DNA of 42,229 nt, taken from positions 1 through 42,229 of the IMG/VR virus record IMGVR_UViG_3300032093_000278. One strand, 5' to 3'. The position numbers and the translations under genes were made by a program. This document shows, piece by piece, positions 1-42,229 of the stretch. How positions within the stretch are numbered: the stretch's first letter is position 1; each line of letters opens with the position of its first letter. The DNA comes from a virus. Below the pieces are notes generated by a model. That model made no database searches and was not told the origin of the DNA. It was given only the letters and a program-made list of their open reading frames with translations.

Positions 1-439
1 CTTTGAGATCGGTCCCTTGCCGGTACCCCGCAAAGATTCGACCCCCCCCACCCTCAGCCGCACTGGCCGACACCCCGACGCCTCGGGCCGCGGCGGCCTC
101 GCGCGCGGTCTTGGCTCGGTGGCAGGCGCGCGAGATCGCCTGCAGGTTTGCCGGGTCGTCCGTCCCACCTAAATGCTTCGGCACTCGGTGGTCCACCTCT
201 TCGGCGCGGATGACTGCCCCAGTCGCCTGGCACTCGGCGCACCTGCAGATGCCGCCGTCGCGCCGCATCACCATCGCCCGCAGCTTGGCCCACTGCGCGC
301 CGTAGCCGCGCTCGTGGCGCGTGCCCCTACTGCGGTCTGCGAAGGCCCCGGCCTTGACCTTGTGCTCATCGCAGCGCGACGTGCCATCCACGACCAGCCG
401 GCGGCACACGCTGCAGGGCTTGGGTGCGATGGATGGCAT
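1..439 (-). CDS. HNH endonuclease, runs off the left edge
   Basis: Translating the minus strand from an ATG at 439 gives at least 146 residues with no stop before the window edge. Paired cysteines near the N-terminus (CSVC; CRCAEC) are followed by an EVDHRVPKHLGGTDDPANLQ stretch and a CHRAKTARE end, the His-Asn-His fold of phage HNH nucleases. Such nucleases lie directly before the small terminase gene in HK97-type phages and assist DNA cleavage during packaging at cos. If the window ends are joined, the frame continues 15 codons into the small terminase start without a stop. The C-terminal tail after about residue 120 is low-complexity and contains a run of eight G, so the true end is uncertain. 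The start has no clear ribosome-binding site. Confidence 0.85.
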   Translation of the reverse strand, partial: MPSIAPKPCSVCRRLVVDGTSRCDEHKVKAGAFADRSRGTRHERGYGAQWAKLRAMVMRRDGGICRCAECQATGAVIRAEEVDHRVPKHLGGTDDPANLQAISRACHRAKTAREAAAARGVGVSASAAEGGGGRIFAGYRQGTDLK

Positions 440-455
440 GGGCTGGCGCAAAGCA

Positions 456-489
456 AAGCGCCCCGACAGCGTTAGCCGTCGAGGCGCTT
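456..489 (-). terminator. Putative terminator between Q-like gene and HNH gene
   Basis: The arms AAGCGCC and GGCGCTT pair, with more pairing inside (CGAC..GC / GC..GTCG). On the minus strand the hairpin is followed by TTTGCTTTG. It lies downstream of the Q-like antiterminator gene and upstream of the HNH/terminase genes, where a Q-dependent late terminator would be expected. The role is inferred. Confidence 0.6.
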
Positions 490-555
490 GCGGATATGGA
501 AACCGGGGATCAGTGGCAATGCTGGCGCAGAGTGCCTGAAATGTGCCACCTGAAG

Positions 556-948
556 CTAATGTGTAAAACCCCCCGCCTTCGAAAGATCGGTCAGCGCGCT
601 GTCCAAATGGTTCTTGAACGTGCTCAGCGCAACGCCCATGCACTCGGCTGCTTCGGCGTTGCCGAGCGGTCTGCGCCGTCTTGATGGCACGCGCGGGTCG
701 CCGATCCAGTGGCAGTACACCGCGATGTACCACTCCGATCGCCTCAGCCGCAGCGACTCGACCCGGTCATGCGTCCGCCTGGCGTTCACGTCGTCGACAG
801 GAATGTGCGCGTGATCGGTGCAACTGGCGCCACGCGACAACCGGGTGAAGGGCGCCGCCCGCGGGAAGCCCAGCCCGACGTGCGCACCCTCCACCAGCCA
901 CCTGGCCCAGTTGTCCAGTTCGTTCCGCACCGCTTCATGCTTGCGCAT
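556..948 (-). CDS. Q-like late antiterminator (putative)
   Basis: The protein has 130 residues. Its N-terminal half contains GLGFPRAAPFTRL and its C-terminal half has a helix-turn-helix resembling sigma region 4 (residues about 95-125: LGNAEAAECMGVALSTFKNHLDSAL). This architecture is seen in phage Q-type antitermination or late-transcription regulators. It is the last gene before a hairpin terminator and then the packaging genes, the standard position of Q. The product would bind near the late promoter and let RNA polymerase read into the HNH-terminase-structural operon. No zinc motif is visible. Assignment rests on the HTH and position; a different DNA-binding regulator is possible. Confidence 0.65.
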   Translation of the reverse strand: MRKHEAVRNELDNWARWLVEGAHVGLGFPRAAPFTRLSRGASCTDHAHIPVDDVNARRTHDRVESLRLRRSEWYIAVYCHWIGDPRVPSRRRRPLGNAEAAECMGVALSTFKNHLDSALTDLSKAGGFTH

Positions 949-1005
949 TCGAGACCTTACGAGGGTTCAACATCGCCGGCTGACGCCAGCGCTGGAATTG
1001 CCGTT

Positions 1006-1302
1006 TCATCCGTGCCGCGACCAGCAACGCACGAGATCGAGTCCGCCGTCGCCGGAGTCTTTGGCCAATGAGGAACGACTCGTGGATCGGGCCAGTAAAA
1101 GCATGGGCCGACAAACACCGGGCGCACGGGTCTCACCGACAACCACCAGCTCTCCGGAGCGCAGGAGATTCCGCGACGTGGTTCGCGCAGCACCCAAGCC
1201 GACCTGCGCTGCAGCTGCCAAGCACTTCCAAGTTGCCCCGCCGTCGCCATGCATCGGTGCCTTGCTCAGGAGCGCCTGTGTGATCTCGCCCTTTGGCCTC
1301 AT
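1006..1302 (-). CDS. Small winged-helix-like phage protein
   Basis: The protein has 98 residues. The core, residues about 20-70 (GGATWKCLAAAAQVGLGAARTT, RSGELVVVGETRAPGVCRPM), looks like a winged helix-turn-helix: a TW-LA-A helix pair, a recognition helix and a GEL-VVG wing. It resembles small proteins of unknown role near DnaB or Q genes in phages of Burkholderiales, by my recollection. The start codon overlaps the stop of the 40-residue gene upstream (ATGA), showing translational coupling. A DNA-binding role is inferred. The last 25 residues are less protein-like and may be poorly conserved. Confidence 0.65.
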   Translation of the reverse strand: MRPKGEITQALLSKAPMHGDGGATWKCLAAAAQVGLGAARTTSRNLLRSGELVVVGETRAPGVCRPMLLLARSTSRSSLAKDSGDGGLDLVRCWSRHG

Positions 1303-1421
1303 CGCGCACCCCCGACGTGCACTGCAATCCGTGCAATGCCGCAGGTCGACCTACGAAGTGAGCCAGGGACCTGAGCAGAATCCAACAAGCCACAGGCCTG
1401 AATCTGAATGCTCAGCTTCAT
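1299..1421 (-). CDS. Unknown 40-residue protein
   Basis: A small frame starts at ATG 1421, two bases after the DnaB stop, and ends in an ATGA overlap with the next gene at 1302. The predicted peptide starts MKLSIQIQACGLLD and ends VHVGGAR. The start and stop positions fit the dense packing of this operon, which is the main support. I recognise no domain. It could be a leader-like coupling peptide rather than a functional protein. Confidence 0.5.
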   Translation of the reverse strand: MKLSIQIQACGLLDSAQVPGSLRRSTCGIARIAVHVGGAR

Positions 1422-1423
1422 GG

Positions 1424-2776
1424 TCAGTACTCCTGCGCCGCATCTGCAAAGCGCTGCGTCCGCCCGTCGAAGAACAGCCGCACCGTCCTGGTCGCGCCGT
1501 TCTTGTTCTTGACCAGCTCGAGCTGGGCAGCGTGCAGGTTGTCCGGCCTCGGGTTGCGCCGCGCCTCGCGCCAGAGCAAGCCGATCACATCGGCGGCCTG
1601 TTCGATCGCGCCCGACTCGGCCAGATGGTCCAGCCGAGGCGGGGTGTTTGTCTCGTCGGCCTTGCGGTTCAGCTGACTCAGCAGCAGCACCACGCAGTCC
1701 AGACGCTTGGCCATGGCCTTGAGCCCGCGGGCGATGTTCGCCAGCTCATAGGCCCGGGTCTCGCCCTCGTCGTTCATCAGCTGCAGGTAGTCGATGACGA
1801 CCAGCCCGAGCTTGGCGGGCTTTGCACTGCGCTGCACCGCGCGCGCGGCCTGCACCACGTCGGCCAGGCTAAGCCCGCCGCGGTCGTCCAGCCACACGGG
1901 CAGCCTCACCAGTCGCTGGCAGGCCTCCAGCACTGTGGACAGCAGCCCCTCGCCGCCTTGGTGCGGCAAGCGGATGTGCTCGAAGGGCGTCCGGCTCACG
2001 CTGGCCACATGGCGTGAGATCAACATGCTCGCGCTGTCTTCCATCGTGCAGGCCAGCACCGCATGCCCGGCCTCAGCAACAGCGCGCACGATGCCGAGCG
2101 TGAGCGCGCTCTTGCCCATGCTCGGCCTTGCGCCAATGACCATGACCTCGCCACGCCGGGCACCGCCGCACAGCGCGTCATCCACGTCGCGCAGACCGAG
2201 CTGGATGGCGTCCACTGCCCCGCCTGACTCGACCTGCTGCGCGAAAGCATCGATCCACGGCGACACCAGCGCTGCCAAGGGACGGGGTCCGTTGTCGACC
2301 CGCCCGATCAGCACGTCCTGCATCGCCGCCACTGCCCGCTCTATCACACCGGGAAGCGCCTCCTCGGTTGACCCGCCGACCGTCGCCGCAGCGACGACCT
2401 CTTGCGCGACCGCGATCAGCCGGCGGCGCATGGCCATCCGCTGGACCGTGGTCGCGTAGGCCGGGGCGTTGCGCGATGACGGCACTGCCAGGGCCAGCGC
2501 GTTGAGGTAGCCCAAATCCAGCGTGTCGGTCAGCTCGCCACGCGAGGCCAGCTCGTCGTTGACGGTGACCACGTCGGCCGGCATGGACCGGTCCACCAGG
2601 GCCACGATGGCGCTGTAGATCCGGCCATGCTCGGTGGCGTAGAACGAGCCCGCCTCGACCAGCCCGGCAACGTGTTCGAGCGCCGTGCAGTCCTGCAGCA
2701 GGCACCCGAGCAGGCTTTGCTCTGCCTCCATCGAATTCGGAGGCACTGCCAGCACGGTGGGCTTCTCGACGGTCAA
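1424..2776 (-). CDS. dnaB: Replicative DNA helicase DnaB
   Basis: The protein has 450 residues, normal for DnaB. The N-terminal domain begins with the typical PPNSMEAEQSLLGCLLQD stretch (residues 12-29). The RecA-like ATPase domain has Walker A GARPSMGKSAL (about 215-225), Walker B LVVIDYLQLM (about 325-334) and the QLNRKADE and SGAIEQAADVI motifs. It unwinds DNA ahead of the phage fork as a hexamer. The start is TTG at 2776, overlapping the stop of the preceding gene (TTGA); a later ATG at residue 16 would cut a conserved N-terminus. No separate helicase loader is recognised nearby, so the gene at 2773-3237 is a candidate partner. Confidence 0.95.
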   Translation of the reverse strand: MTVEKPTVLAVPPNSMEAEQSLLGCLLQDCTALEHVAGLVEAGSFYATEHGRIYSAIVALVDRSMPADVVTVNDELASRGELTDTLDLGYLNALALAVPSSRNAPAYATTVQRMAMRRRLIAVAQEVVAAATVGGSTEEALPGVIERAVAAMQDVLIGRVDNGPRPLAALVSPWIDAFAQQVESGGAVDAIQLGLRDVDDALCGGARRGEVMVIGARPSMGKSALTLGIVRAVAEAGHAVLACTMEDSASMLISRHVASVSRTPFEHIRLPHQGGEGLLSTVLEACQRLVRLPVWLDDRGGLSLADVVQAARAVQRSAKPAKLGLVVIDYLQLMNDEGETRAYELANIARGLKAMAKRLDCVVLLLSQLNRKADETNTPPRLDHLAESGAIEQAADVIGLLWREARRNPRPDNLHAAQLELVKNKNGATRTVRLFFDGRTQRFADAAQEY

Positions 2777-3237
2777 GACAGCTGCCCCATCCGCGCCCGG
2801 CGCGCCAGGTCCCGCAGCCGCGCCAGGTCAGCAGCCTGCGCTGCCGCGTCCTGCGGCTCGGCCGGCTCCGGTTGCGCCTCGCTGGCGTCGGCGGCCTGCA
2901 GTCGCGAGCGCAGGGCTTCGCCTTCAGCGATGGCGTCCTCGGTGTGCTTGGCCGTCTTCAGGAACCACGACACCTCGCGCATGGCCTTGGCGATCGGCAG
3001 GTCCTTGGCGCGCAGGTCGCGGGCGGCCTGGCCCTCGATGGCCAGCATCACCAGCGGCAGGCCGTAGTCGTCGACGGCCTTGGTGATCACCGCGCGGCGC
3101 TCGCTGTCGAGCTTGGTGTAGACCGGCTTCTCGAACATGAAGCACCAGTGTTCGAAGGCCTGCCGCACCGGGTCACGGGTCGTGCCGTGGCGCGGCGCCT
3201 TGTCGTCGACCAGCCGGAGTTGTCGGGCTGCTGTCAT
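2773..3237 (-). CDS. Replication-module protein of unknown function
   Basis: The protein has 154 residues, starting at ATG 3237 with AGGAG about 12 bases upstream. The central part is helical (FEHWCFMFEKPVYTKLDSERR, then AVDDYGLPLVMLAIEGQAARD) and the C-terminal third is Ala/Glu/Arg-rich and probably coiled coil. Phage proteins with a similar F-x-x-W...KLDxERR..I..A..DYG pattern occur next to replication genes, where they may act as initiator or loader parts; this is from memory and weak. It overlaps the DnaB start by four bases, so the two are probably translated together. No catalytic motif is visible. Confidence 0.65.
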   Translation of the reverse strand: MTAARQLRLVDDKAPRHGTTRDPVRQAFEHWCFMFEKPVYTKLDSERRAVITKAVDDYGLPLVMLAIEGQAARDLRAKDLPIAKAMREVSWFLKTAKHTEDAIAEGEALRSRLQAADASEAQPEPAEPQDAAAQAADLARLRDLARRARMGQLS

Positions 3238-3550
3238 GGATCTCGTTCGCTCCTCGCGTGTCTGCCACCAAAAACCAGGGTTCACCACCCAGGGCCCCCC
3301 TTACCCCCCGTCAGCTTTTTTGACGTTGAGCAGGAGGACAATCACCACCCCCTTGCGGGCGCCCACCAGTGCCACCCTGTCCAGGTGCCACCCCTCGGCT
3401 GTGGGCTCGAGGCCGCCGGCGGATTGGCTACCGCTGGTGCTTGTTGACGGGGAGGCACGTACCCCCGGTGTTTCTTGCCCTGACGGCCCATGCAGGCCCA
3501 TACGTGTTGCGCGGGGCGGACGCTCCCAGCCTCAAGGTCCGTGTGGGCGC
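3238..3550. other. Stretch without a convincing gene
   Basis: Two overlapping minus-strand frames exist here: 3301-3501 (66 residues, ending LLLNVKKADGG) and 3342-3491 (49 residues, starting MGRQGKKHRGYVPP). Neither has a ribosome-binding site or a recognisable domain, and they exclude each other. A GTCA...TGAC inverted repeat lies near 3310-3325. The stretch borders the 10-bp repeats at 3551 and may hold origin or regulatory DNA. Confidence 0.35.
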
Positions 3551-3610
3551 CTCATTCCCGGCCTTTCCCAGCGATTCCCGGAGATTCCCGGAGATTCCCG
3601 GCGATTCCCA
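3551..3610. repeat. Six tandem 10-bp repeats, possible iterons
   Basis: Six consecutive 10-base units share TTCCC at the same place; the central units read GCGATTCCCG, GAGATTCCCG, GAGATTCCCG, GCGATTCCCA. They overlap the 3' end of the Arc-like gene. A 10-bp period is not a multiple of three, so the repeat is not kept for protein reasons; a period close to one DNA turn suggests phased protein-binding sites. The position beside the replication genes fits an origin or an operator for the Arc-like protein. Confidence 0.6.
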
Positions 3611-3788
3611 CACGCGCCGCAGCGGCAGTGATGACACTGGCGGCATGCACTCTTTTCTTCAGCTCCACCAGGATCAGCTGCTCGATCCACTCGCCGTCGC
3701 TGACGCCGTCCGCGTCCGCCACGGCGCGCATCAGGTCGTGCCAGGCCGGGTCCAGCCGTCCGCGGAAGTCTTTGCGCTCCAGACTCAT
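3552..3788 (-). CDS. Arc-like small phage protein
   Basis: The protein has 78 residues. It starts MSLERKDFRGRLDPAWHD, followed by a helical segment (MRAVADADGVSDGEWIEQLILVEL) and a basic end. The short strand followed by two helices resembles a ribbon-helix-helix (Arc/MetJ) fold, as in small DNA-binding phage regulators. AGGG lies about six bases before the ATG. The last 20 residues are encoded by the 10-bp repeat array, so that part is constrained by DNA function. Function is inferred from fold-like pattern only. Confidence 0.6.
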   Translation of the reverse strand: MSLERKDFRGRLDPAWHDLMRAVADADGVSDGEWIEQLILVELKKRVHAASVITAAAARVGIAGNLRESPGIAGKGRE

Positions 3789-3795
3789 GCGATGC

Positions 3796-3816
3796 CCTGC
3801 GCGTCAGCCGCGCAGG
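3796..3816. promoter_or_regulatory. Perfect inverted repeat upstream of Arc-like gene
   Basis: CCTGCGCG and CGCGCAGG are separated by five bases (TCAGC), just upstream of the minus-strand start at 3788. No T-run follows on either strand, so a terminator is unlikely. It could be an operator or an mRNA hairpin near the start. Confidence 0.35.
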
Positions 3817-4002
3817 CCGCTGTGGTTGGAAAGAACCCCGCCCAGGCAACCCAAGGCGCACGCAGCGCCGGCCGGGAGGAGGCAGCCCATCGAGGCCGCC
3901 CGGGCACCGCGTCGCCGCGGCCGGAGGGGGAAACTGGCGGTGGCCCTGCCCCAGGCTGCTACCGTGCGAATCCCACAACCCGCACGGCCAAGGAGGGCCA
4001 CC

Positions 4003-4218
4003 ATGGAACTGCGCCCACACACGCTGACGATCACGGCCACAAAGGAGCTGACGCTCCTGGTGCACATGCGCCAGCAGTTGGCCGAACACGAGTACCTGGA
4101 CATCCAGCTCGTGATCAGCCGAGACGACATGACTCTGGCGGGCGTACAGCGCGAGCTGCTGACCACTGCCATTCACCGAATGCAGAGCATGCTTGGACGG
4201 CTGTCGCCAGGCAGTTGA
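4003..4218 (+). CDS. Unknown 71-residue protein
   Basis: The frame starts at ATG 4003 after a full AAGGAGG ribosome-binding site six bases away. The product begins MELRPHTLTITATKEL and has a long helix (LLVHMRQQLAEHEY) and a second one near the C-terminus. It is small and acidic/helical with no recognised domain. It is the only plus-strand gene inside the leftward operon, and its last 104 bases overlap the end of the zinc-ribbon gene on the other strand. The strong ribosome-binding site is the main reason to keep it. Confidence 0.6.
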   Translation: MELRPHTLTITATKELTLLVHMRQQLAEHEYLDIQLVISRDDMTLAGVQRELLTTAIHRMQSMLGRLSPGS

Positions 4219-4357
4219 CGCACTGCATCACGGTGCGTTCATCCGAAAGCGTGGTGATGTCCGCAAAGCGGTCGCCAGAGCAGGTCGGGCAGATGTCTGG
4301 CCTGCCGACAAACGCCACAGGCTCCTCGTCCGGCTCCGCGACTGTCGAGTACCGCAT
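4115..4357 (-). CDS. Small zinc-ribbon protein
   Basis: The protein has 80 residues with two CxxC pairs (ICPTC at about 23-27, QCVNC at about 45-49) spaced as in a zinc ribbon. The start ATG at 4357 follows AAGGAG at about eight bases. It sits downstream of the Cro-like gene with a 33-base gap and is probably in the same leftward transcript. The C-terminal part overlaps the plus-strand gene at 4003-4218. The partner, DNA, RNA or protein, cannot be told from the sequence. Confidence 0.6.
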   Translation of the reverse strand: MRYSTVAEPDEEPVAFVGRPDICPTCSGDRFADITTLSDERTVMQCVNCLATAVQACSAFGEWQWSAARAVRPPESCRLG

Positions 4358-4390
4358 TGCTGATCTCCTTGATGCTCAATCGCTCGACGG

Positions 4391-4633
4391 TCACGCCGCC
4401 TGCTGCTCTTGGGTCGCGGGCTCGGCGGAGCCGATTCGGAAGTGGTCCAGCAGAGGCTGGATCGTCTGCACTCTCGGGTTCTCGCGGTCGCCGTAAGCGA
4501 TCTTGCGCATCAGGTGCACTGACACTTGATCCGTGTCCGGCCTTTCCGCATTGATGGCTTGCGCAATGGACGGCCACTCACCCGGGCCGGCAGAGCGCAG
4601 CGCAGCTTTGAGGCGGTCGATGATTGATTCCAT
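4391..4633 (-). CDS. Cro-like small regulator
   Basis: The protein has 80 residues. It begins MESIIDRLKAALRSAG and contains WPSIAQAINAE, then VSVHLMRKIAYGDRENPRVQTIQPLLDHF, a pattern I associate with small Cro-type helix-turn-helix proteins (recognition helix at about residues 36-45). It faces away from the Xre-type repressor at 4677 across a 43-base region holding palindromic operators. A promoter with -10 TAGCAT ending at 4640 would start RNA at or near the ATG at 4633. The gene lacks a ribosome-binding site, so the message may be leaderless. It heads the leftward replication/late operon. Confidence 0.7.
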   Translation of the reverse strand: MESIIDRLKAALRSAGPGEWPSIAQAINAERPDTDQVSVHLMRKIAYGDRENPRVQTIQPLLDHFRIGSAEPATQEQQAA

Positions 4634-4639
4634 GCGGTC

Positions 4640-4668
4640 ATGCTATCCCGATTTTGGGATAGCTGCAA
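4640..4668 (-). promoter_or_regulatory. Leftward promoter of the Cro-like gene
   Basis: On the minus strand TTGCAG and TAGCAT are 17 bases apart. The spacer is filled almost exactly by the palindrome at 4642-4663, so a bound repressor would block polymerase. The predicted RNA start coincides with the gene's first codon. Confidence 0.6.
4642..4663. promoter_or_regulatory. Repressor operator O1
   Basis: GCTATCCC and GGGATAGC form a perfect 8-base inverted repeat with a 6-base spacer (GATTTT). The same CCC-N6-GGG core occurs at 4670, 5031 and 5053. Confidence 0.75.
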
Positions 4669-4683
4669 GCCCATGTATGGGAC
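4669..4683. promoter_or_regulatory. Repressor operator O2 (overlaps repressor start)
   Basis: GCCC-ATGTAT-GGGAC has the same CCC-N6-GGG core with weaker flanks. It covers the start codon of the repressor gene at 4677, which suggests self-repression. Confidence 0.5.
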
Positions 4684-5024
4684 GCAACCACAGGCACGAT
4701 TTGTTCGTGCCGAAGACCATCATTGCCAACAACTTACGCCGCCTGATGGAGGCCAACCCAAAACTTGGCACGATCAAGAAGATCGTCGAAGCAGGCGGAG
4801 GGACCAATGGCACCGTTGGCCGAATGGTTAAAGGCTCGACCTCTTGTGGCGTAGATGCGCTCGCTCAAGTGTCCGCGGTCTTCGGCATGGAAGCCTGGCA
4901 ACTGCTTGTGCCAGAGCTTGACCCAGAGCATCCGCCGATGCTGGAGATGGACTCGCGCAGGGTGGACCTGCTGGCCGCGGAACTCGACAACATCGCCGAG
5001 CGAGTCAAGAACAGACGCCGCTGA
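4677..5024 (+). CDS. Short Xre-type phage repressor
   Basis: The protein has 115 residues. An N-terminal helix-turn-helix (about 18-75: NNLRRLMEANPKLGTIKKIVEAGG, then TVGRMVKGSTSCGVDALAQVSAVFGM) is followed by a short tail ending in a helical VDLLAAELDNIAERVKNRRR segment. This looks like a CI/C2-type repressor, but there is no LexA-like S24 peptidase domain, so self-cleavage after DNA damage is not expected. Operators with the CCC-N6-GGG core lie on both sides of the gene (4642, 4670, 5031, 5053). ATG 4677 is chosen because the frame upstream is not protein-like. A Cro function for this gene and CI for its neighbour cannot be excluded. Confidence 0.75.
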   Translation: MGRNHRHDLFVPKTIIANNLRRLMEANPKLGTIKKIVEAGGGTNGTVGRMVKGSTSCGVDALAQVSAVFGMEAWQLLVPELDPEHPPMLEMDSRRVDLLAAELDNIAERVKNRRR

Positions 5025-5028
5025 AGTC

Positions 5029-5072
5029 ATCCCAAAAAGGGGATTGACACGTCCCACGTTTGGGACGAAACT
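5029..5072 (+). promoter_or_regulatory. Rightward early promoter with operators O3 and O4
   Basis: TTGACA at 5044-5049 is a perfect -35; GAAACT at 5067-5072 is a weak -10 with 17-base spacing. Palindrome O3 (ATCCC-AAAAAG-GGGAT, 5029-5044) abuts the -35 and O4 (GTCCC-ACGTTT-GGGAC, 5051-5066) fills the spacer. Repressor binding would shut off the plus-strand early operon that starts at 5173. Confidence 0.65.
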
Positions 5073-5172
5073 GCACCCCATGCCCTGACGCACCCGCCAT
5101 CCCGGCGGCCGGACGGGGCGGGGGACTGCGGTGGCACAAGGACACGAAGGGCTCAGGCGCCGAAGCTCTGCA

Positions 5173-5358
5173 ATGAGCCCGGTCTGGCGCCACCTCGCTA
5201 TGGCCGTGGCCATGACTGCGGCATGCGCGGTGATCGTGCTGCTGGGCGGCTGTGGCGGTGGCGACTGCCCCGAGACGGAGCCGGGCTGCACGCAGGAGCC
5301 GCAGCGCGACGCGGCCAAGCCGCAGCCGCCGTGCACCGACCCGCGGAGGTGCATCTGA
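5173..5358 (+). CDS. Small predicted lipoprotein
   Basis: The protein has 61 residues. A hydrophobic signal (MAVAMTAACAVIVL) ends in the lipobox LLGGC, after which the chain is Cys/Pro-rich and acidic (GGDCPETEPGC). It should be processed by signal peptidase II and anchored in a membrane. First gene of the rightward early operon, about 100 bases after the promoter. A superinfection-exclusion role would fit a lipoprotein in an early operon but nothing in the sequence shows it. ATG 5173 is preferred over an upstream GTG frame extension because the signal peptide starts there. Confidence 0.6.
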   Translation: MSPVWRHLAMAVAMTAACAVIVLLGGCGGGDCPETEPGCTQEPQRDAAKPQPPCTDPRRCI

Positions 5359-5525
5359 TGATGAGCACCACCGACCGCGCCAACGCCATCCGCATGGCGC
5401 AGGCGACTGAGGCCGACCCGCGCCGCGAGCGCCGTGTCCCCGATCTGCTGCAGCGCTGGTCCTGGCCCGCCGCAGGCCTGTGCGCCTTTGCCTTCATCGG
5501 GTGGCTTGCCGCCCAGGCGGTGTGA
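5358..5525 (+). CDS. Small membrane protein, 55 residues
   Basis: The start ATG overlaps the lipoprotein stop (TGATG), showing coupling. The N-terminal 35 residues are charged; one membrane helix follows (WPAAGLCAFAFIGWLAA) at the C-terminus, typical of a C-tail-anchored small protein. No known family is recognised. Confidence 0.55.
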   Translation: MMSTTDRANAIRMAQATEADPRRERRVPDLLQRWSWPAAGLCAFAFIGWLAAQAV

Positions 5526-5527
5526 CC

Positions 5528-5734
5528 ATGCACATCCCCATCCTCGACGCCCGGCATTTGCCGCCGCGGCGCTGCTCGTCTGACGCCTGCGACGCCGGCC
5601 AGTGCCCCTGCCCTGAGGCCTGCGAGATCGCCGAGCGGCCGATGACGTCGCACGACGCGCGGAGGCTTCTCGTCCTGTGCTGCGCTGCCTGGGGCCTGCC
5701 GGCCGCGCTGGCGCTGCTGTGGTGGCTGGCATGA
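5528..5734 (+). CDS. Cys-rich small membrane protein, 68 residues
   Basis: The frame starts at ATG 5528, two bases after the previous stop. The N-terminal half has several cysteines (RRCSSDACDAGQCPCPEAC) that could bind metal; the C-terminus is a membrane helix (LLVLCCAAWGLPAALALLWWL). It overlaps the next gene by ATGA. No function is recognised. Confidence 0.55.
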   Translation: MHIPILDARHLPPRRCSSDACDAGQCPCPEACEIAERPMTSHDARRLLVLCCAAWGLPAALALLWWLA

Positions 5735-6015
5735 GCCCGCAGCCCACGACACCGTTGACGCCGTTGACGCGGCCCGACCTGTTCCAGCGCGCGCTGCGGC
5801 GCATCGACCGGGACAACCGCTTCGCGACCGTCGCGCAGGCCCTGGCCTGCCCGTACCGCGGCCCGTGCGTCCGCGCGCTGGCCCTGGCTCTGCTGCGCGA
5901 CGAGCAACAGGCCGAAGCCGCCCGCCGCAAGGCCACCGCGCGCCAGTTCGACGCCCGCCGCGCGGCCGCGAATGACTTTGACCACGACACCGACGACCAC
6001 CCCACCCATGTCTGA
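5731..6015 (+). CDS. Unknown 94-residue protein
   Basis: The frame starts at ATG 5731 in an ATGA overlap with the previous gene. The product is helical and basic (FQRALRRIDRDNRFATVAQALACPYRG), with a long Arg/Ala helix and an Asp/His-rich end. No domain is recognised. Its last codons overlap the start of the kinase gene. Confidence 0.55.
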   Translation: MSPQPTTPLTPLTRPDLFQRALRRIDRDNRFATVAQALACPYRGPCVRALALALLRDEQQAEAARRKATARQFDARRAAANDFDHDTDDHPTHV

Positions 6016-6715
6016 CACCGCACACCTCGTCGACGGCCCCTGCGCCGTCACCGCCATCGCAGCCGCGCATCAGGCGGTCGTCGTCCGCTTGACGCCCGCG
6101 CCGCCCATCATGCGCGAGCGGCTGCCCGCCGGCCACACCCTGGTCGGCCTGTGCGGCGCGGCCGGCTCGGGCAAGAGCACGGCCGGCGACATCCTGGTGG
6201 ACCGTCACGGGTTCACCAGTTGGGCCTTCGCCGAGCCGCTGCGCGACATGCTTAGCGCAGCTTTCGAGCCTGCAGGCATCGACCACCGCTGGCTCACAGA
6301 GCCGGGACTGAAGGAACAGCGCATCCCCGACATGGGCCCCAGCGGCCGGGAACTGATGCAGAGATTCGGCACTTGCGGCCGAGACATCGACCCATGCTTT
6401 TGGGTACGCCTGACCTCCATGGCGCTGGGCCTCAACGACCTGCCAGACAGCGCACCGGTTCACGACCGCATCGTCATCACCGACGTGCGCTACCCCGAAG
6501 AAGCAGCCTGGATCCAGGCCCTCGGTGGTCACGTCGTGCTGGTCGACCGCCCGCAGGCCGTACCCGTGCGCGCCCACGAAAGCGAGGCGCACTACCGCCG
6601 GCTCGGGCACACCGCCGTCATCGACAACAGCGGCGGCCTGGAGCAGCTGCACGCGCAGGTGTCGCAGGCGCTGCTGCACATCGACATGCTCGACGACCTG
6701 CCGCTGATGCCCTGA
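6008..6715 (+). CDS. Deoxynucleoside monophosphate kinase
   Basis: The protein has 235 residues. A P-loop GAAGSGKST (about 50-58) is followed by a FAEPLRDML stretch, a GRELMQRFGT motif with a nearby DPCFWV, and the IVITDVRYPEEA segment; this set marks the phage dNMP kinase family related to T4 gp1. It would phosphorylate dNMPs to dNDPs for phage DNA synthesis. ATG 6008 overlaps the end of the previous gene; an upstream ATG at 5972 would add only a Thr/Pro-rich stretch. The gene belongs to the rightward early operon. Confidence 0.8.
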   Translation: MSDTAHLVDGPCAVTAIAAAHQAVVVRLTPAPPIMRERLPAGHTLVGLCGAAGSGKSTAGDILVDRHGFTSWAFAEPLRDMLSAAFEPAGIDHRWLTEPGLKEQRIPDMGPSGRELMQRFGTCGRDIDPCFWVRLTSMALGLNDLPDSAPVHDRIVITDVRYPEEAAWIQALGGHVVLVDRPQAVPVRAHESEAHYRRLGHTAVIDNSGGLEQLHAQVSQALLHIDMLDDLPLMP

Positions 6716-6721
6716 CGCGCC

Positions 6722-7252
6722 ATGGGACGCACCGCAAAGCCCCGCCGCGCCTACAGGCCACGCCCCGTGATTGCCGACACCGTCGAGACCGCCATCGCCC
6801 GCGCCGGCCTGCTGCCCGAGTCGTCGCGCCAAGCGCTGCGCGCGCCGATCATCGCGGCACTGGACGGCCTGCGCACCGGCACCGGCCAATGGCCCGCCTG
6901 GCGCAGCATGGCCGATGCGCTGAACGTCGCCGAACAGCTGGCAGCGGACGGCATCGCCAGCAATCACGCCGGCACCATCGTCGCAGCCCAGTCCGTTCTG
7001 GCCGACCTGCATGCGCGCCTGGCCGAGGGTGCACCCTGGACGCTGCGCGCCGCCGAGCTCAAGGCGCTGCAGGACGGCGCCGAGATCGCCGAGATCCAGC
7101 TCGAGTACGCCAGCCAGGGCGAGGTCGCCGACGCCATCGAAAGCGTCAAGCGCCGCGTGGCCGGCGCACTGGCCGGCAGTGTCGGCGCAGACACCACCGT
7201 GTGCATTGGCGGCTTGGGCCGCGACCGCACGACCGTCGACGCCACCGCATGA
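6722..7252 (+). CDS. Unknown 176-residue early protein
   Basis: The product starts with a basic segment (MGRTAKPRRAYRPRPV) and is otherwise a predicted all-helical protein (AEQLAADGIASNHAGTIVA; ELKALQDGAEIAEIQLEYA). I recall similar proteins of unknown role in phages of this type. It starts six bases after the kinase gene and overlaps the next start (ATGA). Confidence 0.7.
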   Translation: MGRTAKPRRAYRPRPVIADTVETAIARAGLLPESSRQALRAPIIAALDGLRTGTGQWPAWRSMADALNVAEQLAADGIASNHAGTIVAAQSVLADLHARLAEGAPWTLRAAELKALQDGAEIAEIQLEYASQGEVADAIESVKRRVAGALAGSVGADTTVCIGGLGRDRTTVDATA

Positions 7253-7545
7253 CCACCGCCACCCGCCCGCCCGGCCGCGTCCAGGCCGCGATCCTGGGTC
7301 TGCTGCAGGACATGCAGCCCCGCAAGCCGCTCGAGGTCCAGCAGGCCTTGGGCATCACCAACACCAGTGCCGACAACGCCCTCAGAACCCTGGCCGCGTC
7401 CGGCTTGGTGCTCAGGCAGCCTGACGGCGCGTACATCAACCGCGGCGGCGATGTCGACCAGGCCCTGTGCCGCGCGGTCAGCGTGTGGGCGTATGCGGCG
7501 CGGCTGAAGACTCTTTCCACCCACCCAGCAAAGGTGACCACTTGA
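7249..7545 (+). CDS. Winged-helix DNA-binding protein
   Basis: The protein has 98 residues. Residues about 10-65 form a winged-helix pattern: VQAAILGLLQDM, KPLEVQQALGITNTSADNALRTLAASGLVLR, then GAYINRGG as the wing. It resembles small HTH proteins that bind DNA in phage early operons. Start and stop overlap both neighbours, so it is coupled to them. Target is unknown. Confidence 0.65.
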   Translation: MTTATRPPGRVQAAILGLLQDMQPRKPLEVQQALGITNTSADNALRTLAASGLVLRQPDGAYINRGGDVDQALCRAVSVWAYAARLKTLSTHPAKVTT

Positions 7546-7925
7546 ACCAGACCACACCCACCGGCACCACACACGCGGCGCCGGACACCACCCGCGCGGC
7601 CACCGACGTCGACGAGTTCATCAACGCGTTGGACGGCGGCATGGTGGCCCAGAAGCTGAGCGTCGCGCTTAGCAAGGCCGCGGCCGCTGCCATGGACCAC
7701 GACGAGAAGAGCGAGGTCACGATCAAGCTGACCTTCGAGCGCCTGTCGGGCACGTTCCAGTGCCGCGTCGAGCACGAGCTCAAGTTCCGCCAGCCCACGA
7801 TGGACGGCGAGACCAGCGAGAAAGAGAAGCGCGCCACCGTGCTGTGGGTTGGCCGGTATGGCCGCCTGAGCATGCTGCCGCCCGACGTCACCCGCGGCGG
7901 TCAAGCCACGCTGCCCAACACCTGA
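7542..7925 (+). CDS. Unknown 127-residue early protein
   Basis: The start is TTG 7542, in a TTGA overlap with the previous stop and preceded by AAAGG. The protein has a Thr-rich N-terminus, then an acidic helix (DVDEFINALDGGMVAQKL) and beta-rich sequence (SEVTIKLTFERLSGTFQCRVEHELKF). It sits directly before the DUF2303 gene, a common pairing by my recollection. Function is unknown. Confidence 0.65.
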   Translation: MNQTTPTGTTHAAPDTTRAATDVDEFINALDGGMVAQKLSVALSKAAAAAMDHDEKSEVTIKLTFERLSGTFQCRVEHELKFRQPTMDGETSEKEKRATVLWVGRYGRLSMLPPDVTRGGQATLPNT

Positions 7926-7940
7926 TCGCAGATCCCATCC

Positions 7941-8762
7941 ATGTTCACGCAAGACGCGATTCAAGAACTCGGCCGGCCTCAAGCCATCGCCGCCGCGCTG
8001 GCTGCGATCCTCCAGCACGCCGATCACGGCCTGGGCATCGTCGCACTGCCCGAAGAGTTCAAGGTCACCGACCTCGAACCCTACATGCCGGCCCGCCGGC
8101 GGCAGCGCGGCCAGATGGACACCCAGTCGCTCGGCGACTTTGCCACCTACGTCGACAACCAAGCCGATGAAGGCGCCAGCGTCTTCGTCAACGCCGCGGC
8201 CATGAAGGCCACCGCAGTCCTGAACCTCGGCATTCCCGGACAACCGGGCCACTGCGACCACATCGCCAGCTACTCGCCGCCCGCCACAGCAGCCTACAGA
8301 GCGCTGCGCGAAATCGCCTCCGGCCAGCACCCGCAGGCCCGCATCGCCGAGTTCCTCGAGGACTGGCTCGACCACATCAGCGCCGAACGCGATGGCCAGG
8401 CGATCGACGCCAAGAAGGCCATCGCATCGATCCGCCGCATCACCATCGAAGCACTCCGCAAGCAGGAGACGACTTCCGAGCAGCTGCGCGCCGAGCAAAG
8501 CACCTTCGAAAGCATCACCGCCTCCAGCCGCGACCTGACCCTGCCGTCGTTCATCAACTTCCGCTGCGTGCCGTACCTGGAGATGCAGGAGCGCACCTTC
8601 CGCATGCGCCTGGGCCTGATCACCAGCGACAAGCCCGCGCTGACGCTGCGCGTCGCGAGCTTTGAGCTGCACATCGAGCAGATGGGCGAGGAGCTTTGCC
8701 AGCGCGTCCGCGACGCCGTTGCAGACCTGCCGGTGATTGCCGGCAGCTTCAGCCCGCGCTGA
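7941..8762 (+). CDS. DUF2303 family protein
   Basis: The protein has 273 residues and matches the DUF2303 (YfdQ-like) phage family: LEPYMPARRRQRG near residue 50, DFATYVDNQADEGASVFVN, DHIASYSPPATAAYRALRE and a C-terminal FRMRLGLITSDKPALTLRV. These proteins occur in early regions of temperate phages and have no established biochemical role. Length is normal for the family. The gene is not overlapped by the next one, leaving a 28-base gap. Confidence 0.85.
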   Translation: MFTQDAIQELGRPQAIAAALAAILQHADHGLGIVALPEEFKVTDLEPYMPARRRQRGQMDTQSLGDFATYVDNQADEGASVFVNAAAMKATAVLNLGIPGQPGHCDHIASYSPPATAAYRALREIASGQHPQARIAEFLEDWLDHISAERDGQAIDAKKAIASIRRITIEALRKQETTSEQLRAEQSTFESITASSRDLTLPSFINFRCVPYLEMQERTFRMRLGLITSDKPALTLRVASFELHIEQMGEELCQRVRDAVADLPVIAGSFSPR

Positions 8763-8790
8763 GCACGAAGCGCAAGGACATGGCGTCGTG

Positions 8791-9705
8791 ATGGACTGCA
8801 TCGATCTCTTCGCCGGGGCCGGCGGCTTCAGCACCGGCGCCGCGATGGCCGGCGCCCGCGTGCTGTGGGCTGCCAACCACTGGCCCGCGGCGGTGCACTG
8901 GCACGCCGCAAACCACCCGGCCACCGTGCACGCCTGCCAGGACCTGCAGCAAGCCGACTTCCACGACGCGCCGGCCCACGACCTGCTGCTGGCCAGCCCC
9001 GCTTGCCAGGGCCACAGCCGGGCCCGTGGCGCCGACAAGCCGCACCACGATGCTCAGCGCGCTACAGCCTGGGCCGTCGTCGCCTGCGCGGAGGTGCACC
9101 GGCCCTTTGTGGTTGTGGTCGAGAACGTCGCCGAGTTCGCGTCCTGGACGCTCTACCCGGCCTGGTGCGCCGCGATGCACGCCCTGGGCTACGCTTTGGC
9201 GCCGCTGGTGCTGGACACAGCCGACCACGGCGTTCCGCAGCACCGCCGCCGGCTGTTCATCGTGGCCACCCGCAGCAAGCATCCGGTCGACTTGCGGCTG
9301 CCGCGTCGAGCACATGCCTCCGCGTCCAAAGTCCTGGATTTCAGCGCAGGCCGGTGGTCAGCCATCGACAAGCCGGGCCGCAGCGCCAAGACTCTGGCCC
9401 GCATCGCCGCCGGGCGCCAGCGCTTCGGCGCGCGCTTCGTGGCGCCGTTCTACGGCTCAGGCTCTGGCGAGACCGGCCGCAGCCTGGAGAGGCCCATCGG
9501 CACCTTGACCACGAAGGCTCGCTGGGCGCTGATCGACGGCGCCCGCATGCGCATGGTGCTGGCCAGCGAGGGGCGCGAGCTCATGGGCTTTCCGGCGGAC
9601 TACAAGCTGCCGGCGAGCGAGCCGCAGGCGTGGCACCTGTTAGGGAATGCCGTGTCGCCTGTGGTGGCTTGCGACCTGATCGAGGCGCTGAGGGCCGCCG
9701 CATGA
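8791..9705 (+). CDS. DNA cytosine-5 methyltransferase
   Basis: The protein has 304 residues. Motif I DLFAGAGGFSTG (5-16) binds S-adenosylmethionine; motif IV SPACQG holds the catalytic Cys (about 72) with PAC instead of the usual PPC; motif VI ENV (about 111-113); motif VIII QHRRRLFIV; and motif X GNAVSPVVA. The variable region is short, about 80 residues, so the recognition site is likely short. It would methylate cytosine in phage DNA, probably protecting it from host restriction. No partner endonuclease is visible, so it acts alone. ATG 8791 is chosen as the codon just before motif I. Confidence 0.9.
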   Translation: MDCIDLFAGAGGFSTGAAMAGARVLWAANHWPAAVHWHAANHPATVHACQDLQQADFHDAPAHDLLLASPACQGHSRARGADKPHHDAQRATAWAVVACAEVHRPFVVVVENVAEFASWTLYPAWCAAMHALGYALAPLVLDTADHGVPQHRRRLFIVATRSKHPVDLRLPRRAHASASKVLDFSAGRWSAIDKPGRSAKTLARIAAGRQRFGARFVAPFYGSGSGETGRSLERPIGTLTTKARWALIDGARMRMVLASEGRELMGFPADYKLPASEPQAWHLLGNAVSPVVACDLIEALRAAA

Positions 9706-10106
9706 ATCGCGCCAACCCGACCGCCGCCACAGCAGCCGCGACTCCATGGGACTGCCTCCTGCGCCAGCCGCCGCAGCGCATGGCCCCGCGCGTCGACCCC
9801 GACCAGCAGATGGCTCAGCCCGGCACGAAGCTGGCCAGGCTGCTGGCGGTCCTGGCCGAGCGCGGCAGCTGCACGACGCTGACGCTGTCGGCCTGCACCG
9901 ACCTCGAGTCTCGCCAGGTCTGGGGCCTGCTGAAAGCACCGCGCGCCATCGGGCAGGTGGAGTTCGTCGATGGCCGCTGGCAGCTGGTGCACGGATTCGC
10001 CGGCCGCGACGTTGAGCGCGCCGCTGCTCTGCTGCGCGATCTGGGGTGGCGGGTGCTGCGGCCGAGCGTTGGGGGTAAGGCGGACCAAATGGCCGCGCAG
10101 GCTTGA
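9702..10106 (+). CDS. Small winged-helix-like protein
   Basis: The protein has 134 residues and starts in an ATGA overlap with the methyltransferase. Residues about 40-100 (TKLARLLAVLAERGSCTTLTLSAC, SRQVWGLLKAPRAIGQVEFVDGRWQLV) suggest a winged helix. It is the last gene before the integron and marks the left phage flank. Function is unknown; DNA binding is inferred. Confidence 0.65.
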   Translation: MNRANPTAATAAATPWDCLLRQPPQRMAPRVDPDQQMAQPGTKLARLLAVLAERGSCTTLTLSACTDLESRQVWGLLKAPRAIGQVEFVDGRWQLVHGFAGRDVERAAALLRDLGWRVLRPSVGGKADQMAAQA

Positions 10107-10123
10107 GAAGATGCGACGGTGCG

Positions 10124-10167
10124 GCAGGCCGTATGGTGGCGCCGCTTGAGCTACCAATTCGGCCTGC
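10124..10167 (-). repeat. Degenerate terminal attC (attC0)
   Basis: The ends GCAGGCCG and CGGCCTGC are inverted repeats. On the minus strand the R'' box reads GCCGAAT and is preceded by GCAG, matching the other end of the unit (after 10402). The opposite R' box has lost GTT (ACGGCC). It probably no longer recombines and would fix the left end of the array to the phage genome. Confidence 0.45.
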
Positions 10168-10183
10168 GGGCCAAGGAGAAAAC

Positions 10184-10397
10184 CATGAACGACGAAGAGC
10201 AGCGGGAATTGGTAACCGCCGTGGAAAAGCAGATTGCGTTTTTGCTGGCTGACCTGGAGAAGCGCACCGGCTGTTACGTGGACGGCCTGGCACTGAGAAA
10301 CACAGAGGTCACAAGGGTGTCCAGCTCGGAGCCCGAATACCTTCGGCGCGTGGAGGTTGACTTGCGCCGCCAGCCCGGTTCGCGCTGGCAGACGTGA
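10184..10397 (+). CDS. Cassette gene, unknown 70-residue protein
   Basis: The start is ATG 10184, seven bases after AAGGAG; an upstream GTG at 10119 would run through attC0 and is not favoured. The product is short and acidic (MNDEEQRELVTAVEKQIAFLL), with a central ADLEKRTGCYVDGLAL segment. The stop is five bases before attC1. I recognise no family. It is the outermost unit, bounded by attC0 and attC1. Confidence 0.6.
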
Positions 10398-10401
10398 GCA
10401 G

Positions 10402-10490
10402 GCCCAACGCGGAGTTCAGCGGCCCGCCTGCGCCGCTGGTGGAAGGCGCGGACCTGCCGTAGGCGGGTCCGCTGCAACGCACAGTTGGGC
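10402..10490 (-). repeat. attC1 recombination site
   Basis: Boxes GCCCAAC (10402-10408) and GTTGGGC (10484-10490) bracket an imperfect palindrome; inner arms CAGCGG and CCGCTG pair. On the minus strand the first arm has two extra bases (G and A), and the crossover box reads CGTTGGGC, so polarity is minus. Confidence 0.85.
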
Positions 10491-10518
10491 GGCTGCCGCC
10501 CGTAGCGAAGGAATGGCG

Positions 10519-10932
10519 ATGGCACTTGAAGAGATGAAGACGATGGCCGACGCGCTGCGTTGGGCACTGCGGCGGATTGACACTGCCGGGTTGGGCTGCG
10601 GCGAATACTTTGACCGCGCTGAAGCGCTGCTCAACACCGCGCCGGACGTTCCGACACAGGTGTACAGCTACTGGCCGGACGGCAGCCGCCAGTACATGGA
10701 GCTGGACCATTGGCCACAACGCTCCGAGCTGCCTGCGGCTGCCGTGAGCTTTGAAATGGCCGTGCCTGACCCGTCGGTTCCAGTGCCGCGACCCAACACC
10801 GAAGCCGCAGCCCTGGCGGCGGCGAAGGCCGAGAACATTCGGCTGCAGCAGCGCGTGGAGTGGCTGGAGAGACTGCATCTGTACCGCGAAGACGGCCACT
10901 CGGACGTGCATGACGGCATGGCCCGCCCTTGA
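10519..10932 (+). CDS. Cassette gene, unknown 137-residue protein
   Basis: ATG 10519 is chosen because AAGGA then sits six bases upstream; an ATG at 10513 would be too close. The protein is helical at the N-terminus (EEMKTMADALRWALRRIDTAG) and ends with a coiled-coil-like helix (AEAAALAAAKAENIRLQQRVEWLERLH is its approximate span, about residues 95-120). A middle YSYWPDGSRQYMELDHW segment is aromatic. The stop is one base before attC2. No family is recognised. Confidence 0.65.
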   Translation: MALEEMKTMADALRWALRRIDTAGLGCGEYFDRAEALLNTAPDVPTQVYSYWPDGSRQYMELDHWPQRSELPAAAVSFEMAVPDPSVPVPRPNTEAAALAAAKAENIRLQQRVEWLERLHLYREDGHSDVHDGMARP

Positions 10933-10933
10933 C

Positions 10934-11012
10934 GCCCAACGTTCGAGGTAACGCGGGCTAAACGGCCCGCACGAAAGGTGACTATGACCACAGAAGTAGC
11001 AGGCCGTTTGGC
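10934..11012 (-). repeat. Weak attC2 site
   Basis: The crossover box CGTTGGGC is clear on the minus strand (10941-10934). The partner box is probably GCCAAAC (11012-11006), preceded by GAGG as the other unit end predicts. The arms pair poorly; a small GCGGGC/GCCCGC hairpin sits inside (10953-10970). The next gene's first codons overlap its right end, so this site may be inactive and its two flanking units may move together. Confidence 0.55.
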
Positions 11013-11358
11013 CTCGCCGTTGACCGAGGGGTTGGGCCTCAACGCCACAGAACGAGCCGCGTTTGAAGCGTGGGCCTCCAAGAAGTGGGGAAGCGAAGCC
11101 TACCGACACACCAGCGAAACAAGCGGGGAGTGGGAAGCATGGCAGGCCGCCCGCGTTGACCTGCTGGCCGCGCTTCAGTGGTACGCAGATGGCCTGCACT
11201 TCGACAAGGCCAGCCCGGATGCCTGGGACACCGTGAGCGGAGAGCCTCAGAACTGGTGGTGTGACGAGGCCGGAACTGCGACCGTTGAAGACGGTTCTAT
11301 TGCGGCGATGACGCTGCGCGGCGAACTCACGGCCGCCCAGATTCGGGCGCTGGATTGA
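10984..11358 (+). CDS. Cassette gene, unknown 124-residue protein
   Basis: ATG 10984 follows AAAGG at about six bases; GTG 10978 is an alternative. The protein has an FEAWASKKWGSEAYRHTSETSGEWEAW-like region near residues 28-54, split here as FEAWASKKWGSEAY and EWEAWQAARVDLL, then an acidic middle. Short proteins with FEAW...W..WQ..R are common in phages as small unknowns. The start lies inside attC2 and the stop two bases before attC3. Confidence 0.65.
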   Translation: MTTEVAGRLASPLTEGLGLNATERAAFEAWASKKWGSEAYRHTSETSGEWEAWQAARVDLLAALQWYADGLHFDKASPDAWDTVSGEPQNWWCDEAGTATVEDGSIAAMTLRGELTAAQIRALD

Positions 11359-11359
11359 G

Positions 11360-11417
11360 GCCCAACGGGCCGGTTCAGGGGCCGCCGTAGGCGGTCCCTT
11401 GGAACCGGGTGTTAGGC
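11360..11417 (-). repeat. attC3 recombination site
   Basis: Boxes GCCCAAC (11360-11366) and GTTAGGC (11411-11417) enclose arms with CCGGTTC/GAACCGG and GCCGCC/GGCGG pairing around a three-base loop. The minus-strand first arm is two bases longer; the R' box reads CGTTGGGC on that strand. Compact 58-bp site. Confidence 0.9.
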
Positions 11418-11451
11418 GGCTGGTGGACGAAGCAAAGAAAGGATGAGTGCA

Positions 11452-11679
11452 ATGGACACGGTACAAATCATGACGCTGGCGAAACTGGCCGGACATTGGC
11501 AGGCTGAAGCTGATAGCGGAGCCGGCAGCCAAGATCGGCGCACCGCACTGCGCGAGTGCGCCGACACCTTGCGCATGCTGTGTGAGGTGCGGTTCGAGGA
11601 CTGCCCGCATGCGGCGCCGCATCGCTACTGCGCCGAGTGCCCAGTGAAACCCTGTCCGATTGGCTTGGGGCAGCGCTGA
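11452..11679 (+). CDS. Cassette gene, small Cys-rich protein (75 residues)
   Basis: ATG 11452 has AAAGG about eight bases upstream; ATG 11443 is less well placed. The N-terminal half is helical (IMTLAKLAGHWQAEAD), the C-terminal half has cysteines (CADTLRMLCEVRFEDCPH, YCAECPVKPC) that could bind zinc. It overlaps the next gene by TGATG, so both are made together. It shares one cassette with that gene. No family recognised. Confidence 0.6.
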   Translation: MDTVQIMTLAKLAGHWQAEADSGAGSQDRRTALRECADTLRMLCEVRFEDCPHAAPHRYCAECPVKPCPIGLGQR

Positions 11680-11930
11680 TGGCATGCACACACACGCGAT
11701 GGGTCTACGACCCGCCCTACGAGGACGACTGGACGGGCGAGTGGATCACGCCGGAGCCCCGCGAGGTTGGCACGTCCGTGGACATCGACACCGGCCGCTT
11801 CCGCTGCACCCAGTGTGGCGAGGTCGGCTACTACACGGGCCTGTGGCGCGACTTTCACGAAAGGGGCATCCCGTGCCCGGGTTCGGATGGGGTGCGCCGC
11901 GGGCCGCCTAACGTGGAGGTAAGCGGGTGA
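11679..11930 (+). CDS. Cassette gene, zinc-ribbon-like protein (83 residues)
   Basis: The start ATG 11679 overlaps the previous stop. The N-terminus reads MACTHTRWVYDPPYEDDW; residues 50-58 hold FRCTQCGEV, a CxxC knuckle, and another Cys follows near 75. With the N-terminal Cys/His it could form one zinc site. Related small proteins with CTHTRW...RCTQCGE occur in phages by my recollection. Its last eight codons lie inside attC4 and its stop overlaps the next start (GTGA). Confidence 0.65.
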   Translation: MACTHTRWVYDPPYEDDWTGEWITPEPREVGTSVDIDTGRFRCTQCGEVGYYTGLWRDFHERGIPCPGSDGVRRGPPNVEVSG

Positions 11931-11999
11931 CGCCCATGCAAAGCAACGAACAACCACCGACGCCTGCCGGCGGCACTCCGCTTGACCGCAGGGTTAGGC
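11906..11999 (-). repeat. attC4 recombination site
   Basis: GCCTAAC (11906-11912) and GTTAGGC (11993-11999) bracket arms AAGCGG/CCGCTT. On the minus strand the first arm has extra C and A, exactly the two extra-helical positions of canonical attC sites. The site holds the end of one gene and the ribosome-binding site and start of the next. Confidence 0.9.
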
Positions 12000-12277
12000 G
12001 TGTTGTGTGCGCCGCCATACGCGCCGCAGACGGAACGCTGCTGCTTGGCGTGCGCCACTACAGCCGCGACATGCACGAACAGATTGCGGCCAGGCGCGAC
12101 GGCGAGAAGTTCAAGCACCGGCACGACGAAGACCAAGGGTTCGTTGACCAGTGGGGCGTTTACATGACCCGCGAGGAAGCGTACCGCGTGGCCGATGAGC
12201 AGGGCCAGATTTGGGACTGGCGCGCGTGCGGCAACGGCCTGGAAGGCCGCAAGCTGTACTCCGAGGGGCTGTATTGA
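11927..12277 (+). CDS. Cassette gene, conserved phage protein of unknown function
   Basis: GTG 11927 follows GGAGG at eight bases and overlaps the previous stop. The conserved part starts near residue 26 (VVCAAIRAADGTLLLGVRHY) and continues with DQGFVDQWGVYMTREEAYRVADEQGQI and a YSEGLY end; I recognise this as a family of short phage proteins without known function. About 24 N-terminal residues are encoded by attC4. A start at GTG 12005, inside the cassette proper, is the alternative and would leave only the conserved domain. Confidence 0.7.
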   Translation: MTPMQSNEQPPTPAGGTPLDRRVRRVVCAAIRAADGTLLLGVRHYSRDMHEQIAARRDGEKFKHRHDEDQGFVDQWGVYMTREEAYRVADEQGQIWDWRACGNGLEGRKLYSEGLY

Positions 12278-12281
12278 ACAC

Positions 12282-12381
12282 GCCTAACGTTCGAGTGGAG
12301 GCGACCAAGGAGGCGCCGCGATGATGGACACCGACCAGAACTCACCCGCCGACGCGGGTCGCCTCGCACGAGGGGTTGTGC
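12282..12381 (-). repeat. attC5 recombination site
   Basis: GCCTAAC (12282-12288) and GTTGTGC (12375-12381) enclose a nine-base perfect arm (GAGGCGACC / GGTCGCCTC). The loop contains AAGGAGG and ATGATG, the ribosome-binding site and start of the DUF4326 gene. On the minus strand the crossover box is CGTTAGGC. Confidence 0.85.
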
Positions 12382-12731
12382 CGCCGGCCCCGAAGCGGGT
12401 GCAACTCTCGCGCGTCAAAGGCTGGCGCATGCCGAACAACACCGTTAAGGTGGACCGCAGCACCCGTTGGGGCAATCCGTACAAGACGCACAGCGACGGA
12501 TATCCGATGACGCCAGAGGTGGCAGTCGGATGTTTCTCGGCGCTGCTGAGGGGTGACTCTGCTGGCTGGGTGATGCGCGACACACTCACGACGCCCCACG
12601 ACGTAAAAACGCTGCTGCGCGGCAAGAACCTGGCGTGCTGGTGCGCGCTGGATCAGCCCTGCCATGCCGACGTGCTGATGCGGCTGGCGAACGACGAGCG
12701 GCACAACGTTGCAATTAAGCGGCTGCCGTAG
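12321..12731 (+). CDS. Cassette gene, DUF4326 protein
   Basis: The protein has 136 residues. The DUF4326 domain spans about 25-130: PKRVQLSRVKGWRMP, VKVDRSTRWGNPY, a helical middle and LLRGKNLACWCALDQPCHADVL, with the conserved CWC and C-H residues. The domain is common in phages and bacteria; its function is not established, though the Cys/His set suggests metal or nucleotide binding. ATG 12321 follows AAGGAGG at seven bases, all within attC5. The stop lies within attC6. Thus the first 24 residues and the last several come from recombination-site DNA. Confidence 0.85.
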   Translation: MMDTDQNSPADAGRLARGVVPPAPKRVQLSRVKGWRMPNNTVKVDRSTRWGNPYKTHSDGYPMTPEVAVGCFSALLRGDSAGWVMRDTLTTPHDVKTLLRGKNLACWCALDQPCHADVLMRLANDERHNVAIKRLP

Positions 12732-12758
12732 GCAGTCCGCTTGAATTGCGTGTTCGGC
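12701..12758 (-). repeat. attC6 recombination site
   Basis: GCACAAC (12701-12707) and GTTCGGC (12752-12758) enclose arms AATT..AAGCGG..CTGCC and GGCAG..CCGCTT..AATT. On the minus strand the first arm has extra C and A; the crossover box reads CGTTGTGC. Best-formed site of the array, 58 bp, belonging to the helicase-methyltransferase cassette. Confidence 0.9.
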
Positions 12759-12782
12759 TTCACTGGTGGCGCACAACGACTG

Positions 12783-14189
12783 ATGACTATGAACTACGAC
12801 GACTACGTACAAACGAAACTCTCTCGCGTGCCACCGACCGGCATACCGCACGGCGCCTACATGCCAGATCACGGCCTGTTCCCGCATCAATGCGCGCTGG
12901 TGTCGTGGGCGTGCAAGCGTGGACGCGCCGCGATCTTTGCAGACACCGGGCTAGGCAAGAGCCGCATGCAACTAGCGTGGGCTGAGGCCGTGCGGCTGCA
13001 CACTGGCCGCCCCGTGCTGATTCTTGCCCCGCTGGCCGTGGCACCGCAGACGGTGGCCGAGGGCGCCGAGATTGGCGTGAGCGTGCTGCACTGCCGCGAT
13101 GGCAGCGACTATGACCCGAGCGAAGGCGCGCGGATCTGCATCACGAACTATGACCGCCTGCATCGGTTTGATTGCTCGATCTTCGGGGCCGTGGTGCTGG
13201 ACGAGTCGAGCTGCATCAAGCACCACGACGCCAAGACGCTGCGCACGTTGCTGACTGCGTTTCGGGATACGCCTTTCAAGCTGTGCGCCACCGCCACGCC
13301 AGCGCCGAACGACTGGACCGAGCTAGGCACCCATGCCGAGTTCCTGGGCGTTTGCACGCGCGCCGAGATGCTGGCGGAGTACTTCACGCACGACGGCGGA
13401 GACACCAGCGTATGGCGCCTCAAGGGCCACGCGCGGCACATTTTCTGGCAGTGGGTGAGCCAGTGGGGCGCGATGGTGCGCCGGCCGTCTGATCTTGGTT
13501 TCGATGACTCTGCCTACGCGCTGCCGCCGTTGCATTTGCACGAGCACACCGTCGAGACTGAAATGCCGCTGAACGGGATGCTGTTCGCCGCCGAGGCGCA
13601 GACGTTGAGCGAGCGCCGAGACGCGCGCCGCATGTCAACAGCTGACCGCGTCCGCGACTGCGCCGCGATTGTGAACAGCGAGGCGGCCGAGCCGTGGGTG
13701 GTGTGGTGCGACCTGAACGCCGAAGGCGATGCACTCACCAAGGCCATCAATGGTGCGGTGCAGATTGCTGGCGCCGACAGTACGGAAGTGAAGGAACAAC
13801 GCCTGGCCGACTTTGCGGCTGGCCGGTTCCGCGTGCTGGTGAGCAAGCCGAGCATCTGCGGCTTTGGCTTGAACTGGCAGCACTCGGCGCGCATGGCCTT
13901 CGTGGGCGTGACTGACAGCTTCGAGGCCTATTACCAGGCCGTGCGACGGTGCTGGCGCTTCGGGCAGCGGCGTGATGTGCATGTGCATGTCTTTGCTTCA
14001 TCGTCCGAGGGCGCGGTGGTGGCGAACCTGAAGCGCAAGGAACGTGACGCCACCAAGATGGCCGAGAGCCTGAGCCAGGAAACCAGAGATGCCGTGATGC
14101 AGGAAGTGACAGGCACTACGCGGCAAACCAATATCCACAACGCAAGCCAGCGCGTGACCGTGCCGGCATTCTTGAAAGTAGCAGCATGA
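12783..14189 (+). CDS. SNF2/DEAD-type helicase in a cassette
   Basis: The protein has 468 residues. Motif I FADTGLGKSRMQ (about 53-63), motif II VVLDESSCIK (about 138-146), motif III TATPAPND and motif VI YYQAVRRCWRFGQRRDVHVHVF are all present, making an active superfamily 2 ATPase of the phage SNF2-like type. Proteins of this kind lie beside methyltransferases in many phages and may act in replication or DNA remodelling. It overlaps the methyltransferase start by ATGA. Together they occupy the cassette next to attI. No ribosome-binding site is visible before ATG 12783 or 12789. Confidence 0.85.
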   Translation: MTMNYDDYVQTKLSRVPPTGIPHGAYMPDHGLFPHQCALVSWACKRGRAAIFADTGLGKSRMQLAWAEAVRLHTGRPVLILAPLAVAPQTVAEGAEIGVSVLHCRDGSDYDPSEGARICITNYDRLHRFDCSIFGAVVLDESSCIKHHDAKTLRTLLTAFRDTPFKLCATATPAPNDWTELGTHAEFLGVCTRAEMLAEYFTHDGGDTSVWRLKGHARHIFWQWVSQWGAMVRRPSDLGFDDSAYALPPLHLHEHTVETEMPLNGMLFAAEAQTLSERRDARRMSTADRVRDCAAIVNSEAAEPWVVWCDLNAEGDALTKAINGAVQIAGADSTEVKEQRLADFAAGRFRVLVSKPSICGFGLNWQHSARMAFVGVTDSFEAYYQAVRRCWRFGQRRDVHVHVFASSSEGAVVANLKRKERDATKMAESLSQETRDAVMQEVTGTTRQTNIHNASQRVTVPAFLKVAA

Positions 14190-15058
14190 ATTGCATCGAC
14201 CAGATCGTGACCGACCGCTACGCCGCATATCACGGCGACTGCGTGGAAGTGTTGAAGGGCCTGCCGGCCGCAAGCATCGGCTATTCGATCTTCTCGCCAC
14301 CGTTCGCCAGCCTCTACACCTACAGCAACAGCCCGCGCGACATGGGCAACGTGCGCGACGATGCCGAGTTCTTCGAGCATCTGGACTTTCTCATCGCCGA
14401 GCTGCGGCGCGTGATGAAGCCCGGCAGAAACATCAGCTTTCACTGCATGGACATGCCCAGCAGCAAAGAGCGCGACGGCGTGATCGGCTTGAAGGACTTT
14501 CCCGGCGATCTGCTGCGGGCGTTCCAGCGTCATGGATTCATCTTCCATGCCAAGGTGACGATCTGGAAAGACCCGGTGACCGCGATGCAGCGCACCAAGG
14601 CGCTGGGCCTGCTGCACAAGAGCGTGCGCGAAAACTCTGCGATGTGCAGGATGGGCATTCCTGACTACCTCATCACGGTGCGCAACCCAGGCGAGCAAGA
14701 AGACCGCGTGACGCACGGCGCCGAGTTCCCTGTGGACTTGTGGCAGAAGGTGGCGAGCCCGGTATGGATGGACATCAACCCGAGCGACACTTTGCAATTC
14801 CGCAGCGCGCGTGAGCACGACGACGAGCGCCACATCTGCCCGCTTCAGCTTGACGTGATCCGGCGTGGCGTGATGCTTTGGACGAACCCGGGCGACATTG
14901 TGCTGTCGCCATTCATGGGCATTGGCAGCGAGGGCTATGTGGCGCTGGAAATGGGCCGGCGCTTTGTCGGCGCCGAACTGAAAGCCAGCTACTACGCGCA
15001 GGCTGCGGCCAATCTTGCGGCCGCCACCGCAAAGACCGAAGACCTCTTCGCTGCTTGA
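14186..15058 (+). CDS. Site-specific DNA methyltransferase (N6-A or N4-C)
   Basis: The protein has 290 residues. The catalytic motif IV is FSPPF (36-40) near the N-terminus and the S-adenosylmethionine motif I is SPFMGIGSEGYVALEMGRRFVGAEL near residues 240-265 (here given as FMGIGS and VGAEL), the beta-class order. SPPF points to N4-cytosine or N6-adenine methylation. The middle region probably reads the target sequence. It is translated with the helicase (ATGA overlap) and no endonuclease accompanies it, suggesting self-protection of phage DNA. Its stop lies 18 bases before the attI box. Confidence 0.85.
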   Translation: MNCIDQIVTDRYAAYHGDCVEVLKGLPAASIGYSIFSPPFASLYTYSNSPRDMGNVRDDAEFFEHLDFLIAELRRVMKPGRNISFHCMDMPSSKERDGVIGLKDFPGDLLRAFQRHGFIFHAKVTIWKDPVTAMQRTKALGLLHKSVRENSAMCRMGIPDYLITVRNPGEQEDRVTHGAEFPVDLWQKVASPVWMDINPSDTLQFRSAREHDDERHICPLQLDVIRRGVMLWTNPGDIVLSPFMGIGSEGYVALEMGRRFVGAELKASYYAQAAANLAAATAKTEDLFAA

Positions 15059-15076
15059 GCGCGGGGTATTAGTGAA

Positions 15077-15114
15077 GCCGAACTTGAATTCGACCGCGAA
15101 ACCTGCGGCGTAAC
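15077..15114 (-). other. attI-like integron insertion site
   Basis: On the minus strand a GTTACGC box (15114-15108) is followed 24 bases later by the crossover box GTTCGGC (15083-15077). Class 1 attI, as I remember it, has GTTACGC followed by a similar distance and GTTAGGC. The bases after GTTACGC (CGCAGG) also resemble attI1. The site lies 46 bases upstream of intI, in the expected place and orientation. The 12 bases from 15071 to 15082 are the inverted match of 12753-12764, the far end of the adjacent cassette. Confidence 0.7.
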
Positions 15115-15128
15115 ACCGGCAGCACCCC

Positions 15129-16217
15129 ATGCCCACCTCGGAAGCGAACGTTACGCGCCGCAGCGCGCCGCTACTGCGCGAGGCGCCGGCACGCACCCAG
15201 TCGCCGGCTCCTCAGCGCGAGCTCGGCGGCATCGCTCCTGGCCAGCCGGGCTACCTGCACCAGCAGGTCATCGCCGCGATCCGCGTGCGGCACTACAGCC
15301 GCTGCACCGAGCAGGCCTACTGGCGCTGGGCGGCCCAGTTTGTGCGCTGGGCAGGCAAGCGCCACCCGGCGGAGATGGGCGCCGCAGAGATCCAGCAGTT
15401 CCTCAGCTATCTGGCCACCGATCGCGACGTCTCGGCCAGCACGCAGCGCCAGGCGCTGGCGGCGCTCCTCTTCCTGTACCAGAAGGTGCTGGAGATCGAC
15501 CTGCCTTTCATCGACGGCATCGTGCGCGCCAAGCAGCCGCAACGCCTGCCGGTCGTGCTGACGCGGGACGAGGTCGCGCGCCTGTGGCAGCAGATCCCCG
15601 ATGCCTGCCCGCGAGGCCTGGTGCTGCGCCTGATGTACGGCACGGGCCTGCGGCTGATGGAAGCGCTAAGGATCCGAGTTCACGACGTCGACTTCGCGAC
15701 CGGCAGCATCACCGTGCGCGGAGGCAAGGGGGACAAGGACCGCACCGTCATGCTGCCGCGGACCCTTGATGCGCAGCTCCGCGAGACCCTGCGCCAGCGC
15801 GAGGCTTGGCACGTCATCGACCAGGCCACCGGCCACGCCGACGTGGAGCTGCCGCACGCGCTGCATCGCAAGTACCCACAGGCCCCGAGGCAGCTGGGCT
15901 GGCAGTTCCTGTTCTCGACGCCGGCTTACTGCACCTGCCCCAGGACCGGCGCGATCCGCAGGCATCACCTGCACGAGGACGGCATCCAGCGCTTGATGGC
16001 CCGGGCGGTGGCCAAGGCCCGCATCGGCAAGCGCGCGACGCCGCACACGCTGCGCCACAGCTTCGCGACGCACCTGCTGCAGGCCGGCTATGACATCCGA
16101 AGCATCCAAACCCTGCTGGGCCATGCCGACGTCGAGACGACCATGATCTACACCCACGTCCTGCCGGCCAGCCAGGGCGGCCGCGGCGTGGTCAGCCCGC
16201 TGGACGCACTCCCATGA
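15129..16217 (+). CDS. intI: Integron integrase
   Basis: The protein has 362 residues, a tyrosine recombinase. Catalytic residues are visible: R175 (GTGLR), K200, H306 and R309 (TPHTLRHSF), H332 (LLGHADV) and Y341 (IYTHV). The extra segment that separates IntI from XerC/XerD is present (ADVELPHALHRKYPQ, then RRHHLHEDGIQRLM, about 237-290), and the C-terminus ends SPLDALP as in IntI1. The N-terminus is about 25-35 residues longer than IntI1. It would insert and excise cassettes at attI and attC. The stop overlaps the next start (ATGA). No LexA box or clear ribosome-binding site is seen, so transcription may come from upstream. Confidence 0.95.
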   Translation: MPTSEANVTRRSAPLLREAPARTQSPAPQRELGGIAPGQPGYLHQQVIAAIRVRHYSRCTEQAYWRWAAQFVRWAGKRHPAEMGAAEIQQFLSYLATDRDVSASTQRQALAALLFLYQKVLEIDLPFIDGIVRAKQPQRLPVVLTRDEVARLWQQIPDACPRGLVLRLMYGTGLRLMEALRIRVHDVDFATGSITVRGGKGDKDRTVMLPRTLDAQLRETLRQREAWHVIDQATGHADVELPHALHRKYPQAPRQLGWQFLFSTPAYCTCPRTGAIRRHHLHEDGIQRLMARAVAKARIGKRATPHTLRHSFATHLLQAGYDIRSIQTLLGHADVETTMIYTHVLPASQGGRGVVSPLDALP

Positions 16218-16543
16218 GCCTCTGGCAGGCCATGTTCCTGGCCGAGCGCTACGGCCGGCTGACCATGACCCTCGACGAGGTCGCGGATCAGATCGGCATC
16301 GCCGCCGGCACGATCCGAAACCGCCGCACCGCGGGCGAGTTCGCGTGGCTCAGGCTCGACGGCCGCGAGCTGCGCGCCGACGTGCAGGACGTGGCTCTGT
16401 ACCTGGCTGAGCAGCGGCGTACTGCTCGTGAAGGGACTCCAGAGACACCGCCACATAGCGAGAGTGAACCTCGTCCGACCGGTGACCCGTCACGGCCTTC
16501 CGGGCGTCGGCGTCGAAGCCCAGCTCCCGCAGACGCGACGTAG
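16214..16543 (+). CDS. Excisionase-like / PrtN-like small HTH protein
   Basis: The protein has 109 residues. Residues 5-70 (MFLAERYGRLTMTLDEVADQIGIAAGTIRN, FAWLRLDGRELRADVQDVALYL) look like an AlpA/PrtN-type winged helix, the class that includes phage excisionases and activators. The C-terminal 40 residues are Pro/Arg-rich and lie antisense to the end of the integrase gene. It overlaps intI by ATGA and converges on the phage integrase, a position fitting a recombination directionality factor. The function is inferred from fold and place. Quoted stretches are segments, not a continuous read. Confidence 0.65.
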   Translation: MSLWQAMFLAERYGRLTMTLDEVADQIGIAAGTIRNRRTAGEFAWLRLDGRELRADVQDVALYLAEQRRTAREGTPETPPHSESEPRPTGDPSRPSGRRRRSPAPADAT

Positions 16544-17429
16544 CCTCCCGCCGCATGTCATGCAGGCGGAGGTCGGGGATGCCGAGCGCTCGCGTCGCCG
16601 CGGTGACGTTATCGGTCAGGGTCTCCGGCGCGACTGGGAAGATGCGCGGCTCGCGCGGGCGCCTGGGCTGGCGCTGCACGACTTCCCAGGCATCGCCCAG
16701 CAAAGGCACCCATTCGTCGCGCGCTTCGATGCGCCGCGGGTGCTTGCGCTGCCGCACCAGGACGGCACGGCGCAGCTCGTCGAGGTCCTCCCAGGCGATG
16801 CGCGCGAGCTCGCCACGACGCAGCCCCGTCACTGCAGCCACCCTTACCGCGTCGGCGACCACCGGCTGCCGCGCGTCGAGGTCGACCAGCAGCCGGGCCA
16901 GCTCGTCCTCTGTCGGTCGGCGCGTCCGCCGCTCGCCGCCGCTGATCAGCTGACCGTAGTGCAGGATCGGCCGCGCCAGGCCGACCACGTCCGGCAGAGT
17001 AATGCGCAAGTAGGCGGCCGTGTGTCGGATCGCGGTGCCCAGGGCGGACAGCTCCATGTTGATGGTGTACCCGCCAGCCCCTTGCTCCTGCCGCATTCGC
17101 GCCCAGCGGGCAAGCGACTGCGGGTCCAGATCGCGAACGCGCTTCACGCCGAGGTCCTCCTCGAGGTGCTGCAGCATGTAGTGGGTGTTGGACGCTGAGG
17201 CGACCGCCCGCCCCAGGTCCGCGCGCATGTCGCGGTATCTGCGCAGCAGGTCGGCGACTGTCATCTCGTCGGCATCAAGCGCCGCGGCGCCCTGCTCGAT
17301 CCCGGACTCAACCCGCCGGGCCCAGGCCTCAGCCTCCCGGCGAGTGTCGAAGGTGCGCGTCATTGCACGATGGCCCCTGCGGCGCACCTGCGCCCGCCAC
17401 TTGCCACCGATGGGTATGATCGACGCCAT
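16350..17429 (-). CDS. int: Phage tyrosine integrase
   Basis: The protein has 359 residues from ATG 17429 (MASIIPIGGKWRAQVRRRG), a typical arm-binding N-terminus with an AP2-like beta sheet. The core-binding domain spans about 60-160 and the catalytic domain follows: Arg in GLRRGELARIAW, HDMRREATS as HxxR, TGHRS with the second His, and Tyr in SRYVAVS. It would integrate the phage genome at attB. A start at 17462 would take in the GTAGCAC repeats as coding sequence and is rejected. It is a different subfamily from IntI, so this genome carries two tyrosine recombinases. Confidence 0.9.
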   Translation of the reverse strand: MASIIPIGGKWRAQVRRRGHRAMTRTFDTRREAEAWARRVESGIEQGAAALDADEMTVADLLRRYRDMRADLGRAVASASNTHYMLQHLEEDLGVKRVRDLDPQSLARWARMRQEQGAGGYTINMELSALGTAIRHTAAYLRITLPDVVGLARPILHYGQLISGGERRTRRPTEDELARLLVDLDARQPVVADAVRVAAVTGLRRGELARIAWEDLDELRRAVLVRQRKHPRRIEARDEWVPLLGDAWEVVQRQPRRPREPRIFPVAPETLTDNVTAATRALGIPDLRLHDMRREATSRLRELGFDADARKAVTGHRSDEVHSRYVAVSLESLHEQYAAAQPGTEPRPARRRAARGRRA

Positions 17430-17433
17430 GGCC

Positions 17434-17607
17434 GTAGCACTCCTGTAGCAGTCCTGTAGCACCCGGGTCGTGATTGCCCGTGATGCGTCAGGATGCCACA
17501 GGAGGTGGCGGGAGTCCTGAAAACAGCGACCGCAGGCCCTTCCCGCCGTAGTTCAGGGGACCGGCTTACCTATGGAGCGGCAGCCTCGGTAGCACCAGCC
17601 GTAGCAC
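17434..17607. other. Probable attP with five arm repeats
   Basis: GTAGCA(C/G) occurs at 17434, 17445 and 17456 with an 11-base period and again at 17589 and 17601, flanking about 125 bases without a gene directly upstream of the integrase start. This matches arm-type integrase sites around a core. The core itself cannot be located without the host attB. Part of the middle (17551-17575) faintly resembles tRNA sequence (TAGTTCAGGGGA). Confidence 0.6.
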
Positions 17608-17910
17608 TCAGCGCACGACCTGCAGCTCTATCGCCCGAGAGTCCTTGCGCGCCTGGTTGGTCACGATCGACACGATTACGCGACCGCGGGACCCGAGTAC
17701 GGCAGTGGTCTGGCATCGCACCCACGCCGTGACGCTGCCGCCTGATCGGCTGTCGCTCATCCGTTCGAACGGCCCCTCGACCGTGACGGTGTGCGAGGTG
17801 ATCGATTCGCCATCGGCCAGCCACGGGCCCTGCTCTTGCGGCGTAGCGGCCCAGTCGACGACATAGTCCAGCTCGGCGCCGGGCCGGATCTGCTTGGGAT
17901 TGGTGGTCAT
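17608..17910 (-). CDS. Fibre-tail adaptor-like protein
   Basis: The protein has 100 residues and is probably an all-beta domain: ELDYVVDWA, then WLADGESITSHTVTVEG, VTAWVRC and a final DSRAIELQVV strand. This pattern (DW...WL..GE.I.S.T.TV) matches small phage proteins annotated as fibre-to-tail adaptors, by recollection. It is the last gene of the late operon and lies in the fibre cluster, consistent with that role. A 15-residue insertion (ATPQEQGP) occurs after DW. Confidence 0.65.
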   Translation of the reverse strand: MTTNPKQIRPGAELDYVVDWAATPQEQGPWLADGESITSHTVTVEGPFERMSDSRSGGSVTAWVRCQTTAVLGSRGRVIVSIVTNQARKDSRAIELQVVR

Positions 17911-17919
17911 GGGTGTCTT

Positions 17920-18138
17920 TCAGGGTTTCGGCACCGCCAGGCGCCGCGCGTTGGCCGCGACGGCAGCGGTTCTGAGGTCGGTCGGGACCGTGACGCGCCG
18001 CAGGTCGGTCGACGCCGAAAGCCGGCGAGTTTCGGCGGCCACAGCCAAGCGCCGCTGATCGGCAGCGACCAGCTGCCGACGCGAGGCCGGCGTCGGCGTG
18101 ATCGCACGCGGCTGGAGGTTGAGCTGGAAGAGCAGCAT
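17920..18138 (-). CDS. Small Arg-rich protein in the fibre cluster
   Basis: The protein has 72 residues with an internal pseudo-repeat of about 12 residues (RRLAVAAET, RRLSASTDL, RRVTVPTDL, RRLAVPKP). No clear ribosome-binding site is present, which lowers confidence. It fits tightly between its neighbours. Similar short repeat-bearing proteins occur beside tail-fibre genes; function is unknown. Confidence 0.5.
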   Translation of the reverse strand: MLLFQLNLQPRAITPTPASRRQLVAADQRRLAVAAETRRLSASTDLRRVTVPTDLRTAAVAANARRLAVPKP

Positions 18139-18175
18139 GGCAGCCGGTCAGACAACAAAGACACCGCCCGCCACT

Positions 18176-18319
18176 TCAGCCGCCCGTGGCCAGCCACGCC
18201 TGGTACTCGGCCCGGGTGGCTGCCTCGTCCCAGTCCGTGCCATCAGCGTTGAGCACTTGGAACACATGCTCGCCGTGTCGAATGTGGGCGATGCTAGGGT
18301 TGAAGGTGTCGGGGATCAT
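18176..18319 (-). CDS. Small protein after the tail fibre, 47 residues
   Basis: ATG 18319 overlaps the fibre stop (TGATG). The sequence starts MIPDTFNPSIAHIRHGEHVF and ends WDEAATRAEYQAWLATGG, an acidic helix. It may be a fibre chaperone or accessory piece; no family is certain. Coupling to the fibre gene supports it as real. Confidence 0.6.
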   Translation of the reverse strand: MIPDTFNPSIAHIRHGEHVFQVLNADGTDWDEAATRAEYQAWLATGG

Positions 18320-20076
18320 CAGATGGCCTTTGCGATAGAACCGGCTGTGGTGCGCGCTGCGGCGCCGGCGCCGTTGACGACCAGGAGGCGCCAGTAACGC
18401 CAGCTCGGCCGGTGGACGATCTCCGCGTAATGAGCTCCACCAGTCACCGCGGACGCGGCCACAGCTTTGACTCGGCGCCAGTTGGTGTTGTCTCGGCTTA
18501 CCTCCAGCGCGAGTGTGAAGGTCACGTCTTGCTCGGCGGAGAGCGAAACCTCCTGCGCATAGGTCGCCGCGTTGGCAAAAGCGGTCGCAGTCGCGGTGAC
18601 TGTGGCGTCCCGGCTGGTGCCGGTGAACGTGGCGCCCGCGCCCAGCGCCGTGCTGGTGTCGTCGTACCAGATGCCAGCACCGGCCAGGAAGCCTGCTCGC
18701 ACCGTCGCGGCGGCCAACGTTGCGGTCAACGATCCCGAAACCTGCGCCAGCAGGTTGGCCGCGGTGTTGCTGGCGACAAGCTGCGCTGCGCCAGTCCACG
18801 GCTCGGTACTCAGCCGGCTGAACGCCCGGATCGAGCCACCTGTGATCGTCGTGGCGATGCGCAGGCGCAGGAAGTTGCAGCGAATAGGGAACGTGTAGAC
18901 GATCTGAGAAGCAGATGCAGTGATGGCCGCCGTGATGGGAACGCCTGTCACCAGCGCCGCGTTGAACACCGGCAGCGCGACCCAGCTAGTCCCGTCGTTG
19001 CTCTGCTCGAAAATGAACGTCCCACCGGTCCCGGTCGACACCACCTGCACCGACGCGGCGCGGTAGCCCGCGACGCTTAAGCCGGCCGCGCCAGCGGTCG
19101 GCGCCAGGATGTTGTTGACCACGGCCGTCTGCGCGGCGGCGCCAGTCAGGACCAGCGGCAACTCCGTCACCGGCTGGGTGCCCGTGGAGTCAGAGTCGCC
19201 CAGCGAGCCGAAAGCGCAGTTCAGGTTGAAGGTCGTCGTGGTCGCCGCGCCTGTGTTCTGTGCGATAACCCGCAGGAAGTTGCCGTTGATGGTCAACGAT
19301 CGGGCAAAGTTCGCGCTGGCCGGCACGTAGAAGACGATGTCCGGCACGGCGAAGGTGCCCGCCAGGTCGATGAACTGCCGCACCGTGACCGTCATCGGCT
19401 GGTCGCTCGTCATCAGGATCGAAAGCGAGGGCTGGTCCTGCGGCGCCTCGATGTCACCCGTGAAAGACGCGCCGGCCGCGAGTTGCGTGGTGCTGCTGTT
19501 GGCGGTGCTGATGGGGTAGTTGTACGCAGACAACCGACTCGGGACTGGATCGGCCCGCAACTGCGCATCGGTGACCGGCCCAGACACAGGCACCGCCGCA
19601 GCCCGCAGCTGCGCATCGGTGACGGGCCCACTCACAGGCACTGCAGCCGCCCGCAGCTGCGCGTCGGTCACCGGCCCAGAGACCGGTTGCGTCACGCCGC
19701 TGCCGTCGACCGGCATGCGGCCGCCGACCAGCGCCGGGATTCTGGCCAGGAGCGTCGTCCAGTTCTGCAGCGCCCGCTTGAACAGCGCCACGACCCCGGC
19801 GGTGCCCGTATCGCTGCCGGCCGCTGCATCGGCAGGCGCCCCCAGCCCTGAGGCCACGGCAAGTGCGGTCGTCTCCGTCGCGGCACCGGTCGGCAGCGGC
19901 AAACTGGCCGCGCTCACCGGCATGGGGTTTGCATCGCCAAGCAGTTTCTCGGTCGGCCCGCCGCCGCCGACGTCCATCTGCATCACCTGCGTCTTGGGTC
20001 CGTCGTCGACGCGCTGGGTCGTCCGCGACAGATCGCCGCCTTCGCCTGGGTTCAGTCGGGTGTTGTCGGTCGGCAT
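18319..20076 (-). CDS. Tail fibre / receptor-binding protein
   Basis: The protein has 585 residues. The first 130 residues are low-complexity and probably attach to the tail; three 16-residue repeats (PVSGPVTDAQLRAAAV) follow at 131-178, then long Thr/Ala/Ser-rich beta sequence with two FEQSNDGTSW / VSRDNTNWR-type modules near 360 and 550, which suggest repeated jelly-roll or carbohydrate-binding-like domains. It probably contacts the host surface and fixes host range. Placement after the lysis genes is usual for such phages. Start ATG 20076 has only a weak ribosome-binding site. Confidence 0.75.
   Translation of the reverse strand: MPTDNTRLNPGEGGDLSRTTQRVDDGPKTQVMQMDVGGGGPTEKLLGDANPMPVSAASLPLPTGAATETTALAVASGLGAPADAAAGSDTGTAGVVALFKRALQNWTTLLARIPALVGGRMPVDGSGVTQPVSGPVTDAQLRAAAVPVSGPVTDAQLRAAAVPVSGPVTDAQLRADPVPSRLSAYNYPISTANSSTTQLAAGASFTGDIEAPQDQPSLSILMTSDQPMTVTVRQFIDLAGTFAVPDIVFYVPASANFARSLTINGNFLRVIAQNTGAATTTTFNLNCAFGSLGDSDSTGTQPVTELPLVLTGAAAQTAVVNNILAPTAGAAGLSVAGYRAASVQVVSTGTGGTFIFEQSNDGTSWVALPVFNAALVTGVPITAAITASASQIVYTFPIRCNFLRLRIATTITGGSIRAFSRLSTEPWTGAAQLVASNTAANLLAQVSGSLTATLAAATVRAGFLAGAGIWYDDTSTALGAGATFTGTSRDATVTATATAFANAATYAQEVSLSAEQDVTFTLALEVSRDNTNWRRVKAVAASAVTGGAHYAEIVHRPSWRYWRLLVVNGAGAAARTTAGSIAKAI
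19543..19686 (-). repeat. Three 48-bp repeats in the tail fibre gene
   Basis: Three in-frame copies encode PVSGPVTDAQLRA; copies two and one end AAV, the third DPV. Such repeats are common in phage fibres and can recombine with fibre genes of other phages. Confidence 0.85.
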
Positions 20077-20097
20077 GGTCTTCGTCTGGTAGCTTGA

Positions 20098-20346
20098 TCA
20101 AGGGTTGGGGGTCAACGGGCCAGCTGCGCCGTCTCCGGCGACGGCTTCGACCGCCCGCCGATGCCGATCGGCACACTCGCGGTACAGCGCAGCCCAGTCG
20201 ACCAGGGTGCGCAGCACAGCCGCTCCGGATCCATCAGCGGGCGGCGTCAGAGGCGGGCAGGCCTGGCGCAGGCTGGCTGGCAGCACTGCCGGCGCCGGCT
20301 GCGGTGGCGACGAGGCGCAGGCCGTCAGCATCCAGGCACACGCCAT
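20098..20346 (-). CDS. Outer-membrane spanin subunit (Rz1-like lipoprotein)
   Basis: The protein has 82 residues from ATG 20346. A short signal with lipobox MLTAC gives a mature protein starting CASSPPQPAP, Pro-rich as in Rz1. Most of it is encoded in another frame inside and beyond the Rz-like gene, the classic Rz/Rz1 nesting. It would sit in the outer membrane, bind the inner-membrane partner and fuse the membranes in the last step of lysis. The C-terminal helix (VDWAALYRECADRHRR) is common in Rz1-type proteins of this group. Confidence 0.85.
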   Translation of the reverse strand: MACAWMLTACASSPPQPAPAVLPASLRQACPPLTPPADGSGAAVLRTLVDWAALYRECADRHRRAVEAVAGDGAAGPLTPNP

Positions 20347-20605
20347 CGCGGTAGACCGGACGATCGACAATGCGGTCGACCTCGCGGGTGACGACCTCGC
20401 GCTGGATGCGGATGGCCGCTCGCTCGACCTCGTGGGCGCCCGCCGCCTGGTCGAGGACGCGCGCGGCAATACGCTCGGATTCACGCTGCGTCTCCAGCCG
20501 GTCGGCGTCCGCCGCACGCCAGCGCCAGCCCTGGGCCTGCCAGCCGGCGGTGAATGCGGCCACGACAGCGGCCAGCAGCACAGCGGTTGCGATCCATGCG
20601 GTCAC
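20234..20605 (-). CDS. Inner-membrane spanin subunit (Rz-like)
   Basis: The protein has 123 residues. An N-terminal membrane helix (IATAVLLAAVVAAFTAGW) precedes a long coiled coil (about 30-90) and the VYRDGVCLDADGLRLV end typical of Rz-type i-spanins. It overlaps the endolysin stop by ATGA and contains the start of the Rz1-like gene in another frame. It links the inner membrane to the outer lipoprotein during lysis. Confidence 0.85.
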   Translation of the reverse strand: MTAWIATAVLLAAVVAAFTAGWQAQGWRWRAADADRLETQRESERIAARVLDQAAGAHEVERAAIRIQREVVTREVDRIVDRPVYRDGVCLDADGLRLVATAAGAGSAASQPAPGLPASDAAR

Positions 20606-21219
20606 GCCAACGCAGCCAGGCCACGCTCGCTGAGCTGGCGCCGCCGGTCCTTCTCAAGCATGCCCGGGCCGTTGACCACCCGGGTGATCGAGTCCCACTC
20701 CTGCCGGTCGGCCAGCAGATTGCACTTGTTGCTGTGCCAGAACCAGGCCGCGGTCAGGCAGGCATCCTGCGGCTCTGCCACGAGCTCGGGCTGGTCGACG
20801 TAAGGCCGGCCGAGAGCTTCCGCAGCGTCGGTGTAGTTGTCCTTGCCGGTCAGCTGCTTCAAGCCGCGGCCGCGGTAGCGCCAGCCGTCGCCGCTGCGCT
20901 CGTCGCCATTGCCCAGTCGCAGCGAATACACCCGGTTGGCCAGGCGCTGCGGGTTGTTGACAAGCGTGGCGGCCACCATCAAGTCGGGCACGCGAGACGG
21001 GAAGACTCGACGGATGCGGTCAGGGTCGCGATACGTCAGGTCCTCCTGCAGCGCGGTGAAGTCCCGGGACTCCACGCGGCACTGCGCGACAAACCCCGCC
21101 AACCGCGCGCGAGTGTTGATCTCGAATCGCTCGCAGGCCGCGGCCAGCGGAGCACTGAAGAGCCGCGCAGTAGCCGGCGCAATGCCGGCGGCGATCAGTG
21201 CCTGTGCCGTCACGATCAT
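20602..21219 (-). CDS. Endolysin, glycoside hydrolase family 19 type
   Basis: The protein has 205 residues from ATG 21219. The QCRVESRDF segment (about 46-54) carries the likely catalytic Glu; EDLTYRDPDRIRRVF, GWRYRGRGLKQLTGKDNY and AAWFWHSNKCN are signatures of phage GH19-type lysozymes. It would cut cell-wall glycan after release by the holin. The usual His before VES is replaced (QCRVES). It has no signal peptide, so it depends on a holin. It overlaps its neighbours by ATGA on both sides. Confidence 0.85.
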   Translation of the reverse strand: MIVTAQALIAAGIAPATARLFSAPLAAACERFEINTRARLAGFVAQCRVESRDFTALQEDLTYRDPDRIRRVFPSRVPDLMVAATLVNNPQRLANRVYSLRLGNGDERSGDGWRYRGRGLKQLTGKDNYTDAAEALGRPYVDQPELVAEPQDACLTAAWFWHSNKCNLLADRQEWDSITRVVNGPGMLEKDRRRQLSERGLAALA

Positions 21220-21479
21220 CGCTTGATCCCTTCCGGCGCACCGTGGCGCCACCTGTAGCCACCCGCGAGCAGGAATGCCATCAGCCCAGCCACCAGCGCC
21301 AATCGCCCCCACGGGGGCGGCAGGACCAGCAGGCCGGCCACGCCGAGCCCGAGCGCGAAGTGCTGCCAAAAGACCACCGGGTCCGTCACGCCTCGCTGCA
21401 TGTGGTTGATCCGGCACAGCACGGACCACAGGGCCACAAGGCCCAGGACCACCGCCAGCGCATCGACGACCGCGGTCAT
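21216..21479 (-). CDS. Small membrane protein of the lysis cluster
   Basis: The protein has 87 residues with membrane helices at about 3-20, 45-57 (GLGVAGLLVLPPP) and 60-75. It lies directly before the endolysin and overlaps it. A holin or antiholin role fits its place, but the three neighbours are also membrane proteins and no family is certain. Confidence 0.65.
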   Translation of the reverse strand: MTAVVDALAVVLGLVALWSVLCRINHMQRGVTDPVVFWQHFALGLGVAGLLVLPPPWGRLALVAGLMAFLLAGGYRWRHGAPEGIKR

Positions 21480-21871
21480 TGCTCACCTCCGCCGAATCGG
21501 CGCCGCACGATGGCCTGTATGGCGGTGCGCCCCCATTCAGGCCAGTCGTGCCAGAACATCGGGATGGCCACCGCAATGGGAAAGAACAGGTGCTTCGCCC
21601 CGCCAGCGGGGACCCAGGATGGCACCACGCCGGCGACGATGCTCGCCAGCGTCACCGTCAGGCCCATGGTGACCACCAAACTGCTGGCCAGGAACAGCAG
21701 GACCCGCCGCCGCGACTCCGGCTGGCGGCGATAGCAGCCGACCATCGCACCGCCGATCCAGGCAAACAGGATGACGGCGTAGGTGCCGACCGCCTCTGCG
21801 AGCTGGGGGCCAATCAGCACCGCTGCGACCGCCACCGCCACGGCGACGAAATCGTGAGCCGGGACCGTCAT
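21476..21871 (-). CDS. Holin-like membrane protein
   Basis: The protein has 131 residues from ATG 21871. Helices lie at about 7-25, 30-46, 57-82 and 96-107, with a basic RRQPESRRR loop after the second. The multi-helix pattern with charged ends is holin-like. Overlaps both neighbours (ATGA). Of the four membrane proteins here this is the best holin candidate by size, but that is inference. Confidence 0.6.
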   Translation of the reverse strand: MTVPAHDFVAVAVAVAAVLIGPQLAEAVGTYAVILFAWIGGAMVGCYRRQPESRRRVLLFLASSLVVTMGLTVTLASIVAGVVPSWVPAGGAKHLFFPIAVAIPMFWHDWPEWGRTAIQAIVRRRFGGGEQ

Positions 21872-22245
21872 GACGCCCTCCCCGCCGCGACGGCGACGCA
21901 CACCGTCAGCAGCCACAGCCCCACCAGGCCCAGCGGCACACCCAGCAGCGCGCTGCACTGCGGCTGCCCGGGCTGGACCTCCCAGGGATGCACCAGCCAG
22001 GCCAGCGAGCAGCCGGCCTCACTGAGCGCCAGGCACACCGCCAGCAGGCAGGCCAGCCTGACCATCCGGCCACCCAGGTACGTGCCCACAGCGGCCAGCG
22101 TCGCCATGGTCGCCAGGGTGACGTTGGCGCCGACGTTCCACACGTCAGCCTCGGCGGTCAGCGGCGCCAGCCACCACCCGAAATGCCCGAGCCCGACCAC
22201 GGCCAGCAAGCCGCAGGCCAGCCGGGCGTCCTGGATCCGCGTCAT
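21868..22245 (-). CDS. Four-helix membrane protein of the lysis cluster
   Basis: The protein has 125 residues with hydrophobic segments at about 8-26, 38-54, 62-76 and 102-120. Nearly all of it is membrane-embedded. It overlaps the holin-like gene start (ATGA) and the gene upstream. Function unknown; a holin partner is possible. Confidence 0.6.
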   Translation of the reverse strand: MTRIQDARLACGLLAVVGLGHFGWWLAPLTAEADVWNVGANVTLATMATLAAVGTYLGGRMVRLACLLAVCLALSEAGCSLAWLVHPWEVQPGQPQCSALLGVPLGLVGLWLLTVCVAVAAGRAS

Positions 22246-22388
22246 CGCGGCACGCGCGGCCGTGGACCGGCCAGGAATGGGACGACCTCGCGCACCGTCT
22301 GCACCATCGTGCGGTCGCCGCGCAGGCGGTAGCAGGTGAACGCCACGCCACCGGCAGCGCCGGCCAGGGTGAGCAGGACTTCGAACAT
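22242..22388 (-). CDS. Small single-pass membrane protein, 48 residues
   Basis: The start ATG 22388 has AGGAG about seven bases upstream. One membrane helix (MFEVLLTLAGAAGGVAFTCY) is followed by a basic tail. It heads the lysis cluster. It is of pinholin or antiholin size, but nothing more can be read from the sequence. Confidence 0.6.
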   Translation of the reverse strand: MFEVLLTLAGAAGGVAFTCYRLRGDRTMVQTVREVVPFLAGPRPRVPR

Positions 22389-22401
22389 CGCAGGGCTCCT
22401 T

Positions 22402-25032
22402 TCAGCGTTTGATCGCAGTGATGCGCAGATATGACCGGAACATTGCGATGGCGGGATTGCCTCCAGCACGTTCCGACACGAGCTGAAACGACAACTCCAC
22501 CCCAGCCGAGGCTGCGAAGCTGTAGCTCACTGGCAGCAGTTGAGCGGCTGTCGTGGACAGCGGCGCGTTGGACAGCTCTGTGCGGCTGCCGCCCGAGGGG
22601 GTCACACCCCAGCCCAGCCGGTTGCCCGAATCGCCGATCACATTGGTGGCGGTGAGGTGTCCGGTGACCTCAATCGTGCACGCTGCGGGCGGCGTGTAGA
22701 GAACTGTGCGTTGAGTAATCGTCCCCGTGCCGACGGTCGCGCCTGCAAAGTCGTGGTCGTCGAAGACGATCTCTGTCGCTGCGCCGGGCGCGATCCCACC
22801 GGTCCCCGGCCGGGTGTCCTGCCACACGCCACTGACCCGCAGGTATCGCCGCTCTCCATCGTCGCTGTCGATCCACTCGTCGCCGTCCAGCACATCCGCA
22901 TCCGCCGGGGCGCCGGCCTGGCGGAAGGTCTTCGGCCCACGACGCATTGCGACGACATGCAGTGCCGTCGCTGACCACCGACCGCGCACGTAAGGGCTCC
23001 CCTGTACGAAGCGCGCGCGGAACAGATAGGCGCGGCCACCTCGCAGCCCCGGGATCAGGGCGCGGCTGCTGCCGCCCTGCTCCTCCCAGATCAGCCAGTC
23101 GCCAGCCGGCAGCGCTTCGTCGAGCGGCCAGTACTGAACTTCGACGCGGCCGCTGGCGCGGATACTGGCGTCGGCGACCGCCGTCCAGGTCACCAGCACG
23201 CGCGACAGGATGCTGTTGTCCAGCAGAGTGGCGCCGCCGCTGGTGACCGCCAAGCCCGCCAGCGTCGGCACCGCCGAGGGGTCGCGGATCGCGCCATTCG
23301 GCGCCGGGTCGCGCCCGGTCAGCTCGGACAGCGGACTCCAGAGCAAGGCGCTGACCTCAGCGGTCGTCAGCTGCACGCCGCCAGAAGGGCTCCACTGCCA
23401 GGACGTCACCTCGTGCGTGACGCCCGTCATCAGGCGTGGGATGGCGATGGCCATCACGTCCCACAGCTCGAGTCGGTACGCGTGCAGGTTGCACAGCCAC
23501 TGCGCGGTGAGGCTCGCCTGGGCCTGCCGGATCTCGATGCTGGCCAGGTGCTGCGCGTGCGCGATGTGCGACACGGCCGGGTACTCGACCTGGCGCAGGT
23601 ACTCGCCCTGCGCAGCAATGAGCACCGAGTCTCCAACGGCGGGGAACGGCAGCATCTGGTATCGCTGGCTGGCGTCAATGCATTTGCCCACGACGCGGTT
23701 GCACGCCACTTCAGGCGGCTGGCCGACCTCGATGCGCACCGGCGGCTCCGTGCCCGGGCGGCCGGACTCGTCCAGCGGCTGGGCGATCCAGTCTCCCGTC
23801 ATCGTGGCGGCCGTGCTGGCCAGCGCGCCGGCACGCACGCGCCACACTCCGCCGGCCCACCCCTGCCGGCCGGCCATGGCCTCCATCAGGTCGTCCAGCA
23901 CCATCGCAGGCTCCGCGTCGCTGCTGATGACGTGGTGGCAGCGGTACCGCGGCAGCGTCACCGTGCTGAGTCCGTCGTCGGGCATGCGCAGCGCGAAGTC
24001 CGTGCTGATGTCGCTGCTGTTGCCAGCGGCCACCCAGTCGCTCAGCCGCAGATCGGGCCCTGTCAACGCCATTCCGTTGGGCCACAGCGCATACCGCAGC
24101 GTGCACACGGCGGCGTTGTCCGTCCAAGCCCATGTCGCGGCGTTGTCGATCCGGTGCGCTCCGCTGCCGCCGGGGACGGTGCTGTCCAGCCGCGGGTCGT
24201 AGCACTTGGCGCCGCGCATCACTGCGGTGACGTTCGGGCGCCCTTGCGGGAAGACGTCCGGGTCGTAAAGCACATCGACCACAGCCAGCGCGATGCCCGC
24301 GAACCGGTCCGTGCTGGTGATCTCGCCGGGGTACTCGGCAGCCAGATCGGCGCCGACGTTCTGGGCGGCGGTGCCAAGGTAAGGCCGGATCCGGACGAGC
24401 GCTGTGCTGGTGTCCGTGTCGTAACTCACACGGTATGGCAGGTCCGGGCTGCCCCCGCTGACGCTGACGGTCAACGCGGCGACGCTTGCGGTCACCGGCA
24501 CCGCCATTTCGCCATCCGTGCCCGCACCGACGATCTGCACCGCTTTGGCCGTGCCTGCCAGGTAGTTCGAAGGCAGGGAAACGGTCGCCGTGCCAGCGCC
24601 CGACAAAGTGCCCAGCACCGTGGCGGCCTCGCTGTTGGCCTTGCGCCAGCGCGGGGTGGTGACCCAGCCGGAGCCGTCCAGCGTGACAGGCTGGTCGTCC
24701 AGGTACCAGCCCTCGATGGCGTCGATCTCGTGCCCGGCCAGGGACACGATCATCGTGAGCCGCTCGCTGTTTGTGCCGCTCACCCACCGCCGCCTGACGC
24801 CCTCGACCGCCCGGACGCGGCCCAGCACCAGAGTGCGCGGCGCATCCGGCAGCAGGTCGACCATCTCGAGCCGGTCGACCTGCGACTCGTTGAACTTCCG
24901 GATCTGTTCGCGACGCAGCCGGCGCTGTTGACGCTTCTGGTCGTTTGCGTTCAGCCCGATGCCAATGGCGATCAGGTACGGGTTGCCGAGAAACGTCCCG
25001 GCCAGTTGGAACAGCGAACCGATGAAGCTCAT
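22402..25032 (-). CDS. Tail tip protein (host-specificity, gpJ-like)
   Basis: The protein has 876 residues. The N-terminus (MSFIGSLFQLAGTFLGNPYL) is hydrophobic; then an LPDAPRTLVLGRVRAVEGVRR region and YLDDQPVTLDG match phage tail-tip proteins of the gpJ/central-fibre class. A fibronectin-like region is near 590-700 (VLVTWTAVADASIRASGRVEV). The C-terminus (about 740-876) is a jelly-roll-like beta domain. It forms the tail tip and probably the DNA exit gate. It ends the tail gene series in the usual order. Confidence 0.8.
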   Translation of the reverse strand: MSFIGSLFQLAGTFLGNPYLIAIGIGLNANDQKRQQRRLRREQIRKFNESQVDRLEMVDLLPDAPRTLVLGRVRAVEGVRRRWVSGTNSERLTMIVSLAGHEIDAIEGWYLDDQPVTLDGSGWVTTPRWRKANSEAATVLGTLSGAGTATVSLPSNYLAGTAKAVQIVGAGTDGEMAVPVTASVAALTVSVSGGSPDLPYRVSYDTDTSTALVRIRPYLGTAAQNVGADLAAEYPGEITSTDRFAGIALAVVDVLYDPDVFPQGRPNVTAVMRGAKCYDPRLDSTVPGGSGAHRIDNAATWAWTDNAAVCTLRYALWPNGMALTGPDLRLSDWVAAGNSSDISTDFALRMPDDGLSTVTLPRYRCHHVISSDAEPAMVLDDLMEAMAGRQGWAGGVWRVRAGALASTAATMTGDWIAQPLDESGRPGTEPPVRIEVGQPPEVACNRVVGKCIDASQRYQMLPFPAVGDSVLIAAQGEYLRQVEYPAVSHIAHAQHLASIEIRQAQASLTAQWLCNLHAYRLELWDVMAIAIPRLMTGVTHEVTSWQWSPSGGVQLTTAEVSALLWSPLSELTGRDPAPNGAIRDPSAVPTLAGLAVTSGGATLLDNSILSRVLVTWTAVADASIRASGRVEVQYWPLDEALPAGDWLIWEEQGGSSRALIPGLRGGRAYLFRARFVQGSPYVRGRWSATALHVVAMRRGPKTFRQAGAPADADVLDGDEWIDSDDGERRYLRVSGVWQDTRPGTGGIAPGAATEIVFDDHDFAGATVGTGTITQRTVLYTPPAACTIEVTGHLTATNVIGDSGNRLGWGVTPSGGSRTELSNAPLSTTAAQLLPVSYSFAASAGVELSFQLVSERAGGNPAIAMFRSYLRITAIKR

Positions 25033-25036
25033 GGCG

Positions 25037-25615
25037 TCATTCCGGCTGCCTGAAGTAGGCCGCGGCCGGCCACACCAGCGGTGGCGCGTCGGTCATCGGG
25101 TCGACGTCGAGCGAGGTATCTCCCGCGTACAGCCGCTGCTGCTGCTCGTTGGTGTAGCGCGTCGGCTTTCGGCGCAGCGCGCGCACGCCGCGGTGCTCGC
25201 AGCGCAGCGTCACGGTCGCGCTGGGACCGTCGACGATCTCACGCGTGGCGACGGTGCCGCGCCAAAGCTCCAAGGCGTCAGGCATCGCACCGGTGTCGGG
25301 GTCAACGAAGCCCTCCAGCACGCGCACGGCCGCGCCTTCGATCGCGTCGTCCAGCCCCAGCGCGATCTGCGCCTCTGTCGCGCCCGGCAGCACGATCTCA
25401 AGGCTCGGCAGCCCTGTGCCGTCGTGCGCGATCGCTGATGCGCCCACGATGTCCGGCTGCCACGTGTACCCGCCGAAGACGATGGGCACGCCCGCAGCCG
25501 TGAGCCGCTGCGGCGCCGGGGTGTAGAGGATCTCGACCAGCTGCGCCATGGGGATCTGCTCACCGGCAAGCGCTCGGTCGAGCAGCGCCTGGCCGCCTGC
25601 GTTCAGCGTGCGCAC
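25037..25615 (-). CDS. Distal tail protein, conserved siphovirus type
   Basis: The protein has 192 residues. A GTG start (25615) lies one base after the upstream stop. Motifs include LVEILYTPAPQRLTAAG, VFGGYTWQPDIVG, GATEAQIALGLDD and a C-terminal RCEHRGVRALRRKPTRYTNEQQQ, matching a conserved tail protein found between minor tail and tip genes of these phages. It probably joins tube and tip; it is not an enzyme by any visible motif. Confidence 0.7.
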   Translation of the reverse strand: MRTLNAGGQALLDRALAGEQIPMAQLVEILYTPAPQRLTAAGVPIVFGGYTWQPDIVGASAIAHDGTGLPSLEIVLPGATEAQIALGLDDAIEGAAVRVLEGFVDPDTGAMPDALELWRGTVATREIVDGPSATVTLRCEHRGVRALRRKPTRYTNEQQQRLYAGDTSLDVDPMTDAPPLVWPAAAYFRQPE

Positions 25616-25616
25616 G

Positions 25617-26750
25617 TCAGAAAGCCTCGACCAAGGTCAGCTCGAGCGGCTGCTGCACCAGGCCGGGCGTGTACGCCGCCGCAAGCTCTGCAGCCGCAAG
25701 CTCGAAGGTTGACGTCGGCGAGTTCCAGGACAGGGCCGTGCCGGAGGTCACCGAGCGCCGCAGCGGCAGCACCAGCGGCACCGTGGCAGCGCCGGCGTCC
25801 GTGAACGCCACGGCCGACCCAGCTTGCAGCAACTGGCCGCCCACCACGCCCAGAAAGTCACCCGCAGCCAGCGACGCTGAGCCCGCGAACGCGCTCGCCG
25901 CCGCGCTTTGCTCAAACTGCCAGTCGTCGAGGTTGATCTGGGCGATGCCAGTCGCCGGGTTGGCCTGGGCCCAGACATAGGCGCGCACGCTGGCAGCGTT
26001 GCTGGGCGCCGTTGCGGTGTGCGTCAGCCGCGCCGCGCTGAGCGGGGCGGTGACCGTTGTCTGGGCATTGCTGAGCACTGTGGTGCCATCGGCAGCCATC
26101 CAGTCCCAGTACAGGCGAAGGCCGCACGCCGTGGCCGACAAAACCGACACGGCCATGCTGTAAGGCCGCCCAGGGATGATGCCGGCCGCGTCCTGCCGGA
26201 CTCCAATGGCGTCGCCGGATGAGGTGCCCAGAGCGGCGGCCGTGATGCGCTGCGACCGCAGTCCGGTCGCGCCTGGCAGAGGCGGACCGGCCTCGAACGT
26301 GACCGCGCCGGTCGACCCAGTGATGTACGAATGCATGTGGTCTGAGCGACCGTTGGCATCGGTGTCGACCTCGAAGCTGCCGCCCAGCAGCATGTTCGGC
26401 GCGGGCGCCGCACCGATGACAGACACCGAGGACGCGCCGGCCGCGGCGCTGGCGCCGAGGGTCATGCTGCCGCGGGCGTTGCCCAGGGGCACGCTGCGGT
26501 GCCAGGGTCGCAGGCGGACAAGGTCGCCACTGGCCACCAGCGACTGCAACCAGGCCTCCCGCGCGGCAGCCTGGGCGGCGTCGCGCCAAGCCGGCAGGGT
26601 CACGGTCACGACCTGGCGGTGGCCAAGGTGCGCCACGCGCTGGCGCTGGCCGCCGTAGAAGCCCGCCCAGCCGCTGGTGGGCACGCGCGCCCCCCAGGTC
26701 AATGTCTGAGGCTCCCACTGCGGGCCGGCAGGCCAGTCTCGTGTCGCCAT
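25617..26750 (-). CDS. Minor tail protein
   Basis: The protein has 377 residues from ATG 26750, six bases after GGAGG. N-terminal part (about 1-95: WPAGPQWEPQTLTWGARVP, then FYGGQRQRVAHLGHRQVVTVTLPAW) looks like a distal tail baseplate segment; a middle jelly-roll-like part (about 115-275, GGSFEVDTDANGRSD) resembles carbohydrate-binding beta domains. It follows the tape measure, as minor tail proteins do. Sugar binding is inferred. Confidence 0.7.
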   Translation of the reverse strand: MATRDWPAGPQWEPQTLTWGARVPTSGWAGFYGGQRQRVAHLGHRQVVTVTLPAWRDAAQAAAREAWLQSLVASGDLVRLRPWHRSVPLGNARGSMTLGASAAAGASSVSVIGAAPAPNMLLGGSFEVDTDANGRSDHMHSYITGSTGAVTFEAGPPLPGATGLRSQRITAAALGTSSGDAIGVRQDAAGIIPGRPYSMAVSVLSATACGLRLYWDWMAADGTTVLSNAQTTVTAPLSAARLTHTATAPSNAASVRAYVWAQANPATGIAQINLDDWQFEQSAAASAFAGSASLAAGDFLGVVGGQLLQAGSAVAFTDAGAATVPLVLPLRRSVTSGTALSWNSPTSTFELAAAELAAAYTPGLVQQPLELTLVEAF

Positions 26751-26752
26751 GG

Positions 26753-28750
26753 TCAGCCTCCCAGGCCCAGTGCCAGGTTGCGCTGGCGCCCGCGCTCGAA
26801 CTCGCGCAGCGCCCGCTCGACGTCGCCGTCTGCGCCGCGGCCGACATTGCCATTGAAGTTGAGGATGTACGTGGCGCCGCCACCCGCGCCGGATCCGGCG
26901 TTCTGCACCGGCTCGACGCGGCCGCTCTGGCGGCTGAGCAAGTAGTCCTTGCCGCCAGATCGGAACATCTCGCCGGGGCCGCCGTACTCGTTGACGCTGT
27001 AGACGCGCCCCGGCGCGGTGCCGCCACCGGTGGCGCGCGCGCCGCCAAACAGACCGGCCAGGAAACCCGTCAAGGCGCCAGCGTTGTTGCTCTTGCCGCC
27101 ACCGAAGAGGTACTCGTTCAGCTGGGCGGCAGCGGCCTGCGCAATCATGCGCTGCAGGGTCTGGCGCCAGAGCTCGCCGATGCTCGCGAAGTTGCCCGCC
27201 AACAGGCGCTCCAGCGTGCTGCCCAGAGAGTCCTGGATGCTGGCCTGCGCCTGCTTGGCGAACTCGCTGAGTTGCTGGATCGGCTCGACGGCGTCCTCGC
27301 CCAGCCGCTTGACGACCACGCGCACACCTTCGGCCCACTGCTCGGCGCCGATACGGCCATCGCTGAAGGCCCGGTTCAGCAGCTCGACCTCCGCGGTGAC
27401 CTCCTGCAGCTGCCCGGTCGGCGTCTGCGCCAGGATGGCGTCCAGCCGGGCCTTGTCGGCAGAGGCCTGCTTGGCGGCGGGAGAGAGCGCCTGCAGCGCC
27501 TCTTCGATGTCGAGGATTGCTTCGTCGATCGATCCGCCGCCGCCCGCCTGCCGAAGCTCGATCAGCGCCTGCAGCTCGAGCCGCAGCTCGGCGATCTTCT
27601 GGGCGTCGGTCTCTGTCAGCCGCTTGAGCGCCTTCTCGGTGACGTCGTCGATCTTGGCAAACGCGGGCTGCTGGGGCTTGTCGAGCGCTGGCCTGGACGC
27701 CTTGTCCTTGCCCTGCGGATCGAGCTCAATGCCAGGACCTTTGACCGAGGGCCTGCCCGTGCGCGGTTGGAAGGCTGGATCCAGTGCCGCAACAGGTTCG
27801 GCGAGCTGCTGAGACACGTCCTTGTAGAAGTCCAGCAAACGGGTGAGGCGCTCGCGCTGCTTGGCGAACACCTCGTCCTGCGCCGATCCGAACAGGCCCC
27901 GTGAATTCTTCTGCTGCGCTTCCAGTTTGGACAGTTCCTGGGTGTAGAAGCGCACACCGTCTGCGGCGTCGAAGAAGCCCTTGCCGGTGATGAAGTCGCC
28001 GAAGTTCAGGCCGCGGGCGGCCTTGATGCGCACCGCCACCTCATTGAGCGCCGGCAGCAGAGCGCTGACGAAGCTGCGCCCCACGTCGGTGGCGTTCTTG
28101 CTCAGCGCGGCCAGCTCCTTGTTGAACTTCTCGGCCTCGGCCGCCTGCGCGGCAGTGACAGTGGCCACGCCGGCGCCGTTTTCTGCCAGGTCCTTCAGCA
28201 GCGGCGCGACCTCTCGCACGCTCTTGCCGAAGAGTTCCTGCACGAGCCGGGCCTTGTTGGCGTCGTCGGCGTACCCGCTCAGCGCCTTGGCCACCGACTG
28301 CAGGGCCTGCGTCGGGTCTTCCCGGCGCAGTTCAGCGGCAGACAGGCCGATGCCCTTCAGCGACTGCTCCAGCGGCGAGCCGGGCTGCGCCTCCTGAAGC
28401 ACCTTGTTCAGCTTCAGCAGCGCCGCGCCCGCCACGTCGATGGTGGTGCCCGTGCGGGCCGCAACGTCCTCCAGCGCCGACAAGCTCTCGACGGTTGCGC
28501 CCGTGGCATCTGCCAGATCGTTCAGCGAATCCAACCCGTCGACCGTCGCCCTGAAGAAGGTCGAAAGCCCCGCCACCGACAGTGCGCCGGCCAGCGCAGA
28601 CCCGACGCTGGTCGCCAGGCCAGACAGCCGCTGGTACCGCGACTCGATGTCGGCGGCCGTCTTCTGGGCGATTCGGCCCGCGCGATCCATGCCCTGCTGC
28701 AGCTGCGCCAGCTGGGCGACCAGATCAATAGACAGGGTTGCGAGTGCCAC
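26753..28750 (-). CDS. Tape measure protein
   Basis: The protein has 665 residues. Long predicted helices and coiled coil (about 1-60, 370-520), a tape-measure-like section (GLSTFFRATVDGLDSLNDLADATG) and a hydrophobic stretch (NAGALTGFLAGLFGG, about 560-580). It sets tail length; with about 1.5 angstrom per residue a tail near 100 nm is expected. It follows the frameshifted chaperone gene, as usual. The C-terminus (YILNFNGNVGRGADGDVERAL) is typical of this family. Confidence 0.9.
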   Translation of the reverse strand: MALATLSIDLVAQLAQLQQGMDRAGRIAQKTAADIESRYQRLSGLATSVGSALAGALSVAGLSTFFRATVDGLDSLNDLADATGATVESLSALEDVAARTGTTIDVAGAALLKLNKVLQEAQPGSPLEQSLKGIGLSAAELRREDPTQALQSVAKALSGYADDANKARLVQELFGKSVREVAPLLKDLAENGAGVATVTAAQAAEAEKFNKELAALSKNATDVGRSFVSALLPALNEVAVRIKAARGLNFGDFITGKGFFDAADGVRFYTQELSKLEAQQKNSRGLFGSAQDEVFAKQRERLTRLLDFYKDVSQQLAEPVAALDPAFQPRTGRPSVKGPGIELDPQGKDKASRPALDKPQQPAFAKIDDVTEKALKRLTETDAQKIAELRLELQALIELRQAGGGGSIDEAILDIEEALQALSPAAKQASADKARLDAILAQTPTGQLQEVTAEVELLNRAFSDGRIGAEQWAEGVRVVVKRLGEDAVEPIQQLSEFAKQAQASIQDSLGSTLERLLAGNFASIGELWRQTLQRMIAQAAAAQLNEYLFGGGKSNNAGALTGFLAGLFGGARATGGGTAPGRVYSVNEYGGPGEMFRSGGKDYLLSRQSGRVEPVQNAGSGAGGGATYILNFNGNVGRGADGDVERALREFERGRQRNLALGLGG

Positions 28751-28768
28751 GGGTTGAAGTCCTTGGTG

Positions 28769-29376
28769 TCAGGCCATGCCGTTGTGCTGCGGTGGGCGGT
28801 GGTTTCGGATCACGCCGAGGCGGCGCACCAGCCCATCGACATCGCACACGCCGAGCAGCGCCACGACGACATCGAGCCCGGCCCACTCGATGCCGCCCTG
28901 GCCGTTGGCCAGCAGCCTCCAGGCCGCGAATGCAATGAACTCATCTTGGTTGGCTTGCGCGGTTTCGCCCCTGATCTGGACACCGGGCGCGGCGGCATCC
29001 AGCAGGGCCGTCAGTTTTTTGCGGCTTCCTCGGTGCGCTTGAGGTGCGCTGAGATTTGCTCGGCGATGGCTTCTGCGATCTTGCGGACCATCGCCACGTG
29101 ATCGCGCACCCACGCGGCCCAGAGTTCGGGGTCGAACGGCACCGAGTCACTCGCGCCAATGGCCGGGCCGAGAAGATCGGCCTCGGTGAAGCCGCGCCAG
29201 TCCTCCACGTACTCGCACACGTGGTCGACCGTGACGCCGGCCGTGAAGCGGTGCAGCTCCGCCTCCAGCGGGCGCCGAAAGCACACCTCTTGCGCCGGGT
29301 TCTCGCCGACAGCCGGCCGCAGCTCCACCCAGTGGCGGCGCTGCTCGCGGAGCTGCTTGAGCACCAGACTGGTCAC
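28769..29376 (-). CDS. Tail assembly chaperone, long frameshifted product
   Basis: The short frame (29376-29011) ends 29011 with a TGA just after the slippery heptamer A-AAA-AAC. A -1 shift continues into a second frame (LTALLDAAAPGVQ to the stop at 28769) of about 80 residues. This matches the gpG/gpGT system of lambda, in which the long product helps tail-tube protein assemble on the tape measure. The position between tail tube and tape measure genes is the standard one. Confidence 0.8.
29011..29376 (-). CDS. Tail assembly chaperone, short product
   Basis: The protein has 121 residues. The GTG start at 29376 overlaps the tail tube stop (GTGA). It begins VTSLVLKQLREQRRHWVELR, has FRRPLEAELHRF and ends LKRTEEAAKN at the slippery site. 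It corresponds to gpG. It is made in most translation rounds, with the long form from frameshifting. Confidence 0.8.
   Translation of the reverse strand: MTSLVLKQLREQRRHWVELRPAVGENPAQEVCFRRPLEAELHRFTAGVTVDHVCEYVEDWRGFTEADLLGPAIGASDSVPFDPELWAAWVRDHVAMVRKIAEAIAEQISAHLKRTEEAAKN
29014..29020 (-). promoter_or_regulatory. -1 frameshift slippery site A-AAA-AAC
   Basis: On the minus strand the heptamer AAAAAAC sits in the correct phase of the upstream frame (GCA AAA AAC TGA), directly before its stop. The -1 frame opens into the second chaperone part. Confidence 0.85.
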
Positions 29377-30023
29377 GCGGCACCTTCGATGATGAAGCCC
29401 TTGACCGTGACGCTGATGCTGCCGGTTCCGGCCTGGCCCTGCTGCACGTCGCGGCCGGGCTTGCTGGGCTCGCCGCGGAAGATGGCCACGTCGCCGTTGG
29501 ACCAGGTGACGCGGAACACCAGCAGCGTGCTGTTTCGCGCGGCGCGCCGCACGAGCTGCAGCGCCTGGCTGGCCAGACTCTCGGCCAGCAGGTTGATCGT
29601 CACCGTCTCGGCTGCCAGCAGGCCATTGCGCTCCTGCCGGATGTTGTCGATCAGCCGCGTGACGTTGAGCTTTTCGCCCTCGCCGCCGCCCTCGGCGATG
29701 CTGGTGGCCGATGCCAGGGTGGCCCAGGCGGTGATGGGGATGTAGTTGCCGCCGGTGTAGGCCGGGAACAGCGTGGTGTCGATGTCCTCGAGCGAGAAGG
29801 TGTTGGTCGCGGGCGAGAGCACGCGCACGGCTTGGCCGTCCAGGTTGACCATGCCGGTCACCTGGGTCATGTAGCCCACCGACTTGGCCGTCAGGCCGTG
29901 CGCGGTGGCCGTGGCAACGCCAGGATTGGCCTGGGTGACGCCCGAAACCGTGATGGCCGAGCCTTCCGTGAGACCGACCTCGACGCGAACGCCGCGGCCA
30001 ATGATGAGATCGCCTGCTGCCAT
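29373..30023 (-). CDS. Major tail (tube) protein
   Basis: The protein has 216 residues, start ATG 30023 after AAAGGAG. Motifs include DLIIGRGVRVEVGLTEGSAI at the N-terminus, LAAETVTINLLAESLASQALQ in the middle and GSISVTVKGFIIEG at the end. This is a typical siphovirus tail-tube protein, with a beta-sandwich and a central helix. It is followed by the frameshifted chaperone. A terminator lies upstream, so this may be the start of a separate, strongly expressed unit. Confidence 0.85.
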   Translation of the reverse strand: MAAGDLIIGRGVRVEVGLTEGSAITVSGVTQANPGVATATAHGLTAKSVGYMTQVTGMVNLDGQAVRVLSPATNTFSLEDIDTTLFPAYTGGNYIPITAWATLASATSIAEGGGEGEKLNVTRLIDNIRQERNGLLAAETVTINLLAESLASQALQLVRRAARNSTLLVFRVTWSNGDVAIFRGEPSKPGRDVQQGQAGTGSISVTVKGFIIEGAA

Positions 30024-30083
30024 TTCTGGCTCCTTTCAGTGCTGAGATGACCGGCCGCGGGGCCGGCAGTTGCCGGAAACAAC

Positions 30084-30106
30084 AAGGCCCGCACGCGGCG
30101 GGCCTT
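30084..30106 (-). terminator. Rho-independent terminator before the tail tube gene
   Basis: A perfect nine-base hairpin (AAGGCCCGC / GCGGGCCTT, loop of five) is followed on the minus strand by TTGTTGTTT. It lies between the connector gene ending at 30131 and the tail tube gene. Confidence 0.85.
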
Positions 30107-30130
30107 GGACGTGACGGGTGGCGTGTGGAC

Positions 30131-30493
30131 TCAGGCCCACCACTCCACCGTGAGCTGCTCGCCGTCGAGACCAGCCTCGGAATCGAACGCAGTGGTGCGG
30201 TCGGTGACCGCCACCCCACGAGCGACAGGCGCCGTCGCCAGCGCCGCGGCGACCTGATCCGCCACCTGCGTGGCTTGCGTTGCGGTGCGCGCCCAGCACT
30301 GGATCGAAAGCGTCGCCGCATCGGCGATCACCTGGCCCAGCAGGTTGAGCGTGTAGTCGTGCCGCGCCGACAAGACGACGAACGGCGGCTCGTCGTCGGC
30401 CAGCGTTGCGTTCTGCGCGATGCGGTCGGCCACCAAAGCGGCCAGGCCAGCGTGCGCCCGCAGCAGGGCGATGCAGTCCGACTCGGCGCTCAT
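30131..30493 (-). CDS. Tail completion protein (DUF3168 type)
   Basis: The protein has 120 residues: DCIALLRAHAGLAALVADRIAQN, then PPFVVLSARHDYTLNLLG and a long helix, ending DGEQLTVEWWA. The pattern matches DUF3168 (lambda gpU-like tail terminator), which caps the tail tube and joins it to the head. It overlaps its neighbour by four bases. Length is normal. Confidence 0.8.
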   Translation of the reverse strand: MSAESDCIALLRAHAGLAALVADRIAQNATLADDEPPFVVLSARHDYTLNLLGQVIADAATLSIQCWARTATQATQVADQVAAALATAPVARGVAVTDRTTAFDSEAGLDGEQLTVEWWA

Positions 30494-30981
30494 GGCGTGA
30501 TGTCCGGCGCCGGAGCGCGCGGCCGGTTCAGCTTGGCGATCGCCGGGCCGATCTTGGCCTTGAAGATCTCCAGCGCTTGAGCCAGGCGCTGTGCGGCGGG
30601 CTGCAGGAACGGGCGCGGAGCGGCGCTGGACGTGCCGAACTCGACGAAGCGCCAGTAGAAGGGATCTCTCGGCGACCTAGCACCGCGCGCGGCCTTTGGG
30701 GCCGGGCGGACGTTCACGAACACGCCCACGTCGCCCTTGCGCCGCGCGATCTTGCTGGTGCGCACGGAGATTGCGCTGCGCAGAGTACCCGGCGCACGCA
30801 CGCCGCGCCGCACGGCGGAGTCGGTGGCAGAAATCACTGGCGCGAGCCGACGTGCGTCGTTGCGCACCACGCGAGCGCCGGCGGCCAGCGCGTTGCGCAG
30901 GGCCTTCTTGCGCAACTTGGCCGGGATCTCCGACAGCGCCTGCTTCAGGTCGGGCAGGCCGCGAATGGTCGCGCTGATCAT
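30490..30981 (-). CDS. Tail completion/head-tail joining protein (HK97 gp10 type)
   Basis: The protein has 163 residues from ATG 30981, overlapping the upstream stop (ATGA). Residues MISATIRGLPDLKQALSEIP, then LRNALAAGARVVRNDARRLAP and DPFYWRFVEFGTS...ARPFLQPA are the HK97-gp10 family signature. It builds the head-tail interface. It includes a basic segment (SVRTSKIARRKGD) in the middle. Confidence 0.85.
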   Translation of the reverse strand: MISATIRGLPDLKQALSEIPAKLRKKALRNALAAGARVVRNDARRLAPVISATDSAVRRGVRAPGTLRSAISVRTSKIARRKGDVGVFVNVRPAPKAARGARSPRDPFYWRFVEFGTSSAAPRPFLQPAAQRLAQALEIFKAKIGPAIAKLNRPRAPAPDITP

Positions 30982-31307
30982 CGTGCGTCTCCGGTGCCGC
31001 TGGAGCACATCAGCTCGAGTACCTCTCGCTGGCCGCGGACGTCGATCGGAGGGCCCTGCACCTCGTAGGCCTCGCCGCGCCACAGCACTCGCCACGAAGC
31101 CTGCACGTCGGTGCGGAAGCGGATGGTGAACTTGGCCACCAGCGATGCCTGCATCTGACCGGCCGCGAAGTAGTCACGACCGCGCAGAGGCTCTGCTGCG
31201 GCAAAGACCGTTTCGACATCCAGCCAGGTCTCCAGCGCCTGGCCGCGGTCGTCGCGGCCGACGGTTCGACGCTGCAGGGTGATCTGCTCGCGAAGGCGTG
31301 ACGTCAT
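30978..31307 (-). CDS. Head-tail adaptor (stopper) protein
   Basis: The protein has 109 residues. The start ATG 31307 overlaps the upstream stop (TGATG); an ATG at 31313 is possible but less well linked. Motifs LREQITLQRRTVGRDDRGQ, ETVFAAAEPLRGRDYF and FRTDVQASWRVLWRGEAYEVQ match the phage head-tail joining family (SPP1 gp16-like stopper). It seals the portal after packaging and docks the tail. Confidence 0.85.
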   Translation of the reverse strand: MTSRLREQITLQRRTVGRDDRGQALETWLDVETVFAAAEPLRGRDYFAAGQMQASLVAKFTIRFRTDVQASWRVLWRGEAYEVQGPPIDVRGQREVLELMCSSGTGDAR

Positions 31308-31876
31308 CAGCACCAGAGTCGCTCCCCGTCCAGCAGCCGCTCGTGGAGCGGATTGGCCTGCAGGCGACCGTCAAGCAGCGCGCCCGGCTCGTCGATCCAG
31401 GCCGCCACGCACGCCAGAACGAAGGTGCGCACGCTGGTGGGCATGGGGCTGGCGGCCAGAACGCTGACGTCGATGCGCACGCGCGGCCCCCACTCTTCGC
31501 CCGCAAGCTCCGGCCAGTTCTGGCCGGGCACGAGCTGGATGCGGGTCAGCCGGTCCAACGCGGCAGCCTTGTACGCGGACGCGCTGAGCGTCGTCCAGTC
31601 CGCTGGCGCGGCGGCTGACCGGTAGCTGATCACCACCGTTTCGGGCTGCCAGCACGGCAGCTCGATGACCGATGTTTCCGGCCACTCGGTGAACTCCGCG
31701 CGCCGCGTCTGAGCCCGGTACCACCGACCGGTGATCTGTTCCGCCTGCTCCCGCGCAGCCGAAATGGCGATGTCGATCTCTCCGTCCAGAGCGGTGTCGA
31801 CAATGCGGCAGCGCAGTCGTGCTTCGACCGCGGTGACCGGCTCCGGGCTGGTGGTCGGGTAGGACAGAAGGCGCAT
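31307..31876 (-). CDS. Head-tail connector (gp6-like adaptor)
   Basis: The protein has 189 residues. It starts with a helix pair around IDIAISAAREQAEQITGRWYRAQ, then beta strands and a late helix (VRTFVLACVAAWIDEPG), as in phage gp6-type adaptors that bind the portal ring. It is followed by adaptor genes in the standard order. It is longer than the usual 100-110 residues because of a middle segment. Confidence 0.75.
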   Translation of the reverse strand: MRLLSYPTTSPEPVTAVEARLRCRIVDTALDGEIDIAISAAREQAEQITGRWYRAQTRRAEFTEWPETSVIELPCWQPETVVISYRSAAAPADWTTLSASAYKAAALDRLTRIQLVPGQNWPELAGEEWGPRVRIDVSVLAASPMPTSVRTFVLACVAAWIDEPGALLDGRLQANPLHERLLDGERLWC

Positions 31877-31898
31877 CGGATAGGACCTGGTGTTCTGG

Positions 31899-33953
31899 CT
31901 ACATCAGCAGCACGATGGCGTTGTCCATCAGCGGAGGCAGCGTGATCTCGACCCAGCCCGGCTCACGGTCCATGCGCACGGGTCGCCCACCGACTTGGCC
32001 AGGCTCGAACCACTGCGCCGAGCTGACGTTGCCCAGCACATCCATGCGCACGCGCAGGCGCAGCGCTGACTGCCGCGCGTTGACCTGGGCGCCGGTGTAC
32101 GAGGGCGCGGTGCCATACGTGCAGTTGTTGGTGTTGACCAGGTGCACGGCGACGCGGCCATCCGGGTGCGCGCGAAGGGTGGCCAGCGTGGGCCGGGTCG
32201 CGTCGGTCGCGCCGTTGACGATGACGGTGCGCAGGGGATCCAGGTTCGTGCCCGTGAGCCAGGCACGCGCCTGCACGTTGGATCCGGTCGGGATTGCCGC
32301 GCCGCTGTCGGTGAAGGTGGCGTCGGGCTCGGTCTTGACGACCAGATCCATGTCGGCCAGCGGGTACTGGCTCAACGTCCGAGTCGCGTCCAGACCCTCG
32401 CCCACCAGCGCCATCATCCACGGCAGATGCCGAGTCATCAGTGGCGTGATGATGTCGCGGCTGTAGCGCTTGAGCCGGTTGATGTCCCAGCCGGGCCCCA
32501 CGTCCACCTCATAGGCACCCGCCCAGCAGTTGGTGGCGCTGCTGGCACTGTTGCTCACCGAGTTCGAATACCGCTCGTCGAGGTCAGGCACCGCCAGCGC
32601 AATCTGCGGCGGCACGTCGAAGCCGTCGAGCAGCTGGCTGCGGTGGATGCCGATCCAGTCGAACAGCGGCGCAAAGTCCGCAGGATCTGCGGTCCACTGC
32701 CAGCGGTTGCCTCCCTGCCAGCCGGTGAGGAAGTTGGTGATGTAGTCGAACACCTGCACGGGAACCGTGGGCATGCACCCGTTGGCCAGGGCCCAGGCGC
32801 AGGTGGCCCGGTAGTTGGCCGCGACGGTGACCGGCTCGGTGTAGGTGCTTGCGATCGGCGGAAAGTCGTCGAATGTCGGCGGCACCACGGCAAAGGTGCT
32901 GAACCGGTCGCCCTGGGTGTTGGGCGGGACGGCGCGGATGTAGGGATAAGGCGCCAACGTGGCACGCGCTCCGAACGCCCTGACACTGGCGCAGGCCAGC
33001 TGCACGCGCGCGAACCATGTCAACAGCCGCGTGGTGTCCGCCAGGTCGTGCCCCGACTGGTAGCCGGCCACCGGCTCGGTGTCGGCAGGGTTGAGCTCCA
33101 CGATCAGGTTGTCGAAACCCGCCGCCCCCACCGCCATGTTGCACAGCGCGGCCCACGAGCTGGGGATGGCGGCGAAGCCGTTGTAGCTGCTCTCGATTCC
33201 GGCGGCGCGGTGCATCGGCCGCACTCGCTCGAGCGCATGCGTCATGCAGTACCGCAGCATGTGCCGGCGCCAGGCCTGGTCATGGACCGGGTGGTTGGCG
33301 CGGGTCTGCGAAACGCTGGCGGCGATGTACGCAGCGTCATTGGCGTAAGCGGCGCGCAGAAGCGCACCATAGCTCGGCACCTGGAACGAGCGTTCCACGT
33401 CGCTGCCGAACCCGCCGCCGTAGAACCAGAGCGTCGCGCAGGTGGTGAAGTCGTCATAGTGGACGCTGTTGCCCTGCGTCAGCCAGTAGGCGGTGCCGCG
33501 CTGGCTCTCGGTCAGGGCCGGGTCCACGGAGCTCAGCTGCCGATTTCGGTCGGCGTCCGAGCCGTAGTCGGCATACCCGAACACGTCCAGAGCCGGGATG
33601 CAGTTGGCCCCGTACAGGGTCTTGACGCCGAACGCCGGGTTGAGCGCCAGAGTCGCCGGCGACACCAGCCCGCCGACCACGCCACCGACCACGCGAAGGT
33701 TGCGCAGCGTCGTGCGCTGCTCAGCCATGTGGGCGGTGTCGAACTGCCACTGGCTGCGCGTCATGAAGGGGTAGAGCCGAGGAATGTCCCAGTCACCGGT
33801 GTAGGTGGCCGCCAGGCGCGGGCCGCCCTTGTAGACCCAGGAGCTGTAACCCGCCTCGGTGACACGGGCGAACGGCTGGTAGATCTGCTGGTCGTGCAGC
33901 AGCCCGCCGCGAGCAGCCGGGACCATCAACCGAATGGCTTGGCGGGCGATCAT
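31899..33953 (-). CDS. Large virion-region protein of unknown function, glycosidase-like
   Basis: The protein has 684 residues from ATG 33953, overlapping the upstream stop (ATGA). The middle (about 200-540) alternates beta strands and helices with many aromatic residues (FDNLIVELNPADTEPVAGY, FDWIGIHRSQLLDGFDVPP), which suggests a TIM-barrel, glycosidase-like fold; the last 150 residues (PDATFTDSGAAIPTG, VAVHLVN) look like beta sandwiches. I cannot assign a family or catalytic residues. It lies in the head gene block, between the capsid and the connectors, which is unusual for a protein of this size and kind. Confidence 0.6.
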   Translation of the reverse strand: MIARQAIRLMVPAARGGLLHDQQIYQPFARVTEAGYSSWVYKGGPRLAATYTGDWDIPRLYPFMTRSQWQFDTAHMAEQRTTLRNLRVVGGVVGGLVSPATLALNPAFGVKTLYGANCIPALDVFGYADYGSDADRNRQLSSVDPALTESQRGTAYWLTQGNSVHYDDFTTCATLWFYGGGFGSDVERSFQVPSYGALLRAAYANDAAYIAASVSQTRANHPVHDQAWRRHMLRYCMTHALERVRPMHRAAGIESSYNGFAAIPSSWAALCNMAVGAAGFDNLIVELNPADTEPVAGYQSGHDLADTTRLLTWFARVQLACASVRAFGARATLAPYPYIRAVPPNTQGDRFSTFAVVPPTFDDFPPIASTYTEPVTVAANYRATCAWALANGCMPTVPVQVFDYITNFLTGWQGGNRWQWTADPADFAPLFDWIGIHRSQLLDGFDVPPQIALAVPDLDERYSNSVSNSASSATNCWAGAYEVDVGPGWDINRLKRYSRDIITPLMTRHLPWMMALVGEGLDATRTLSQYPLADMDLVVKTEPDATFTDSGAAIPTGSNVQARAWLTGTNLDPLRTVIVNGATDATRPTLATLRAHPDGRVAVHLVNTNNCTYGTAPSYTGAQVNARQSALRLRVRMDVLGNVSSAQWFEPGQVGGRPVRMDREPGWVEITLPPLMDNAIVLLM

Positions 33954-35269
33954 GCGCGCGGGCTCTCCGTGCTCCAGGCGACGCCGGTGCCGACCGAAAG
34001 GTTGGCGGAGATCGCGCCCTCGCTTGGCGCCAGGGTCGTGCCGAAGCCATTGCGGAATCTCCAGCGGACGTCGGCCACGGGGCTGGCCCCGCGGAAGTCG
34101 GCCGCCCAGTCGTCTCGCGTGAACGGCCGGCGCCACATCGCGACGTCAGCCACGCGGCCGAACCACTGACTGTTGGCTCCGTTGCCGGCACCCGCGCCGA
34201 TGCGGAAGTCGGCCACCGTGCTGCCGGCGTACCAGTTGGCTGCGACGTGGGCCACGTTCACGTCGCGCGTCTGGATCACGCGATCGAGAGCGGTTTCGAT
34301 CACGCCGTTAATCACGTCGACGGAGACGCCCAGGCGCATCCACTGGCCGACGCTTGAAACTCGCGGCCGGGCGATCTGGTTGGTCACGGCGCTGCTGACG
34401 CTGGCGCGCACGTTGGACCATTGGAAGTTGCCAACGCCGGCCGCGTCGGCGATCGCGCGCAGCAAGGTTGTGCCGTTCGAAAGCGCCACCGGGTAGCGGC
34501 TCCCGTCGTTGCCGGGGTGGGGCTTGATCCACATCGCCAGCGTGATGCCGGAGCCGCCGTAGATGCCAGCCAGCGCCGTCAGGCCGCCAGCGTTGGGCGT
34601 CAGCGTGCCGTTGGTCGTGCCGTCCAGCACCATGCTGCCGCTGTCGATCGCGACCAGCGCCGGCATCTTCGGCACATCTGGGGTCCAGCTCGTGTTGACG
34701 CCCATGGTGTGCGCAGTGCCCGCCAGGCTGCCGCTGTTGGCCAGGGCCGTGCCCAGGCCTTCGAGCATCCGGAGGTTGACGTCCGCGGACGGCTGCACGT
34801 TGTCGTAGTGGAACCGGCGCACCTGGTCCTGGGTGAAGCAGACGCCCGCCGTGGCGATGAACTGCGACAGCGCGCCACCGCTCGCCATGGTGGTGGTGGC
34901 GTTCCCACCGGTGAAGGCCACGCCCGGGCTGCTGGTGACGCCGACGATCTCGCCGTCCTGGTACAGCGTGGTGACGGTTCCGTCGAAGGTCAGCGCCGCA
35001 GTCCACCAGTCGCCGAGCGGCAGCGGAACGGCAGAGTTCAGGAGGCCCGTCACCGACAGCAGGTTGCCCGACGTGATGCCGAAGCTGCCGCCGGCGCTGT
35101 AGATCGTGCTCGAGACGCCTGGCGGCGAGAAGCCCCACACCATCAGGCTGTACGGCGCCGAGGTCGGCAGCGCAGGCATCCCCGTGTGCGAGACGCTTCC
35201 GCCACTGAAGCGGACGCTGCTGTAGAGGTCCGCCGCCAGGTGGCGGAAGCTGCCGTAGCCGCGAAGCAC
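33950..35269 (-). CDS. Protein with two concanavalin-A-like (LamG) domains
   Basis: The protein has 439 residues. A GTG start (35269) follows the upstream stop by one base. Two beta-rich modules of about 180 residues are visible: one with SVRFSGGSVSHTGMPALPT and WWTAALTFDGTVTTLYQDGE, one with SGSMVLDGTTNG and ITLAMWIKPHPGNDG. Both patterns fit laminin-G/concanavalin-A-like sugar-binding folds. It is translationally coupled to the glycosidase-like gene. Together they may decorate the head with a sugar-binding layer; this is inferred. Confidence 0.7.
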   Translation of the reverse strand: MLRGYGSFRHLAADLYSSVRFSGGSVSHTGMPALPTSAPYSLMVWGFSPPGVSSTIYSAGGSFGITSGNLLSVTGLLNSAVPLPLGDWWTAALTFDGTVTTLYQDGEIVGVTSSPGVAFTGGNATTTMASGGALSQFIATAGVCFTQDQVRRFHYDNVQPSADVNLRMLEGLGTALANSGSLAGTAHTMGVNTSWTPDVPKMPALVAIDSGSMVLDGTTNGTLTPNAGGLTALAGIYGGSGITLAMWIKPHPGNDGSRYPVALSNGTTLLRAIADAAGVGNFQWSNVRASVSSAVTNQIARPRVSSVGQWMRLGVSVDVINGVIETALDRVIQTRDVNVAHVAANWYAGSTVADFRIGAGAGNGANSQWFGRVADVAMWRRPFTRDDWAADFRGASPVADVRWRFRNGFGTTLAPSEGAISANLSVGTGVAWSTESPRA

Positions 35270-35270
35270 G

Positions 35271-35639
35271 TCAGACCCCCGTCGCCGAGATTTCGGCGCC
35301 CGACGGGAAAGCAGCAGCGCCGCGGACGCGCACGCCGGTGAAGTGCTGCCGGTTGACGACGTGCGTGATGCAGCTGTTCGCGGGGACGTTGAACCGCGGC
35401 GCACTGCCGTCGGACACGGTGCCCGTGCCGGTCGTGGCGTCGGCCAGGAACACCTCGAACGCCGTGGCCGTGGGGTTGCTCATGGTCAGCGAGTGCACGA
35501 AGCACGCGCGGGCCAGCAGCGTGGTGTCCACAGCATTGACTCGACCCAGGTAGAAGAAGGTCTCGCGCACCTGCCGCACGCCGTTGACCGAGTCATCGCC
35601 AGGCCGGATGGTCTGGTCGCGTGTTGGAAGTCCGCTCAT
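35271..35639 (-). CDS. Unknown virion-region protein, 122 residues
   Basis: ATG 35639 abuts the upstream stop. The sequence is beta-rich: TIRPGDDSVNGVRQVRETFFYLG, then FEVFLADATTGTGTVSDGS and an end NRQHFTGVRVRGAAAFPSG. It may be a small head-surface protein. No family is recognised. Same operon as the LamG protein. Confidence 0.6.
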   Translation of the reverse strand: MSGLPTRDQTIRPGDDSVNGVRQVRETFFYLGRVNAVDTTLLARACFVHSLTMSNPTATAFEVFLADATTGTGTVSDGSAPRFNVPANSCITHVVNRQHFTGVRVRGAAAFPSGAEISATGV

Positions 35640-36059
35640 TCAGAGCACCTCGATGGTCAGGGTGGAGGGAAAGTTGAAACGGACTTGGCGCGCGCTGTCC
35701 CCGGGGTATGGCCAGATAACCGCGTCCGTTTGCGTGGCGTAGGCATCCTGGAAGACTGCTGCGGTGACGGTGCCGGCCGAGTCGCGGGCGTCCATCGTCA
35801 GACTGCCAGTGCCCAGCACGCGCACCCGGAACGGCACCGCCGGCCGCATCCAGGCACCACTCGCGGCCATGCCGTTGACATCGGGCGCAGGCCCGTCGCC
35901 TTCCCTGAGCAGCTCCCAGCCGAGCCTGGCCGCCAGCAGGGCGCGCGCGCGCGTGCCGTCTTCGACCTGGCGCGACTCGCCCGGCATCCACACAAGCCCT
36001 GTGCCGGTGAGCGGCGTTTCAGGTCGGGGCTGGAGCCCTGTGTAGCGGATGGTTGGCAT
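35640..36059 (-). CDS. Unknown virion-region protein, 139 residues
   Basis: The start ATG 36059 follows AAGGAAG. The N-terminus (MPTIRYTGLQPRPETPLTGTG) and a beta-rich middle (AVPFRVRVLGTGSLTMDARD) suggest a small all-beta protein. Proteins with this GTGSLTMDARDSAGT-type motif sit near capsid genes in several phages by my recollection. It begins just downstream of a terminator. Confidence 0.6.
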   Translation of the reverse strand: MPTIRYTGLQPRPETPLTGTGLVWMPGESRQVEDGTRARALLAARLGWELLREGDGPAPDVNGMAASGAWMRPAVPFRVRVLGTGSLTMDARDSAGTVTAAVFQDAYATQTDAVIWPYPGDSARQVRFNFPSTLTIEVL

Positions 36060-36099
36060 GACGAATGCTTCCTTGGTGCTGACAGACTGAGACGAAAAA

Positions 36100-36118
36100 G
36101 CCGCCCGGGTGGGGCGGC
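36100..36118 (-). terminator. Rho-independent terminator after the head protein gene
   Basis: GCCGCCC and GGGCGGC form a seven-base hairpin with a five-base loop; on the minus strand it is followed by TTTTTCG. It separates the capsid-decorating gene (ending 36141) from the downstream gene starting 36059. Confidence 0.85.
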
Positions 36119-36140
36119 CCTTGATGTCTCAGCCCAGGGC

Positions 36141-36563
36141 TCAGGCCGGCGGGTTGGCCGTCGGCGCAATCTGCGGGTTGCCGAGCACGCAGACCGCAGA
36201 GACCAGCGCGGCCGAGGCGTTGTTGGCCGGCGTGATCGTCAGCCGCAGGTAACGCTTGACGCCGATGTAGCCCAGCTTGCGGCACTCGTTGTCGTCGTCG
36301 AACTGGAACCCGGCCAGCGCCTCGGTGCCGAGCAGATCTGCGTCGCCGACGGCCGTGTAGCCGGAGCCCGACGCGTCGGACTCTTCCAGCAGCACGGCGA
36401 AGGTGGCGTCCACGTCGGCGATGGAGCCGGTGGCGATCAGGAAAGTGACGGAGCCGAAGCCCTGCCGGTCGACGACGGTGCCGACCTGCGCGGTGTTGTC
36501 CGCCACGCTGACGGGGCTGATGACGCGCTTGACGTCGATGTTGTTCATCAGATCGTTGTTCAC
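36141..36563 (-). CDS. Conserved head-region protein, possible decoration protein
   Basis: The protein has 140 residues. A GTG start (36563) follows AAAGG. The sequence begins MNNDLMNNIDVKRVISPVSV and has FGSVTFLIATGSIADVDATF, LLGTEALAGFQF and KRYLRLTITPANN; this is a well-conserved unknown family next to capsid genes in many phages. An all-beta head-surface role is inferred. It sits alone between the capsid gene and a terminator, so it is probably highly expressed. Confidence 0.75.
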   Translation of the reverse strand: MNNDLMNNIDVKRVISPVSVADNTAQVGTVVDRQGFGSVTFLIATGSIADVDATFAVLLEESDASGSGYTAVGDADLLGTEALAGFQFDDDNECRKLGYIGVKRYLRLTITPANNASAALVSAVCVLGNPQIAPTANPPA

Positions 36564-36601
36564 GGTTGTGACCTTTCAGTTTTGGGTGGGTGTGCCAGCC
36601 A

Positions 36602-36623
36602 GCAGGCGCACGAGGGCGCCTGC
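36602..36623. terminator. Hairpin just after the capsid gene
   Basis: GCAGGCGC and GCGCCTGC pair with a six-base loop, nine bases after the capsid stop on the minus strand. No T-run follows, so it could stabilise mRNA rather than terminate it. Confidence 0.35.
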
Positions 36624-36631
36624 CGTCACGT

Positions 36632-37951
36632 TCACGCCGCGAAGCGCAGGAACTTGACCGCTTCGAAGTTCATCGCGCCGCCGCCCGTGCGCTTGGTCGT
36701 GTAGAACACGACATAGGGCTTGGCGGTGAACGGATCGCGCAGGGTGCGCACGCCGATGCGGTCGACGATGGTGTAGGCCTGGCGGAAGTCGCCGAAGGCG
36801 AGCGACAGCGAGTTGGTGGCCAGCGCCGGCATGTACTGATCGGTGCGCACCGGGTAGCCTTGGAGCCGCTCGGGAGCGCCCACCTGCATGCCCGGCTCCC
36901 AGAGGTACCGGTTGGTCGTGGATTCCTTGAGCTTGCGCGCCGCGGTGCGAACCTCACGGCGCATCAGCCACTGCGCGTTCGGCAGGAAGTGATCCTTCAT
37001 GGCGCCCTGCAGATCCTGCAGCGGGTCGAACTGGGTGGTGTGGAACGCACCGTTGGCGCCGGTGTTGATGTGCTCGAAGGTGCCCCAGGCGCGGCTGCCG
37101 TCGGCCGTAGCCGCCGTGGGGTAGGCCGTCAGGCCGCGCGGCTGGCCGACGCCGGTGCCCGTCCAGAAGGCGGCACCCTCGACGCGCGCGAACTTGTCGG
37201 CCACCTTGCCCGCCAGCCAGGCTTCGACGTCCACCACGGCGTCGTCGATGAGCTTCTGCGTGACCTTCGGCATGGCGTACATCTCGTGGGCCGCGATCTC
37301 CCACTTGCGGACGTTCGGCGTGGCGCTGTCGTTGCGTGAGCCCATCTCGGAGACCCAGCCGGCGTCAGCGTCGCCGTCGTCGACGACGCCCTCGACCTTT
37401 TCGGTGCTGATGGTCTGCACGTCCGCGAGCTGGCGCATCACGGACTGCTCGAACAGCCGGGTGACCATGCGGCCGGCGGTCGAATTCGGCAGCAGGTACC
37501 CGCCATCCGGGTCGCTGCCGGCGCTCAGCGCCTTGCGCTCGTCCGCACTCAGCGAATCCATCGTGACGCCGACGGCCAGCTTGAAGAAGCCGCTCTTGTA
37601 GTGGTCATACGCGTCCTGCTGCATCTCGCCCGGGAAGGCCTTGCCTTTGGCCTGGTACTCGGCACGCAGCGTGGCGTTGAAGCCCTTGAGCTCTGCGGCC
37701 TTCGCCTCGGCGCCCTTGACGTCGCTACCCAGGCCGCCAGGACGGGCCGCCTTCAGCAGGATGTCGTCGATGGCCTTCTTCTGGTCGGCCAGTTCGTCCA
37801 GGACGGTGTTGATCTTGGTGAGCTTGGCCTCGATGTCGGCCACCGCCTTGCCTTCGGCCTTGGCCTTCAGCAGCTCGTCGTTGGTCTTCTTGAACAGTTC
37901 GAAAGCCTCGCCCTGCTGGTCGATGACCTTTTTGATTTCGATGAGGTCCAT
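36632..37951 (-). CDS. Major capsid protein, HK97 fold
   Basis: The protein has 439 residues from ATG 37951 with GGAAA upstream. The first 110 residues form a coiled-coil delta domain (IEIKKVIDQQGEAFELFKK) that acts as scaffold and is probably removed by the protease gene product upstream. The rest has the HK97 pattern: SDPDGGYLLPNSTAGRM, TGTGVGQPRGLTAYP, WLMRREVRTAARKLKES and a C-terminal FDFRQ-like AFGDFRQAYTIVDR. Length is normal. It forms the icosahedral shell. Confidence 0.95.
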   Translation of the reverse strand: MDLIEIKKVIDQQGEAFELFKKTNDELLKAKAEGKAVADIEAKLTKINTVLDELADQKKAIDDILLKAARPGGLGSDVKGAEAKAAELKGFNATLRAEYQAKGKAFPGEMQQDAYDHYKSGFFKLAVGVTMDSLSADERKALSAGSDPDGGYLLPNSTAGRMVTRLFEQSVMRQLADVQTISTEKVEGVVDDGDADAGWVSEMGSRNDSATPNVRKWEIAAHEMYAMPKVTQKLIDDAVVDVEAWLAGKVADKFARVEGAAFWTGTGVGQPRGLTAYPTAATADGSRAWGTFEHINTGANGAFHTTQFDPLQDLQGAMKDHFLPNAQWLMRREVRTAARKLKESTTNRYLWEPGMQVGAPERLQGYPVRTDQYMPALATNSLSLAFGDFRQAYTIVDRIGVRTLRDPFTAKPYVVFYTTKRTGGGAMNFEAVKFLRFAA

Positions 37952-37982
37952 GGGATTTCCTTTGCGTGGTGTGGGTGTGGGT

Positions 37983-38684
37983 TCAGTGCTGCGACAGCAG
38001 GGCACGGCCCCGCTTGGCCAGCGATTCGCGGAGTTCCTGCTCCAGGTCGGGATCGCCCCGGCCTGATGCCGCCTTCACCCGCGCGATGAAGGTCACCGCC
38101 TGGCTCTTGCTCAGCCCTCCGACCTCACGAAGGAAGGCCTCCGCATCGGCCAGCGATGCAATTTCGTCCAGCGACTTGACCGCGGAGATGCGGGCCTTGC
38201 CGTTGGCCGGAAACGTGACAAGGCTGACCTCCAGAAGGTCGACCTTCTTGAGCGTGCGGCGCGGCTCTTCGGGCTTGCTGCGCTGCTGCCATTCCTTGGC
38301 GATGTAGCCGATCGACAGGCCGCTGATCGCCGGCCGCGGCTCCATCTTCAGTAGCGCGTAGGCCTCGCGGCCGCGCGCGGTGTCGGCCAGCTTGCCGGTC
38401 ACCTTCAGGCCGACTCCGTCCTCGGCCAGGGAGGTCCAGATGCCGATGGGCGTCATGTCTTCGGCACCGAAGCCGTAGCCGCCGTGCTGCAAGAGCATCG
38501 CGGGCCAGACCTGCGACTGCGCGGAGGCGGCAAGAGACTCGGCAAACGCGCCGGGCTGAATCACGTCGCCGTAGCTGTCGACGTTGCCAAAGACGGCGCC
38601 GTATCCCTCGAACGTCATCTCTTTGGACTCGGAGGGGGCGAGCTTGAGCTCGCGCAGGCTGAAACTTGCGCGTTCGATGGCCAT
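37983..38684 (-). CDS. Prohead protease, HK97 family (U35)
   Basis: The protein has 233 residues, start after AAAGG. Motifs: FEGYGAVFGNVDSYGDVIQPGAF, the catalytic His in LLQHGGYG, and Ser in AISGLSIGY, then DLLEVSLVTFPAN. It would trim the capsid delta domain during head maturation. Position between portal and capsid is standard. Confidence 0.92.
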   Translation of the reverse strand: MAIERASFSLRELKLAPSESKEMTFEGYGAVFGNVDSYGDVIQPGAFAESLAASAQSQVWPAMLLQHGGYGFGAEDMTPIGIWTSLAEDGVGLKVTGKLADTARGREAYALLKMEPRPAISGLSIGYIAKEWQQRSKPEEPRRTLKKVDLLEVSLVTFPANGKARISAVKSLDEIASLADAEAFLREVGGLSKSQAVTFIARVKAASGRGDPDLEQELRESLAKRGRALLSQH

Positions 38685-38693
38685 GCTTTCCTT

Positions 38694-39905
38694 TCAGGCC
38701 GGCGGCGCCAAGGCCGGCCGCAGGTTGGTTGCGACGGGCAGCTGCTGTGCAGCACCGCCCATCGGATTCAGTTCTTCCAACGCCCGGACCTCGTCCTGCG
38801 TCATCCAGGCCGGCGCGCCGCCGGACCCCAGCGCCTTTGCAAAGTACTCGGAGCGGTCCTTCATGGAGCCGCGCATCAGGCCGTTGCCCATGAACTTGGC
38901 GTAGATGCCATCGATCTCGTCCTGCTCGCTGAGCAGGTTGCAGTCGATGCTCTGCTCGAGCCGCTCCCACCAGGCCGCCAGCGTGTGCACCACGTGCGCC
39001 TGAAACATCGCCTCCGCACTGGCGTAGGTGGCCGCCTTGTCGCTGCTGAAGACCATGATCGGCATGACGCCCATCGCCCTGCAGACTTCCTCCACCTGGA
39101 AGCGGCGCGTCTCCAGATGCTGGGCGTCGACGCCGGACAGCGCCAGCGGCAGCCACTTGGCGGCTCGGTCGACGATCATCGGCAGGCCATCGTTTTCGCC
39201 CGCGTGGTTGTCTGCCAGGAACTTTCGCAGGTCCTTGTACTGCTGCGGGTTGAGCGAGCCCTCGACCGAGTAGACGCCCGGGACCCGCATGCCGTTCCTG
39301 TGCATGGCGCCCTGGCTGCTCTCCGCAGCAATCGACAGCCCCACGGCCTCGCGCGCCAGTTCCAGCGCATCCAGAGACTCCCAGCCCACCCAGCTCGGGC
39401 CCTTGACATGCCAGATCAGACTGGCGTCGAAGCGCCGCAGCTCACCGTTCCTGCCGGTCACCTCGTAGATGACCGTCATGTCGTCTTCGGCAAGCGTGGT
39501 GCGCACGCGGCCGGGCTCGAACGGGATCAGCTCCCTGATCTTGCCGCCGACGATGACCTTGTAGCAGTAGGCCCGGCCAGCCAGTGTCAGGTGCAAGCCC
39601 AGCGTCTCGCGGAACTCGAACGAGGTCTGCCACGGGTTCGGACGACGATGCAACACCCGGTAAAGAGGATGGGTCCGCGCCGGGGTACGCTGGCCGCCCT
39701 CGGTCTCGGCGAACAACTTCAGCGGCACCTGCGCGACACCGTTCGCGATCACTCGCGCGCAAGCGAACGCGGTGGCGCAGCGAATCGCCTCCTTCAATCC
39801 AACGGTCTGGCCGCTCTTGCTCGTCTTGGAGCCGTAGATCTCGCGGAACAGATCCAGCGTGGTGCTGGACTTGCGACCGAACGGCCAGAGACCTCGCCAG
39901 TTCAA
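38694..39905 (-). CDS. Portal protein
   Basis: The protein has 403 residues. TTG 39905 overlaps the terminase stop (TTGA) and follows GGGAGG at seven bases. Motifs include AIRCATAFACARVIANGVAQVPL, RPNPWQTSFEFRETL and YASAEAMFQAHVVHTL, the HK97 portal family. It forms the ring through which DNA enters and leaves. Frames further upstream are shadows of the terminase. Confidence 0.92.
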   Translation of the reverse strand: MNWRGLWPFGRKSSTTLDLFREIYGSKTSKSGQTVGLKEAIRCATAFACARVIANGVAQVPLKLFAETEGGQRTPARTHPLYRVLHRRPNPWQTSFEFRETLGLHLTLAGRAYCYKVIVGGKIRELIPFEPGRVRTTLAEDDMTVIYEVTGRNGELRRFDASLIWHVKGPSWVGWESLDALELAREAVGLSIAAESSQGAMHRNGMRVPGVYSVEGSLNPQQYKDLRKFLADNHAGENDGLPMIVDRAAKWLPLALSGVDAQHLETRRFQVEEVCRAMGVMPIMVFSSDKAATYASAEAMFQAHVVHTLAAWWERLEQSIDCNLLSEQDEIDGIYAKFMGNGLMRGSMKDRSEYFAKALGSGGAPAWMTQDEVRALEELNPMGGAAQQLPVATNLRPALAPPA

Positions 39906-41617
39906 GCGGCGGCCTCCCAGAACGAGCGCTCTTGCTCGGCTGCGCCGATCATTGCGCGGCTCATCGCCACGATGGCAGCCACGGCAGCGTCGATCTTGCG
40001 CTCCGCAGATGCCTTGCGCGGGAAGATGTTTTCGTTCCGGTCCTCCTGGACCTCGACGTTCGAGAACATCCACAGCGTGGCAGGGTTGCCGTCGTGATGA
40101 AATCGGCCGGCGTCGATCAGCGCGGCGATCAGCTTCATCGGCTCGCTGAGGTGACGCGTCTGCATGGGCACGTCCACCACCGTGAACCCGCCCTCCTGAA
40201 GGTTGGGCTGGATCTCGCGGCTGCCCCAGGCATCCATCGCGATCTCGTCGACGATGTGCAGCTCGGACTCAGCCTCGACGTCCTCCTGGATGCCGCGCAG
40301 GTTGATCATGTTGCCCGGTGTCTGCACCAGGTGGCCGCTGGCGACCCAGGCACGGTAATGCTCGTTCTCCGGGCGCGCGATCGCGGCCTGGGGCAACCAG
40401 TGCCGGGTGAACAGGTAGTAGTGCCAGTCGTTTTCGACCAGCCGACGGAACAGCTTGGCCCGACTGGCGATGTCGGTCTTGCTGGCAAGGTCCAGGCCAA
40501 GCCAGCAGTGCTCGCCGCGGAAGAATTCTGCGCGCAGCGTCGGGTCGCCGGCACGCTGCAGGCTCTCGAGGTTCACCCACGGGCTGGCGGCGTTGACCCA
40601 CAGGTTCAGGTGCTTGGTCTTGAAGACCGCCTGCTTGCGCGGATCGCGGATGGCTTCGGCCTGGTCGCCGACGAGTTTCTCCGGATCGATCGACACGCCC
40701 AGGTTGGGGTTGGCCTTCCACAGAACCGCCGGGTCCGTCCAGTCGTCGTCGGCGTCGACCGTGTAGATGATCCCCCAGCGCCGCTCGTCGCCGATGACCT
40801 TCTCGAGCAGCTTCTGCAGCTCGCCCTGATGCGCAAAGCATGGGCCGCCGACGTTGTCGCCCGCGGTGGTGATCACGACCAGCAGGGGCTGACTGCGGGC
40901 GCCCATGCCTGTCCACATCGTGTCGTAGAGCTCGGCGGTCGCGTGCTCGTGGTACTCGTCCACCAGCGCCAGGCTGGGGCTGGCGCCGTCGCCGGGCTTG
41001 CCGATGACGGGCTCGAACTTGCTGTTGGTGTCCACCACCGCCAGATTGCTGACGTTCGGAATCACGCCGTACTCGCGACGGAAGGCTTCGTTCGCCAGAG
41101 ACATCAGGCGCGCCGGTCGGAAGATCTCATGCGCCTGGTCGCGACTGGTGGCGCCGCTGTAGACCTCGGCGCCGAACTCCCGGTCCAGCGTCAAGCCGTA
41201 CAGCCCGATGACGCTGGCCAGGGTGCTCTTGGCGTTCTTGCGCGGAATGAACAGGTCCGCCTTCCGGAACCGGCGCTTGCCGGTTTCGCGGTGCACCCAG
41301 CCGTAGATGCTGGCCAGGGCAAAGACCTGCCAGCCGGCCAGGCGGATGGTCTCACCGCGCGCAGCCCAGTCGCCCTTGACGTGCGGCATCAGCTCGGCGA
41401 AGCCGCAGACGCGGTTCACAGGCCGGTAGCTGCGGCCGGTGACTGCGTCCAACAGTTCAGGGTTGAACACGAAAGGGAACGTGATGTCAGCGGATGCCGC
41501 GCGGGCCAGGTCGCGCTGGTGGCGCTCGCAGGCCAGCCGCACCCACTTGCACGACGGAATGCGACCGCTGAGCACGTCGTCGACGTACTGCTCAGCGATG
41601 GCGGCGTAGTCCTTCAT
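39902..41617 (-). CDS. terL: Terminase large subunit
   Basis: The protein has 571 residues. The ATPase domain has Walker A-like FIPRKNAKST (about 123-132) and Walker B LALVDEYHEH (acidic pair at 220-221). The nuclease domain follows, with WLGLDLASKTD holding the first metal-binding Asp (about 395) and later acidic residues. It cuts concatemeric DNA and drives packaging. It lies eight bases after the small subunit gene. Confidence 0.95.
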   Translation of the reverse strand: MKDYAAIAEQYVDDVLSGRIPSCKWVRLACERHQRDLARAASADITFPFVFNPELLDAVTGRSYRPVNRVCGFAELMPHVKGDWAARGETIRLAGWQVFALASIYGWVHRETGKRRFRKADLFIPRKNAKSTLASVIGLYGLTLDREFGAEVYSGATSRDQAHEIFRPARLMSLANEAFRREYGVIPNVSNLAVVDTNSKFEPVIGKPGDGASPSLALVDEYHEHATAELYDTMWTGMGARSQPLLVVITTAGDNVGGPCFAHQGELQKLLEKVIGDERRWGIIYTVDADDDWTDPAVLWKANPNLGVSIDPEKLVGDQAEAIRDPRKQAVFKTKHLNLWVNAASPWVNLESLQRAGDPTLRAEFFRGEHCWLGLDLASKTDIASRAKLFRRLVENDWHYYLFTRHWLPQAAIARPENEHYRAWVASGHLVQTPGNMINLRGIQEDVEAESELHIVDEIAMDAWGSREIQPNLQEGGFTVVDVPMQTRHLSEPMKLIAALIDAGRFHHDGNPATLWMFSNVEVQEDRNENIFPRKASAERKIDAAVAAIVAMSRAMIGAAEQERSFWEAAA

Positions 41618-41624
41618 GCTCAGA

Positions 41625-42185
41625 TCACAGTGCCCCGAATCCCCGGGGCGCGTCGTCGTCGCCCATGCCTGGCAGGCTGCGCTGGAGGTGGTTGCTGGTG
41701 TTCACGCGGCTGCGGCTCGCCGGGTCCAGTCCAAAGCTGGCCAAGTACTTGTGAACTTGCTCCATTGCCTTGTTGCTGATGACCCAGTGCGGGCTGTACG
41801 TCATGTGTCCGCCGGGCGTCGGCACTGTGATGCCGTCGCCGCCTTCGTAGACCTGGCCAGCGGCCTCGGCCGCTTCGCGCTTGGCGGCGGCCAACTTGAC
41901 GGCACGGAAGAGCTGCTCCTCGGCCCACACGTGGCGAGCCCAGGCCTGGCAGTACAGCGCCAGCGCAGCACGGTCCAGCTTGCTGATCAAGCCGTAGCGC
42001 TCCAGCTCCGGCGTGATGCGGCGCCACTCCTTGCGCGCCTCGGGCATCAGGTGCGACGGGCAGCCCGGGATCTCGACCTCGGGCTGGAGGGAGTCCATCA
42101 GTTGGGACAGCGGCAGCTTGCTGGGGTTGCCCCGCAGCATATGCACGTTTGCCGGCAGCGGCTTGGGACCACGCGAACCACTCAC
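41625..42185 (-). CDS. terS: Terminase small subunit, P27 family
   Basis: The protein has 186 residues. It begins VSGSRGPKPLPANVHMLRGNPSK, then CPSHLMPEARKEWRRITPELERYGLIS and DRAALALYCQAWARHVWAEEQ, the P27-type signature. GTG 42185 follows a GGAGG tract about 14 bases away. The C-terminal half contains a long helix and a LASFGLDPASRSRV segment that interacts with DNA in this family. It recognises the packaging site next to the HNH gene. Confidence 0.9.
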   Translation of the reverse strand: MSGSRGPKPLPANVHMLRGNPSKLPLSQLMDSLQPEVEIPGCPSHLMPEARKEWRRITPELERYGLISKLDRAALALYCQAWARHVWAEEQLFRAVKLAAAKREAAEAAGQVYEGGDGITVPTPGGHMTYSPHWVISNKAMEQVHKYLASFGLDPASRSRVNTSNHLQRSLPGMGDDDAPRGFGAL

Positions 42186-42229
42186 CGGACTACCCCCCCC
42201 TCCGAAACCCCCGCACGAGAAAATCCGGC
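42186..42229 (-). other. Leader of small terminase gene, joins the left window edge
   Basis: On the minus strand this 44-base piece plus window base 1 encodes 15 codons in frame with both the HNH gene and the terminase start (last codons Gly-Gly-Gly-Ser-Pro, then GTG). It contains a run of eight G and a GGAGG. The packaging (cos) site is likely here or just inside the left edge, because this is where HNH-type phages cut. Confidence 0.5.

Follow-up and report, generated by a model that had tools for sequence, protein, structure and literature searches.

The stretch of DNA analysed here (the window; 42,229 nt, an IMG/VR record classed as linear) very probably represents the virion chromosome, linear and bounded by a cos site, of a tailed phage of the HK97 type that is probably temperate, with the HNH endonuclease and the small terminase (TerS) being separate proteins. 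Judged from the sequence comparisons, the window begins and ends at genuine ends of virion DNA, in a cos located between the HNH gene and terS. We found the place where the ends join, a superfluous base at the join, homologous contig ends in relatives and a conserved site. The suggestion in the preliminary description that the genome is complete, and either circular or cos-ended, was thus supported and could be narrowed to a cos-ended genome of the HK97 type. The material for comparison consisted of IMG/VR contigs and the phages HK97 and D3; at the nucleotide level, the phages collection yielded zero matches to the window.

The genes around the join are the following.

1 to 439 and past the join, minus strand: HNH endonuclease gene (ATG at 439, TGA at 42184-42182; PF01844, E 2.8e-10)
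42182 to 42228, minus strand: putative tail, the last part (3' end) of the HNH frame, past the join, with the TGA at 42184-42182 overlapping the GTG of terS
41625 to 42185, minus strand: small terminase gene, terS (GTG at 42185; Terminase_4, PF05119, E 7.3e-22)
39902 to 41617, minus strand: large terminase gene, terL (PF03354 and PF20441)

The assignments made earlier for HNH (PF01844) and for the small terminase (Terminase_4, PF05119) hold. In the window the HNH nuclease gene stands directly before terS and terL, with the cos in between, and TerL is a two-domain protein, with the ATPase and the nuclease domain recognized through PF03354 and PF20441.

The most direct evidence on the join comes from two contigs of other metagenome assemblies, L064 (3300028430) and L027 (3300005525). 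On both sides of the join they are 93-95% identical to the window, and they cross it uninterrupted, as ...GGGACCGATCTCAAAGCCGGATTTTC..., which shows independently of the window record that its two ends meet. Both contigs have a single G at the join, whereas the window record has two when joined end to end. It follows from the single G in L064 and L027 that base 1 and base 42229 are one and the same, and that the genome, when closed, is a circle of 42,228 bp. The genome length of 42,229 bp given in the preliminary description counts the duplicated terminal base.

The same base decides how the reading frames are to be understood. Reading the minus strand, one finds the HNH frame open as far as base 2 and that of terS open from 42227 onward, and translation of the record joined as printed yields one open frame of 347 amino acids. 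The in-frame join described earlier was nevertheless not confirmed: the spanning relatives have one base fewer, located at the join and not in a G run. With only one G there, HNH is 161 amino acids long and stops at the TGA overlapping the GTG of terS, so the 347-residue HNH-TerS fusion vanishes. The HNH gene has the same structure in L064 and L027; the overlap with terS reads GTGA in the window and ATGA in the two relatives, and at the homologous place in relatives the terS start is ATG. Openness of the frame is weak evidence by itself, because about 11% of shuffles give an open in-frame join. About 120 distinct natural HNH-terS junctions were compared, zero of them with a fused HNH-TerS frame, and the only fused frame among all the junctions examined was the raw end-to-end join of the window.

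The preliminary description offered two explanations for the open frame, a fused protein of about 350 residues and an error in one of two eight-G runs. The first has in its favor the 347 open codons of the joined record, but it needs the duplicated terminal base, and not one of the natural junctions retrieved shows the fusion; in the 93-95% identical relatives, which have one base fewer at the join, the genes are separate. We consider a single HNH-TerS protein in this phage very unlikely. The second explanation accepts that the ends meet and places the superfluous base in a homopolymer, a kind of sequence that is prone to errors. As stated earlier, taking one G out of the HNH-side run likewise brings back a TGA that overlaps the terS GTG, and this was confirmed by translation. 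However, both runs are eight G long in L064 and L027, as is the downstream run in L065-L068, the base absent from the spanning relatives sits at the join, and a shift would alter HNH from the G run to the join, a part that as it stands matches L064 exactly. We therefore find a G-run error hardly credible. The preliminary description was correct in suspecting a superfluous base and in predicting that HNH ends at a TGA overlapping the terS start; the base is the terminal one, and not a member of a G run.

The positions of physical ends were compared across relatives with a common numbering of the site. It was derived from 55 distinct natural junctions with the core AC|CG(N8)|N3 followed by A/T-rich sequence, in which +1 is the base after the ten; contig ends played no role in the choice of the 55 junctions, and the ends of other contigs were placed by a position matrix built from them. 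No site was found when viral contigs were scanned with a degenerate cos pattern. In the window the site consists of the following features.

42229: +1 base, the terS-side physical end (L065-L068 end exactly here; 13 of 22 distinct ends of relatives at +1)
1: extra copy of the +1 base (= base 42229; a single G in L064 and L027)
2 to 11, minus strand: cosN, the predicted 10-nt 3' overhang CGATCTCAAA (-10 to -1; five ends at -11, 13 contigs beginning at +1)
2 to 52, minus strand: HNH-side half (-1 to -51) of a stretch without mismatch to L064
42187 to 42229, minus strand: terS-side half (+1 to +43) of the same stretch, also relative to L064
42 to 49, minus strand: upstream eight-G run of the cos region (eight G also in L064 and L027)
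42193 to 42200, minus strand: downstream eight-G run of the cos region (eight G also in L064, L027 and L065-L068)

On the terS side, 13 of the 22 distinct and confidently placed ends were at +1, the remainder being distributed over eight other positions. The terminal terS-side base of the window is the exact end of four further contigs (L065-L068, from assemblies 3300031951, 3300028430, 3300027816 and 3300031787), thus the DNA ends are fixed and unique, with the window and four contigs sharing one base and the majority of the placed ends at +1. On the HNH side, position -11 is the end in five lineages (L032, L177, L175, G001 and G002). The matrix scores of L175 and L177 were weak, and these two were placed at -11 through their shared ...GAC end. 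G001 (42,325 bp; L115) and G002 (41,210 bp; L100) are complete-looking linear contigs; like the window, they have the HNH-cos-terS layout and a terS-side end at +1, but their HNH-side end is at -11, as expected for a trimmed overhang, whereas that of the window is at +1.

It could be argued that the window ends where it does simply because G-rich sequence is hard to assemble, and there are indeed G runs on both flanks of the site. However, a single base between the G runs, and not the runs themselves, is where contigs from many lineages end, and L064 and L027 were assembled through the site. We rejected a random assembly break on these grounds and regard its probability as negligible.

The gap of exactly ten bases between the ends of the relatives fits the removal of a 10-nt 3' overhang, and we interpret it as the trace of such an overhang, trimmed from ...GAC^CGATCTCAAA^GCC.... 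According to the authors of PhageTerm, 3' overhangs are removed and 5' overhangs filled by end-repair enzymes, and assemblers should then put the DNA ends at the contig limits (PMC5557969). The overhang of about 10 nt is seen in the ends of relatives, at +1 and -11. The window itself does not display a trimmed overhang: its HNH-side end, at +1 instead of -11, retains one base more than the ten. For the clade of the window, the two spanning contigs were all that a search for further HNH-side ends turned up, the collection containing no other such end of this close clade. Reads crossing the site, originating from uncut or annealed DNA, together with imperfect assembly at the edge could have produced the HNH-side end of the window; PMC5557969 mentions reads that cross cos as well as cohesive ends that are repaired inefficiently. 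A weak rival to this explanation is that the cut in the clade of the window leaves a 1-nt 5' overhang, and that both filled-in ends carry the +1 base. It would account directly for the single duplicated base, 5' overhangs being filled by end repair (PMC5557969), but it conflicts with the relatives, five of which lack exactly ten bases between -11 and +1, as fits a 3' overhang. Moreover, the overhang of HK97, at the homologous bases, is a 3' one, and the ten bases lie inside the perfectly conserved stretch. We find a 1-nt 5' overhang improbable and prefer the 10-nt 3' overhang.

The sequence around the cut also points to a packaging site. Over 94 nt, from -51 to +43, the window shows no mismatch to L064, against differences of about 10% in the flanks. 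This conservation is best explained, we infer, if the DNA is constrained by its role as a packaging site. A run of at least four G was present upstream in 53 and downstream in 42 of the 55 site sequences. The two eight-G runs noted earlier do exist in the window, at 42-49 and 42193-42200 rather than at 45-55 and 42191-42200. Because they recur in close relatives and lie within the 94-nt mismatch-free stretch, they are probably elements of the site and not errors.

It is instructive to compare the window with HK97, which has the same arrangement, the HNH gene (gp74) at one end and terS-terL (gp1 and gp2) at the other. The HK97 record ends with ...GACCGCCGCCAAA and GTTTGAATTT, bases homologous to the cut in the window; the homologue of the window's cosN, CGATCTCAAA, is CGCCGCCAAA, with which one end of that record is formed, and in HK97, as in the window, a G run upstream is followed by ATCAAATCT. 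The HK97 cos has 10-nt 3' overhangs (PMC9410871, figure legend; PMC11331095); one sentence in the discussion of PMC9410871 gives 12 nt. It is cleaved by TerL, with stimulation by the HNH protein gp74, and TerS binds next to the cut (PMC9410871, PMC11331095). The two phages also differ: there is no close sequence identity between them, the terS-side half of the HK97 site is without a G run and scored poorly with the matrix, and gp74 stops well before the cut (at 39413 of 39732), whereas the HNH frame of the window passes it. Pseudomonas phage D3 resembles the window in having the HNH gene at the end of the record and terS at the start, and a G-rich stretch followed by GGAC...CGCGCCCCCA upstream of the cut, but its terS is distant and the core sequence is different.

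Some other records deserve a comment. Those of SfV (U82619) and Marinobacter AS1 (MK088078), with record ends L073-L076, were opened at other points of the site than that of HK97. The SfV and Marinobacter AS1 records for this reason say nothing firm on the ends, and the true cut may lie some bases away from where they place it. Contig L134 of IMG/VR starts (positions 1-11) with ATAAGAGACAG, which corresponds to the end of the Nextera transposon adapter, so this contig probably carries adapter sequence.

By analogy with HK97, TerS would mark cos on the concatemer during packaging, and TerL, probably helped by HNH, would make a staggered cut, ...GGGAC^CGATCTCAAA^GCCGGATTTT..., leaving 10-nt 3' overhangs, which after injection would anneal to give the 42,228-bp circle. 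HNH and TerS are very probably two proteins, their frames sharing GTGA at the terS start. For this phage, the identity of the cutting enzymes and the length and polarity of the overhang are those predicted from HK97. The gene content of the window, with portal, major head, tape-measure, tail-fibre and endolysin genes, an integrase and a DnaB-like helicase, is consistent with a complete temperate phage. Genes for a helicase-like protein (12741-14189), a methyltransferase (14186-15058) and an integrase (15129-16217) stand together on the plus strand (12741-16217). In two regions, 3490-11691 and 29011-35404, several of the long open frames tested were without a PHROGs match, and some of these could be spurious frames in GC-rich DNA.

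The HNH frame ends before the cut in most relatives. It passes the cut and stops near the terS start in the window clade and in L084, L088, L089, L090, L033, L161 and L165. It is possible, but on present evidence doubtful, that in the clade of the window the cos lies inside the translated 3' end of HNH, and that packaging splits the gene in each virion for as long as the ends are apart; the frame of the HNH tail could also stay similar through nothing more than conservation of the cos DNA. If the tail is translated, the C-terminus of HNH would be encoded across the very site that is thought to be cut with the help of HNH.

The cos site described here is an ordinary one: the packaging site of the HK97 type was already known, and this phage is another case of it. 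A literature search on cos ends appearing as the ends of metagenome contigs found nothing. Since the same base recurs as an end across many lineages, the ends of public metagenome contigs can be used to locate cos cuts and overhangs without reads. For the phage itself, the results fix the true ends, the length and the gene boundaries of the genome, and remove a false fusion gene.
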